Of a stretch of 64,000 bases of DNA, positions 1 through 64,000 are shown piece after piece; the stretch's first letter is position 1; every line of letters begins with the position of its first letter. Both the position numbers and the translations under genes were made by a program. Below the pieces are notes generated by a model. The model was given only the letters and a program-made list of their open reading frames with translations. It searched no databases and was not told where the DNA came from. Source of the stretch: Nannochloropsis oceanica (taxonomy: Eukaryota > Sar > Eustigmatophyceae > Eustigmatales > Monodopsidaceae); contig CP038106.1 in assembly GCA_004519485.1 (NCBI GenBank), positions 1,437,501 through 1,501,500 on the forward strand, written 5' to 3'.

Positions 1-546
1 TGCCTCTTCCTTGCTGCCAAGGTGGAGGAGCAGCCACGCCGTATTCGGGATGCAATCAATTGTGTCTATTTTGCGCAGAGGCGAATGCAGATTCTTCGTA
101 CTGCCTTTACTGCAGATGTTGCTGGTGGTAACAAAGGTGACAAAGGGGGGGAAAGAGAAGTAGGGAAGAATAGTGGAGACTTCCGACAGCAGGACGAAAG
201 AAGACATGGAGTGGCAACAGCACCGCAACGGGAAGCAGATGCTATTTTGCCGTTAGACCGCGGGTACTGGGAAATGAAAGAAAGCGTTGTCGACATGGAG
301 CAGCTTGTCTTGCGTGTCCTGGGCTTCGACCTTGATACCTATCGACCATACCGCATCCTCCTCAACTATGCCCGTTCGTTACGTGCACGTCCTGTAACGG
401 TCGAAGTGGCCTGGGCGCTCTTAAACGATTCCTTGTTCTCGCCTGCCTTTTGCTTGACGAGGCCATCGCAAGCCCAGGCTGTGGCTGTGCTGCATTTGGC
501 ACAGCGGTTTCTAATGGTGCAAGAGCAGGAAGAGGAGGAAGAAGAG

Positions 547-594
<48 letters not shown>

Positions 595-825
595 GATTCG
601 GGTACAACAGCGGGGAGTACCAGCAGCAGCAACAGCTTCAAGCCCAGAAAACACAATTTTGTCATTAAGAGCAGCATACGCTTCAGAAATACGAGCGGTG
701 AAATGCCGGTCAATCGGGGCATGTGGACAGTGCTGGGAGCAAAGGCTGAAGATGTCGAAGCTTGTAGTAACGATCTCCTGGCGTTGTATGAGGAGGGGAT
801 CGAGCCTTCTTTTGAGAGGGGATAA
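1..825 (+). CDS. CCNQ: Cyclin-Q (FAM58A)-like cyclin, 5' end outside window
   Basis: The frame is open from base 1, so the gene starts before the window; the first codons read CLFLAAKVEEQPR, a cyclin-box helix motif. Further on, YWEMKESVVDMEQLVLRVLG and the stretch with AWALLNDS and AVAVLHLAQRF follow the order seen in metazoan cyclin-Q. The family partners a CDK10-type kinase. Between the second cyclin fold and the C-terminal WTVLGAKAED helix lies an insert with a pure CAG-encoded polyglutamine run (about bases 549-593) and Ser/Thr-rich sequence; an earlier Gly/Lys-rich insert lies at about bases 120-240. The stop TAA is at 823-825. Seen: motifs and polyQ. Known: cyclin-Q role. Inferred: orthology; a cyclin L/K/T-type paralogue is the alternative. 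Confidence 0.72.
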
Positions 826-1209
826 ATGGGTATGGAGGGTGAAGAAAGATATGAGGAGGAGGGAGGAAATAGCGTGGTGGTATGGGGGGGGGTCACTGGA
901 GGCAAGAGGCCTTGGGCAAGCAAAGGCCGCGCGGTGCGAAGTAAAAGCGTGTATATAAATAATGTAAAAGGCTTGAATCGGTAATATAGGGCAAAAATAA
1001 TGCACAGAGATTGTTTGGAGAAAAAAGGAGATCAAGTGTGCGTTAGAAGTTTTTTTCCTTTCTTATTTCCTTCGTAGCGATTGATGAATTATTTGATGCA
1101 TTTCAAAATGCGATGATATTTACATCATCATCCTGGTACTTTTTCCAGCGCCTAGGTAATAACCACATGCACATCTCTCTCCTCTCTTCCTCTCTTCCTC
1201 CCCCTCTCG
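826..1209. other. Intergenic, convergent 3' ends
   Basis: 384 bases between the stop codons of the cyclin (plus) and the NAK kinase (minus). I see only GGA-rich and T-rich stretches that probably hold both 3' UTRs; no gene seen. Confidence 0.5.
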
Positions 1210-1233
1210 TCAAAAATCAAACGAGTCCCAACC

Positions 1234-1323
<90 letters not shown>

Positions 1324-2992
1324 CGGGCTTCCTTGACCTCCCTCGTGGGTTGGGCTCGAGCCGCACCCAAATGCGTCCGCTTGGTAAAACCCTAGAGAAG
1401 ATTGGCTGATCACACCTGAGGCAAATCCCGGGTGGCCTTGGTAGCTGCTGCTGCTGCTGCTTCTGTGGTGATTCTCTGTGATACTTCCGTCCACAGTGCC
1501 TCCTCCTGAACGGGAAGTCAGCGACTGCTGCTGCTGCTGTTGTTGCTGCTGTTGGTGATGGTAGTATTGCGGATGATGCGGTGGAAGAGGAGCCGCGAAT
1601 ACTCCTCCTCCTGTCCCTCCCCCTCCGCCTGCGCTACCGAAATTGAATGCGCTGTTATTGATGTTATAAGGGTTGAGTTGCTGTTGCTGCTGTTGTTGCT
1701 GTGGCGGTTTCCACCCACCACCGCTACAATACGGGTTGACCGCTGGGTACAGCGACCGTGGCGGTGATTGATGGTACTGATGCTGCTGTTGCTGCTGTTG
1801 CTGTTGTTGCTGTTGTTGCTGATACTGTGACTGCATTATTTGTGGAAACGACGGAGATGCGGGGTGGACAAGGGAGGATAAGGGGTCTGCCATCTGTTCT
1901 TGGAAAGAGGGAGGAGGATGCTTCATCGCTGGTGGACGAGCCGGCTTGGGTGGTTTCGAGGGAGGAACAAGTGATGCCGACGCAGGAAGGCCATTCTTGT
2001 AGATGCGACCGGTATTGTTGTTTCTGTCCCTGCTGCCGCTGTTGCTGCTGCTACTGCTGCTGCTGCTGTCGATGGCGGTAGGGAAAGTGGGCGGTCGCTG
2101 TTGAGAGAAACCTAATCCACCCATGCCACTGGTGGTCCCAGGGCTGCCGGACAGGGCAAGGAAGTCGATTGTTGTCTCCTCGGGGCCCAAAACGTTGACA
2201 GCGGAATCAGTAGGGAGAGAATGGAAGGTAGCTGAGGGCGTGGTGTGGTGGGCAGTCGTGGAGGTGCTGGTATTGGGGTGGGTGTCGAAAATAGGATCGA
2301 ACGTGCCAGAGGGTGTGTTCCATTCTGCCTGGTTTTCTTCCCTTGGGCCCCTCCTCTTGTTGCTGCTGTTCCTCCCACTGCTGCTGCTGCTGCTGCTGCT
2401 GGCGGTGGTGGCTGCTGTAATTGTCGAAACAGCACCGAAATTCTCGTCATCAAAAGAGGGCTTGCGCACGCCTGGTTGCGGTGAAATTATGGAGGAGGAG
2501 GAAGACGGAAAATCAAGCAGTGAGGCAGGCGAGAGGAACCCATCACTACTCCTCATACTAGTCCCTGATGTCGCTGCAGCCTCTCCTGTCGCTGCTGCTC
2601 GACCAGCCATCGGTGTATCGGGAAAGGGGTCCATGGCCTGAAATTGCTCCGTAGGGGGCAGACACACAAAGCTACCAACCGCCTCTTCCTCCTCTTCACT
2701 CCCTACTCCCTCCTCGGTATTATCCACAAAGAGGGCATCAGCAGCCGTTTCTTCTCCCCCTCCTCCTCCTCCTCTTCCTTCTTCTCCTCCTCCTCCTCCT
2801 CTTAATCCTGCTTCTCCAGTCGAACCCAAATCTGCCACCGTCGTCGTCGCCGCTGGAGTCGCACCCACTCCCGAAGCAACCCCTTCCGTAAACGTGGCAG
2901 AGACGGCTGCTGAAACGGTAGCGGACATTCCTCGAGACCTGCCGGCCAACCGACGAGCCGCCGCCGAATTAGGATTCAAAGCTCTGACTGCT

Positions 2993-3028
<36 letters not shown>

Positions 3029-4481
3029 GATAGTCCTGATGGAGACCTACTCCGTCCTACCGCGCCTGCCATTTGTCCGGCCGCTCGACGTTGCTGCAAT
3101 TCTTCTTCCCTTGTGAACCGTGTGCGGGGGGGTAGCCCCCTCCCTTCTCTAAGGCATCTCACATGCTCCATTACCTCATCTATATTCAACCGCGCCATCG
3201 CATCCGGCAGCAACATCCGATCAATCAACTCCTGTACGTCCCCCTCGCCATCCCCCCCTCCCTCGACCTTGCGACGTTTATTATTCAATATCCCCAGCTT
3301 GCCAGCATCTTGAAACGGGTGAACAAAGTGCAAAACTGTGAAAAACACACAACCGAGCGCCCACACGTCCACTGAATGGTCTAGCTCTCTCCTTAAGTAT
3401 AAGTCAACCATCTCTGGTGCCCGGTACATCTGCGTTGTTGTCTTCTCGATCCTCTCTTCTTCGCACGCGCGCTCCTGAGCATTCCTTAGTGGCACTGGCC
3501 CTTCCACTGCAGAGCCAAAGTCGATGAGTTTGTACACTACGCCTTTCCCTCCTTGATCGCCTACATCGCTGCTGTAGTGACTGAAACTGCTGCCGTTGGA
3601 GGAAGGGAAGGAGAGTAGGATGTTCTCGAGCTTCAAATCGCGATGAGCGATAGCAAGAGGTTGCTGGTGATGCATGACGGCAACGGCGCTACTTACATCC
3701 CAGGCTATTTGTAATATCTCGGGGTTACTAAATCGACGTTGTCCCCTCCGTTTGATTGTCTCAAAGAGAGAACCGCCCGTGCAGTGCTCCATTAAGATGA
3801 GCGCCTCTAATTGGGAGGAGCAGGAGGAAGAGGAAGAGCCCCCGGGCTGGATGACGGCGTCATGGAAGCGGACGATGTTGGTATGTTGCATGGTTTTGAG
3901 GAGACGGATTTCCTTCAAAATTTCTTTCTATGGTGAAAGGGTGGGCATGGAGGGGGGGAAAATAATTTGAAGATGCAAGCGCATGGATGAGGGCACATTG
4001 TAGAGAAATTATGTAGACAAACATGGGTCATACGACACCGTATTTTCATACATTATGAGCTTGGTCCTGCACGATTAACTTCTTGAGCACCAGCCGACGA
4101 GATGCATCTTGGACGTCGGTGCAGGCGTAAACAAACGCAAAGCCACCTTCGCCCAGAAGTGGACCAAGTGATACCCTGTGAAGGGGATGTCATGTGCAGG
4201 AAGAAGGGGGGAGGGAAAGGGGTGGGTGAGAAAGGCCTCCCGTTAAAGACCACAAGACGGATTGAAGTATATTTATGCACTGCCGAATTATAAGAAGTTC
4301 TTGTTCTGCATGCGCATGATGATGCGGTGATACAGGGATAATGTACACACTTCAGTTGATATTTACTCACGTACCTCGTTCGGCCGACGTCGACACAAGG
4401 AAGCTCTTGCTCCCCCCCATTCCCGCCAGCGACCCCCACCACGCCCCAGATAAGGTCTCCGAAGGGCTGTGTTGTTGTCAT
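1210..4481 (-). CDS. NAK-family (AAK1/GAK/Ark1-like) Ser/Thr kinase with long polyQ tail
   Basis: Three exons on the minus strand: 4481-4375, 4175-4052 and 3927-1210. Donors are GTACGT and GTATGA, acceptors CACAG and CATAG, and phases agree, giving 982 aa. The kinase domain is complete: glycine loop GEGGFAFVY (about residues 44-52), ATP lysine in LVLKK (about 67), helix-C Glu in KEIRLL (about 83), catalytic HRDLKLEN (Asp about 174), DFG (about 213), and ERIEKTTTQMYRAPEMVDLY in the activation segment, which is typical of NAK kinases. The roughly 600-residue tail is low complexity, rich in Gln, Ser and Gly, with at least five polyQ runs and one DPF tripeptide. Family members phosphorylate clathrin adaptors or regulate endocytic actin. 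Starting at 4481 puts it head-to-head with ALKBH6. The family call is firm; endocytic function is inferred. Confidence 0.85.
1235..1321. repeat. Pure CAG/CTG trinucleotide tract (about 29 units)
   Basis: Uninterrupted CTG on plus, coding on minus for a polyglutamine run near the C terminus of the NAK kinase. Several shorter interrupted CAG/CAA tracts occur in the same exon, for example near 1525-1550, 1680-1705, 1785-1825 and 2993-3030. Confidence 0.95.
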
Positions 4482-4682
4482 GAGGGCCCACGCGAGCTGT
4501 ATGGCTGTTTAGCGGGATTGGAGAGGTCGAGTAATTTTAGGAATGCTGCATAAATTTGAGTTTCAGGTTTTAGCGAGCTACTTTCACTTCGGGAATGCTT
4601 CGGGCTTCATTGCTTATGTCCCTCTCACGAACTCGTACAATGATACGGACACAAACAAACAAGGGACATCTGACCACCCTAC
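4482..4682. promoter_or_regulatory. Shared divergent promoter, NAK kinase / ALKBH6
   Basis: Only 201 bases separate the two start codons, so both 5' UTRs and both core promoters must lie here. No TATA-like box could be assigned with confidence. Confidence 0.5.
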
Positions 4683-5741
4683 ATGCCTGCTCTGGATTTT
4701 AAGGCGCTGCTCCAGCAGGAGAGGGCCCAGAAGCGCCACGAACGAGAGCGGCAGCAGAAGGAGGTAGCCTCGGAGGAGGAGGATGACGACGACGAGGAAT
4801 ACAAGGCGCCAGCCAACTTTGCTGCCCGCGTAGATGCCATGCTGGGTGCCGTGGTCACATCCAACGTGTCTCCTGCGGTGACTTTGCCGGAAGAAGGGCA
4901 AGATATGGATATCATGGCTGTAGCGGCGGCAAAAATCGTGGAAGAAAGCCAGCAGGCAAAGCACTGCTTGCATGCGCGCTTGGAACCCGAGTACCTCAGC
5001 ACGGCCATGACAGAACGCAACCTGGCCCAGCACGCGTTGGTCGGACCACTGCATCGTGTTTTTTATTTGCCTGAGTACGTGTCCCGGGAGCTGGAAGAGA
5101 AGGTGGTGGAGATCACGCACACAATGCCAGCCAAGCAGTGGGTTACTCTAAGGGGCCGTCGTCTGCAGTGCTTTGGGGGCAAGCCGACGGAGGACGTGGC
5201 GAGCTTCAAGCCCAAGGTTTTGCCTCCGTGGATCAAGCAATTGTGTCAGACCTTGACGTTGGCGGGCATATTCGGCATGGAGGAGACGCCAGACCATGTC
5301 CTCTTGAACGAATACCAGCCAGGGCAAGGCATCATGGCACACACCGACGGTCCCTTTTTCCGCTCCCGCGTCGCTATCCTGAGCCTGGGAGGCCCAGCCA
5401 TTTTTCGTTTCAAGCGGCGGCTGGCCACGGCAGAGATCGAGGGAGGAAAGGAAGACGAACAGCAGCGGCCGGTGGGTACGGTGGTTTTGCAGCCCCGCAG
5501 TCTCATTGTGTTTGAAGGCGACGCCTACCACGAACACATGCATGAAATCCTGGCGGTAGAGGAGGAGATGGTGGGAGGGGAAGAAGGCATCACACCAGTT
5601 TTGAATCTTGCGACGGCAGGGGAGGGTTTGAAGGTAGGGGACGTTCTGCGGCGGGCATTGCGGGTGTCATTGACGTTTCGTAAAGTCAACAAGCCCGAGC
5701 AAGAAAGATGTGTGGCGCGGTTGTCATCGCAGACCAAATAA
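4683..5741 (+). CDS. ALKBH6: ALKBH6-like Fe(II)/2-oxoglutarate dioxygenase
   Basis: Intronless, 352 aa. The C-terminal two thirds match the AlkB fold: LLNEYQPGQGIMAHTDGPFF carries the HxD iron ligands (His220, Asp222), the distal ligand is in EHMHEI (His287), and RVSLTFR (Arg327 to Arg333) supplies the 2-oxoglutarate salt bridge and substrate arginine. The order NEYxPGxGIxxHxDGP, LxPRSLxVF, RVSLTxR fits ALKBH6. The first roughly 110 residues are an extra charged segment (coiled coil, then EEEDDDDEE) not typical of animal ALKBH6. The family removes alkyl groups from nucleic acids or proteins; the substrate here cannot be read from sequence. The start is supported because the charged N-terminus is continuous and the neighbouring kinase start lies 201 bases upstream. 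Confidence 0.87.
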   Translation: MPALDFKALLQQERAQKRHERERQQKEVASEEEDDDDEEYKAPANFAARVDAMLGAVVTSNVSPAVTLPEEGQDMDIMAVAAAKIVEESQQAKHCLHARLEPEYLSTAMTERNLAQHALVGPLHRVFYLPEYVSRELEEKVVEITHTMPAKQWVTLRGRRLQCFGGKPTEDVASFKPKVLPPWIKQLCQTLTLAGIFGMEETPDHVLLNEYQPGQGIMAHTDGPFFRSRVAILSLGGPAIFRFKRRLATAEIEGGKEDEQQRPVGTVVLQPRSLIVFEGDAYHEHMHEILAVEEEMVGGEEGITPVLNLATAGEGLKVGDVLRRALRVSLTFRKVNKPEQERCVARLSSQTK

Positions 5742-6711
5742 GAAGCAAATTGTCGGATGTATCAGAAGTCAGAGGATCGTTTGTCACTTAACCACGATTT
5801 GCTCAGATGTTTATTTAACAAGGGGCGCAATGGGATGGGAAAGAATGGCGGTCCAATAAAAAATTACACAATGCCCTTGTGTTGCTTCTACAGTAATAGC
5901 GTCCATGAATAACTGCAGGGCAGGGTCAGTGGTATATGGTGGACGAAGTGGCTCTTAATCAGAGATGGAATGCCGGGTCAGGTTATGATGTCCGGAGGTG
6001 CTTTCTGATGGGGTGTGGAGGCAGGGGGGGACAGAAGAGTTCATATTCCCCACGTTTCTTTGCTTTGCATGCTCGGAACTTTCTTTATATTTAAACAAGA
6101 TGCACAGATGATTTCGAGCTGTCAATGGCGTCTCGGAAAATGTGCACAGCGGTCACTCACGGATGTGCTAAGAGGATCATATGGGCCGGTCGGTCCCAGA
6201 GGAAAGTCTCTCGAGCGCGACGAACGCTCGAGCTAAGAGATCCACATCAGCCAATGCGCTCAAATAGCGTGGGATTCATGGTACTTGGTCCCGCGAGCAT
6301 CTTTGTGCATGTTTGGCACGATATTGGGTGTGGTTGATGTGCGTTTCAAGCGAGCTTGAGCCCCTTCGTCTCTGCCCATGTCTGTTGCCTCGTCACCTCC
6401 TCGACGAAAGCAGAGAGCAAATGCTGCGTCACCCCCAGGTGTATTGCCGGCCCCCCTTCCTCTTTCTTTTTTACAAGCGCCCGCGCTCCTTCCTGCTTCT
6501 TGATGTTGGTACCTGGCATTATTGCGTGCACTTTCGATGTGTCTCTCCTTTTATCATCATTCTCTCTTCCGGCATTCACGCACACAATATGACAGCCTCG
6601 TCACATCGCGATCGCCCAAGGAGTCCGCCGACCGTCGCGGTGCCAGCAGCAAGAACACTGCGCAGATCCGTCACCACGTGCATAGACTACAGCTAAGAAA
6701 CCACCATCACC
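5742..6711. other. Intergenic
   Basis: 970 bases between ALKBH6 and the desaturase. Frames are broken and carry no recognisable domain. It should contain the ALKBH6 3' UTR and the desaturase promoter. I see no gene. Confidence 0.5.
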
Positions 6712-8491
6712 ATGCCGCCTCAAAATGTGCACATGCTCAGCCGGGACACCCTTCCGTCCTCAAGCTCCCTCGTCGGTACGTGTGACAATTTCTTATCTAC
6801 CGCTGCCTTCCAGAGCTCGTGCGAAGAAAACCTGCGTCGCATGCCGCAACCAGAGTTTGTCGGGCATCGTGTCCTATGCCTTGATCCCGGCAGGGATATA
6901 ACCCCTTTGTCATTCCTGTGTCCCTGTGTGACCCATCCTTCGCCCGGCTGTGCTTGTACCACCTGGCTTCATTCTCTTGTGTCCCGTTCTTTCGATGTTC
7001 CACCTCACGCTTGTGTCCCTCCCACTTCCCCCCTCCTGACAGATGAAGACGGCTCCCCCCGCTACCCCGGCACGTCTACCCATGGGGGTGCTTCCTCCTT
7101 CTCCTCCCCCTCCACCACGGCAACTGCCACTGGCACAATGCCGCGCACCACCTCCATCTCCCACCTCAGCCAAGAGGCCACCAAGGTCAAAATCATCCGC
7201 GACGCCATCCGGGCGGAAGACAAGCGGCTGCGCTCCCAATATTTCCTCCTGCGTGAGGAGTGGCAAGACACAGTCGGTGCGGCTATCTTCCTGACGGCCG
7301 CCTGTACATGGGCCTTGCTCTCCTACGCGTGGTACATCGGCGCCCTTTCCACCCCTTTCCTCATCATAGGCAATGCCCTGGCCATCTCGCTGTTGCATGA
7401 GATGGAGCACGACTTAATCCACGACTTGTATTTCAAGAAGAACAAGGCCGTTCAAAATGCCATGTTCGCATTTATCTGGGTGATCAAGAGGTACGTCTTC
7501 ACGACTATTCTTCCTCCCTCTCTCCAATCCACCTCGCTGCTGCTGGTCCCTCCCTTGCGCGTGCCAGTGGCTGCACGTGATGGAAGACATATTGAATCCC
7601 TCTTCTCCCTCCATCTCATCTTCACTCCATGACAAGAGAAACGGTGATAGTCATCGCGCCAGCAGTTTCACTGGACCCTCCCCCTTCTCCCTCCCTCCCC
7701 CTCTTCTCTCTCTCCCCCCTCCCTCCCTCCCTCACTACCCGTCCTCCAGCAACGCCAACCCCTGGTGGCGGCGCTACTACCACTTGCGACATCATCAGTA
7801 TGCCGGGCAGGTGGTTGACGTGGAGGAACGTTTAATCGGACTGGGCTTGCCCTGGAACTCGTTTAAACGGCTCTTGGTGACGTTCACACCCGCCGCGACC
7901 CTCCTGATCGCCGATGACATTGTGAAAGACGACCCGGACTTCAGCAAACAGGTTCTCGTCCGGTACAACTCGCCTGTTATCGCCTTTTCGACTGTGGCGA
8001 TGGTAATCCACCTGTGCCACTGCCTCGGGGTAGGGGAGCTTCTGGTAGCGGCCGGCATCCTCCCCGTGGGGTTTCACGAGGCTTTGCTTCGCTACCTCCT
8101 TCCCTTCCTCGTGCTGTATAATTCAACGGTGAATCTCCCGAATGTGTTGAGGCAGAGTAGCCTGGTGATCATATCGACGTACTGCCACTATTACGGGGAC
8201 ATCCCTGAGCGAGACGTTTTTTTCCAAACGCAGATTTTGAACCATCCGTTGTTGTGGCCGTTCCAGATGTTTTGTTTTAATTTTGGAGCTACGCACATCA
8301 TCCACCATTTTGTGACGCGGCAGCCGTTTTATCTGCGGCAGCTGACGGCGTTTCGGGTGACACCGGTGATGCTTGAGCAAGGATGTCGTCACAACGACCT
8401 TGGGAATCATTTCAGGGCAAATCGATGGGGTAGGAAGGGGGAGGAGCCCTCGGTGATGATGCCGGTTGGGGAGGAGAAGAAGGTGCTTTGA
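6712..8491 (+). CDS. Membrane-bound fatty acid desaturase (bacterial-type)
   Basis: Best model has three exons: 6712-6775, 7043-7490 and 7750-8491 (417 aa). Both donors are GTACGT and phases agree; skipping the first splice leaves an open but atypical Cys/Pro-rich segment. Three histidine boxes are present: HEMEHD (His140/144), HLRHHQ (182/185/186) and HIIHHF (353/356/357), the di-iron ligands of membrane desaturases, with hydrophobic segments between boxes 1 and 3. The join IKSNANPWWRRYYHLRHHQ resembles bacterial desaturases reading NPWxRRxxHLxHH rather than plastid or front-end types. There is no cytochrome b5 domain. The N-terminus (SLVDEDGSPRYPG and Ser/Thr-rich) is not a clear transit peptide. 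Regiospecificity and substrate cannot be told. Bacterial affinity is from memory of motif shape and needs a tree. Confidence 0.8.
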
Positions 8492-9776
8492 GGTAAAATC
8501 GGAGGAATCGGAGAGGGGGAGTGAGAGGAAAAAGGAAAAAGGTTTTCGCGTAAGATGATTTTTTCTGTCCCCCAAAAAAAGCATGATTGAGTTGGTGAAG
8601 CGGGAAGGAAACAGAAGGAAAGTAATTGTCCCAATTTTTCATTGACGATGTTTCTCTGTGACGGGTGTCCAGTATCTCGTTTGTGGTTTCGCTTCTGGTG
8701 GTGGTGTGGTGTGGTGTGGTGGAGGGAGAAACAAAACATGCGTGTGTGGACTGTATCATAGTAGTAGTATATATATACCCTCTCTCTAGGTTGACACTTC
8801 GCTGTAAAACGTCAACCAACGCGCACCGTGCGGGATCTGTGGTTGAGGATGTGGGCAGTTGACGACGGTGGGTGGGTGGAGGACTGACATGGGAGATGAA
8901 GAGAAAAACGAAGTAGAGGAGGAGGATTAAGATTGAGAAGAATAGCGACAAAATCAACATCTAGGATTGGTTAGAAGTTCAAACGAGGAGGAAGAAGGCA
9001 GGGAAGAGGGTTGGGCCATGCTGAGAGGGGGAAGGGCCGCAACCTAGAGGTGCAAGGCCCTAGAAGACATGGAGCACTGTTAAAACAAGATCAAGAAAAA
9101 TAAGGATAAGTTGAAGAGCAAGCAGGAAACCATCATGAGGAAACAACGAATGCGTTTTTTACACTCGTCTTGTTTGGCTGTTTTATGCGATTTACACCGA
9201 TTACTAATAAAAATTAAAGGGAGCTCCACCCCTTCCCGACCTTACAGCTGCTGCAAAGCCACTTGAATAAGGTGAAAATATGAAACAAAACGATAGACAT
9301 AGCGACGGTACGTGAGAAGAAATCATTGTCAGGGCGGAAGAAGCCCCGGCTTCTACTCGTTTTTCAAAAGAGACTCTCGAAGGGGGGGAAAGATCGAAAG
9401 ATAAGATAAGGACTTTAAGGCACCTTTTACGTGCGTAAATGTAGACGGAGAGTAGCAATGGGAGGGCCAGCGGGCGAAGTAGGAGGGGAGGGTTGAAATG
9501 GAGCATTGCGCACAGGGTGGTCTTCGCCTTTGTCTGGTCGAGGCGGCTGGCCTTGTGTAAGGATTTGTCGGCCTCAATTGTTCTTCGAACGGCTGAACGT
9601 CAGCGACTGCTGCCACGCTGACGAGGAAGTCCAACGCGATGATCGACGTTCGGTCGGTTGCCATCGTCGTTCCTTGGCTCAAGCACCTTGAAATAACACC
9701 TCGTCCTCATCCTCCACCCTTCCACGCTTCTCTCAGGGAGTCTTCTTGCCTCGTAACCCTCATTTCTAGCAGCATA
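8492..9776. other. Intergenic
   Basis: 1285 bases. It holds the desaturase 3' region with a GTG/GGT-rich stretch near 8700 and the promoter of the next gene. No open frame has coding character. Confidence 0.5.
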
Positions 9777-10850
9777 ATGAAGTTCTTTGTCCTGCTGGCT
9801 CTGTTCCTGGCCACCTCCTCTACTGTGCTTGCATTCACCACTACTAGGCGTAAGTTCTGAAGAACGGGAGGATCTGCAGTGCCTGTCATGACTTCGATCC
9901 AATGTGGTCATATAGATAGCTATGGGAGGGTTCATAAGGGATAGAGGGGCTGCGCCCATGACTGACGGGAAAAGGAGATGGGAGACAAAATTCTCTCATC
10001 ACACCGTCTGGAACCCCTCGTCCGACACAGGTTTCATCGTCCCGTGCACCAATCCGATGATTTCACCGTCGATCCGCAGTGTCCGGACCGCCCGAAATGC
10101 TCGTGGTGGTATGCTGGCCATGAAAGTCCAACCCCCGAGCCGCAAAAACGAGGAGAACGAACGCCTGCGAACCCTGGAGCAGGACTCAGAGAGGTGGTTC
10201 CAAGAACAGCAACGACGGGAGGCGAACGGCGAGTTGGGTAAGTAAAATCAAGTAGAAGGAGTAAAGAGCATGCCGTAGAAATCATGATGGGGCTGGGAGA
10301 GCAAGAGAAGTGATCTGTATGTCTCTGGCGGACCTCTTCCTCCCTCTCTCCTTCCTTCCCTCCATTCTCCTTTCCTCCTCTCTATTTGTGTTTCCCGCTG
10401 ATGACAATTAACTGAAATCCAACACTTAGACCTTTTTCATTGAAGGTGCTGCTGAATTTCAATGAATTCGAGCTTTTTAACCCTGAGGAAAACACACCGA
10501 ACCCCACCACTCCCTCCCTCTCCCTCCCTACCTTGCATACCCTCACGGACGAGTCCAAAGCACTTCAACGCCTCACACACATGCCTCCTCCGAATTTCAT
10601 TTTTCTGTCTTTTCCCTTTATTCTTAACCCTCTACCAACAGGATGGCTCGAGAACCCAGCGTTTTATACCGCAGTTTTCTTCCTCTGCCCCCTCGTCATT
10701 CTGGTGGGGGGCGCCGCAACGGGTGTCATCCCAGGCTTTGTCCCCAACACTTACGAATACTCTACCATGGAGGAGGTGAAGAGCAGTTTCTCCTATGGAG
10801 ATTTGACGCAGGCCGCCGAATATGCATCTGGTGCGAGTTCGTTGTTTTAA
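9777..10850 (+). CDS. Unrecognised plastid-targeted one-TM protein
   Basis: Three exons, 9777-9849, 10031-10237 and 10642-10850, with GTAAGT donors and matching phases, give 162 aa. The N-terminus MKFFVLLALFLATSSTVLAF is a signal peptide ending in the A-F junction used for secondary plastids of red origin, followed by a basic Ser/Arg-rich stretch (TTTRR, RSVRTARNARGG) like a transit peptide. The mature part is a charged helix rich in Glu/Gln/Arg, then WLENPAFY, one hydrophobic segment (about AVFFLCPLVILVGGAATGVI) and an acidic tail with NTYEYSTMEEV. The shape suits a small thylakoid subunit or assembly factor, but I do not recognise the family and assign no function. Confidence 0.7.
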
Positions 10851-11154
10851 CGAGGGAGGGAAGGAGGGAGGGAGGGACGGTGGGGCTGTCCTTCTTTTGC
10901 ATTGAGGACATGAAGAGACGTTTGCCCATAAGATGTAGGCGGGCTCGAGCTTAATTCAGTAAAACGAAGGAGGGAGGGGGAGGGATGAAGTGGGATTGTG
11001 AATAGGTATCATGAAAAGACAGATGAGTAGAGAGAGGAAGCATCTGTATGTATCATGCCAGAAAAAGGGTTGAGCCAGCTTAGGATACCTCGACGGTAGA
11101 TGGTGTCTTCATCTCGGACAAAATTCGTAGTTTCAAATCTTTTTGTACTTATAA

Positions 11155-11435
11155 TTACCAGATGGGTTTGCTGTAGACAATGAATAAACTCGAATTCATC
11201 CAGTCGTTCATGTAGTCATGGCCCACGTAGCCAAGCCCCAGAAGATTTGTATCTCCATCTTTGATGCCCTGGCACCGGCAGACAAATCGGTCGCACATCG
11301 CTCATGGAACCATCCAGAAGGATGAAAGGTAGATCAGAGGTGTGTGGATGGCGCTCACATTGTTGCTCGAGAGACGATCATGTCCCCGTCTCCGAGTTGC
11401 ACATTAATGTGTCCCTCTTCCATTGCGGTCTCCGG
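11155..11435 (-). pseudogene. Possible truncated gene: two exon-like pieces next to the array
   Basis: On minus, 11435-11359 reads like coding sequence (EGHINVQLGDGDMIVSRA) and runs into a GTGAGC donor. 11300-11155 reads RFVCRCQGIKDGD followed by LLGLGYVGHDYMNDWMN and ends KPIW-stop, preceded by an AG. The 58-base spacer would be a very short intron and the phases do not agree exactly. The upstream part would fall where array homology begins (about 11490), so this may be the tail of a gene cut off by the array. The family is not recognised. Confidence 0.35.
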
Positions 11436-11830
11436 CTACCTGCCAACGACCTACATAAATAACAAAAATAAGAATAAAAGTGCCCAGAAGGGACCATCCG
11501 TCCTACATATGTCAACAGTTTTTGTTTTCCTTCTCTAAATCAAACAGTGTCGCCTCCTCCGCGCCACGTTTCGTTTGCTTTCCTCTCGTGTGTCTTTGCT
11601 CACACCCTTGAGGATACGTTGATCGTACACACCAGTCGTACATACAAGATACCCCAAAACAATACATCTATCATTACCTTCCTCGATAACTCTAGCATAA
11701 TCTTTTCTACCCTCCTTTTCCACAATCTGTCGGAAAGCTGCATGCCACGTGCCGGCCAAGCAATGCATACACTTTTTCACAAACACGCACACTCTTCCCT
11801 TGACTTTCCTTCCATCCCTCTACCCCTTCC

Positions 11831-12839
11831 TTACTCCCGACGCATTCGCATCCCTGCCATCTTGACACGATAAGTTCGGTCCTCCGCAAGGCGATCCTCC
11901 CACGAGGCTCCTTCCGGAGTCAAGGTCACCACGATGTAGACAGCCTCCCTGGGCGCGTCTCCAGGCACGGGAAGCATCAGTTTCATCTTGTTCTGGCCCG
12001 GCTTCGCCGCATCCCCGGTGGATGAGATCTGAATGTTGGGGCCCTTGCGCATGAGCGACGCCGAAAGAGTGGCTGCTCTTGCGCCGACCATGTTGTACTC
12101 CACTTCCACTGTGGCGGTGGTACCGGGGATGAGCTCCTTGGGAACGCGCTGGAGGGCGACAAAATCGACCTTCTTGGCGTTATCCTTCATCTCGGGGGGG
12201 TTGAAGCCATACGATTTGAAGCTCTGGCAGTCGTTCTTTACGTAGTCGGCAAGGTCTGCAGGAGGAGGAAAGAACGAGATGAGGGACAAGAGTCAGTGAA
12301 TGGATATCTGGTGCATCTACAACAGAACAATCTACCTCATCCCTCATTTTCCCACCCTCCCTCCTTCCCTCCTACTACGTACGTGCCACAAAGCCCGTCT
12401 CCGCCAACATGTTCGGGAAAGGCTCTCCACGCGGCGTCACAAACACCTTCCACAAAAAGGGCTCCGTCACACCCCACTCAGGCATCTTGATCGTGAGCGA
12501 CGCCGCCCCTGCCTGAGTGTCGAACTCCTCCCACTTCCCTGCGTAGAACGCCTTGGTTTGCGCGTTCAGCACGTCCACATGCACGTCCACAGGCCGCTTC
12601 ACATCGCTCGTAAAGTTCACATTCACCGTGAAGGTCTTGCCCATCGCTACTGTGTCAGGGTGACACATGACCTCCACCTTGGCCCCTCCCAGGCCTTTCA
12701 TGCCGCAGCAGTGCGCCTCGGCCGTCTCGGGCTCGCCGTCTGTCACACCGCGGGTGGCGCCGGCAGCCTTAGTGCCAGAAGGGAGGGCTAAGAAAGGCAC
12801 GAGTACGGCGAGGCTGAGAAGAACACGGTAAGGACGCAT
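11831..12839 (-). CDS. Array copy A: secreted two-domain beta-rich protein
   Basis: Exons 12839-12383 and 12255-11831, with a GTACGT donor and CTGCAG acceptor, give 293 aa. The signal peptide is MRPYRVLLSLAVLVPFLALP followed by SGTKAAG. Two similar domains follow: residues about 45-150, ending WKVFVTPRGEPFPNMLAE, and about 165-285, ending YIVVTLTPEGASWEDRLAE. Their shared pattern (P..G.T.TVxVxY, then a TPxGxxxxxxLAE end) suggests an internal duplication of an Ig-like beta sandwich. Exon-1 protein is identical to the other four copies, but exon 2 differs (AKKVDFVALQRVPKE, GARAATLS, NIQIS, QNKMK, RVKMAG in A against DKTVDFVILKHVPAE, GAKKASIS, NTQIS, QNTMK, QTKMAG elsewhere). Function unknown; it may be a cell-wall or secreted binding protein. 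Confidence 0.85.
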
Positions 12840-14222
12840 GATTCCTTCTTGGGACTTGCTTGGAGCTGATGTGGAGTAGCTTGTTGTTTGGCTGTGTTTA
12901 GTAGGGGGGTTCAAAGGACTGGAGGGTAGTGTGAGTGTCGTTTGTCGATGAAAAGGGGTTGGGAATACCGCGTCAAGGGCGCGTGCGAGGAAGGCTGTTC
13001 CAGTGGTGTGCTTGCTTACGACGCACGTGCCGTGGTGAGGAAGTGATGGTACAGTTGACCCCGCATTGCCCCACGACAAAATGATAGGGTATCTTGGAAA
13101 AATTGGGATGCGGTACTGCTGTGTGGTGCCAGGGACTGTGCTACCTAGAAATGCGTCAAATTTAGGGCAAGGCATCTACGCATTAGCACATCGAGCGATA
13201 AAATAAAGGAACAAAACACCATCGAACCCCACATGGCACCCCTCTAGGCAAATACGTGTAATTAAAGGAGCGCCGATCAAGTTTTGGACAAACAAAGATA
13301 GATGGCCTTGCCAGCAAAAGCACGCTTTGGGATTCTTTGGGGCATATTTCATTTGTCAACTCCCCCGCAAAACAAACCATACGGCAGAGGAAAAAGGGAG
13401 ACAGCTGACCCCCCCAAAAAAGAAAAGGACGGGCAACCTCCATATGAGCAAAGAGCATTCGTTGCTTCTGTGGAAGAGCAACTCGATGCTCGTTTCGAGG
13501 TCGCCTGCTTGCCAAGGACGTTTGAAACAACACCTTTCGCGGCGTCGTAGTATAAACCCAACCACAGCCTTGTACACGGATGCGTTTTAAGCTGTGCCAC
13601 ATCCTGTGCATGTGTGCCTGATTCGCATAGATATCCATCTTTGTCCGGAACTTGTTCGACGTCCCCTCGATTACACGAGCCGCCTGGAGGGATGCCTTGT
13701 CGGGCTCGGTGGTTCCGTATTCTTTGCTGTGTTTATTCCATCGCTCAAAAATATGTCTATGTCTTGCCCTGATTTGACGCTTTTCAAGCTAGGACGGTCC
13801 CTGGCCCCATACATCCCGCAGGACGGCATCCCACCTTCTTCAAGTTGCTGTCTTATATTGTGCCGTGGCTATGGACGTGCGGGGCAATGCGGGGTCGGCA
13901 GAAAAATAGCACGTCCCCACGATGGCACGTGCGTCCTCAGCAAGCGCACACCACTGGAACAGCCTTCCTCGTGCGCGCCCCGCCTTTTGTCCGCACCCAT
14001 TGACAAAGCATTACATGCGTCCTCAGCAAGCACACCACTGGAATAGTCAGCCTCGCCCGCGCCCCCCTCCCTATCAACATCCATTGACGGAGCATTCCCA
14101 ACTCTTTTTTTCTCGACCTTAACACACCAGTCTCCCCCTGCATCCCTCCGCATCCCCCCACTAAACACAGCCAAACAACAAGCTACTCGACATCAGCTCC
14201 AAGCAAGTACCAAGAAGGAATC
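12840..14222. promoter_or_regulatory. Head-to-head promoter region between array copies A and B
   Basis: 1383 bases between two divergent start codons. The B side carries two tandem copies of an 84-86-base unit (from about 13932, each starting CGTCCTCAGCAAG). Outer parts of the A and B sides are diverged inverted copies of each other. No gene seen. Confidence 0.6.
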
Positions 14223-15231
14223 ATGCGTCCTTACCGTGTTCTTCTCAGCCTCGCCGTACTCGTGCCTTTCTTAGCCCTCCCTTCTGGCACTAAGGCTGCC
14301 GGCGCCACCCGCGGTGTGACAGACGGCGAGCCCGAGACGGCCGAGGCGCACTGCTGCGGCATGAAAGGCCTGGGAGGGGCCAAGGTGGAGGTCATGTGTC
14401 ACCCTGACACAGTAGCGATGGGCAAGACCTTCACGGTGAATGTGAACTTTACGAGCGATGTGAAGCGGCCTGTGGACGTGCATGTGGACGTGCTGAACGC
14501 GCAAACCAAGGCGTTCTACGCAGGGAAGTGGGAGGAGTTCGACACCCAGGCAGGGGCGGCGTCGCTCACGATCAAGATGCCTGAGTGGGGTGTGACGGAG
14601 CCCTTTTTGTGGAAGGTGTTTGTGACGCCGCGTGGAGAGCCTTTCCCGAACATGTTGGCGGAGACGGGCTTTGTGGCACGTACGTAGTAGGAGGGAAGGA
14701 GGGAGGGTGGGAAAATGAGGGATGAGGTAGATTGTTCTGTTGTAGATGCACCAGATATCCATTCACTGACTCTTGTCCCTCATCTCGTTCTTTCCTCCTC
14801 CTGCAGACCTTGCCGACTACGTGAAGAACGACTGCCAGAGCTTCAAATCGTATGGCTTCAACCCCCCCGAGATGAAGGATAACGACAAGACGGTCGATTT
14901 TGTCATCCTCAAACACGTCCCCGCCGAGCTCATCCCCGGTACCACCGCCACAGTGGAAGTGGAGTACAACATGGTCGGCGCCAAAAAAGCTTCCATTTCG
15001 GCGTCGCTCATGCGCAAGGGGCCCAACACTCAGATCTCATCCACCGGGGACGCGGCGAAGCCGGGCCAGAACACGATGAAACTGATGCTTCCCGTGCCTG
15101 GAGACGCGCCCAGGGAGGCTGTCTACATCGTGGTGACCTTGACTCCGGAAGGAGCCTCGTGGGAGGATCGCCTTGCGGAGGACCGAACCTATCAAACCAA
15201 GATGGCAGGGATGCGAATGCGTCGGGAGTAA
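14223..15231 (+). CDS. Array copy B: secreted two-domain beta-rich protein
   Basis: Exons 14223-14679 and 14807-15231 (127-base intron, GTACGT donor, CTGCAG acceptor, phase 1) give 293 aa with the same signal peptide and two-domain layout as copy A. The protein is the same as copies C, D and E. The mature part has a CC pair (AHCCGMKG) and a further Cys in each half (VMCHPD, NDCQSF), so disulfides are possible. The splice replaces the in-frame stop just after the donor and joins the two domains through a VAHLADYV linker. Confidence 0.88.
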
Positions 15232-15761
15232 GGAAGGGGTAGAGGGATGGAAGGAAAGTCAAGGGAAGAGTGTGCGTGTTTATGAAAAAGTGTATGCATT
15301 GCTTGGCCGGCACGTGGCATACAGCTTTCCGACAGATTGTGGAAAAGGAGGGTAGAAAAGATTATGGTAGAGTTATTGAGGAAGGTAATGATAGATGTAT
15401 TGTTTTGGGGTATCTTGTATGTACGACTGGTGTGTACGATCAACGTATCCTCAGAAGTGTGAGCAAAGACACACGAGAGGAAAGCAAACGAAACATGGCG
15501 CGGAGGAGGAGGCGACACTGTTTACCATAGAGCGGAAAAATACGGAAAGTGTTGACACACGTAGGACGTAATGAAAACACCCGCCCACTCGGCCACAGGG
15601 GTTTGAGTGGGGAGGGTGTGGCGCCATAGTCGCTCACACTCTCCTGACTGTGCTGGTTTTGAGACGACAGGCAGAAATTGAGGTTCATACAAAGAAGTGA
15701 TTCAATGATTCATTAAACACACGTTTCTTACTACAATGCAAGCGCGAGTTTAAGAGAGACT

Positions 15762-16171
15762 CACGCACAGACACCATGTTGCTGGCTTTGGCTGCTTTTC
15801 GATGCTTACTCTTGATCTCTTATATGTAGCACTTTGTCCTGGAAGAAGTCCTGGCATTCAGTAGGGTGGAGGAAGGTATTTATCTCGTCTTTCTTCCTTT
15901 TCTTCTCCGGCTCTCCCTTCTCCTCATTTGCACTATTTGTCTATCTACTTTACCCCCCCACTTTCCCTTCCTCCCCCTTCCTCTACACCCGCTTCCTTTT
16001 TGTCCTTTTCCGCTCTTGATATCCAAATGTAATCACATCATCGCTGATCTCTGCGCAAGCGCCGATAAGAAATCACTCTTGCTTTTCAGGCATCAATTGG
16101 AACAACAGAGCGTTTCTCCTCGTCTGTTCCAAAGGAGCTGCATGGATTCAAAGTAACGCAACATTAAAGTA
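15762..16171. repeat. Non-palindromic loop between tail-to-tail copies B and C
   Basis: 410 bases separating the two arms. It is present in the same orientation, with one visible base change, at 20680-21089 between copies D and E. It is pyrimidine-rich in the middle and flanked by what could be a donor (GTATTTATC near 15876) and an acceptor (TTTTCAG near 16089); no convincing protein. Confidence 0.8.
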
Positions 16172-16701
16172 AGTCTCTCTTGAACTCGCGCTTGCATTGT
16201 AGTAAGAAACGTGTGTTTAATGAATCATTGAATCACTTCTTTGTATGAACCTCAATTTCTGCCTGTCGTCTCAAAACCAGCACAGTCAGGAGAGTGTGAG
16301 CGACTATGGCGCCACACCCTCCCCACTCAAACCCCTGTGGCCGAGTGGGCGGGTGTTTTCATTACGTCCTACGTGTGTCAACACTTTCCGTATTTTTCCG
16401 CTCTATGGTAAACAGTGTCGCCTCCTCCTCCGCGCCATGTTTCGTTTGCTTTCCTCTCGTGTGTCTTTGCTCACACTTCTGAGGATACGTTGATCGTACA
16501 CACCAGTCGTACATACAAGATACCCCAAAACAATACATCTATCATTACCTTCCTCAATAACTCTACCATAATCTTTTCTACCCTCCTTTTCCACAATCTG
16601 TCGGAAAGCTGTATGCCACGTGCCGGCCAAGCAATGCATACACTTTTTCATAAACACGCACACTCTTCCCTTGACTTTCCTTCCATCCCTCTACCCCTTC
16701 C

Positions 16702-17710
16702 TTACTCCCGACGCATTCGCATCCCTGCCATCTTGGTTTGATAGGTTCGGTCCTCCGCAAGGCGATCCTCCCACGAGGCTCCTTCCGGAGTCAAGGTCAC
16801 CACGATGTAGACAGCCTCCCTGGGCGCGTCTCCAGGCACGGGAAGCATCAGTTTCATCGTGTTCTGGCCCGGCTTCGCCGCGTCCCCGGTGGATGAGATC
16901 TGAGTGTTGGGCCCCTTGCGCATGAGCGACGCCGAAATAGAAGCTTTTTTGGCGCCGACCATGTTGTACTCCACTTCCACTGTGGCGGTGGTACCGGGGA
17001 TGAGCTCGGCGGGGACGTGTTTGAGGATGACAAAATCGACCGTCTTGTCGTTATCCTTCATCTCGGGGGGGTTGAAGCCATACGATTTGAAGCTCTGGCA
17101 GTCGTTCTTCACGTAGTCGGCAAGGTCTGCAGGAGGAGGAAAGAACGAGATGAGGGACAAGAGTCAGTGAATGGATATCTGGTGCATCTACAACAGAACA
17201 ATCTACCTCATCCCTCATTTTCCCACCCTCCCTCCTTCCCTCCTACTACGTACGTGCCACAAAGCCCGTCTCCGCCAACATGTTCGGGAAAGGCTCTCCA
17301 CGCGGCGTCACAAACACCTTCCACAAAAAGGGCTCCGTCACACCCCACTCAGGCATCTTGATCGTGAGCGACGCCGCCCCTGCCTGGGTGTCGAACTCCT
17401 CCCACTTCCCTGCGTAGAACGCCTTGGTTTGCGCGTTCAGCACGTCCACATGCACGTCCACAGGCCGCTTCACATCGCTCGTAAAGTTCACATTCACCGT
17501 GAAGGTCTTGCCCATCGCTACTGTGTCAGGGTGACACATGACCTCCACCTTGGCCCCTCCCAGGCCTTTCATGCCGCAGCAGTGCGCCTCGGCCGTCTCG
17601 GGCTCGCCGTCTGTCACACCGCGGGTGGCGCCGGCAGCCTTAGTGCCAGAAGGGAGGGCTAAGAAAGGCACGAGTACGGCGAGGCTGAGAAGAACACGGT
17701 AAGGACGCAT
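16702..17710 (-). CDS. Array copy C: secreted two-domain beta-rich protein
   Basis: Mirror image of copy B: exons 17710-17254 and 17126-16702, 293 aa, same protein. Its 3' flank runs into the 410-base loop shared with copy B. Its promoter keeps two of the 84-86-base units. Confidence 0.88.
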
Positions 17711-19140
17711 GATTCCTTCTTGGTACTTGCTTGGAGCTGATGTCGAGTAGCTTGTTGTTTGGCTGTGTTTAGTGGGGGGATGCGGAGGGATGCAGGGGGA
17801 GACTGGTGTGTTAGTGTCGAGAAAAAAAGAGTTGGGAATGCTCCGTCAATGGATGTTGATAGGGAAGGGGGCGCGGGCGAGGCTGACTATTCCAGTGGTG
17901 TGCTTGCTGAGGACGCATGTAATGCTTTGTCAATGGGTGCGGACAAAAGGCGGGGCGCGCACGAGGAAGGCTGTTCCAGTGGTGTGCGCTTGCTGAGGAC
18001 GCACGTGCCATCGTGGGGACGTGCTATTTTTCTGCCGACCCCGCATTGCCCCGCACGTTCATAGCCACGACACAATATAAGACAGCAACTTGAAGAAGGT
18101 GGGATGCCGTCCTGCGGGATGTATGGGGCCAGGGACCGTCCTAGCTTGAAAGGCGTCAAATTAGGGCGAGGCATGCATGCGGTCGCACATCGAGCGATGA
18201 AATGAAATGAGAGAGCACTACCGAACCCGACAAAGCATCCCTCCAGGCGACTGCGTGTCATTGAATGGGCGCCGATCAAGTTTCGGACATTCAAGCAATT
18301 GTGGCAATGCCAGTCAAGCATATGTTGGATTTATTGTTGCAGTCAATATAATACGTCGACCAACTCCCCCGCAAAACAAACCATACGGCAGAGGAAAAAG
18401 GGAGACAGCTGACCCCCCCAAAAAAGAAAAGGACGGGCAACCTCCATATGAGCAAAGAGCATTCGTTGCTTCTGTGGAAGAGCAACTCGATGCTCGTTTC
18501 GAGGTCGCCTGCTTGCCAAGGACGTTTGAAACAACACCTTTCGCGGCGTCGTAGTATAAACCCAACCACAGCCTTGTACACGGATGCGTTTTAAGCTGTG
18601 CCACATCCTGTGCATGTGTGCCTGATTCGCATAGATATCCATCTTTGTCCGGAACTTGTTCGACGTCCCCTCGATTACACGAGCCGCCTGGAGGGATGCC
18701 TTGTCGGGCTCGGTGGTTCCGTATTCTTTGCTGTGTTTATTCCATCGCTCAAAAATATGTCCATGTCTTGCCCTGATTTGACGCTTTTCAAGCTAGGACG
18801 GTCCCTGGCCCCATACATCCCGCAGGACGGCATCCCACCTTCTTCAAGTTGCTGTCTTATTGTGCCGTGGCTATGGACGTGCGGGGCAATGCGGGGTCGG
18901 CAGAAAAATAGCACGTCCCCACGATGGCACGTGCGTCCTCAGCAAGCGCACACCACTGGAATAGTCAGCCTCGCCCGCGCCCCCTTCCCTATCAACATCC
19001 ATTGACGGAGCATTCCCAACTCTTTTTTTCTCGACACTAACACACCAGTCTCCCCCTGCATCCCTCCGCATCCCCCCACTAAACACAGCCAAACAACAAG
19101 CTACTCGACATCAGCTCCAAGCAAGTACCAAGAAGGAATC
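17711..19140. promoter_or_regulatory. Head-to-head promoter region between array copies C and D
   Basis: 1430 bases between divergent starts. Near each start the two sides are near-identical inverted copies. The C side carries two 84-86-base units and the D side one. The middle (about 18150-18720) is a diverged inverted pair. No gene seen. Confidence 0.6.
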
Positions 19141-20149
19141 ATGCGTCCTTACCGTGTTCTTCTCAGCCTCGCCGTACTCGTGCCTTTCTTAGCCCTCCCT
19201 TCTGGCACTAAGGCTGCCGGCGCCACCCGCGGTGTGACAGACGGCGAGCCCGAGACGGCCGAGGCGCACTGCTGCGGCATGAAAGGCCTGGGAGGGGCCA
19301 AGGTGGAGGTCATGTGTCACCCTGACACAGTAGCGATGGGCAAGACCTTCACGGTGAATGTGAACTTTACGAGCGATGTGAAGCGGCCTGTGGACGTGCA
19401 TGTGGACGTGCTGAACGCGCAAACCAAGGCGTTCTACGCAGGGAAGTGGGAGGAGTTCGACACCCAGGCAGGGGCGGCGTCGCTCACGATCAAGATGCCT
19501 GAGTGGGGTGTGACGGAGCCCTTTTTGTGGAAGGTGTTTGTGACGCCGCGTGGAGAGCCTTTCCCGAACATGTTGGCGGAGACGGGCTTTGTGGCACGTA
19601 CGTAGTAGGAGGAAAGGAGGGAGGGTGGGAAAATGAGGGATGAGGTAGATTGTTCTGTTGTAGATGCACCAGATATCCATTCACTGACTCTTGTCCCTCA
19701 TCTCGTTCTTTCCTCCTCCTGCAGACCTTGCCGACTACGTGAAGAACGACTGCCAGAGCTTCAAATCGTATGGCTTCAACCCCCCCGAGATGAAGGATAA
19801 CGACAAGACGGTCGATTTTGTCATCCTCAAACACGTCCCCGCCGAGCTCATCCCCGGTACCACCGCCACAGTGGAAGTGGAGTACAACATGGTCGGCGCC
19901 AAAAAAGCTTCCATTTCGGCGTCGCTCATGCGCAAGGGGCCCAACACTCAGATCTCATCCACCGGGGACGCGGCGAAGCCGGGCCAGAACACGATGAAAC
20001 TGATGCTTCCCGTGCCTGGAGACGCGCCCAGGGAGGCTGTCTACATCGTGGTGACCTTGACTCCGGAAGGAGCCTCGTGGGAGGATCGCCTTGCGGAGGA
20101 CCGAACCTATCAAACCAAGATGGCAGGGATGCGAATGCGTCGGGAGTAA
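19141..20149 (+). CDS. Array copy D: secreted two-domain beta-rich protein
   Basis: Exons 19141-19597 and 19725-20149, 293 aa, protein the same as copies B, C and E; one base differs from B in the intron. Its promoter has a single 84-86-base unit whose junction keeps the AAGCGCACACC form of unit 1. Confidence 0.88.
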
Positions 20150-20679
20150 GGAAGGGGTAGAGGGATGGAAGGAAAGTCAAGGGAAGAGTGTGCGTGTTTA
20201 TGAAAAAGTGTATGCATTGCTTGGCCGGCACGTGGCATACAGCTTTCCGACAGATTGTGGAAAAGGAGGGTAGAAAAGATTATGGTAGAGTTATTGAGGA
20301 AGGTAATGATAGATGTATTGTTTTGGGGTATCTTGTATGTACGACTGGTGTGTACGATCAACGTATCCTCAGAAGTGTGAGCAAAGACACACGAGAGGAA
20401 AGCAAACGAAACATGGCGCGGAGGAGGAGGCGACACTGTTTATCATAGAGCGGAAAAATACGGAAAGTGTTGACACACGTAGGACGTAATGAAAACACCC
20501 GCCCACTCGGCCACAGGGGTTTGAGTGGGGAGGGTGTGGCGCCATAGTCGCTCACACTCTCCTGACTGTGCTGGTTTTGAGACGACAGGCAGAAATTGAG
20601 GTTCATACAAAGAAGTGATTCAATGATTCATTAAACACACGTTTCTTACTACAATGCAAGCGCGAGTTTAAGAGAGACT

Positions 20680-21089
20680 CACGCACAGACACCATGTTGC
20701 TGGCTTTGGCTGCTTTTCGATGCTTACTCTTGATCTCTTATATGTAGCACTTTGTCCTGGAAGAAGTCCTGGCATTCAGTAGGGTGGAGGAAGGTATTTA
20801 TCTCGTCTTTCTTCCTTTTCTTCTCCGGCTCTCCCTTCTCCTCATTTGCACTATTTGTCTATCTACTTTACCCCCCCACTTTCCCTTCCTCCCCCTTCCT
20901 CTACACCCGCTTCCTTTTTGTCCTTTTCCGCTCTTGATATCCAAATGTAATCACATCATCGCTGATCTCTGCGCAAGCGCCGATAAGAAATCACTCTTGC
21001 TTTTCAGGCATCAATTGGAACAACAGAGCGTTTCTCCTCGTCTGTTCCATAGGAGCTGCATGGATTCAAAGTAACGCAACATTAAAGTA
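20680..21089. repeat. Non-palindromic loop between tail-to-tail copies D and E
   Basis: Direct copy of 15762-16171, same orientation, differing visibly at one base (CATAGG instead of CAAAGG). Confidence 0.8.
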
Positions 21090-21619
21090 AGTCTCTCTTG
21101 AACTCGCGCTTGCATTGTAGTAAGAAACGTGTGTTTAATGAATCATTGAATCACTTCTTTGTATGAACCTCAATTTCTGCCTGTCGTCTCAAAACCAGCA
21201 CAGTCAGGAGAGTGTGAGCGACTATGGCGCCACACCCTCCCCACTCAAACCCCTGTGGCCGAGTGGGCGGGTGTTTTCATTACGTCCTACGTGTGTCAAC
21301 ACTTTCCGTATTTTTCCGCTCTATGGTAAACAGTGTCGCCTCCTCCTCCGCGCCATGTTTCGTTTGCTTTCCTCTCGTGTGTCTTTGCTCACACTTCTGA
21401 GGATACGTTGATCGTACACACCAGTCGTACATACAAGATACCCCAAAACAATACATCTATCATTACCTTCCTCAATAACTCTACCATAATCTTTTCTACC
21501 CTCCTTTTCCACAATCTGTCGGAAAGCTGTATGCCACGTGCCGGCCAAGCAATGCATACACTTTTTCATAAACACGCACACTCTTCCCTTGACTTTCCTT
21601 CCATCCCTCTACCCCTTCC

Positions 21620-22628
21620 TTACTCCCGACGCATTCGCATCCCTGCCATCTTGGTTTGATAGGTTCGGTCCTCCGCAAGGCGATCCTCCCACGAGGCTCC
21701 TTCCGGAGTCAAGGTCACCACGATGTAGACAGCCTCCCTGGGCGCGTCTCCAGGCACGGGAAGCATCAGTTTCATCGTGTTCTGGCCCGGCTTCGCCGCG
21801 TCCCCGGTGGATGAGATCTGAGTGTTGGGCCCCTTGCGCATGAGCGACGCCGAAATGGAAGCTTTTTTGGCGCCGACCATGTTGTACTCCACTTCCACTG
21901 TGGCGGTGGTACCGGGGATGAGCTCGGCGGGGACGTGTTTGAGGATGACAAAATCGACCGTCTTGTCGTTATCCTTCATCTCGGGGGGGTTGAAGCCATA
22001 CGATTTGAAGCTCTGGCAGTCGTTCTTCACGTAGTCGGCAAGGTCTGCAGGAGGAGGAAAGAACGAGATGAGGGACAAGAGTCAGTGAATGGATATCTGG
22101 TGCATCTACAACAGAACAATCTACCTCATCCCTCATTTTCCCACCCTCCCTCCTTCCCTCCTACTACGTACGTGCCACAAAGCCCGTCTCCGCCAACATG
22201 TTCGGGAAAGGCTCTCCACGCGGCGTCACAAACACCTTCCACAAAAAGGGCTCCGTCACACCCCACTCAGGCATCTTGATCGTGAGCGACGCCGCCCCTG
22301 CCTGGGTGTCGAACTCCTCCCACTTCCCTGCGTAGAACGCCTTGGTTTGCGCGTTCAGCACGTCCACATGCACGTCCACAGGCCGCTTCACATCGCTCGT
22401 AAAGTTCACATTCACCGTGAAGGTCTTGCCCATCGCTACTGTGTCAGGGTGACACATGACCTCCACCTTGGCCCCTCCCAGGCCTTTCATGCCGCAGCAG
22501 TGCGCCTCGGCCGTCTCGGGCTCGCCGTCTGTCACACCGCGGGTGGCGCCGGCAGCCTTAGTGCCAGAAGGGAGGGCTAAGAAAGGCACGAGTACGGCGA
22601 GGCTGAGAAGAACACGGTAAGGACGCAT
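21620..22628 (-). CDS. Array copy E: secreted two-domain beta-rich protein
   Basis: Exons 22628-22172 and 22044-21620, 293 aa, same protein as B-D. Its promoter has one 84-86-base unit, in the AAGCACACC form of unit 2, so the loss differs from that in copy D. Near-identity ends abruptly at 22846. Confidence 0.88.
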
Positions 22629-22846
22629 GATTCCTTCTTGGTACTTGCTTGGAGCTGATGTCGAGTAGCTTGTTGTTTGGCTGTGTTTAGTGGGGGGATG
22701 CGGAGGGATGCAGGGGGAGACTGGTGTGTTAGTGTCGAGAAAAAAAGAGTTGGGAATGCTCCGTCAATGGATGTTGATAGGGAAGGGGGCGCGGGCGAGG
22801 CTGACTATTCCAGTGGTGTGCTTGCTGAGGACGCACGTGCCATCGT

Positions 22847-24029
22847 AGGCACTCTGTACATTCCCCCGCGCGTCCCGGGCCAGGGCTTGATAAAACCACG
22901 AGCTAAATGCAGTCTTTCAGTTTTGCGGGATGTGTGTGACAAGGGACTGTACGACGTCTCGAAATGTACTGCTCAAAAGTCCTTGGCAAACAGCCGACCT
23001 CGATAACACCACCCGTGTTGCTATTCCACAGAAGCGACGAATGCTCTTCGATGATCCCCGTCCTTATTTGTTTTTTTTCCTTGGGTCATCCGTCTCGTCT
23101 TGTTGTCCTGCTGAGACATCTTTCTTTTTCTTAAACAACTACATCCAGTAAACACCAATCGATTCACCATCACTCATTTGCCAGAGCGTGGGCGAAGATG
23201 GGTAGATAGATGGTCAGGGGTACCGTCGTATCTTCGGGCTCCGACCGGGTGTAGATGAAGGTCAAAAGCATCAATTTTGACAACAGCAATAACAATGATA
23301 TGTTGTAAAACAACCAACTTTATGGTTGAAACTGTGAGCGAAAAGGGAGCAGTGTTGAAATAGAACTTTTTGAAAGTCTATTATGTGCTCGGTTGTGGCA
23401 AACCGGTGCTAATTGTTCAATACTTGCGCATGCCTCTTGAAGAAAGGGGCGTCCTTCACATCTCAGAGACCTCCATCGATTATGTGTTGGATATAGCCAG
23501 CACCGCCATTTGCCATTCCTATCAACTCATGTAAACTGATCCAGTGATGTGTGCTTTTATTGAGAGGATGATGCTGCTTGTATATGACAAGTTTGGGTGG
23601 GTGCGTGGCTAGCGCCTAGAACAACGAGCAAGCCCGTGATCGAGGGCAACCAGGGACTCGCTTTTACGTTCGCTAGGACAGATTGAGAATAGAGTTGTTG
23701 GGGTGGGCAGAGACGGAGTGGGTGAGTGGCGTGTTGCTGACCTAGCGGCAAGTAGCCACACAAGGTGTAGACTTTATCTCACGCGGAGTTGTTGGACGGG
23801 TTCAAGAGCACTTTCTGGCCATGCCGAGGCAGCGACTCCTCTAATTGACAATGCACCGATCTGCCGCGGCTGTGGATGGCTCTGATTGTGGCTTGGTTAT
23901 CCATATCAGGGAGTTAGTTGCCTTTGCCTTGCCTAGCCCTTTCACCTCCGATTCTCGTTGTACCAACACGTACCAATCACCGCTGACGCACCTCTCTACC
24001 CACTACAAGTCACACAGGCAGACACAACC
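22847..24029. other. Array edge and intergenic
   Basis: From 22847 to about 23130 the sequence is a diverged relative of the far-upstream promoter segment of the array genes (CCTTGGCAA, then TTCCACAGAAGC and ACGAATGCTCTT in the same order as the complement of 18450-18530). The rest, to 24029, has no recognisable gene and holds the bL28 promoter. Confidence 0.5.
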
Positions 24030-24884
24030 ATGAAGGCCTTCGCGTTCTTGGTTGCGCTATTGAGCCTGGCTATGGCCCAAGCATTTTTTGGCCCCGCTGC
24101 CCTCAAGGCGCCCCGTGTGGTAAGTGACGATAGAGAGACGGATAGAGACGATGAATGAGAAGAAGCGCGACGCAAAAAAGACGGTTTGTCGTAGGCTTAA
24201 TATGTGCATGTGGCTCCGATGGGAGCACCGGTGCCGGGGAAGGATGTGTCACGCCATTCTTCTGCAGCAGTAAGCTATGCGGGATATCAGGCGCTATCCA
24301 GTGAATTAGGGATGAGTTCACCGCGCTCCTAGTATTCTTCTTACGATTGCCCTTCTCTTTTTGCTAAGCCTGTATGTCTGCCTGTCAGCTGCGTTCGCTC
24401 GGTGACAAGACACTGACGCCGCGCGGCTCTCCTACCTACCCCTCTGCCCTCTATCTCTATTTATTTCTCCTTGTGCAATCAAGTACTTTCTCTTCCCCTT
24501 ATTCATTTTACAACCCTCCTCATCCCTCCTTCTCCTCCCATCTTCCACTCTCCCTCCTCCCCCCAATCACAGAACACCCTCTCCAGCCTCACCACCACTA
24601 CCTCCCTCGCCCGGAAGTCTGTCACCGTCATGCGCGAGCGCAAATGTGAACTCCTGGGTAAGCGCGCCAACCGACAATGCCGCCTTGTGTCTTTCTCCCA
24701 CATCCGCACCAAAAAGAGCCAGGCTGTAAACCTGCACGAAAAGCGAGTGTGGTGGGCGGAGGGAAGCAAGTTTGTCAGACTTCGCCTGTCGACCAAGGGA
24801 TGGAGGACGGTGAAGAAGTACGGACTGAACAAAGCTTTCAAGAAGTTCGAGGTGGATCTACACCAGTTCCAGGCTCAGCACTAA
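24030..24884 (+). CDS. RPL28: Plastid ribosomal protein bL28 (nuclear encoded)
   Basis: Exons 24030-24119 and 24573-24884 (GTAAGT donor, ATCACAG acceptor, phase 0) give 133 aa. The N-terminus MKAFAFLVALLSLAMAQAFF is a signal peptide with an A-F junction, then a Ser/Thr/Arg transit segment. From about residue 50 it matches bacterial L28: CELLGKRAN, SFSHIRTKK, EKRVWWAEG, KFVRLRLSTKGWRTV. The intron separates the signal peptide from the ribosomal domain. It is part of the large subunit of the plastid ribosome. The mitochondrial homologue is less likely given the bipartite leader. Confidence 0.92.
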
Positions 24885-26949
24885 AGAGGAGGAAGAAGGA
24901 AGAAGGGATGGGACTGAGGGAGGGAAGAACTCATATAGATACTCGCATCGGAGGGGGAGAGGGAAGAGGGGGAAGACGTGGTTATTCAAGGCCTGCTCTC
25001 CACTCTTTCCTGTCTCCAGGGTCACAAATATATATCACGCTACAGCAATTCTCACAGAGCTCAAGGCGACCTTGATGGCATGGACTGGTCGGACAAAGGA
25101 GGGAGGGGTGTAGAGAGATAGAAGGGCTGTAGGGATGATGTGAAGCGCTTGTCTTTCACTCATTCGTACGAGAGTGAGAGAAAAAGGCATTTGTCCGTTG
25201 CCGTCCTTCTAATTTTTATCCTCCTTTTCTTGTGCCCATTCTTTTCTCCTTGTTTCTCTGTCAAGTGCTGGCGTGCATGTAAGTGTGTGAGGGTTAGCGT
25301 GGGGAAGACGGGATGCCCTTCTCCCCATATGCCAAGCACTCACACAAGGAAGAGCAGCAGGGGCCATGACAATAATCCAGAAGAAAATGAACGCCAGGCC
25401 GCGGCGGACCTGTGGAAACAAGAAGAAGAAAAACTCTTTTCGTGGAGTCAGCAGTCATGCCCTCCACTCCTTTGTTGCTTTTGCCGTTGGCTTATATTTT
25501 GTTGGCTTGATTCTTGTCATCAGGGGCTCTATTTGTAAATTATCCCTCGCTTCCTTGTCTTTCCTCCACCCGTCATCTTTACCAATCGCCCCTCCTCTCC
25601 CCCTTCCCTCCTTCCTTTCCTTCGGCCCTCCCTCCTTTCTAGCTCGCAAAAGTAGAGAGGGCCTCAGCCATTATTCACATCGGGGTGGACAGTCCATCCT
25701 CCCCTCTCCTGTGTCTCCAACCCCACCATCTCCACATGACACACATGTCCACAAATGAACGCTTCATACCCAACATTCGTCCATTTCCCTTCCCTCCTTC
25801 CCCTTCCTCCCCCTCTTCCTCCCCCTCTACCACAAAGACCCCTTGGTTTCTCCTGAGATTTTTTTAACCCCCGTGTTTTCCAACGGGAAAATCGAGCACG
25901 TGGCATATAGTAATCGCCCTCCTAATGAAGTGCAGACGAATGCAACGCCATCTGATTGTTGGCGATGCGCTTTGTAGAAGGGAGGCGAGGTCCAGGAGAA
26001 AGTGGGGGTGGAGGGAGGAAGAGGAGGAGGAGGAGGAGGAGGAGGAGGAGGAGGAGGAGGAGGAGGAGGAGGAGGAGGAGGAGGAGGAGGAGGAGGAGGA
26101 GGAGGAGGGGAAAAGATGAGGAATGCTGGCTGACGGAGTCTCTCTCCAACCCAGCACAGAGGGATTCCTAGGAGCTACTGCTGCTGCTCTAGCGGCAAGG
26201 AATAAGACGGGGGAAGCAGAGGCTGGGCTTGCGGATTCCACTTGTTCATTAATGCGACTGCCTCCTCCTTCTCCTTTTCCGTGCCCACCTCGTGGTTGCC
26301 ACCACCACCGGCAACACCACCACCAGCTGTTGTTCTTCCATGGAGCGCAAAACGGTTGATTCTGGCTACATATCGAGACGTCGGTTGGCACAAGGCTTCA
26401 CACAAAGCAGGTCACCGCTTTCCTTATGTAGCGTGGTAATGCGACTCAAAATTAAGGAAAGTCCCACGAACACTCCGTGTTGCTGGACCCATGGGAGGGG
26501 AGAGGTCAAGGTAGAAACCTGTGTGTGTGATGATAGTGGAGGACAAGATGGAGAGATGAGGGCGCAGATCGAGTTCCTTAGCTATGGGGTGCCGCTGGGC
26601 GTGCTGGTGCTGGACCAATTACGTGGAGGCTGTTGGGGAGGGGGAGGGAGAGCGGGGGAGATGAGGGCTCTGATCTTGGAGCCTGTTTTAACACTGGGAT
26701 GGCAGAGGGACAGATTGCGTCCAAATGGCGCATGTGAAAGCAACCAGAGGCAATAAAGGCGAGAAAGCTTGATCTGTGGATGTGTCCCGCCCTTGGTTCA
26801 TACTTTGATATAAGGGCATCTTTCTTCCCCCTTGTCCTCCTCGTTCAAGACTTGTTTCCACCTCTGGCCAGGCTGCATTCAGTGCTACGTATGGTCGCTC
26901 ATCTTTTCCTCCTCTTTCACTGGCACAAATCTAGCTCCTCACTCTCTTT
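24885..26949. other. Intergenic; possible small spliced gene on minus near 25.3 kb
   Basis: About 2.06 kb with no firm gene. On minus, TTTCCACAG followed by about 60 bases reading VRRGLAFIFFWIIVMAPAA (about 25405-25340) and then a GTGAGT donor resembles a membrane-segment exon, but I could not tie it to a start or a family. A GGA microsatellite and homopolymer-like serine frames lie at 26.0 kb. Confidence 0.3.
26019..26108. repeat. (GGA)n microsatellite
   Basis: About 90 bases of uninterrupted GGA units. It produces long polyE, polyR and polyS frames on both strands, none of which looks like a real protein. Confidence 0.95.
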
Positions 26950-27244
26950 TTATTTTTTCTTGCCCTTGAGCGCCTCCGCCGCCTTCTTTGTGGCCGCGGC
27001 ATCCGCCTTCTGCTTGGCCTTGAAAGCCAAGTCTTCCTCGGTCATCTCCTTGGCTGCCTTCTTGGGTGCCTTCAAGGGCTTGGCCTTGCCACCATCGCGA
27101 CCTGGCTGTGTGGGGTGCGATGAGTGCGGAGATGGAGGAGAATGGGGCGTGCCGTCGCCGGTCGGTAGGGACCGGGCTGCGGGGGAGAGGAGAGGGGCCT
27201 GGGTATTCTGGCAAATATGCAAGAATAGACAGGCGACGTACCAT
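26950..27244 (-). CDS. TMA7: TMA7 (translation machinery-associated protein 7)
   Basis: Exon 1 contributes only the ATG (27244-27242), followed at once by a GTACGT donor; exon 2 is 27105-26950 after CCACACAG. The 52-aa product begins MPGRDGGKAKPLKAPKK and continues AAKEMTEEDLAFKAKQKADA, ending ALKGKKK. This follows the human TMA7 order ([34 protein letters not shown]), though about 12 residues shorter. TMA7 is a small, basic, ribosome-associated protein. The start is fixed by the homology: the methionine must precede PGRDGG, and the only in-phase ATG before a donor is this one. Confidence 0.88.
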
Positions 27245-27576
27245 GAGTGAACTTGATCTAGAAATACTGCTGCTGGCGGCGGTGCCTGTGGGTGGTGCCC
27301 GTGTGGGGTCGTATGGTGTGAGTGGATGGCGCGTAGACATGGTAGGGGGGAAAGAAAGTGGGTGAGGGTAGGGTGGAAAGCAAGCGGAGGACTGTGCTGT
27401 CATCTCCTGCACCGGGAAACCTGTAACCCTCATGCAACACGTTACAGGAGCATGGTGGCTTTCATGGTCTGTGGTCGTGCGCTTTTAAGGACAAGGCTCG
27501 TCCGAAGAGCAAGGCGTCATCATCGCCACAATTTCTCCCTTTCGAGTTGCCGCGCTTCAATAGAGGCTGTGTTCGC

Positions 27577-27770
27577 AACCCCTCAAAAAGCTTTTTGAGG
27601 GGTTTGGACACCCCCCCCAAACCCCTCCAACAGCGATTCTTCTCTCCCTTTTCGACCACTATCTTTCGAGGGGTCTGCAAACCCCTCATACTTTGGTAGC
27701 TCGTTTTAAAGGGTCCCATCGTAAACCCCTCAAAAAGCAAAATGACCCCTCAAATAGCGAAATCACCCTT
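27577..27770. repeat. Cluster of CCCCTCAAA-type palindromic repeats
   Basis: A perfect 28-base palindrome at 27577-27604 (AACCCCTCAAAAAG and its complement) is followed within 170 bases by at least five more ACCCCTC / GAGGGGT motifs in both orientations. No open frame. It could be a folded non-coding repeat family. Confidence 0.7.
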
Positions 27771-28111
27771 TTTCACCCCAACTACATGATCATTGTGCTT
27801 TTCTTTGCATGCACATCACTTGAAGTCTACTCTCGTAACCAAAATACGTGTGCGGCCTGACGTTCGACCCACGAACGACCACCCAAAGGGTTTTTTAAGT
27901 CGCCCTCCTACGCATGATAAATGTCCTACTTTGACGTGCCTGCATGCACGTCATTATGACTGCGCAGCAAATCAAAGGCGCCTCACGTTGTCCTACACTT
28001 CGTGTTGCTGTGATTCAATGCTGGTGGCGTGGTGGCATAATTTCTGCGTGTGGTATGAAGCGGTGAAAATGAACCTTCACGTGCTTCTCCCCGCCCTCCC
28101 AAAACCCACAG

Positions 28112-28712
28112 CCACCACAGACGTCTTTCCCTTCATCCACCAAACCGCTCTCTTCCCCTGCCGCCCATCGAGATGATGGGTATGACAGTGACAGCAGCGA
28201 GGCACCGCGTCGGAATAATGAAGAGACGCAGGAGTCTCAGACTTCGCTGGCCGCAAGTTCCCTCAGGGCCGCAAGTTCCCTCAGGGAATGCACCACCACG
28301 GAAGGCCGCAGCGGAAAGGCTCCCGCCTTTATCGATTGTGAGAAGAACTGGTAGATGTACGCGGTCCTTTGGACACGAATAAGTGAGCGCGCGGGTGGGC
28401 GGGTGGGTGGATGATTAGTGTGGTTGGGTGCGGAGGGCGTATGGGTGGATGTGTCTACACATTGGTTCCTCCACCTCACACACTCACCCCCTTTTCATCC
28501 ACCACACCAGCCGACACAGTGTGCAATATGGAATCCCCCCCAATTCCCTTTTTATGCATGGCCGTATCGACTGGTTTGACCCCTTCGACCTCGCTGACAG
28601 AAAGACGACGTTCGATTTACCGGAGCAAGTTCTTGGTAAATCGATGCAGCTTCAGGAAATTCTCGTCGGTAAACACGTGGGAGAGCTCCTGCAACGTCCC
28701 GGGGCGGTATGA
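28112..28712 (+). CDS. Possible two-exon fragment of an unrecognised gene
   Basis: Exon-like 28112-28350 reads an acidic polar segment (DDGYDSDSSEAPRRNNEETQ) and ends at a GTAGAT donor. 28520-28712, after a GACACAG acceptor, continues in phase with YGIPPNSLFMHGRIDWFDPF, then TTFDLPEQVLGKSMQLQEIL, and stops at GAV. The composition looks like protein, but a start exon was not found and the family is unknown. It contains an 18-base tandem duplication (GCCGCAAGTTCCCTCAGG). Confidence 0.35.
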
Positions 28713-29873
28713 GTCTTGATGCCAATGCCCTCGCCGTAGAGGATGGATGAGTAAAGCTAAAGCAAGGAGCCTCGAAATGCGACGTCGTCTTTCTGTCAGC
28801 CTTTTTATGACTCCTAGGGACAGGCCCAACACGACGAAACTGTATGTTTGTTTTGTGCCTTGGTGAGTGACAAGCCGGTGGCGAGGGGCTTTGTACATGC
28901 AAACAAAGGCGTGGCCAGTGTGTGTTGATTTGAATTGTGGCTTGCATTATGGGGCTACGGGTGGTAGGGGGGAACGATGAGCTACTTTGCGTTGCCCCAA
29001 AACATCTGCGGCCGCACGTACATGACCACAGACACATGAAGGACGATGTCGGGGCCTATTTCGCTCTAGAGAAAGTCTGTGGGTCTCGGTAATTCAGTCG
29101 CTGGCCGCAAACCGCATCATTGCTAATTGGCAAGGTCGTTCGTTTGTTGAGCCATGCTCCTGGCAATTTGGCTTCTTAAGCAACACGACGCAGAATATGA
29201 TTTTCAGAAACGAGATGAATAAAGTGTTCGTAGAGGAGATTGATGCAATCGATGCGACGCGGGCGAAGGTTGCCCGGCGGGGGGTTCTCCGGGATTTGCC
29301 TGCGAGCGAGCAAGCATTTTGGATTAACGAGTCGCAGACGAGACACCGGCCGATGCTCGAGGACTTTCCGGCATATAACTCTGATTACGTAATGATTGAC
29401 AGAATAAGGATATTGGTGGAAAAGTCTCTCTTATATGATTCTTCACGGAAGGAAAAAGTACTTTCAGATAGTAACGTAACGGAGACGTGACGGGCGTGGG
29501 AGTGTGACATTAGAGTTAAGTAGTGTGCAAGAGATGGAAGGAATGAAATAAATGTATGCTAGTGTTTGTTGTTTCTCGCTAGCATCTCTACAAATCGACA
29601 AGCCCATAATATCAAAGAGCCGTGTGTGCCTTATGGTGTGGGAGCGTAAGGAACAAAACAACACAGTATCGCCGACGGAGTCACCTCACTTCAAAGTCCT
29701 GCCTCTGCAATAAGAAAGAGGGGGAGGAGCCGAGGGAAACACCCTCAGCGCAGACACAAACTTCCGCTCGCTTCCCACTGAGTCCAACACCCACGATATG
29801 CCTCAGGTCCACAAACCACTCATATTTTACCTTCCTGGACCTTGCACACATACCCCGGCGTATTTGACAGAGA
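28713..29873. other. Intergenic upstream of the first sulfatase-like gene
   Basis: From about 29100 it is a diverged duplicate of about 32690-33200, with indels that break any shared frame, so it is probably non-coding. The last about 170 bases are near-identical to 33437-33586 and probably hold the promoter and 5' UTR. Confidence 0.5.
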
Positions 29874-32363
29874 ATGGCGGCAGCGCTGGGGAGGAGAAGA
29901 CCACGGCTTGATGGCGCAGCAGCAAGGGGAAAGCGACTCGTTGGAGCCTTTGCCAGTGCTCTTGCTGTGGGCCTGGGCTTCACGCCTCTGCATCTTTTTT
30001 ATCTCCATCTACGCGGCATGAATCGGCGCCGCAATTTGCTGGCGTGCTTCTTGGAGAACATCATGGCTTATCACCTGCTGCTCCTGCTGCTACGGCAAGC
30101 TCTCTACGCCGTACCCGCCACCACCCGCAAGCAGCAGCGTCGCCAGCTCCTGGTACTACTCGTGGCCGCGGCGGCCGTCTTTTGCCATGCCTCCATTGTG
30201 GCGGCCCAGGTAACGGCGGTGGCGCTGATGGGCTCGAGAATGAACGGGGACTTGATCTACAATGTGGTGTGGGCCGTTAAGACCGACACATGGGGAGAGA
30301 CGGATGCAAAGTATTTTTTCCCTTTTGTCCTCTCCGCCACCTTGGCCATTGACATGGCCTGGCTCTTCTGGGGTCTTAAACTCTCATGTGGCGGGAACGG
30401 TGGCATACTAGACTATGACGAGGACAATGCAGAGGTCAAGGCCGCGCTAAAGAGAAAAGCTGCGGCGTTGGGTCGTGACTGTAGTGTGAAATCCTTGTGC
30501 TTGACGTTTGGAATTGTGGGCTTGCTGCGCTACGGCCTGCTGTGGCGGGGCTATTCACCTGTTGCCAACACGGTTTATTCACTTGCGCAATACAGTCAAA
30601 TGACAGGACCCTCTAACTTAAAGCGAAGCAAGCTTCCGAGAAGATTGCCACTCAGGCAAGCACACAAGCGATATTCCTACAATTATACAGCCCTCCCTGA
30701 TCTCGCTGCTGCATACGCCGCGGCCGCTGAGACCACGCGGGTTGCCAGCAGCGACACCCACGGACAGCAGCAGAAGAAGAAGGACAAGCCCAATGTGGTT
30801 CTCATTATCAACGACAGCTTTGGTAATGCCTTACTAAAGACCAAGAAAGGGCTGAAGGCCTTTCCTTTCTATGAGGAAACGGTGCAGCAGCATAGGGACA
30901 TATTTGACTTCACTAACAATCGTGCCGTCTCCGCCAACACCCTCACGGCCGCTACTGCCGCTCTGCTTGGTTCATACGTGGCTGCACCTGATCCCCACCC
31001 GGACGCGTGGACATATTTTGACTTACCGAATCTTTTTACGATGGGGAAAGCTCTGGGGTATAAGCTGGCCTTGTTCATGCCTTACGAGCACGAGGAGTGG
31101 TATCCGTTTACGGGCATCTATGAAGATCGTTTTGACAAGATCGTGAGCAAAAATACGTTGAATGGAAAGGCCGTGAATGATATGGGCATGGACGACCGGC
31201 TCATTACCGCTGAAGTTCTCAAGTTCCTGGAGGAGGAAGGAGTAAAGAGAGGGAGGGTAAAGCAGCGGCAAGGTGATGAGAAAGGGAAGTATGCGAATGG
31301 AGGAAAGCAGGCGGAGGAGGAGGAGGTAGCGGATTTGCAGCCATTTATTGTCGTTATTTTCTGGAACAATATGCATACTCCATTCTTGCAAAATCCACGA
31401 TATGAGCGCGCGGGAGATCTCGCCGCAAACCAATCGATGTCAGAAGCAAGTCCAAGAACAGAGATAGGCGACGAAACAAAGCGTGCCGTCATGAGGAAGA
31501 CCTTACTCCCGGGCACTAAGACGGAGACAGTCACGGCTGGTGCTGCAAATGGTGGTGATAGTGATGCTGGTGCTACTGCTACTGCCGCCACTGCGGCTGC
31601 TACTCCAGGGAGTCAAACGACGACGAGGAAGACAAAGACACTTGTGTCGCCCGACGTACAGGGGAAGGCAAACTCCTCGATTATAATAAGAGAGGACCGC
31701 GCCATCCATGCCATGGAAATCGGAAACCAAATGATGCAAGACGTGTGGGAGACGCTCGAGTCCACTAGCTTGCTCGACAACACCCTCGTCTCCTTCCAGA
31801 GCGACCACGGGGAGACAATGGGCACCGCGGTCCGCAAGCGTTTGGCAGACCCTGATTCTCTCTATCTCGCCACGCCGCTCTGGATGCACATCCCTCCGCA
31901 CTTGCTATCGTCGTCAGAGCGTGAGGTACTGTCAGAAAATCGAGACAAACTGACGTCCAACATGGATTTGATGCCTACCTTTGTGGAGGTCTTGAAATGG
32001 GACACGACGGAAAACATGTTCAGGGAAAGACCATCCATTTTCAAGCATGGCAGATCGTTGCTTCGCCCAGTGGAGGCAGATCGGTTGACGTCTGGCTGGC
32101 AGGGACGGCCTTTTGTCGAGAGCTGCGATTGGACCCATGGTTTTCTTTTTAATGCCACGCACACGCTCATTCTGCGGGCGGGGGAAAACCATGCCGTGCT
32201 GGAGGCGATTGACCAGGAAGACGGGGCCTGGACGACGGTGAAGGAACGATGGGCGGTGAAGGACTTGCCGGCAGAGGAGGTGGCGTGGTGGACACGGGAG
32301 CTGAAGACGAATCATGCGGATATGGTAATGGCGTTGACGGAGTGCTTTTGGAATTATTTGTAA
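29874..32363 (+). CDS. Sulfatase/LtaS-like membrane protein, copy 1
   Basis: Intronless, 829 aa. The first about 220 residues hold about four hydrophobic segments (LLACFLENIMAYHLLLLLLR, LLVLLVAAAAVFCHA, FVLSATLAIDMAWLFWGL, SLCLTFGIVGLLRYGLL). From about residue 305 an alkaline-phosphatase-superfamily domain follows: KPNVVLIINDSFGN (metal Asp about 314), a likely Ser/Thr nucleophile in AVSANT (Ser353/Thr356) and FQSDHGET (metal Asp644-His645). There is no CxPxR formylglycine motif, so it is closer to LtaS/phosphoethanolamine-transferase-like or Ser/Thr-type enzymes than to classical sulfatases. A charged Gly/Ala/Thr-rich insert (about 540-590) interrupts the domain. Substrate unknown; it is a likely membrane enzyme acting on the lumenal or outer side. 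Confidence 0.75.
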   Translation: MAAALGRRRPRLDGAAARGKRLVGAFASALAVGLGFTPLHLFYLHLRGMNRRRNLLACFLENIMAYHLLLLLLRQALYAVPATTRKQQRRQLLVLLVAAAAVFCHASIVAAQVTAVALMGSRMNGDLIYNVVWAVKTDTWGETDAKYFFPFVLSATLAIDMAWLFWGLKLSCGGNGGILDYDEDNAEVKAALKRKAAALGRDCSVKSLCLTFGIVGLLRYGLLWRGYSPVANTVYSLAQYSQMTGPSNLKRSKLPRRLPLRQAHKRYSYNYTALPDLAAAYAAAAETTRVASSDTHGQQQKKKDKPNVVLIINDSFGNALLKTKKGLKAFPFYEETVQQHRDIFDFTNNRAVSANTLTAATAALLGSYVAAPDPHPDAWTYFDLPNLFTMGKALGYKLALFMPYEHEEWYPFTGIYEDRFDKIVSKNTLNGKAVNDMGMDDRLITAEVLKFLEEEGVKRGRVKQRQGDEKGKYANGGKQAEEEEVADLQPFIVVIFWNNMHTPFLQNPRYERAGDLAANQSMSEASPRTEIGDETKRAVMRKTLLPGTKTETVTAGAANGGDSDAGATATAATAAATPGSQTTTRKTKTLVSPDVQGKANSSIIIREDRAIHAMEIGNQMMQDVWETLESTSLLDNTLVSFQSDHGETMGTAVRKRLADPDSLYLATPLWMHIPPHLLSSSEREVLSENRDKLTSNMDLMPTFVEVLKWDTTENMFRERPSIFKHGRSLLRPVEADRLTSGWQGRPFVESCDWTHGFLFNATHTLILRAGENHAVLEAIDQEDGAWTTVKERWAVKDLPAEEVAWWTRELKTNHADMVMALTECFWNYL

Positions 32364-33586
32364 GGACGGCTAATCTGGATTGTAGACATATCTGGATACT
32401 ACCAGGTAGATAGATTGGATGTACCGGTAAACAGTACGTATTGCACGGCACGCTAGGAGCAAAGTATTTTACTATCAAGAGATGGATTTGAAGACAAACG
32501 AAAAGCAAGTAACGGAGTGTAGATGGCATCATCCGTTTTGGCCTGTCTCGGGTTTTGACCCGCTTTCAACTCTATTCACGCTTTTTGGATCTCTTGACAC
32601 AAACGTGATCGTTTGTAGTTATGCCATTACTACTGTTTCTCCTGCCGCTTCCTCTTGAAAAGATGGGACGGCACAAGACGTATCCACCCACCTGGCTCGG
32701 AACTGCACCACTGCTGGTTGGCAAGGTCGTCAGTTTGTAGGGTCATGCGCCTGGCAACTCGGCTTCACGAGCAATACGACGCATTACGTGATTTTGATAA
32801 ACAAGATGAATGAGATTGTGGGCTCGCTGGCCGAGGTTGCCCGGCGGTGGGCGCTGCGGCAACGAGACACATACCGATGCTCGGGCCCGCTTAGGCCTGT
32901 TTCTTTGATTACGGAATACTTGATTAAAATGAAGATGTCGGTGGGGAAGTCTGTCGTATATGGTTCGGTACTGCAGGAAAAATACTTTCAGATAAGGAAC
33001 AGGGGGAGACGTGACGGGTGCGGAAGAGTGAGAATAGAGTCAGGGTGAATAATAGTAGACAGGGTGTGACAGAAATAGACATTTTTAAGGAAATGTAAGC
33101 TAGTTTGTTGGTTCTCTTTTGCAAGTCTAGAAGCCCGTTACGTAAAGGAGCCGTGTCTGCCACATGGTGTGGGAGTGTGGAACAGGGAATGCTCGAAATC
33201 GCAAAATCTGAGTACCCAAGTGAAATCGAGTTCACAGGGACCAAATTCACAGTAAGGTCGGAAAAAGTCCAATCACCGAACATTAGCATTCTCCAGGGTG
33301 TGCAAGGGCCCGCACTGTGGAACAACCGTCATAAAATGGGGTCTGGACAGATCACATTTTTGGGCAGTTAAATTTGCGGGGAAACGGACGTTACAACTCT
33401 ATAATATCATATATTAACGAGAACTTTGGCATTCTCTGCGATAAGAAAGAGGGGGAGGAGCCGAGGGAAACACCCTCAGCGCAGACACAAACTTCCGCTC
33501 GCTTCCCACAATACGCCCAAGGTCCACAAACCACTCATTTTACCTTCCTGGACCTTGCACACATACACCGGCGTATTTGACAGAGA
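32364..33586. other. Spacer between duplicated sulfatase-like genes
   Basis: Contains the 3' flank of copy 1 and the diverged duplicate of the copy-1 upstream region. No frame is shared between the two versions, so I see no gene. Confidence 0.5.
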
Positions 33587-36100
33587 ATGGCGGCAGCGCT
33601 GGGGAGGAGAAGACCACGGCTTGATGGCGCAGCAGCAAGGGGAAAGCGACTCGTTGGAGTCTTTGCCAGTGCTCTTGCTGTGGGCCTGGGCTTCACGCCT
33701 CTGCATCTTTTTTATCTCCATCTACGCGGCATGAATCGGCGCCGCAACTTGCTGGCGTGCTTCTTGGAGAACATCATAGCTTATCACCTGCTGCTCCTGC
33801 TGCTACGGCAAGCTCTCTACGCCGTACCCGCCACCACCCGCAAGCAGCAGCGTCGCCAGCTCCTGGTACTACTCGTGGCCGCGGCGGCCGTCTTTTGCCA
33901 TGCCTCCATTGTGGCGGCCCAGGTATCGGCGGTGGCGCTGATGGGCTCGAGAATGAACGGGGACTTGATCTACAACGCCGTATGGGCTGTGAAGACAAAT
34001 TCATGGGGAGAGACGGATGCAAAGTATTTTTTCCCTTTTGTCCTCCCCGCCACCTTGGCCATTGACATGGCCTGGCTCTTCTGGGGTCTTAAACTCTCAT
34101 GTGGCGGGAACGGTGGCATACTAGACTATGACGAGGACAATGCAGAGGTCAAGGCCGCGCTAAAGAGAAAAGCTGCGGCGTTGGGTCGTGACTGTAGTGT
34201 GAAATCCTTGTGCTTGACGTTTGGAATTGTGGGCTTGCTGCGCTACGGCCTGCTGTGGCGGGGCTATTCACCTGTTGCCAACACGGTTTATTCACTTGCG
34301 CAATACAGTCAAATGACAGGACCCTCTAACTTAAAGCGAAGCAAGCTTCCGAGAAGATTGCCGCCACACTCACAAGCACACAAGCGATATTCCTACAATT
34401 ATACAGCCCTCTCTGATCTCGCTGCTGCATACGCCGCGGCCGCTGAGACCACGCGGGTTGCCAGCAGCGACACCCACGGACAGCAGCAGAAGAAGAAGGA
34501 CAAGCCCAATGTGGTTCTCATTATCAACGACAGCTTTGGTAATGCCTTACTAAAGACCAAGAAAGGGCTGAAGGCCTTTCCTTTCTATGAGGAAACGGTG
34601 CAGCAGCATAGGGACATATTTGACTTCACTAACAATCGTGCCGTCTCCGCCAACACCAACACGGCCGCTACTGCCGCTCTGCTTGGTTCATACGTGGCTG
34701 CACCTGATCGCCACCCGGACGCGTGGACATATTTTGACTTACCGAATCTTTTTACGATGGGGAAAGCTCTGGGGTATAAGCTGGCCTTGTTCATGCCATA
34801 TGACGATTGGTATCCGTTTACGGGCATCTATGGAGGTCGTTTTGACAAGATCGTGAGCAAAAATACGTTGAATGGAACGGTCGCGAATGATATGGGTATG
34901 GACGACCGGCTCATTACCGCTGAAGTTCTCAAGTTCCTGGAGGAGGAAGGAGTAAAGAGAGGGAGGGTAAAGCAGCGGCAAGGTGATGAGAAAGGGAAGT
35001 ATGCGAATGGGGGAAAGCAGGCGGAGGAGGAGGAGGTAGCGGATTTGCAGCCATTTATTGTCGTTATTTTCTGGAACAATATGCATACTCCATTCTTGCA
35101 AAATCCACGATATGAGCGCGCGGGAGATCTCGCCGCAAACCAATCGATGTCAGAAGCAAGTCCAAGAACAGAGATAGGCGACGAAACAAAGCGTGCCGTC
35201 ATGAGGAAGACCTTACTCCCGGGCACTAAGACGGAGACAGTCACGGCTGGTGCTGCAAATGGTGGTGATAGTGATGCCGGTGCTACTGCTACTGCCGCCA
35301 CTGCGGCTGCTACTCCAGGAAGTCAAACGACGACGAGGAAGACAAAGACACTTGTGTCGCCCGACGTACAGGGGAAGGCAAACTCCTCGATTATAATAAG
35401 AGAGGACCGCGCCATCCATGCCATGGAAATCGGAAACCAAATGATGCAAGACGTGTGGGAGACGCTCGAGTCCACCGGCTTGCTCGACAACACCCTCGTC
35501 TCCTTCCAGAGCGACCACGGGGAGACAGCGGACTCCACGTTGAACAAGCCCTTAGCAGGCCCCGTGCTCCACAAGCGTTTGGCAGACCCTGATTCTCTCT
35601 ATCTCGCCACGCCGCTCTGGATGCACATCCCTCCGCACTTGCTATCGTCGTCAGAGCGTGAGGTACTGTCAGAAAATCGAGACAAACTGACGTCCAACAT
35701 GGATTTGATGCCTACCTTTGTGGAGGTCTTGAAATGGGACACGACGGAAAACATGTTCAGGGAAAGACCATCCATTTTCAAGCATGGCAGATCGTTGCTT
35801 CGCCCAGTGGAGGCAGATCGGTTGACGTCTGGCTGGCAGGGACGGCCTTTTGTCGAGAGCTGCGATTGGACCCATGGTTTTCTTTTTAATGCCACGCACA
35901 CGCTCATTCTGCGGGCGGGGGAAAACCATGCCGTGCTGGAGGCGATTGACCAGGAAGACGGGGCCTGGACGACGGTGAAGGAACGATGGGCGGTGAAGGA
36001 CTTGCCGGCAGAGGAGGTGGCGTGGTGGACACGGGAGCTGAAGACGAATCATGCGGATATGGTAATGGCGTTGAAGGATTGCTCTTGGGATTATTTGTAG
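33587..36100 (+). CDS. Sulfatase/LtaS-like membrane protein, copy 2
   Basis: Intronless, 837 aa, with the same topology and catalytic motifs as copy 1. Most differences fall in a few patches: AVWAVKTNSW against VVWAVKTDTW, PHSQAHKR against LRQAHKR, YDDWYPFTGIYGGR against YEHEEWYPFTGIYEDR, and the residues just after DHGET, where copy 2 has ADSTLNKPLAGPVLHKR and copy 1 MGTAVRKR. The C-termini differ (KDCSWDYL, TECFWNYL). Both copies look intact, so either or both may be functional. Confidence 0.75.
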   Translation: MAAALGRRRPRLDGAAARGKRLVGVFASALAVGLGFTPLHLFYLHLRGMNRRRNLLACFLENIIAYHLLLLLLRQALYAVPATTRKQQRRQLLVLLVAAAAVFCHASIVAAQVSAVALMGSRMNGDLIYNAVWAVKTNSWGETDAKYFFPFVLPATLAIDMAWLFWGLKLSCGGNGGILDYDEDNAEVKAALKRKAAALGRDCSVKSLCLTFGIVGLLRYGLLWRGYSPVANTVYSLAQYSQMTGPSNLKRSKLPRRLPPHSQAHKRYSYNYTALSDLAAAYAAAAETTRVASSDTHGQQQKKKDKPNVVLIINDSFGNALLKTKKGLKAFPFYEETVQQHRDIFDFTNNRAVSANTNTAATAALLGSYVAAPDRHPDAWTYFDLPNLFTMGKALGYKLALFMPYDDWYPFTGIYGGRFDKIVSKNTLNGTVANDMGMDDRLITAEVLKFLEEEGVKRGRVKQRQGDEKGKYANGGKQAEEEEVADLQPFIVVIFWNNMHTPFLQNPRYERAGDLAANQSMSEASPRTEIGDETKRAVMRKTLLPGTKTETVTAGAANGGDSDAGATATAATAAATPGSQTTTRKTKTLVSPDVQGKANSSIIIREDRAIHAMEIGNQMMQDVWETLESTGLLDNTLVSFQSDHGETADSTLNKPLAGPVLHKRLADPDSLYLATPLWMHIPPHLLSSSEREVLSENRDKLTSNMDLMPTFVEVLKWDTTENMFRERPSIFKHGRSLLRPVEADRLTSGWQGRPFVESCDWTHGFLFNATHTLILRAGENHAVLEAIDQEDGAWTTVKERWAVKDLPAEEVAWWTRELKTNHADMVMALKDCSWDYL

Positions 36101-36758
36101 GAACGATGGGTGTGAAAAGGGATGGAGAGAGGAAGAAGAGGAACGGGTTGCTTTGCTTGCTTCTCCCTCTTGGTAGCGTACTGTCCTCTTTAAATGTAAT
36201 GCTGGTAATTCGCACCGTAGATTTCTTGTAACACGACCAGATGGATAGAAAATTGAATGAGAAATACCGATGACCAGTGCGTGTTTTACGACGAGCTAAA
36301 TGCAAAGTGACAAATAGGAGGAATCAAAAAAGAAGAATGATATGCAAGTAACAATTAAAGGTAGATAGCGTCGATGTTTGTGTGGTCTCTTTCGGGTTAT
36401 CGTTTGCTATCAAGTCTATTCATGGGTTGACTGGATGTCTTGAAACAATCGTGATGATTTGTACTACCCCTGCTCCTATTATTGCTCCTGCCGCTTCCTT
36501 TTGAGGAGAAGATGGGACGGAGAAGGGCTTATACACCCTTTACTCACGTTTGAGCGTACGAAAATCTTTTTTGCTGATTCTTGCTTTCGCATTCGTTGGC
36601 AACTGGCTTACCCCCGCGCCACCTTCATCCACTCACTGCTACTATTGCTACAACTACTTCTGCACTCCGCCAACGTGATAATTTCAAACCATCCAAAATA
36701 TTTACAACCCCCCCCCAACCATCCCCGATCCATTCCTCCCACTCGACCTCCTTTCCTT
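36101..36758. other. Intergenic, convergent
   Basis: 3' flank of sulfatase-like copy 2 (alignable to 32367-32680), then unique sequence up to the MRS2 stop. No gene seen. Confidence 0.5.
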
Positions 36759-38761
36759 CTAGAAAATGTTCGATCGTACCCCATAAATGAACGCCAAGGC
36801 CAATACCGCCGCCATCGTCACCCCCCCAACCACGGCAACGACATAAAAAGCAGACGGATGTGCCTCCATCCCGGACAAGAGATTCATGCCGAAAAGGCCC
36901 GTGACCAAACATCCAAATGACACGACACTCGTGACGATATTTAGAACTAACTCAAACCTCAAAATCCGATTTCTGAGTAAATCAAGCTGGATCTCCACAG
37001 TGTCCTCCGTGTTGCGAATCGCGTGCTGCACTTCTCTTATTTCCGTGTCCGCCCACTCTAATTGCATCAAATAGTTCTCAAACATCATCTCAATCTCCTG
37101 GTGGCTCTCATCCGTTCCCCCTCCCCCCCGATGGTGCTTCGATGAGCGTTGCCCCATCGACAACGAGGAACTGGGGGAGGGCGAGGGGGAGGAAGAAGAA
37201 GGAAGGTGAATTTTATAAGGCTGACTCAAATACATCATCTCCATATCTTCATCCGAGAGCAAAACATCATTCAAGGCCTTCCGTAGCTCCTGCACAGTAT
37301 AATGGAGCTCACTCAGGTCATTTCGAAGGGGCAACAACTCATCTAGAAGCTTAGGGAATGAAGATAAGGTGCCATGTCTAAATTTGAGGTCCCCTAATAT
37401 CCTCATGATATGCGGCGAGACCATCTGCAAACGTTCATGCATCGTATGACAGACATTCGCCAACACTGCCTCCAATGACAATAACTCGAAAGGGGACAAA
37501 GCAGTAGCCCCACCTTTTCCAGCCGCGGCTGTCAGCGCTGCAACTGTGGCAAGTTGCTGTTGAAGGAGCGGGACAAGCGCAAGGGCGTCCTTGCTGAAGG
37601 GGTCAAAAAGGATCAGTTCATCCCGTCGAATCACACACCGCAAACAATCCATCCTCAATACAATCGCATTTTTTCGTGCCAAGACCGTGGCAATACTGCT
37701 AGGGAAAGAGGTATCGAGCAGGCGCAAGTCCCGCGTTGGGCACCGAAGTTCGACCGCCAGTTCAGATTTTCGGACTTGTCGCTGTATAGTTGTTCCATTA
37801 GCGTATATACTGACCACGTCCAGGAAACGAGGCTTTGGGGGAGTGACGGTTGGGAGGGGGAGGAAGATTCCGTTGCCGTATTGGGCATTGTTATTGGCTG
37901 AAAGTAAGGCGGCGGCAGCAGCGGTGGCGGCGAGGAGGGGGGGAGGGGGGGGGGGGGGGGGGGCGTGGTGGTTGATGTATAGCTGACGAGGCTGCTGCTG
38001 CTTGCTGGTGAAGCTGGAACTGTAATTGCTGGAGTTGAGGAAAAAGGGGGTATATGAGGCATCGACGGTAGGGAGGATGGTTGTGATTGCTGCCGATGAG
38101 GTTGCTGTTGCTGCTGCGGCGGCAGCGGCGGCGGGAGGGGTGGTCCTGGCGAGGACGCCGTCTTGGCAGAAGCAGGCATAGAGGGAGTAGGCACTGCCGA
38201 GGGTGTAGAAGCTGCTACTACCGATGGTGATAGGGGCGTCATTGATGATGATGATTGTGAGGGTGTCGGTGGCGGTTTGGATTCCTGAGTGTTTTTCCTC
38301 TCGTTCGCTTCCGTTCCTGAAACTCCACCACTCAGGCGAGCCCACACTCGGGAGGAGATCGCCGGCTGCTGTTTCCCTTCGACGGCCTCTGGTATCCCTT
38401 GCTGGTCATGTCGCAACGCAGCTGCAGCTTTGGTGGGACTGGCGGGCGTGGTGTTGTTGTTCTTGTTCCGATGAAAGATGGCCCCACCGCGGACCCCTCC
38501 AAGTGGCAAGGTCTCTTTGTCCGCGCCTCGCCAACCCGCCCTACCATCACCACCACGAGCTGCAAGTCGCCAGTAAGGCAGTCTTCGAGGCGCACGGGCA
38601 CGCTCTATATGTAGACTCGTGGGGGCTGGCTGCCATGGAGCTGAGTGATGAAAGTCCCCTGCTGGGCCGTCGGCGGCTATGATAACGATGAGGCCAAGGA
38701 GCAGTAAAACAAGGGCCCGGAGTGCTCGGGCGCCGATGGCTGACGGTCTTCTTCTTTTCAT
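36759..38761 (-). CDS. MRS2: MRS2/CorA-type magnesium transporter, frame switch at poly-G run
   Basis: The C-terminal about 340 residues are a clear MRS2/ALR-type CorA protein: RRDELILFDPF, LSPFELLSLEAVL, long coiled helices, then two membrane segments with the signature LFGMNL between them (the GMN Mg selectivity motif). The N-terminus in another frame starts MKRRRPSAIGARALRALVLL, a signal-anchor or leader, followed by a Pro/Ser/Gln-rich linker. The two frames meet at a 19-base G run (37945-37963). One G more, or two fewer, would make a single frame from 38761 to 36759. An assembly length error or a variable homopolymer is likelier than a true break; an unrecognised intron is the alternative. 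Location (mitochondrial or plastid inner membrane) cannot be fixed. Confidence 0.82.
37945..37963. repeat. 19-G homopolymer in MRS2 coding region
   Basis: Preceded by GGGGGGGA at 37937-37944. On the coding strand it encodes a proline run in two frames. Reading frame changes across it. Confidence 0.95.
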
Positions 38762-40335
38762 GGCGCAGATGCCTATGCTGTGACTGTAAGTGGAGGGGGT
38801 CGTGTGACATGGAGTTTTTTAAATAATGGTTTTAAGAGCGAGGCTTGTGGTCCTCTTGACTCTCGGACTTGACTTGACGTTGATATGACTAGTTTTTATT
38901 ATTTAAGTGCACCATCTGCGAGAGATTTAAATGCCGAGCGCCGGAGCTGACCGACACCGTGCAGTGTTATATAATGCGTCTCAATGGGCAGGACGTTCAG
39001 ATCTAATACACTTGAACCATCTCAGGGCTTATAGGGCGGGCAAGGTCACGGGGATAGAAATAGCATCTCCTCGACCTCCCGCCTGATTCCCAACAGCGTT
39101 CGCCTCCCGCTCACATTTCGCAAACAATATAATACAGATTATCATTTCGTACGATCCAAGCAAATCGTTCTTTTACAAAAATTAATGGGAATAGGATGGC
39201 GGAGGCTATTGGTGAAGGAATGAGTGTGTAAGCCAGCCCCAACATGAAAGCCTGGGCACATACACACATATACCGCCTAAAATACAAAAAGACGAGGAAA
39301 TGGGTCCCTTTCGACACTTCTCGCCTTTGTGCGAGTGAGAGATAAAGCAGCACTTTTACTGCAAATGATGGTGGTGCTTGTGTTTCTTTGTGTGTCCCTC
39401 TCTTGTCTGTTGCGTAATTAGGAGAGGGTGCATGTGAGATAGAGGGGCAGCGGCACCGGAAGAGGAAGAAAATAGGACGGAATCAGGTGAGGGAATATAA
39501 TTTGTTTAAAAATGTAAGTTATGTGTGTATGTCTGGTTTGTTGCATAAAGAGAGCGTGTGAGTAAGAGAGATCAGTGCCGGATGAGGAGGAGGAGGAGGA
39601 AGTTGAGAAAGGTAGAAGGAAGCAAGAGAGGGTTATCGATAAGCCATACACATGTGGGAATGAAAGGGTGTTGGAAAGGGGGTGGGGAATGAAAGGGGGT
39701 TAGAAATGGGGTGGGAGGGGGAATAGTAACGAGATAGTGGGAGGCAGAGATGGGAAGGGGGGGGGGGGGGGGGAGGAAAGGGAGAAAAAATAATTTTTTA
39801 AAAAAAAGGGCGGGGAGAGGGGGGAATGGGGGAAGATAAAGAGAGAGAGATTGCAAAGATTAGTCAAGGAATGGGGGAAACAATCAATGTAGAATTTAAT
39901 GAACAATTTAAAACACGAAGTCTAAAGGAGAAATCATGGCCGGGCCCATTCAGGGTTCGTCGATGTGTGTCCAATGGCAATCCATGCCGTTCCCGCGTGT
40001 CCATGTAGTGAAAGACTAGACTACAGAAACACTAGTCGACACAACTCCTAAACTCCTGGCTCCTAATGGCATCGACGAGGAGTTTCATAACCTCAATGAT
40101 GCCCACCCTCTAGCCAATAATAGAATCCCTTGAGGAAACATCGGCTCACAATCTGAGATGATTTCCAAATTTCACACAGTATCTGCCAGTGTGCCTCCCG
40201 TGACCCTCAGGCACCCCGGCGTACCCACCCGCACGGCCGCCTAGCTCTCTCAACTGTACAACTCGTCGCCAACGTAGGTATCCAGCTTGCGTCAACGCAA
40301 CAGGATAGTCAACCATCCCGCCCAGCATCAGCATC
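38762..40335. other. Intergenic between MRS2 and mL40
   Basis: 1.57 kb between divergent genes. It contains a 17-G run at 39757-39773, an A-run beside it and G/A-rich tracts at 39640-39850. I see no coding frame. Confidence 0.5.
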
Positions 40336-41109
40336 ATGGCCTCCCTCGCCCGCATCTACATCAGCACCAGCTCCAGCAATAGCACTAGGGGCCTCCTCCG
40401 AGCAACATGTCGACAATGTTGGGGAAGAATACAGACACAAACCGCAGCAAGCATGGGCACGGTAGCCTCTAAGGACAAGAACAAGAAGAAGAAGGGTGGT
40501 GGAGGAGGAAGCGGCGAGGATGGGGGCGGGGACGCGAGCAAGAACGCGTGGTACATCAAGATGATCGACGAGCCACCAGGACAACTGTACGTTGGATTCG
40601 GGGTGGATGAAACAAGGGAAGTGGGGGGGACAGAGGGGACGGACTGAGCAGGGTCAGTGTCATCATTTGTCCAATTTCCGTGTGTGTGAGGGGCTGGGGG
40701 GCGGGTACTTGTACGGATGTGTGGATGTGTTGATAGCATCCCGTGTCAGCGCACTTTCCTCTCACAACAAGAAGCACGAAAAATTCACCCCCTCTCCCAC
40801 TCTCTCTCCTCCCCCTCCTTTTAACTCAACAGCACCAGGGCCTTTCCCGAAGAAACTCAAGCGAAATTCCGTGCCATAGGGCACAAATACAACGTGGAAT
40901 ACAACCGTCGGGCAAGCCGGCACGCAGGGGACTTGCACCGGAAAGTGAAACTTAAATTAGAGGCGATCAACGCGCTGCCTGAAGAACTGCAAGCCGAAGC
41001 AAATACTATGGATTTTACGCCTTTTCCCCTCGGGCGGAGGATCACAACGTACACTCCTCCTATTCCGGGGTTTGAAGCGGGGAAGTATGACTTATCGGGG
41101 GCAGTCTGA
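40336..41109 (+). CDS. MRPL40: Mitochondrial ribosomal protein mL40-like
   Basis: Exons 40336-40586 (GTACGT donor) and 40839-41109 give 173 aa; the acceptor could also be 6 bases earlier, in the same frame. The N-terminus is Ser/Arg/Thr-rich without acids (MASLARIYISTSSSNSTRGL), a good mitochondrial presequence. A Lys/Gly-rich stretch follows, then a basic helix and INALPEELQAEA, and the end DFTPFPLGRR, TYTPPIPGFEAGKY. The C-terminal block matches the human mL40 pattern ([20 protein letters not shown]). mL40 is a large-subunit mitoribosome protein. Identification rests on this short region, so it is moderate. Confidence 0.62.
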
Positions 41110-41652
41110 GGGACAACAGAGACAGGGATCATGCGGAGAGATAGAAAGAGACATGGAAATGAGAGTGTAAGATGGGTTGATATATTTTTGTGTAAAAAGG
41201 AGGTTTTTGCTTCTTTTATGAATTGCTTTTGGTTGGTGATTCTCCTCCTTCCCTTCTTCCTGTTCTTCTTCCCATCTTCTTCCTCTTCTTCTTTTCCTAC
41301 TTCTACCTCTTCTTCTTTTACCTCCCCCTCCTCTTCTTTCTCTTATTCTAATTATTCTTCTTGTTCTTTTTTTTTCTCCTTACTATTATTCTCCTGATTT
41401 TTTTTTCCTTCTCCCTCTCCTTTCTCTTCCTCTCCCTTTTCTTGGCATGTGTCCTTCCTCTCTCACTTCCCTTCTCGCCATCTCCCCTTCTCTCTTCATA
41501 ACATTTGACGGCAATCCCTCGCAAAGAGCATTGATGGATCTTGCCCTTACCTCCTACATCCCCCACCCCCTCCTCCTCCGACTCTACACATAAACAAACC
41601 CACCACCGTCCGCTGTCCCTCCTCCTCCTCTTCCTCCTTCAAATCATCTTCA
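41110..41652. other. Intergenic, convergent, pyrimidine tract
   Basis: 543 bases. 41240-41480 is almost pure C/T with TTC/TCC repeats. It contains both 3' UTRs; no gene seen. Confidence 0.6.
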
Positions 41653-43722
41653 CTACCTTCCCCCCCTCCTCCCTCCTCTCCCTCCCTCCTCATCAACCCA
41701 CCGCACCCTCCCCCCTCCCACCGACGATCCCAACGAGTCCAAAGGCGACCGCCCTCCACTCAACGAAGGGCTCGACGACGGCGAATCCGCATGAGCGAAC
41801 GCCAACAAGAATTTACCTTCCCGCAATTCCTCCACCCCTACCCTCTTCCGACTGCTCGCCAGCGTGTCCCCCGTCATGGCCTTCTTCCCCAGCAGTTTCA
41901 GGAAAATTTCCGTCTGATTAAAACTCTGCAATATCGCCGGAAACGAATCACGAATCCGGGCATTGGTCACCACCAGGGCGTCATTCTTAACAAAGTGCAT
42001 ATCGCCATAATAGACTCCTCTTTTCTCGATTCGTACCTCCACAACAGGAAGAGGCGCCTCCCTCCCTACTCCCACCGCCTCCATCTCTTCCAGGGCAAAT
42101 CGGTCGTCTGCAGTGATAGCATGCAAGTCCTCCTCCGCTTCCTCCTCCTCCAACGTCCGTTGGAAGATCGAGCTCAATCCCCCTGGTCCCCTCTTTCTTT
42201 TCATCAGCAGGTTCGCCGCTGCTGCAGCCGATAAATTCCCATTCCCTCCCCCCCTCCCTCCCCCCCTCCCTCCCTCCTCCTCCTCCAACAAGCCATCTCC
42301 CCCCTTGATTTTCCTCGTGTGTCTCGTCATGACCGTCCGTGCCGGTACCACCACCCCTCCTTCCTTCCCTCCCTCCCGCCCCCCTCCCTCGTCCTCAGCT
42401 TCAGCGACTCTCAAAGCCTCTTGGCACTCCTTCAGCTCACCCACCATCTCCTCCAGCATGACCTCCCGCAGTCCCTCCTTCTGCCCCTCCAACTTCCCAT
42501 CCGCTTCCTCCTTCCCATGCCGAGCAACGGCCTCCAATACAGCCAGCAAATGGGCTCTGTGTCGCTTGGCGTCCTTCAATGCCTCCTCGCGGGTGGCCAC
42601 GGCCGTCTCCCCATAAAACTTCAACAAGGCACACTCCCTTCCTTCCCGCCGAAGCCGCTCCATCTCTTCCTTTAGGCGCGCAATTGTATGATCCATCAAC
42701 TCTTTTCGACGGGCCAGTGAGGGGAAGCCTTCCCCTGGGGGAGGGTCGTCAAGGGGGAGGGGGGAGGAGGAGGAGGAGGGGAAGGAGGAGGCGGAGACAA
42801 GGGATGGATCAAGGAGGGGGAGGGAGGGAGGGCAGATGGGGGGGGAGGAGGGGTCTTCCTGTTGCTGGAGCTGATAGGGTGGTCGGGGCGGGGGAGGAGG
42901 CATGGAGGAGGAGGGGCGCGAGGAGGTGAGGGAGGAGGGGACAGGGTGTGGTAGAACGGCAGCACCTACAGCAGCAGAAGCAGCTGCCGCAGCAGCAATT
43001 AGAGTGCCATCGTATACGGGCTCCGTCGATGATGGCAAGGTAGAGGAAAGAGTGGGCGGTGGTGGCGCCGAGGGTGTGAATGCAGACACTGCTTGTTTGA
43101 CGCCGTGGCTGGCATGGCTCACGCCGGAGAACTCACCGGGACGGTCTGCCTCATCTCCTCCGCCATGGCTGCTGCCACCATTTCCGCCGTTTCTGTCATG
43201 GTTATTGCTGCTGTCGACAAGGAAAGGTTTGAGTGCTGAGGTCGGAAACAAAGGTTGCGTGGGAGCGTTCCCGTTGCCGTTGCTGATGTTGTTGCTGCTG
43301 CTACTGGTGGCTTGGGGGAAAGGCCCTTCCTCAAACTTGCGCTTTCGACCTGTGCATGTGAGGGGAAATCAATCAAGACAGTGTGGGGTTTAATGTAACA
43401 TATCTCCTTTTTTTTAATTCCCCGGTGCGCCCTCAAAATACTCCTTGGGATGTTTTCCATGTGGCGAACCGATCCCTTCCCCTTCCTTTCGGTCTTTCTC
43501 ACCTGGGGAGCTATTGCCACAGCCAATGCTGCTGCTTCCGCAGCTTAAAATATGCCCTTGCCCTGCCTTTTGCTGCACCGAGGATGACAGGTCTTGCGCG
43601 GACGGGCCTGCCAAAGTGACGACGTGGGTGCTCGCCGCCATGGTAGCCGTGGGGCCGCGATGGTGGTGGTGATGATGGCTCTGCATTTTCTTTCGCGCGA
43701 ACTGCTGCTGCTCCAAGCTCAC
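41653..43722 (-). CDS. Sds3/BRMS1-like protein (putative Sin3-HDAC subunit)
   Basis: Exons 43722-43503 and 43349-41653 (GTGAGA donor, GCACAG acceptor, phase 1) give 638 aa. The N-terminal 250 residues are low complexity (HHHHHH, Ser/Pro/Ala runs, RKRKF possible nuclear signal). A coiled coil (about ARRKELMDHTIARLKEEMER) and an acidic/Gly linker follow. The C-terminal part reads VRIEKRGVYYGDMHF, ARIRDSFPAILQSFNQTEIF, then VGVEELREGKFLLA, the pattern of the Sds3/BRMS1 C-terminal Tudor-like fold (GKLYYG, target of Sin3-HDAC complexes). The coiled coil before it fits that family. The call is by pattern only and should be tested by profile search. Confidence 0.5.
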
Positions 43723-44496
43723 GTAATCCTGTTAGCACTTATACTTCTTCTTTTTCTGTGTGCTGGGTGCGGAGCAGGTGTTTGCGTGGACGTATATTTG
43801 GCACAACACGGACGACAGCGAATATGATCGGGCGGCCCAGAAAGGCTTCTTCGGCCAGAGAGCTGTTTGGAAGGGCGTGAGAAAAAGGCGAAAGAGGGAG
43901 GGGTAAAATACAGGACAATGGTTGGTATGTGTAGTTTTGGCAACGGTCAACACTCAGAGGGTGAAAGGCTCTGTGCGGCGGGTCAACCAGAGGGGTCGGA
44001 CGGGACAAGGAAAGGCTTGAAGCCACGGCGACTGCTCTAGATGAACGCCAAAATCAAGCAGCCTTCATGTCCATCTCCGCGCGAGGGGCAAAATGACACA
44101 ACGGGCAGTGTGTGTAGCTGTTCCAGTGCCAAACTCACCGGTCTGCCTTATTCCATGAGTGCGGTACTTGGCCATGCCCGAAGACATGCATGAGTTCCAA
44201 AAAGGCAGCACGACGCAAGCAGCAACGCAACGCGAGGTGGAACTTGCCTCGCCATCCCGCATGCCACAGTTTGAGTCGGAAAACCTCCCACCCCCATATC
44301 CAAAGCATGGCGCCGTCGCTCCTTGCAGCAAGCAGCAGCCTCGCTAGTTGGCCCCTGCGGGCCTGCTTGGAGCCTGAATGATTGAATGGAAGATCGAGTT
44401 GTTTTGCTTGGCTTTGTGTTTTCTGCAAGTGATTTTCGGATAGCTAACTCACCATCACCGACACATTCCACAGCCTCCCATCCCCAAAACACGACG
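43723..44496. other. Intergenic between divergent genes
   Basis: 774 bases between the Sds3-like gene and UROD. No coding frame stands out. Confidence 0.5.
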
Positions 44497-46364
44497 ATGC
44501 AACTTGTTGGACGTGCCTCGGTGTTGCTCCTGGCGGCCGTCCTGTTGGCCCCGAAGGCGGCCCAGGCATTTAATATGCGGCAACCCATGAAAATGTCAGC
44601 CACGGCCACAAAAGCAGGTGCTACCTCGGAAGACAAGAAAGTGGAGGAGCCCTTGCTGCTGCGGGCAGCTCGAGGAGAGGTGAGTTTTATAGCGGAGGGC
44701 TTGAGGTCGATATACGAAGCTCGGACTGCAACCCTTCGATCCTCGGATATCTGTGTGGGTATGGAATGTTGCATGATGGTAAATGTATGGACCATGCATT
44801 TGTTGCGCAGGCTTGGTGCGTCAGCTGGCCCTGGCATTAAGCCATGCATGTACTCCCTGCCTGGCTCGCCTCTCTATGACCCATCCGATCATTCCTGCCT
44901 CCGTGCCAGAACAAGGACCTGCCTTCGCCCTTTACCAACAATATCGTACCCTCGCTCACTTGACCTCTATGGACATACCGTCATTAATATTCCGTCTGCT
45001 TTTTCCTCCCTCCCTCCCTCCCTCCCTCCCTCCCTCCCTCCCTCCCTTCCTCCCTCCCCACCATCACAGAAAGTCGAACGCCCCCCCGTATGGATGATGC
45101 GGCAAGCCGGCCGGCACATGGCTGCCTACCGGGAGCTGGTAAAAAAATACCCTACCTTCAGAGAGCGTTCCGAGATCCCGGATGTGTCCACAGAGATTAG
45201 CTTGCAGCCCTGGCAGGCGTACAAGACTGACGGGGTCATCTTGTTCAGTGACATACTCACGCCCCTGCCTGGGATGGGGGTAGAGTTCACGATTGAGGAG
45301 AAGGTATGTAGGTGGAAGGAGATGTAAGCTGATGCATGTATACACCTTCTGCTATGCTGTCCTGTCGTCAATTGCAGTCGTGTGCGTCTCTTTCAAATTG
45401 CACACGCTTGCTTATTCTACCCCTCGCCCCCATCCCTTCCTCCCTCCCTCCCTCCTCTAGACCGGCCCCAAGATCAAGCCCATCCGCACCTGGGAGGCGG
45501 TAAAGCAAATGCGCTTGATGGACTGCATGGAGACATGCCCATTCGTGCACCAGACGCTGACGGACCTACGGAAGGAGGTGGGGAACGAGGCCACGGTGCT
45601 GGGCTTCGTGGGGTTGCCCTACACGTTGGCCACGTATCTGGTGGAGGGTTCCAGTTCGAAGGAGTACTTGGAGATCAAGAAGATGATGTTTCAGGAGCCG
45701 GCGCTGTTGCAGCAGATGCTGAGTGTGCTGGCCGACAACATCGGTGCGTGGGGAGGGACGGAGGGACGGATGGACGGAGGGACGAAAGGGAGGAAGGAGG
45801 GCACGACTGTCTTCATTCTTAATACCAGCATAACCCACTCATCCCCTTCTCTTTCCTTCCCTCCCTCCCTCCCTCATTCCCTCTCCAGGCGAATACGCGT
45901 GCTTTCAGATCGAGAGCGGCGCCCAGGTAATCCAAATCTTCGACTCATGGGCCGGTCACCTCGCGCCCTTGGACTATGACGTGTTCGCCGCCCCCTACCA
46001 ACGCCAAGTGATTGAAAAGATCAAGGCCAAGCACCCGTCGGTACCTATCATTATGTACATCAACAAGAGCGGAGCCCTGCTGGAGCGCATGGCGCAAACG
46101 GGTGTGGACATGGTGTCGTTAGATTGGACCGTTACCATGGAAGAGGGGCGGCGACGCCTGGGGTCGGAAATGGGGGTGCAAGGGAATTTGGATCCTGCCA
46201 TTCTATACGCACCTAAGGAGGTGATCAAGGAGAGGACGGAGCAGATTTTGAGGGAGGGAAAAGGTTACAAGCATGTTATGAATCTCGGGCATGGCATTGA
46301 AGCGACCACGCCCGAGGAGAACGCGGCGTTTTTTGTGGAGACGTGCAAGGCGTGGCGGTATTAG
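44497..46364 (+). CDS. UROD: Uroporphyrinogen decarboxylase, plastid targeted
   Basis: Four exons: 44497-44679, 45070-45303, 45461-45743 and 45889-46364. Donors are GTGAGT, GTATGT and GTGCGT, phases agree, and the product is 391 aa. A signal peptide [20 protein letters not shown] ends AQAF (A-F junction), followed by a Lys/Thr/Ser-rich transit part. Signature 1, [16 protein letters not shown] (about residues 68-83), carries the substrate-binding arginines; signature 2 is [28 protein letters not shown] and MNLGHGI near the end also match. It decarboxylates uroporphyrinogen III to coproporphyrinogen III in heme and chlorophyll synthesis. The internal introns have CCCT-repeat tracts before the acceptors. 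Family length is usual. Confidence 0.95.
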
Positions 46365-46374
46365 GGTAGGAAGA

Positions 46375-46492
46375 GGAGAGATGGAGGGAGGGAGAGAGGG
46401 AGGGAGAGAGGGCGGGAGAGAGAGAGAGAGAGGGAGGGAAGTAGGGAAGGAGGGAGGGAGGGAGGGAGGGAGGGAGGGAGGGAGGGGAAGGA
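46375..46492. repeat. GGGA-type repeat in the UROD 3' region
   Basis: GGGAGGGAGAG and GGGA units just after the UROD stop, becoming nearly pure GGGA from 46450. The remainder up to 46912 is unique and holds no gene. Confidence 0.85.
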
Positions 46493-46912
46493 ATGCATGG
46501 AAAAGTGAAGATCACTCCCTGCCGGTGTGATGATTAGGACGCACAAGAGATGGAGAAGAGAGACCAGAGAGAGGAAAGAGATAAGAAGCCCTAAAAAAGT
46601 AGACAACAAAAACAGAAGAAAGGGATCTCATTACCTCCTTCCCGCCCTCAGTAGGTGACAGTGTAGTTTCGGTTTGGTTTACACCCCCCCCCTCCCCTCC
46701 CCCTTCTCCTTCCCCTTCTTTCTTTTCAAGTCCTTCCCTTCCTCGTCCCCTCTCACCATTGGCGACACCGACCGACTCAAGAATCGAGACGTAAAGAAGA
46801 AAATCTATGAAGAATCCGCACGATTCCGACTCGGCCTCTTTGGGTTTCCACAGCCAGGTATCTCTGTTGTGCTTCATTTTATCAATCGCTCAAATCATTT
46901 CCTCATTGTGAA

Positions 46913-47976
46913 TCAGTCTGATTTCCTCAGGCGCATATCACCCCTCCTCCTTCCTGTCAGTCCCCTCCCCTCGCCTTCCTCCTCCTCCTCCTCCTCCTCC
47001 CCCTCCTCCTCCCCCTCCCCCTCCACGACCAACAGGCGGAACGACCACAGCCACACCCCAACCATCCCCACCCCGCAATATACACTCGACAACAGTCTCG
47101 CGCCAAACGGAAACCTCTCCGCTCCCACCAACGGATGCCCCACCGCCACCATCCACAGCATGGCCTCCACCCCGACCAGATACGCCCCCTCCACCCACCC
47201 TCCCTCCCTCCTTCCCCCAACCAATCCCTCCCCCTCAAGCAATACCCACGCCCCCACAACATGCACCTGAATCAGCATAAAGGCCGTCAGTGCATCCGCA
47301 GTCAAAGGCGGGAACAAAGGCAACAACGACGCATGCCCTATGCACGACAAATAATAAAACATCCTCCCATACCGTCGGTCTTGATAGGACAAAGCCAACA
47401 CCCCCGACAAGAGTACGGGGACAAGCACGGCTTTCTCATGGACATGCCATCCAAGCATAAACCCGCACAAACTCGTCTGAAAAAGGACCACCAAAAATGT
47501 CCTCTCCGTCGGCTTTCGCCACAACTGCCACAAGGCCGGGCATATGCTCACCAGCACAAGGCACGCTGTCATTGACGGCGACACTTGGAATAATATCTCT
47601 GGCTCGATCACTTGCACGAGCCCACTGGTCCAGGACGGGAGGGAGGGAGGGCGGGCGGGGTCGTGGAGGGGGAGGTTGAGGCGCCGGGAGAGGGAGGCGA
47701 GGGCGAGGTCTTTGCAGCAATAGAGGGCCCATACGTTGGGTGCCCAATAGGCATGGGTGAGGCCACGGCCGAAGGGGAAGAGGCGGCTGGCGAGCTGCTG
47801 GAGGTAGGAGGTTGGGAGGAGGGAGGAGGAGGAAGAGGAGAAGGAGGAGGAGGGCAAGGGGAAGGAAAACGGACCGAGGGGCCCAAGGGCGAAAGAGAAG
47901 ATGAAGAGCACAGTTAGGCCGAGGATCAAGAAGCGGAGGAGAGAGAAATAACTCTTTGTAGTTGTGGTGGTGGTGG

Positions 47977-48007
<31 letters not shown>

Positions 48008-48670
48008 ACTAGTGCTGGTACGAACGAAGCAGTAAGAGGACAGGAGATACACAAAGTAGGCTGGGGCGAGCGAAAGAAACAAATGCTTAAACATGAGGAG
48101 GGCTGCGAATAATGCTGCCCCTGTCAAGACCCATCCGTGTCGAAGGGCCGCAATGGAGAGGAACAGTAGGCCGATCATCATGCCGTTGTATTGGAAATGC
48201 ATGTGGTCCACCATCAGCAGCCCCACGCTTCCCAGAACCACCAAGCCAAGCGCTACCACCCGTTGAGGCGTGCGTATCTTAGGCCGAATACTGTGTACCC
48301 ACAAGGCAAGGCCGGCAAGCAACACGACGTCCGTGACCATGACGGAGAGACGCTGAAAGAGGATGGTAGCTTCGCTCACGTAGGGGGTGGCCGAAATTTC
48401 GAGCATTTTGGGGTCCCAGTTTAAGAAGGCTGCGACTTGTGAGAGCCACCACTCAAAATATGCGAAGAAAGGTGGGTAATCCAATGTCCATTCCGACGTA
48501 TGCTCAAAGTACCATTCCCTAAGGGGCAAGGAGTGGGTTAGGGCTAGCCAGTTCCGATGGACTTCGAAGTCGGTGGAAAGGTAGGAAGGGTGAAGGAGGA
48601 GCTTGATGGCCGTAGTACCGAAGAAGAGGGAGACCAAAATTGCGGCATATGGGTAGCTTGTGCTAGGCAT
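46913..48670 (-). CDS. ALG8: ALG8-type dolichyl-P-glucose glucosyltransferase
   Basis: Intronless, 585 aa from the ATG at 48670; an in-frame upstream ATG at 48961 would add a Pro/Arg-rich segment unlike the family and would overlap the divergent promoter. Conserved motifs are in order: STDFEVHRNWLALTHSLP, SEWTLDYPPFFAYFEW, LFQRLSVMVTDVVLL, VDHMHFQYNGMMIGLLFLS, FKHLFLSLAPAYFVYLL. There are many membrane segments, with a Ser/Thr-rich loop in the middle and an acidic polyE cytosolic-type tail. ALG8 adds the second glucose to the dolichol-linked oligosaccharide in the ER lumen, before ALG10 and oligosaccharyltransferase. ALG6 is the closest alternative, but the HRNWLALTHSLP/DHMHFQYN combination fits ALG8 better. 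Confidence 0.88.
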
Positions 48671-49114
48671 GCTTCTGCTTGATGAATCGGGTCCGTGGGG
48701 ACGTGAGGGCAGGAGGGCGGGTAGCTGAGAGAGCGGCAACGGCTCGCGTTTTGGGCGAGCGCCAGCGATACGTGACCGCCTTGCTGGCCTGTTTGGTAAC
48801 CGTGGTACTGTGGCGTGATAGGCGTGTCTGTTGCAAGTATAGAGGGGGGGAAATGGTGTCAGATAAGTGACAAATTGGCCGTGGCAGAGGAGGAAAGCAT
48901 CATCAGCAAACTTTAAAGCAAGCAGTGACTCAAAGCAATCATAAGCCTCCCTAAATCCCATTTAAACGTCCACACGCCCCACCACAAACCCGCGCCCCGC
49001 AAACAGCACCACCTGTAATTGTGCCGTCAAGACGCTGGTTCAGGCGACCGGATTTCAACTCGCACTGCTTCATTTCCTGCCCTGAGTAGAAAACACTCCG
49101 CGTCCCTCTCCAGC
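48671..49114. promoter_or_regulatory. Shared divergent region, ALG8 / SET-domain gene
   Basis: 444 bases between the chosen start codons. The sequence is open in both directions by chance, but no ATG-led conserved segment extends either protein. Confidence 0.45.
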
Positions 49115-50626
49115 ATGACCCCACCCGCCGAGCAACCCCCGCCGCCCAATGATGAAGATGACCAAGCCGAGGTGGATGAGGGAGGGGACAACATCGAGGA
49201 CGCCACTAGTCAAGAAAAGATAAAGAAGAAGAAAAGGAAGAAAAAGAAGAAGGCCACAAGCAGTACCAATTGCAGCGTCTACATACCCCCGGCCTTTCAA
49301 AGCAATGTGCGTGTCATCATCTCGCCTGCCCTGGGTGTGGGTCGTTGCGCCGTTGCCGCTAGAGCCCTCGCACCCGGCGATCTCATTTTCGAGGAAGAAC
49401 CTATCGCCTTGGTGAATTTCTCGCGGCATGCGCACGAGTACTGTGTGTATTGCGGCAAGTACGGGCCAAGAGGCAGTGGCGTTCTTGTCCCCGCCACAGA
49501 CCTCGTTGTAGATGGTACTGTGATGTGTTGTGCTGCTCCAGCTTGTGCCGCGAGAAGAGGAGCCGCGCATCGGTTGGCGGGAAAAGAGGCCTGGGCACGC
49601 ATTGCGGAGATTGCAAAGGATGAAAAGATAGATTCACATTTATTAACCATGGTGTTGCTGTTGATCTGTCAAAGGCATTTAGCTCGCCATGGGGGAGGGG
49701 AAGAGCAGCAGCTGCAACAGAGGTGGATGGATGTGGATGCGCTGATGGATCATTGGGAAGAGCAGACGGCAGAGTGGAAGGAGTGTGTGGGGAAGGCGAT
49801 GACGAGGTTGATTCAACATGTGCCGGAGGATGTCCGTGGAGGAGGAGGAGGAGGAGGAGGAGGAGGGGGATTGAGTGTGGAGGATGCTGCCAGGCTGACG
49901 TGTGTGGTGAATGTGAATAGTCACGGGGTAGGGACGACGAGAAGCTTCAATCAGATGCGGGGTCTGGGACTCTTTCCACTGCTGGCGTGCTTAAACCACT
50001 CGTGCCGACCGAATTGTGCCTATGTCTTTGATACGGTGAAAGGGGGAAATATAGGGGTGAGGGCATTAGAGGCCATTGAAGAGGGTGAAGAGCTCTTCGT
50101 GCATTATACCAACTTGTTGGTGTCGCGGAAGGTGAGAAAAGAGGAACTGCGGACGACCAAGTACTTTGATTGTGGGTGTCGGCGGTGTGAGGGGGAGGGA
50201 GGGAGGGAAGGAGAGGCGGACCGCTTGATGGCGGCGTTGTGTTGTGCAGCGTGTGGGTTGGAGGGGAGGGTGCTGTCGCCGGGGGAGGAACCGGCAGCAG
50301 CAGCGAGTGAAGCAGCAGCCACGGCATTGTTGCGTTTGGCGGAAGAGGAGGAGGAAGTGGACGGGACGAAAGGAAAGAAGAAGAAAGGGAAAGGAAAAGG
50401 AGGAGGAGGAGGAGGAGGAGGAGGAGGAGGAGGAGGAGGAGGAGAGGGGAAAGATGGGGGAGAGAAGAACGAGGGAGGGACAAAGGGGAATTGGGGAACG
50501 ACAGGTGTGAACGATGGCATGGCAGGGCTAACGCTTGAGGAAGGGGAAGGGGGAGTGGAGGAAAGCAAGGGGGGAAAGACGAAAGAGAAAGACGGGCTGG
50601 GAAAAGAAGGGAGTGAAGAGAGCAAG

Positions 50627-50659
<33 letters not shown>

Positions 50660-51455
50660 GCGGCAGCAGCGTCATCCCATCGCTGCAGTCTGTGCTCCGC
50701 TGTCTTTAGCGTGCAGGAGATTTCCGAGTACCTGGAACGGGTGGAGGTTGGGACGGTGCAAGGACAGCTGTTGCTTCGGTCCCAGACCGACGGCGCGGCG
50801 AAGCAGCATTTGGAAGACCTCTTGACACTGCACACGGCCAAGGCGAAGGAGGGGGGAAGGGCGGGAGGGAGGGAGAGAGGGATGCCACAGGTGGTCCGGG
50901 GAACGCCGTCGCGGTTGAGGTTGCACCCGAAGCATTATCTCTTGGTCGAGCCGGTAGCCATGTTGATTAATCTGGACGTGAAGCTGAAAGAGCACGCAGG
51001 TAAGGAGAAAGGGAAGGAGGACGTGCGTGAGGGTCGGAGGGAAGGAGGGAGAGGGTTTCGGTGCATATGGACCGAACCTGCCTGCCAATGTGATTGACCG
51101 GTCGTCTTACCCTCCCCTCCTTCCCTCCCTCCCTCCCTCCCTCCCTCCCTCTTTCCCTCCTCTAGCGGCGATCACGCACTTCCGTCGTATGATCGAGACC
51201 ATGGACAACGTCCTTCCTCCCCTCTTTCCCGAGAAGGGGGACTACCTCCACGGGCTTGCCGCCTGTCTGTACGAATACCTGCGGCCCCGGCTGGGTATGT
51301 TACCACCAAGGAGTGCGATGATGATCAAGGCCGAGATGAAAGTGCTCTTCGGGCGGGCGTGGGAAGTACGGAGGGTGGGCTTAGGGGAGGGGCACCCGTT
51401 GACGATGGAGAGCAGGGAAATGGTGGAGGCCATTGCATCGGCAGGGCAGGGGTGA
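49115..51455 (+). CDS. SMYD-like SET-domain protein
   Basis: Exons 49115-50999 and 51166-51455 (GTAAGG donor, CTCTAG acceptor, phase 1) give 724 aa. After an acidic then lysine-rich leader comes a split SET domain: GVGRCAVAARALAPGDLIFE at the start, then after an insert RGLGLFPLLACLNHSCRPNC, the NHSCxPN cofactor motif, then VHYTNLL and the post-SET cysteines YFDCGCRRCEG. Between the halves are paired Cys residues (CVYCGKYG, CCAAPACAARRG) resembling a degenerate MYND finger, as in SMYD proteins. A long polyGly (GGA-encoded), polyLys and polyAla insert separates post-SET from a C-terminal CSLC motif and helical region. It is probably a lysine methyltransferase; substrate unknown. The start is the first in-frame ATG. 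Confidence 0.75.
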
Positions 51456-52148
51456 GGGGAAAAGGGAGGGAGGGAGGGAGGGAGGGGGCCCTGAGGACGC
51501 TAGCGATCTGATTGCGCAAGCTGGGATTGATAAGTAATAAAAAGGGCAAGTCAAGGACGGAGTCTTGAGGTATAACAAGACGGCGGGAGATATCGTAAAA
51601 ACATGCCGATGACGGCGAGCCACGCCACACGTTTGTGGCGAATAGGAGATAAGTCTATGTCGTTACATGCGAAGGGGAAGGAGAGGTGGGCAGTTCGCAA
51701 TTTAGGTTTAGGTGAAGGAGGGTGGGAGGGAAGGAGAGAAGAAGGTAGGCGTAGAAGTAGTAGGGAGATGAAAATCCAATCGAGGAGGAGACGGATACGA
51801 AGGCAGAAAAAACGGGAGGGAAGGGATAGCAAGTGCCTCGATGAATTTTAAAAATGGGCCGTGGGTCCAAGGTGAACCAAGAGAGAAATGAAAGAAATTT
51901 AACCAACCACCAGGAGCAGCAGCAGCAGCGGCAGCAGCCATTTACAGCGCAATTCGATATTCGGTATTTAACGCTTTATCCCCTTCTCATTTTGATTCTG
52001 TCGTGATTGCTACCATTCTGTTTCTTTTTCCTCTCCTTCCCCTTCTCCGCCTCCTTCGCCCCGATGGAATATTTCGTCTTCCTGCGATGACCCCTTCCTC
52101 CTTCCTTCCTTCTTTCCTTCCTTCCTTCCCTCCTTCCTCTTTTTATCT
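51456..52148. other. Intergenic, convergent
   Basis: 693 bases with GGGA repeats near 51465 and CCTT repeats near 52090-52140. No gene seen. Confidence 0.5.
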
Positions 52149-53540
52149 TTACCTAAAAAACAACTCCCTCAATTGCTTCACCGTGTCCTCCGGGCATGTC
52201 ACCGTGTGGCCAATCACGCGCGGGTGCACAAAAATCTCGTGGTCGTTCCCGCCCTCGAACGTCTTGTCCCCAAAGAAATGCACCTCGTCAAAATCGCCTT
52301 CCGCGAGATACCTTAACAAGGGAGGAAAGAGGAAGAGGTCGATGAAGGATGTCGTAATATTATGCAAATACTCTGGTCAAATCGAATCGAATCGAATCCA
52401 ATCGAATTTAATCTAATCTGATCTTATTTAATCTGAATCTAACCTAACCTAACCTTATCTAATGAAATAGGCCCGCCAATCGAAGACCCCAAGTCTACCT
52501 CAGCCAGCCAACAATCCCTCCTTCCCTCCTTCCCTCCCCAGCCCCGCTCCTCCGAACCTGAGGCAATACGTTTTATCCCAGCCCTTGGGAAACAAATCAA
52601 AAGAGATCTGGCCCCCGATCGAAAAGGTCAGGTCTAAATTAGCAAACTTCTTGCGCATCTTCTCCACCATTGTCTTGCGGACACCATTCTCTAGGTCCAT
52701 CACCTGGAGAGGAGAAGAAGAGGGGGAAGGAAGGAGAAAGGAAGGGAGCGAGGGAGGGAAGGAGAGAGGAAGGGAGGAAAAGAGTCAGTCGAATAGAAGC
52801 GGTGTACCAGCGTGCCCCACCCCTTCCTCCCTCCTCTTCACCTCGAAGGCATTGCGCTCCTCTCTGTTGCAGTTACGGCCAATGGGGGAGATATTGAGCA
52901 TCCCTGTCCGGTACTCAATGAATGTTCCGCGCTTGATGGGAATGTCCAGATCTTGGTGTTGGGAGGGAAAGGAGGGCGGGGAGGAAGTGAGGGGAAGGAA
53001 AGGAATGAATGGAGGGAAGAAGGAGGGAAAGAGGGAGGGGAATCGAGTGCTCGTGAATCTTGAATCTTCCAGGCTGCAGGAGACAGTTGGTATGCAATTT
53101 ATACATGAATCGTCTACCATAAGGCAGATCATACTCACAATTTGAATTCCATACTTTCCTGTCCTCTTCCCCTCCCTCCCTCCCTCCCTCCCTCCCCCCC
53201 TCCTTCACTTACCCGAGAGGTATCGCAGCGTCCAGTTCACAATCGCCTTGATGTTTTCTTCCCCCAAGTGGTCATTGATGGAGGTATGGCCGATCTGCTT
53301 ACCCTTGTGGTAGGCGACCAACCCATTCTCGGAGAAGGAGTAATCGAAGTCTTCAAGGACGGTCTCGCCGAGTTGTTCTTTTTGCTTGGGGAAATCTGAG
53401 CCGCCCACCACCCCAATGGTGATTTTCTCCCGGAGTTTCTTGATGAATGCGGCGGTTTCGGGGGTTATGTCTTTGCGGGCGGGGGTGAGCGTGCCATCCA
53501 CGTCGAAAAGAGCGATGATTCTGGGGTTGGCGGGAGGCAT
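52149..53540 (-). CDS. PMM: Phosphomannomutase
   Basis: Four exons on minus: 53540-53213, 52951-52842, 52703-52558 and 52311-52149, all in phase (248 aa, the usual length). [20 protein letters not shown] carries the catalytic Asp13 and Asp15 of the HAD fold. [91 protein letters not shown] and VTCPEDT are all present. It interconverts mannose-6-P and mannose-1-P for GDP-mannose. Donors are GTAAGT, GTGAAG and the unusual GTTCGG; the last is fixed by the conserved CLRYLAEG junction. The last intron contains an AATCGAATC/CCTAA microsatellite. Confidence 0.93.
52378..52465. repeat. Degenerate 5-6-base microsatellite in a PMM intron
   Basis: Successive AATCG/AATCT/AACCT units shift from GAATC to TAACC along 88 bases inside the last PMM intron. 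Confidence 0.75.
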
Positions 53541-54829
53541 TCTTTTAAAAGTCGTGCCGGTTGTGAGGATGGAGCTAGACAGAGGGGAGGGGTAGGAGGG
53601 AGGAGGGAGGGTGAGGGATGAGGAAGGGAGTGTTACGTTTGGTTTCGATCGATGTAGAGGGATGCTTGCTGGCTAAGTGCATACAAAGGACGGAGCTTTT
53701 GACCGAGGATGGCCATTGCGCGATTGGATGATAGAGCGCACGTAGGGACTACGAAGAAGGGTAGGCGCTGGAAGGGGGGAACGGCCAATCATTGGTGTTG
53801 TCTTACCGTATGGAGGTTATTGCGGAGCTACGGGTAGGCGCGCACGACGACAAGATGGGCAATATAAAAGCAGCACGGAAGGGACGCGTGAGCATGCACG
53901 GCTGCCTCGCTGTGTGTGAGCGGGGTGTTCGAATTTTGAGCGACCGGCGACAATTTGAAACAAGGATGCTTTTGGTAGCCCTTGTTATGCCTGTAGCAGT
54001 ATGCCGCGGAGCTTCGAACCGTCTAACCCTAACCCTAACCCTAACAGAGGGAGGAGATATTGACCTGTGAAGGCGTGTTGGGCGCGGGGTTACGTAGTGT
54101 ACTGGGTTGCAGAAGTGTTTGTGCAAAATTATGACGAACCGACAACCGACAATAAGTCGTTCAATAGGAGGGCACGGTTTTCCCGGGGGGATAAGACACG
54201 AAAGCGAAACCACCATTCCAATTCGTCCCATCTCCACATCTTTTTTCTTTTTGCAAGCCTCTGTATTTCCCTGTATTCCTTATCTCACTGTTTATATTTA
54301 TTTATTTTTATACAAGCCAACCTCCCGACTCTTACCCTCCCTCACAATGTGGTCCACATAATGAGTAAATGGCCCCTATTGACTTTGCCTCATGAAGACC
54401 TGTCAAAGTCGCTAGTAAAACTCGGACAAAAATAAGGGATGAATATGCAACAATTTCTTGTTGGAAGGCTCCCCCTCGTATGCAAGTCCTAGAGGACGCA
54501 GGTTGCATGCGATAGTTCTAGAGGGATGTAGGAGCGGCGGCAAAAAGAACTATTGACTACATTACTATCACACTATCACACTCAAGCACGCGTACATTTC
54601 GACCCCTGTACAATATTCTATGCTTTGTACCAACACCTTATTTTTTCGTCGCCATCCCTCCTCGTCCCACCCACCCTACCTCTTTTCCACTTCTTCCCTA
54701 TTGCAATCTACATGACACACGTAGTGACATTCTCCACATTCCATCTCTCACTGTAAAAGTGTACAACCCACGCCAGCGACTACCTCTTTCCTTCCTCCTA
54801 GTTTCCCTTCACTTCCCCCTCCCTCCTCT
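53541..54829. other. Intergenic upstream of PMM
   Basis: 1289 bases between PMM (start) and ACAD8 (stop). No gene recognised. It contains a short telomere-like repeat at 54024-54045. Confidence 0.5.
54024..54045. repeat. Interstitial telomere-like repeat (CCCTAA)n
   Basis: TAACCCTAACCCTAACCCTAAC: about three and a half units of the TTAGGG telomere motif, C-rich strand on plus. Confidence 0.85.
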
Positions 54830-56095
54830 CTAGTCTCCCTGCAACAGCTTCCTCGCCACAATCACCCTCATTATCTCATTCGTCCCCTCCAAGATCTGAT
54901 GCACCCTCACGTCTCTCAAGTACCTCTCCACGTGATAATCCTTCAAATACCCATAGCCCCCATGCAACTGAACAGCGTCATTACATACGTTGAACGCCAC
55001 GTCCGTCGCCACCCTCTTTGCCATCGCGCACATGGCACTCGCCTCCGGGTCCTTTCGATCAAGCATTCTCGCCGCCTCCCTAACCATCAAGCGCGCCCCC
55101 ACCAATGCAGTCGCCATGTCTGCAAACTTAAACTGCACATACTGATTATCACCCACAGCCCTCCCAAACTGCTTCCTTTCCGTGATGTACGCCCGCGTCC
55201 TCTCCAAACACGCCTGCGCCGCCCCCACACTACAAGTTGCAATGTTAATTCTCCCCCCATCCAACCCTCTCATCGCATATTTAAAACCCTCTCCCTCCTT
55301 CCCCACCAAATTACCTATCGGCACCCGGACATCCTCAAAACTCACTGTCGCTGTCGGCTGCGACTTCCATCCCATCTTTTTTTCTGGTACCCCAAAAGAC
55401 AAACCCGGCGTTCCTTTCTCCACCACCACGCATGAGATGCCACCAGGGCCCTTCCCCCCTGTTCGACACATTACCAAGTACAGGTCACTTACCCCTGCGC
55501 CACTGATAAAGGCCTTGCTGCCGTTTATAATGTAGGAATCGCCGTCCCGCACTGCCTTGGTAGAGAGGGAGCCGGCATCACTGCCACTATTGGGTTCCGT
55601 CAAACAATACGAAGAAAAAAACTCCATCGTCGCCATCTTGGGCAACCACTTCAGGCGTTGCTCCTCCGTACCGAACGTGTCCAGCATCCACCCACACATA
55701 GAGTGAATCGTCAAATACGCCGCTGTGCTGGTGCATCCTGCAGCCAAGGCCTCAAACACGATTGACCCTTCCAACCGTGACATGCCACTCCCCCCCACGT
55801 CCTCCCTCACAAACACCGCCCCAAATCCTAATTCGGCCGCTTTCTGCATGGTTTCCACAGGAAAAATTTCCTTGCTGTCCCATTCCGAGGCCAGGGCCGG
55901 GGTCAACTCGTTCTTGGCAAACGAGTGCGCTAGCGAAAAATACTCGAGTTGCGTCGCGTCCAGGCCACAGGTGGGTGTGGCAATTTCAGGCAAGGTTGAG
56001 AAGGTGGAAGAAGACGGAAGCAAGAGGCGACGAGGAGCGTTGGTGCTGCAGGTGGAGAGGAGACAGCGCCTGGAAAGTCGGAGTAAGGAAGACAT
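54830..56095 (-). CDS. ACAD8: Isobutyryl-CoA dehydrogenase-like acyl-CoA dehydrogenase
   Basis: Intronless, 421 aa. The N-terminus ([20 protein letters not shown]) is Arg/Ser/Leu-rich without acids, a mitochondrial presequence. The body follows human ACAD8 closely: [98 protein letters not shown], and [20 protein letters not shown]. The catalytic glutamate is expected in [12 protein letters not shown] (about Glu403). It oxidises isobutyryl-CoA to methacrylyl-CoA with FAD in mitochondrial valine breakdown. Short-branched-chain or other ACADs are less likely given the TGCTSTxAY and [10 protein letters not shown] agreement. Confidence 0.92.
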
Positions 56096-56583
56096 GCTTT
56101 GCTTCGTGTTGACGGACGGGTGTCAGTGGGGGGTAGGCGCTCAACGGGTGATGTACGCGTGTGATGCTTGGCAATCTGCTCGAGCGATGACAACGAGGTT
56201 AGGGCAGATATGAATTTCGAAGATGGAGCTGCGAGATATCGGTGAGGGGAGGGGCGAAACTGTGTTGCGTGAGTAAGTTTTAAGTGAGAAAAAGGGAGGG
56301 TTGACGCCGCTCGGAACATTTGTTTGGGAGCGGAGCGAACGAGGAGGCCTGTCCCTCGTGCCTTCGACAGGCGGTCATATCAACCACATTACGCCCGCAT
56401 GATGCCTCGTATTTCGAGCACTTACTCATATAAGCAGCTCCTTGCCAATCCCTTCTTCGTACACAGACAGCTACGCTTCGTGGTTCTCGTATTTTGCTCG
56501 CGGCTGTTTCATATAGTCATCATCGACGCAAGCCAGCCCGCCAGCCCTCGCTCCAAAACTTCCTACCACAACTCAAGGAACCC
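56096..56583. promoter_or_regulatory. Shared divergent region, ACAD8 / ZMAT2
   Basis: 488 bases between start codons. No gene and no confidently placed core promoter motif. Confidence 0.45.
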
Positions 56584-57494
56584 ATGGCTGACGAAGAGCA
56601 TAGCAAGAAGTCCAAGAAGCCCTCGGGTGCATTAAATGTGGAGCGTCGGACGTGGGACATTGAGCACTTTCAGGAAGTGGCCAAGGAACGCCTGGAGAAG
56701 GTATGTAGCAGCGCGGGTAGTCCTGCCCACGTTGGCCTCTTCTTTACCCTTTTTCTCCTCCACCCTACTAACCATCCCATCTCACTTTGCCACTTCATTA
56801 TGCTCAACATTAATGCCCTGTCTTGTTATGTGCGCAGCCTCAGTCCTTTTCCTTCTTCAACCTCCACTCACCCCACCGCACCGCACCGCACACACCGCGC
56901 AAATAACAGGAGGCTTCTGGGGAAAGCGAGAAGAAAAAGCCAGGTTTCGTACGGAAACGCGAAGAATTTCAATCGGCAGAGCAGGGGGCGGCGGGACCCG
57001 AAGGCTCTAAGCGTGCTTACCTCAAGCATCGTGAAGCGGACTTGGGGTTGGAAGATAAGGTCGGCAAAATCCAAGTTGTCACGGGTAGCTCCGCCCCACA
57101 TCAACAGGGGGGATATTGGTGTGATATTTGTCAGTGTTTGTTGAAGGATTCAATGGCATATTTGGATCATATTAATGGAAAGAAGCATCAAAAGGCATTA
57201 GGGTTTAGTATGCGGGTTGAGAGAGTGGGGGTGGATCGTGTGAAGGAAAGGCTTGGGGCCTTGAAACGACGGGAAGAAGAGAGGAGGAATGCTGGGCCGA
57301 GAGAGAGTGCGATTAAGATTTACGAGCGGAAGTTGGAGGAGGAAGGGGCGGTGAAGGAGCAATGGAAGGAGGCCAGAAAGGAGGCGCGAAGGAAGATTAC
57401 CCAGCGGGCGGCGGAGGACGACGGGGAGGGAGGACAAGAAGAGGATGACGAGATGGCGGCTATGATGGGCTTTGGTGGGTTTGGAGGAAAATAG
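56584..57494 (+). CDS. ZMAT2: ZMAT2/Snu23-like splicing factor
   Basis: Exons 56584-56700 and 56910-57494 (GTATGT donor, AACAG acceptor, phase 0) give 233 aa. Order of motifs: RRTWDIEHFQEVAKERLEK, a variable basic linker ending YLKHREADLGLEDKVGK, a U1-type C2H2 zinc finger (GGYWCDICQCLLKDS, then LDHINGKKHQ), SMRVERVGVDRVKERL, a charged helix, and the C-terminal EEDDEMAAMMGFGGFG tail. All match ZMAT2/Snu23, a U4/U6.U5 tri-snRNP protein needed in B-complex formation. Length is close to the human protein (199 aa). Confidence 0.93.
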
Positions 57495-59458
57495 GTAGGA
57501 ACATGGGGTGGGTGAGAGGGTTTTTGATGTGTACATATGTTTGATTGGTGGGAAGGGCTGCCAGAGAGGCAGGAAATCGCAAGTATCAAAAAAAAAAAGC
57601 ACACACAACGTAGACAGGCAGCAATGGCATAAAGGGGGAAAACACGATGGCACAGAGTACTATATTCTTTTTTTTTCGAAGAACTTTTATCAATGTGTCG
57701 GCATTCGTTGGACACGAAGTAACTCCTAAGAAACTTTCTAGTGCAAAGTCTAACAAGCGACTGCTCTTAGCGGAGTATGCGTGTAGTCAAGAACATGGTA
57801 TGTGATCTTGAAAATTGACAGTGCTCTTCCTCTTTTCCACCCAAGACCTATTGAAGATGAACGGAAGGTATTAAGATGTGCAAGAGCCCAAGCACAAAGT
57901 TGACGCAGACTGTCCTGTAATGTTTTTGGGATATGGTACTTTTTGATGCCTTACAAGGTGGAGGAAGAAGAGCAGGAAGAAAACAAAAGGTGAGGGAGGG
58001 ACCAGGTGGGGCGCTCGATCCCGAAGTGCACACTTTTCCGACATTATTCGGAGAAGAGGAGAAATCGCTCCTGGTATAATGGAAGAGATGGGAGGGCGCG
58101 TGTGCCATGAAGGAGAAGATCGACGGCATCCGGGGAAGTATTGCAGCGTTAGAGAAATGGGCGTTGCGGATCGGGGAAAGAGTTGGAGCCTGCAACGGGA
58201 CATTAAGAGAGTAACCAAGGCTCGGTATCGCGCAAATGCAAAAGGCAGCATGATGGTAAGTGATATCCATTTCGAGACGATCGCCTTTCTCTTTCGACGC
58301 TTACGTTGTCATAGCTCCGAAATAGGGTGTTGGGAGGAAGTTGGAGGGGAGAAGTGCTCTGACAGCAGGGGCCAAGGAGACGATGCGTTTCCAACGACAC
58401 ACTCTCTTCAACCAGCGTATTGTTTGACAAGTATGAATCTTTTCTGATCGCATGAGGCTTTTATCACGCCCGGTGTGCGTGAGGGGTGTAGGTGGATGAA
58501 GGAAAAGGACTGGTTGGATGGATAGGGGGAGGGGCTGGTGGGTGAGAGGCTGGAGAGTATCAGTGGGAAAGGCGATTGCAAATGCCACGCAAGCAGGCGG
58601 CACATACGCTTTTTCCAGGCTCCTTTTTCACTTCTCTGTCCCCGCGGTACTGCCTCCAACGTAGTGTGACGTGACGGCTTCCTGCATATCTTTATTAGCG
58701 TAATTGTGGGTGTGGTTGGGAGTGGGTGAGTGTGGAGTATAAGTGATAGATGCAATGAGCAATTGTAACTGCCACGCGAGGGGGGCGGCACATATGCTTT
58801 TCCCCGCCTCCTTTTTCACTCCTCTATCCTCGCGGTACGGTTCCCATTGTAAGATGGCCTGTGCTCTTGTAGATGTGGGTGTGGGTGTGGGGGGATGGGG
58901 AGTATCAGTGTGTGAGCGAATGCAAATGCTACGCAAGTCGGCGGCACGTACGCTTGGTGCTGTCGCCGAGAGGCTGGCGCAACCTGTGTGAGACTCTAAG
59001 CTGAAGAGGAAAGAAGTACTGCCTAGTCACACACAATTTTAACAGAGCAACAAGTAATTGACATATTTAAGTATGGAACCCAGGCCGGGGGATGCATGCA
59101 GCCCGAATGCAGCGGCTCAACGAAGGCGAGCACACAACGCATGTCGCTGTAAGTACGGCTGCTCCTGGGGGAAATTTTCGCCTGCGGGAGTCTGACATTA
59201 TTTTCTTTGCGCTGTGCGGTATGACATCTGCGAATGTTTGCGGTGCCATGATGCATTTCTTATAGGGCAACATGGTTGTCAAGAAGTGAGTGCAATTTTG
59301 ATCGCGCCTTGGGTCTTTCTCAAGTGATGAACAGTCCCAAGATCGCCTTTTCGGGTTATGGGCGACGGTCAGGGTGGATGGGATGGACCACCACGGGAGG
59401 TCGAGGCCATGTTCTTCTCCTCTCATTTTCCGAACCAATACACCAATCGAGATAGGAA
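57495..59458. other. Intergenic
   Basis: 1.96 kb. The first part holds the ZMAT2 3' UTR and an A-run near 57588. 58480-58970 contains a degenerate tandem repeat. No frame matched a known family. Confidence 0.5.
58480..58970. repeat. Degenerate tandem repeat, about 2.5 units of about 180-220 bases
   Basis: Each unit has a G-rich GTGGGTG/GGATGGG segment, then GAGTAT(C/A)AGTG, TGCAAATG or similar, then CACGC(A/G)AG...GGCGGCACATA(C/T)GCTT; units 1 and 2 continue CTCCTTTTTCAC and CGCGGTAC. Confidence 0.65.
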
Positions 59459-60739
59459 ATGAGCGTGCATTACGTCCTGGGTATTGATATGGGCGGAACC
59501 GCGGCCAAGTTGGGATTAATTCCCCTGGCCACACTCCTCGAGACTCTTCCTTCAGCAGCCTCCTCCTCCTCATCCTCCTCCTCGTGCCCAACCCCACCCC
59601 TTCCACCGCCGCCATTCCTGCACCGGGTGCCATTGCCCAAGTATCGATCAGAGCGCACGCCCACGACTATTGTGACCTTGCTAGTCGATGCATGCAGGGA
59701 TTTGCTGTCTCAGGGGGGCGTAAGATGGGAGGAAGTAGCTGCTGTCGGGGTGGGGTTTCCTGGCCATGTCAACGCAGCCATGGCAGGAGGGGCGGCCAAT
59801 TTGAGCGAAGATTGGGAGACAGGCGTGCCGCTCACGGACCTCTTAAAAGAAGGATTCAGAAGGCATACAGGTGATGGTGGACAAACGACGTTTCTTGAAA
59901 ACATTCCCTCCACCATTGTCCTTATCAATGACGCGGATGCTGCACTGGCAGCAGAGGCATGGGGTGGGGCTGCACGAGGTCACAAAGACGTCGTCATGCT
60001 CACATTAGGAACAGGGATTGGAGTAGCTGTATGGCTGCATGGACAAGCGTGGTCGGGCTCAAGGGGCTTGGTTGAGGGGGGGCACATGGTGGTGGAGAAG
60101 GAGGGGAGAAAGTGTGGGTGCGGCCAAAGGGGATGCTTGGAGATGTACGCGTCGGCGACGGCGGTGGTGCGGCGAGCCGAGGAAGTGGGATTTCAGATGA
60201 GAAGATCAAAAGTAAGGGAAGAGAGGGGCGGCGACAAAGGGGAGGCAGGAACTGCTGGAGGAGAAAGAGAACACGAAGGAGGGACGACTGTATCACTAAG
60301 GGAAGAGGTAGATGGGCAAAGAGAGCAAGCAAAAAAAGACGGAGACCAAAATGGTGTCCTGAATGCCAAGCGCGTTTTTGATGCGGCCTTCGCTTCTCCA
60401 TCTGACCCTCTGGCTATGCAAGTGGTGGAGGAAGCAGCTGATTACCTGGGCTTGGGGTGTTTGAATTTATGTAGGGTGCTCGACCCCTCGCTTGTTTTGT
60501 TTGCGGGCGGGATGAGTGGGGCAGGGCCTCGGCTGGTGGCTATGGTGAAGGAAAAGTTTGTGGCCCATGGGTGGAGCATTCTTCCTCATGACGTTGATAT
60601 GGAAATAGCGGCCTTGGGTGGGGAGCAGGCGGGAATCTGGGGGTCGGCGCGGGCGGCGGTTATGAGGAGGGGAGGGAGAAATGAGAAAGGAGGACGAGAG
60701 GACATGAAATGGAATGGGCCATTTTCAAAATCAAAATGA
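59459..60739 (+). CDS. ROK-family sugar kinase (putative glucokinase)
   Basis: Intronless, 426 aa. YVLGIDMGGTAAKLG carries the phosphate-binding DxGGT (Asp10). Then VGVGFPGHVN, LINDADAALAAEAWGGAA (the NDxxAAxxxE catalytic Asp region), MLTLGTGIGVAV, GHMVVEKEGRKCGCGQRGCLE (ROK zinc ligands HxnCGCGxxGCLE) and LVLFAGGMSGAG. Two low-complexity insertions set it apart from bacterial ROK kinases: Ser/Pro at about residues 32-60 and a Glu/Gly/Lys stretch at about 245-300. No targeting peptide is evident. Glucose is the likeliest substrate, but mannose, fructose or N-acetyl sugars cannot be excluded. ROK kinases are mainly bacterial, so a transferred origin is possible. Confidence 0.85.
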   Translation: MSVHYVLGIDMGGTAAKLGLIPLATLLETLPSAASSSSSSSSCPTPPLPPPPFLHRVPLPKYRSERTPTTIVTLLVDACRDLLSQGGVRWEEVAAVGVGFPGHVNAAMAGGAANLSEDWETGVPLTDLLKEGFRRHTGDGGQTTFLENIPSTIVLINDADAALAAEAWGGAARGHKDVVMLTLGTGIGVAVWLHGQAWSGSRGLVEGGHMVVEKEGRKCGCGQRGCLEMYASATAVVRRAEEVGFQMRRSKVREERGGDKGEAGTAGGEREHEGGTTVSLREEVDGQREQAKKDGDQNGVLNAKRVFDAAFASPSDPLAMQVVEEAADYLGLGCLNLCRVLDPSLVLFAGGMSGAGPRLVAMVKEKFVAHGWSILPHDVDMEIAALGGEQAGIWGSARAAVMRRGGRNEKGGREDMKWNGPFSKSK

Positions 60740-61163
60740 TGGGAAGAATGGAAAGCACGCCGATAGTACCTCCCTGTGTGGTTTTCTCATTTACGTGCCG
60801 CAGCAATGTTAAAACGGCTTCCGAACCTGTCAATTGTCGGGCCTCTCCTCGCAGGTGAGCCCTTCCCATAAATTTGTGTATATATCTGCTAAGAGCAGGG
60901 TAGTAGACACCATGTGTGAGCTGGGCTGAATGTTAGCTTTTGGGGGGGGGGGGAGATCAACCGAGAGTTATGTTTCACTCCTGAAAGTGTGGCTGTGGCT
61001 TCCTCTTGGGCTTTATGGCTCCACACTCCAAGGAAAATCAACGGGGAAAAAATCTCTACTTTAGCCTTTTCGATTCCCCCGGTCGTTACCCTTATCCACG
61101 TGCACGGCGCACGTGCCCAATCTTGCCTAGCCGGCCCGGGTGCCTTGTCCAAAACAACTGTAC

Positions 61164-61229
<66 letters not shown>

Positions 61230-61678
61230 AACAACAACACGTGGAGATAACTTGACCAAAGCTAAAATACATACCTCTTCAGTCGTCGGTCCTCCTAGGA
61301 GGAAAGCAAGCAAGGCTCGTAACCAGGGAGAGGTGAATCAGCAGCTCGAAAAAAGGTTCTTCCAAACCCCAGTTTCAACCCGAAGAGGAGGGGGACCTCG
61401 TCTTGCAGGCTTGCGTTCCTGCCCTTGCTACGGTGACCCGCACTTCCACTCACAAGGACACTGTCTGTATCTGAAGAGGAGGGTGCTGATGCTGATGCTG
61501 ATGCTGGTTGCGCTGGCACAGTGCACCAGGCGGGAGTAGATGAGAGACACCACTAAGCCACCGTGCTCTCCTCAAGCTTGCCTCACCTTGCCCTCCGATG
61601 CAAGCAGTCCTCTCACTCCCATCCCCATCATAAATATACACACACCGTACACAGCGCTTCTTTCTTCTCCGGAGGACC
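60740..61678. other. Intergenic with CA microsatellite
   Basis: 939 bases. A pure CA repeat spans 61166-61228. A short CTGATG repeat lies at 61485-61505. No gene seen; the end holds the promoter of the next gene. Confidence 0.6.
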
Positions 61679-62703
61679 ATGGCTCTGCTCTACAAAGGTA
61701 CGTTCGTAGCCTAGGGCAGGAAGGGAGGAGCGAGGGGTGAGAGGGGAGGGAGGAGGAGAGGAACTCTGTTTTTGCGGCGCCCTCCCGGGATGCTCTTCGA
61801 GACTAATTTTACGTCGAGAGCATCTTACGCCCTGGTAGTCAGATATGTATAGATAGCAAAGGGGGGTAAACGGTAAGGGCAGGTGGAAGACTTGTCCGGA
61901 AAGCCAAAAGGGAGAGGACATGTGGAGAAGGCCCGTACGGCGGCCTGGTCGGATCCATGTCCATGAATGTCACTGGGATTCAGCAAGGGGATGCCTACCA
62001 ACGTAGAGTAATAATGAGAGGCGGGGAGATCGAGTAATACAGAGAGATAGGGATAGAAAGAGAAAGGGATAGCACGAGGACGACACAGGAAGGTGTCTAT
62101 TGGCGCCGTGCAGATTTCCCAGGCATATCATCTCTGCTTTGTTGACTCAAACAAACAAATGTCTCCTTCCCTCTATCTCTGCACTTGTAGGTGTGACTCG
62201 CGTCACCGCTGCCTCTGCCCGCACGATGGTTCCCCGCCGCTCCATGGGCATATTCCACCCACTGGCCATGAAACCGTACCAGCTGCCCAAGACGCAGAAG
62301 GTGAGGGAAGGGGGAGGGAAGGAGGGAAAGGAGGGGGAACTAAATAGTCTTTCTGCTAGATGAGCGTGAAGGAAGAGGAGAGGAGGGAAGGATAAGGTGG
62401 CATTTATCAACTTATATGAGTTGTCATTGAATGGCTTATACCAACATATCCTTCTTTCTTCCTTCCTTCCCTTCCACCCTCCTTTCCCCCTTCCTCTTCC
62501 CCTCGCTCGTCCTTTTCGCTCGTCCTTTTCCTCTTGTTCTCCTACAGGTCTACGACACTAAGGCCAAGCCCACTTACCTCAAGGCGCCTTCGGATGGGGT
62601 CGTGACCGCTCTTGGTTTGGGGGGACTCACCCTCGTCTTCCTTCGCACCATGACCGGATTTGGGGACATGGCTCTGGGGGTTAATAAAGTGGAAGTTCAG
62701 TAA
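61679..62703 (+). CDS. COX7a-like small mitochondrial membrane protein
   Basis: Three exons, 61679-61697, 62191-62300 and 62548-62703, with donors GTACGT and GTGAGG and matching phases, give 94 aa. Exon 1 encodes only MALLYK plus one base. The leader (GVTRVTAASARTMVPRRSM) is basic and Ser/Thr/Ala-rich, fitting a mitochondrial presequence. The mature part has KPTYLKAPSDGVVTALGLGG then a single hydrophobic segment to FLRTMTGF. The PxYLK...D... followed by one TM helix resembles cytochrome c oxidase subunit VIIa (PLYLKGGxxDxLLYR). The similarity is short, so subunit identity is tentative; the splice model is well supported. Confidence 0.55.
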
Positions 62704-63013
62704 AGAGGAGGAAGACGAGATGGAAAGGGAGGGGGGGTGGAAAGAAAGGAGGGAGGTGATTGGGCGTGATGTAGGACAAGGGCGATGGTGTAGTGGAGGG
62801 AGATGGTGATGATGATGAAGAAGATAGAAGACGTGGACCCAAAAAAAGGAAGTGCCGCTTGCTTGGTGTGGTGGTGGCTGGCACAGCAGTGGTTGTGGTG
62901 TGTTGGTTTGGTTTCTTTTTTTAATTTGATAAGAAGAAGGCCACTTGCCCTTCTCTGGGTCTCCTCCTTTCTCTCTCTGCTTTACACAAACTTCGCCCTC
63001 TAACACACGTACT

Positions 63014-63045
<32 letters not shown>

Positions 63046-63396
63046 TTGAAGGAACGGTATCATGCGTGCATGCCTGCCTGTTTCGGTCCTCTTTGTATGG
63101 AGGCTTGTATGTGCACTCGGTATGGCCATGTGCAGACAACATGTAGATATACCTTCAATGCGGGTGCTGCCCTTGCTGCCGAAAGCCTCACGCTCCTCTT
63201 CTCGCCAACCTCCATTTTTATCCTTCATTTCCTTCAACCCTTCTTCTTCCTTTTTCTGTCTCATCTTCCCATCCCATCCCTCTGTAATCTTCACACGCAC
63301 AAGAGGGTCGTTATGGCATCAACTATACTTCCATCCCACAGTTTTCTTTCCTTCTCTCCCTCCCTCCCTCCCTCCCTCTGCTTTTCATCCCGACTT
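62704..63396. other. Intergenic, convergent
   Basis: 693 bases with a (CAG)n tract near 63017-63045 and CCCT repeats near 63358. Open frames here are low complexity. Confidence 0.5.
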
Positions 63397-63909
63397 TTAG
63401 CATCCACTCCCCGTGCATACACTCTTGCAGACATTGTCTTCGTCGCAGTCCACCGAGTAGTAGCAACCAGGCTGAAATAGCAGCAGAAAAGAAGACAAGG
63501 AGGGAGGGAGAGAAGGAGGGAAGGAGGGAGGAAAAGGGAAAAAAGGACGGTCGGAGGAGAATGTGTGTGTGTGAGAGATGATGTTTAAAGGTTAAGAGAG
63601 GAGTAGACATTTACATGTCATCAATCCTTTGACCTTAACTCGTTCTCTGCCTGGTTTCCGAATACCCACACAAGGAAATAAAGCACAAAATCATTTACAA
63701 TGTGCGTCTCTTTCGTCCTTCCCTCCCTCCCTTCCTCCACCCCTCTCTGCACCACCCACCTTGCCACATGCAGGGTCTTTACTGTGTTCGGCCGGAACAA
63801 TGAAACCCTTTAAGCCGTAGCCCCTCAAGGACGAGCCCGCGGAGGTATCATCGTCATTGAGGACAGTGGAGGGGGGAAAGTTGACAGAGGCAGAGGTGTC
63901 GGCGATGTC
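63397..63909 (-). CDS. Last two exons of a gene with a Cys-rich tail, 5' part outside window
   Basis: Minus-strand exons 63909-63760 and 63471-63397 join in phase 0 (GTGGGT donor, TTTCAG acceptor). The first encodes DIADTSASVNFPPSTVLNDD, then LRGYGLKGFIVPAEHSKDP; the second gives GCYYSVDCDEDNVCKSVCTG and ends SGC-stop. The last about 30 residues hold six cysteines, suggesting disulfides and an extracellular or lumenal location. The acceptor before 63909 (CTCTTCCAG) means more exons lie upstream, beyond the window. Family not recognised. Confidence 0.6.
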
Positions 63910-64000
63910 CTGGAAGAGAGTGCATATTGGGTGGGGAAACAATACGGGGAATCAAAGTGAGATGCAGTGGATGGTCGGCAAGCAGATGGTGACTAAGCAA

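What the first reader, a model, noticed from the sequence alone, without database searches (positions are those of the whole stretch)
11490..23130. Five near-identical genes in strictly alternating orientation
One gene for a secreted protein is present five times as -,+,-,+,-, forming nested inverted repeats with arms near 2 kb. Four copies encode the same protein. Such palindromic arrays are normally unstable, so retention suggests selection for dosage, homogenisation by gene conversion, or very recent amplification. The copies and their orientation are seen directly; the cause is inferred.
Basis: partly seen in the sequence, partly recalled or inferred. Interest (0 to 1): 0.8.

Follow-up and report, generated by a model that had tools for sequence, protein, structure and literature searches.

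The report
Five-copy palindromic gene array in alga
A marine microalga carries five nearly identical copies of one probably secreted protein gene in alternating directions, apparently built by inverted and tandem duplication and kept alike by copies overwriting one another, which is a known kind of gene array in an unusual host.

Summary
Window 11,499-22,852 (chromosome 1 of Nannochloropsis oceanica) holds five copies of a one-intron, 293-aa gene as -,+,-,+,-. Copies 2-5 encode one protein; copy 1 differs at 14 residues, all in exon 2. These are not five independent inversions: a palindromic two-gene unit (c2, 404 nt, c3) was tandemly duplicated to c4, 404 nt, c5 (99.74% over 3,907 nt), beside an older inverted copy, c1. 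Gene conversion best explains c1: over about 725 nt it differs from c2 at 4 sites (intron 0 of 127), while both flanks are diverged (28 of 369 in the rest of exon 2; 62 of 205 aligned upstream). The only relatives found elsewhere in the genome (C10, 31% protein identity) are again a head-to-head pair, with perfect 1,315-nt inverted arms. So amplification and conversion both contributed; dosage has only codon-bias support. Caenorhabditis has the same design. The protein has no recognised sequence relative; low-confidence models suggest two beta-sandwiches. Mean reads (4.3 kb) are shorter than the 4.9-kb unit, so exact copy number is not secured.

The parts
11831..12839 (-). Copy 1 (c1): exon 1 12383-12839, intron 12256-12382, exon 2 11831-12255; 293 aa; diverged exon 2
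   Evidence: spliced frame open, 14 aa differences from c2, all in exon 2
14223..15231 (+). Copy 2 (c2): exon 1 14223-14679, intron 14680-14806, exon 2 14807-15231; 293 aa
16702..17710 (-). Copy 3 (c3): exon 1 17254-17710, exon 2 16702-17126; protein identical to c2, 1 nt difference in 1009
19141..20149 (+). Copy 4 (c4): exon 1 19141-19597, exon 2 19725-20149; protein identical to c2, 1 nt difference (intron)
21620..22628 (-). Copy 5 (c5): exon 1 22172-22628, exon 2 21620-22044; gene identical to c2 over 1009 nt
14013..17917 (+). First two-gene palindromic unit (c2, 404-nt spacer, c3)
   Evidence: 99.74% identical to 18929-22835 over 3,907 nt, same orientation
18929..22835 (+). Second two-gene palindromic unit (c4, 404-nt spacer, c5), tandem copy of the first
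15765..16168 (.). Convergent (tail-to-tail) 404-nt spacer of c2/c3; found only in the two array units
20683..21086 (.). Convergent 404-nt spacer of c4/c5, same orientation as the first
12840..14222 (.). Divergent (head-to-head) spacer c1/c2; left part diverged from, right part nearly identical to, spacer c3/c4; itself an imperfect inverted repeat (70-77%)
17711..19140 (.). Divergent spacer c3/c4, imperfect inverted repeat (212 columns at 98.6%, 372 columns at 83%)
12178..12902 (-). Inferred gene-conversion tract in c1 (about -62 to +662, ATG = 1): 4 differences from c2 in 725 nt, intron 0 of 127
22950..23055 (-). Diverged remnant of the centre of the divergent spacer right of c5 (79%)

Best explanation
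A small gene array made in steps. (1) An older inverted duplication gave head-to-head copies of a probably secreted protein gene. (2) A further inverted duplication gave a tail-to-tail pair around a 404-nt spacer. (3) That roughly 4.9-kb two-gene palindromic unit was duplicated head to tail, probably by unequal crossing-over in the homologous divergent spacers, giving -,+,-,+,-. (4) Gene conversion between copies homogenises the gene bodies: a tract of about 0.7 kb in c1 was overwritten by a c2-c5-type copy while its promoter region and most of exon 2 stayed diverged. The likely benefit is more of one well-expressed protein, plus a supply of intact templates in a genome reported as monoploid and asexual. 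Shown: layout, tandem unit, mosaic of c1, the C10 palindromic pair. Inferred: order of steps, conversion as the cause of the mosaic, crossing-over, dosage benefit, secretion and role of the protein.
For: Direct repeat 14,013-17,917 = 18,929-22,835 at 99.74%, spacer included and in the same orientation. Spacers c1/c2 and c3/c4 are nearly identical in their right parts but diverged in their left parts. c1 versus c2 differences: upstream (-400..-71) 62 of 205 aligned plus 125 gap columns, -70..0 4 of 71, exon 1 1 of 457, intron 0 of 127, first 56 nt of exon 2 1 of 56, rest of exon 2 28 of 369, 3' region 20 of 326 plus 5 gap columns; Fisher for -70..640 against 641..1340 7e-10; longest identical run 336 nt, reached in 0 of 20,000 shuffles of 116 differences over 1,611 columns. 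A block of about 85 nt upstream is present in c2 and c3 and absent in c4 and c5, so its state is shared within palindromes. The only other relatives found (C10) are a head-to-head pair with 1,315-nt arms at 100%, including 72 nt 5' and 415 nt 3' of the coding region. Codon bias: 39 of 53 two-fold pyrimidine codons end in C in c2 and 41 of 50 in the C10 gene, against 409 of 830 in eight window ORFs.
Against: No read data, other isolate or other Nannochloropsis species could be examined, so copy number and age are untested. The 85-nt difference could be a recurrent deletion between short direct repeats, and c5 is diverged beyond about -235, so only one edge is informative there. c3 shares one base with c1 (position 772), which fits no single simple tree. 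Differences come in clusters, so the Fisher and shuffle values overstate independence. High expression is inferred from codon use only; the eight ORFs are mechanical frames. Of five families scanned only one other inverted near-identical pair turned up, so inverted pairs are not shown to be common here. Mean PacBio read length was 4.3 kb, shorter than the repeat unit.
Confidence: 0.75

Rival explanations
1. Very recent amplification only: all copies are alike because they are young, with no conversion; c1 is a recombinant formed at the moment of duplication.
For: The two units differ by only 8 mismatches and 1 gap in 3,907 nt, so at least that step is recent. A single crossover could set one of the two tract borders of c1.
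Against: c1's near-identical stretch is bounded on both sides by diverged sequence (upstream 62 of 205 aligned, rest of exon 2 28 of 369), which needs a double exchange, i.e. a conversion-like event. The two halves of the c1/c2 spacer are only 70-77% alike, so part of the array is old.
Confidence: 0.14
2. Assembly artefact: the true locus has fewer or more units, and the second unit is a false duplicate, or further units are collapsed.
For: Mean PacBio read 4.3 kb against a 4.9-kb near-identical unit; the assembly was made with Canu and scaffolded with Hi-C.
Against: No N in the window. The two units carry distinct bases, an 85-nt block difference and distinct divergent spacers, which a copied contig end would hardly have. 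The published protocol names a 15-20 kb size cut-off, so some longer reads should exist.
Confidence: 0.08
3. Protein-level purifying selection alone keeps the copies alike.
For: Four identical proteins.
Against: The intron (0 of 127 in c1) and, among c2-c5, the 3' regions and 404-nt spacers are alike too, and c1 has changed in exon 2 (14 residues; dN 0.06, dS 0.11 by NG86). The C10 arms are 100% identical outside the coding region as well.
Confidence: 0.02
4. The tail-to-tail palindromes act as a hairpin-RNA or antisense locus that silences the family.
For: Read-through of c2 into c3 would give a long hairpin (inference). The genome has a Piwi-domain gene, five exon-sized matches on C14.
Against: No small-RNA data were available; all five frames are open and codon bias suggests strong expression.
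Confidence: 0.03

Closest known systems
Inverted paralogous gene pairs of Caenorhabditis (F44E5.4/F44E5.5, hsp-16 locus, CBG13231-CBG13234; PMC1803023, text parts 1-2 of 4 read)
   Same: Head-to-head and tail-to-tail near-identical paralogues with inverted intergenic arms. In C. briggsae a divergent pair is itself duplicated as direct repeats, with identity confined to the first 297-764 nt of the genes, much like the c1 tract here.
   Different: There the structure is shown to be kept across species; here no second species was available. Other host kingdom and other gene family.
Mammalian sex-chromosome palindromes kept by arm-to-arm conversion (PMC3723533, PMC8981503; search listing and start of abstract only)
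   Same: Inverted arms at about 99% identity or more, homogenised by conversion.
   Different: Those lie on sex chromosomes and are far larger (recalled); here a palindrome with 2-kb arms in an algal genome reported as monoploid.
Inverted Attacin AttA2 duplicates of Drosophila subobscura (PMC7584159, passages; its reference list also cites concerted evolution of Hsp70)
   Same: Inverted duplicates evolving in concert.
   Different: Two copies, an immune gene; here five copies in a tandem of palindromes.
Carbohydrate-binding modules (CBM4, CBM16, CBM22) as a fold comparison
   Same: Both exons give seven-stranded beta-sandwich models; CBMs are among the best Foldseek rows (ranks 1-3 for exon 1; ranks 4, 6, 12 for exon 2).
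   Different: Weak: best E 2e-3 (exon 1) and 7e-3 (exon 2, whose first row is an unrelated bacterial toxin pore chain), TM by query at most 0.45 in the rows listed, model pLDDT 58 and 57; no match over any cut-off in Pfam and none at E below 0.8 in PDB sequences.

Membership tests
Inverted gene pairs homogenised by gene conversion | Paralogues in opposite orientation with arms that include non-coding sequence at near identity | tested here: met
   arms 1,735-2,006 nt at 99-100% among c2-c5; C10 arms 1,315 nt at 100%
Inverted gene pairs homogenised by gene conversion | Mosaic identity: homogenised tract with diverged flanks on both sides | tested here: met
   c1 tract -62..+662
Inverted gene pairs homogenised by gene conversion | Inverted structure conserved across species while sequence diverges; arms more alike within than between species | not testable with these tools
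   the genome has no relatives in the held collection and the other collections are prokaryotic, viral or plasmid
Inverted gene pairs homogenised by gene conversion | New changes found in both arms of one palindrome | tested here: inconclusive
   85-nt block present in c2/c3 and absent in c4/c5; recurrent deletion between direct repeats not excluded
Tandem gene array | Head-to-tail copies of one unit at near identity | tested here: met
   3,907-nt unit twice at 99.74%
Carbohydrate-binding module proteins | Sequence match to a CBM family model | tested here: not met
   no Pfam or NCBIfam family over its cut-off in either member
Carbohydrate-binding module proteins | Beta-sandwich fold with CBM-like topology | tested here: inconclusive

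The most novel reading that the evidence does not exclude
In a nuclear genome reported as monoploid and asexual, head-to-head identical gene pairs (C1 array, C10 pair, C6 light-harvesting pair) are kept as intrachromosomal repair templates: arm-to-arm conversion replaces the missing homologous chromosome for a set of strongly expressed genes, as proposed for Y-chromosome palindromes.
Probability: 0.2. Interest if true: 0.72.

Novelty: new member of a known kind. Interest (0 to 1): 0.45.

Why it matters
The array is a compact, tractable record of how palindromic gene clusters form and stay alike: tandem duplication of a palindromic unit plus an apparent conversion tract with both borders visible. 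Its host is described as monoploid, lacking 3 of 8 tabulated meiosis-specific genes, and its genus as able to do homologous recombination (PMC6610115, passages), so it could test whether inverted duplicates serve as repair templates where no homologue exists. It also marks a gene family with no recognised relatives whose codon use suggests strong expression.

Tried and rejected

As a crude substitute five Pfam families were scanned in the genome: PF00504 (36 matches), PF00125 (15), PF00012 (38), PF00106 (19, with 19 of 107 candidates scored), PF00085 (34). Reading the tables by eye, one near-identical inverted pair emerged (C6 light-harvesting: 688 nt at 99.3% plus 171 nt at 97%) and one direct tandem duplication of a divergent pair (C4 SDR, 95% and 98%, not palindromic). 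Other opposite-strand neighbours with unequal scores (C9 light-harvesting; C10 and C2 histones) were not followed. This gives no rate.

Literature searches showed no paper on this array or on palindromic gene pairs in Nannochloropsis, judged from the titles and abstract starts of the rows listed; most were not opened. Attempts to identify the species by primers led nowhere; the C1 length of 1,670,642 equals the longest pseudochromosome in PMC6610115. The held genome totals 29,264,788 against 29,303,273 published; the difference of 38,485 bases is unexplained. In the codon comparison nine window ORFs had GC3 computed but eight entered the pyrimidine count; the second of the near-identical sulfatase pair was left out.
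Full report
Where it is. The window lies on C1 (1,670,642 bases) of a 32-contig, 29.26-Mb genome. That length equals the longest pseudochromosome of the published Nannochloropsis oceanica assembly (29.3 Mb, 32 pseudochromosomes, PMC6610115, passages). The species is therefore taken as N. oceanica, a eustigmatophyte alga; genes may have introns and must be read with splicing.

Observation. Five copies lie at 11,831-12,839 (-), 14,223-15,231 (+), 16,702-17,710 (-), 19,141-20,149 (+) and 21,620-22,628 (-). Each has a 127-nt GT-AG intron and a 293-aa product starting with a hydrophobic, signal-like stretch (no signal-peptide predictor was run; the splice sites are read from the sequence, not from transcripts). 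Copies 2-5 encode identical proteins with 0 or 1 nucleotide difference from c2 over 1,009 nt; copy 1 differs at 14 of 293 residues, all in exon 2. Inverted arms are 1,374-2,006 nt. Six-frame searches of the whole genome found two further members, both on C10.

Architecture. The regions 14,013-17,917 and 18,929-22,835 are direct repeats at 99.74% over 3,907 nt, and each contains a + gene, a 404-nt spacer and a - gene. The 404-nt spacer was found only in these two units and in the same orientation in both. The alternating pattern is thus a tandem duplication of a tail-to-tail palindrome, next to an older - copy. The two head-to-head spacers are nearly identical in their right parts and clearly diverged in their left parts, and each is an imperfect inverted repeat (70-77% in c1/c2; 83% and 98.6% in c3/c4). 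Right of c5 lies a 79% remnant of a spacer centre, which suggests that the array once had another member or spacer there.

Gene conversion. Against c2, c1 differs at 62 of 205 aligned upstream positions (125 further gap columns), 4 of 71 just before the ATG, 1 of 457 in exon 1, 0 of 127 in the intron, 1 of 56 at the start of exon 2, then 28 of 369 in the rest of exon 2 and 20 of 326 downstream. The homogenised stretch is about 725 nt, with 4 differences, and diverged sequence on both sides. Fisher's test for -70..640 against 641..1340 gives 7e-10, and the 336-nt longest identical run was reached in 0 of 20,000 shuffles; both treat sites as independent, which clustered changes violate. Constraint on the protein cannot explain an identical intron next to a changing exon. 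An upstream block of about 85 nt is present in c2 and c3 but absent in c4 and c5, as expected if arms of one palindrome exchange sequence after the tandem duplication, although recurrent deletion between short direct repeats is not excluded. One site (772) has the same base in c1 and c3 only.

Recurrence. The C10 relatives, 31% identical in protein and with an uninterrupted reading frame, are a head-to-head pair with perfect 1,315-nt arms and a 706-nt spacer without detectable symmetry. The arms start 72 nt before the ATG and end 415 nt after the stop. A light-harvesting pair on C6 is also head to head with arms at 97-99%. A short-chain dehydrogenase cluster on C4 is instead a direct tandem duplication. 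Five protein families were looked at for this, so no frequency can be given, and most of their members are not in such pairs.

Protein. No family in Pfam or NCBIfam reached its cut-off, and no PDB sequence, viral or prokaryotic locus matched with confidence. Each exon, folded alone, gives a seven-stranded beta-sandwich at pLDDT 58 and 57, with carbohydrate-binding modules and GH2 beta-sandwich domains among weak matches and unrelated toxin, viral and complement chains beside them. C59 and C162 are among the residues invariant between C1 and C10. A secreted, possibly glycan-binding two-domain protein is a guess. Codon use (C-ending two-fold pyrimidine codons 39 of 53 in c2, 41 of 50 in C10, 409 of 830 in eight window ORFs) fits high expression; the C6 light-harvesting exon gives 15 of 16.

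Known or new. Caenorhabditis has the same design, including a divergent pair duplicated as direct repeats with identity limited to the 5' part of the genes (PMC1803023, parts 1-2 of 4 read). I file this as a new member of a known kind. What raises interest is the host: the assembly paper describes the genus as monoploid, asexual and able to recombine homologously, and N. oceanica as lacking Hop1, Dmc1 and Mnd1 (PMC6610115, passages), so paralogous arms may be its only standing templates. That reading is untested.

Limits. Mean PacBio read length was 4.3 kb, shorter than the 4.9-kb unit, so more or fewer units cannot be excluded, although distinct spacers and sites argue against a simple false duplicate. 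No isolates, reads or expression data could be examined.

Noticed in passing
window 29703-32366 and 33434-36102: Two tandem, same-strand ORFs (829 and 837 aa) with a Sulfatase domain (PF00884), 96.2% identical over 2,694 nt: a direct duplication about 7 kb from the palindromic array.
   Followed up: partly
L031 (G000:C6:66000-73500): Head-to-head light-harvesting gene pair with inverted arms of 688 nt (99.3%) and 171 nt (97%).
   Followed up: partly
L037/L038 (G000:C4:346500-358500): Divergent pair of short-chain dehydrogenase genes duplicated head to tail at 95% and 98%, giving -,+,-,+ without palindromes.
   Followed up: partly
window 46913-51097: ALG6/ALG8-family ORF (-) and SET-domain ORF (+) head to head, with listed frames 57 nt apart; the SET frame carries long glycine and alanine runs.
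   Followed up: no
window 25979-26118, 46941-47026, 50338-50485: Related low-complexity repeats shared between distant places of the window.
   Followed up: no
G000:C14:579008-580557: Five exon-sized Piwi-domain matches: a likely Argonaute gene in this alga.
   Followed up: no
G000:C32:1124-2818: HSP70-family match on the 117,556-base contig (probably the plastid) with 8 stop codons counted inside the reported match; cause not examined.
   Followed up: no
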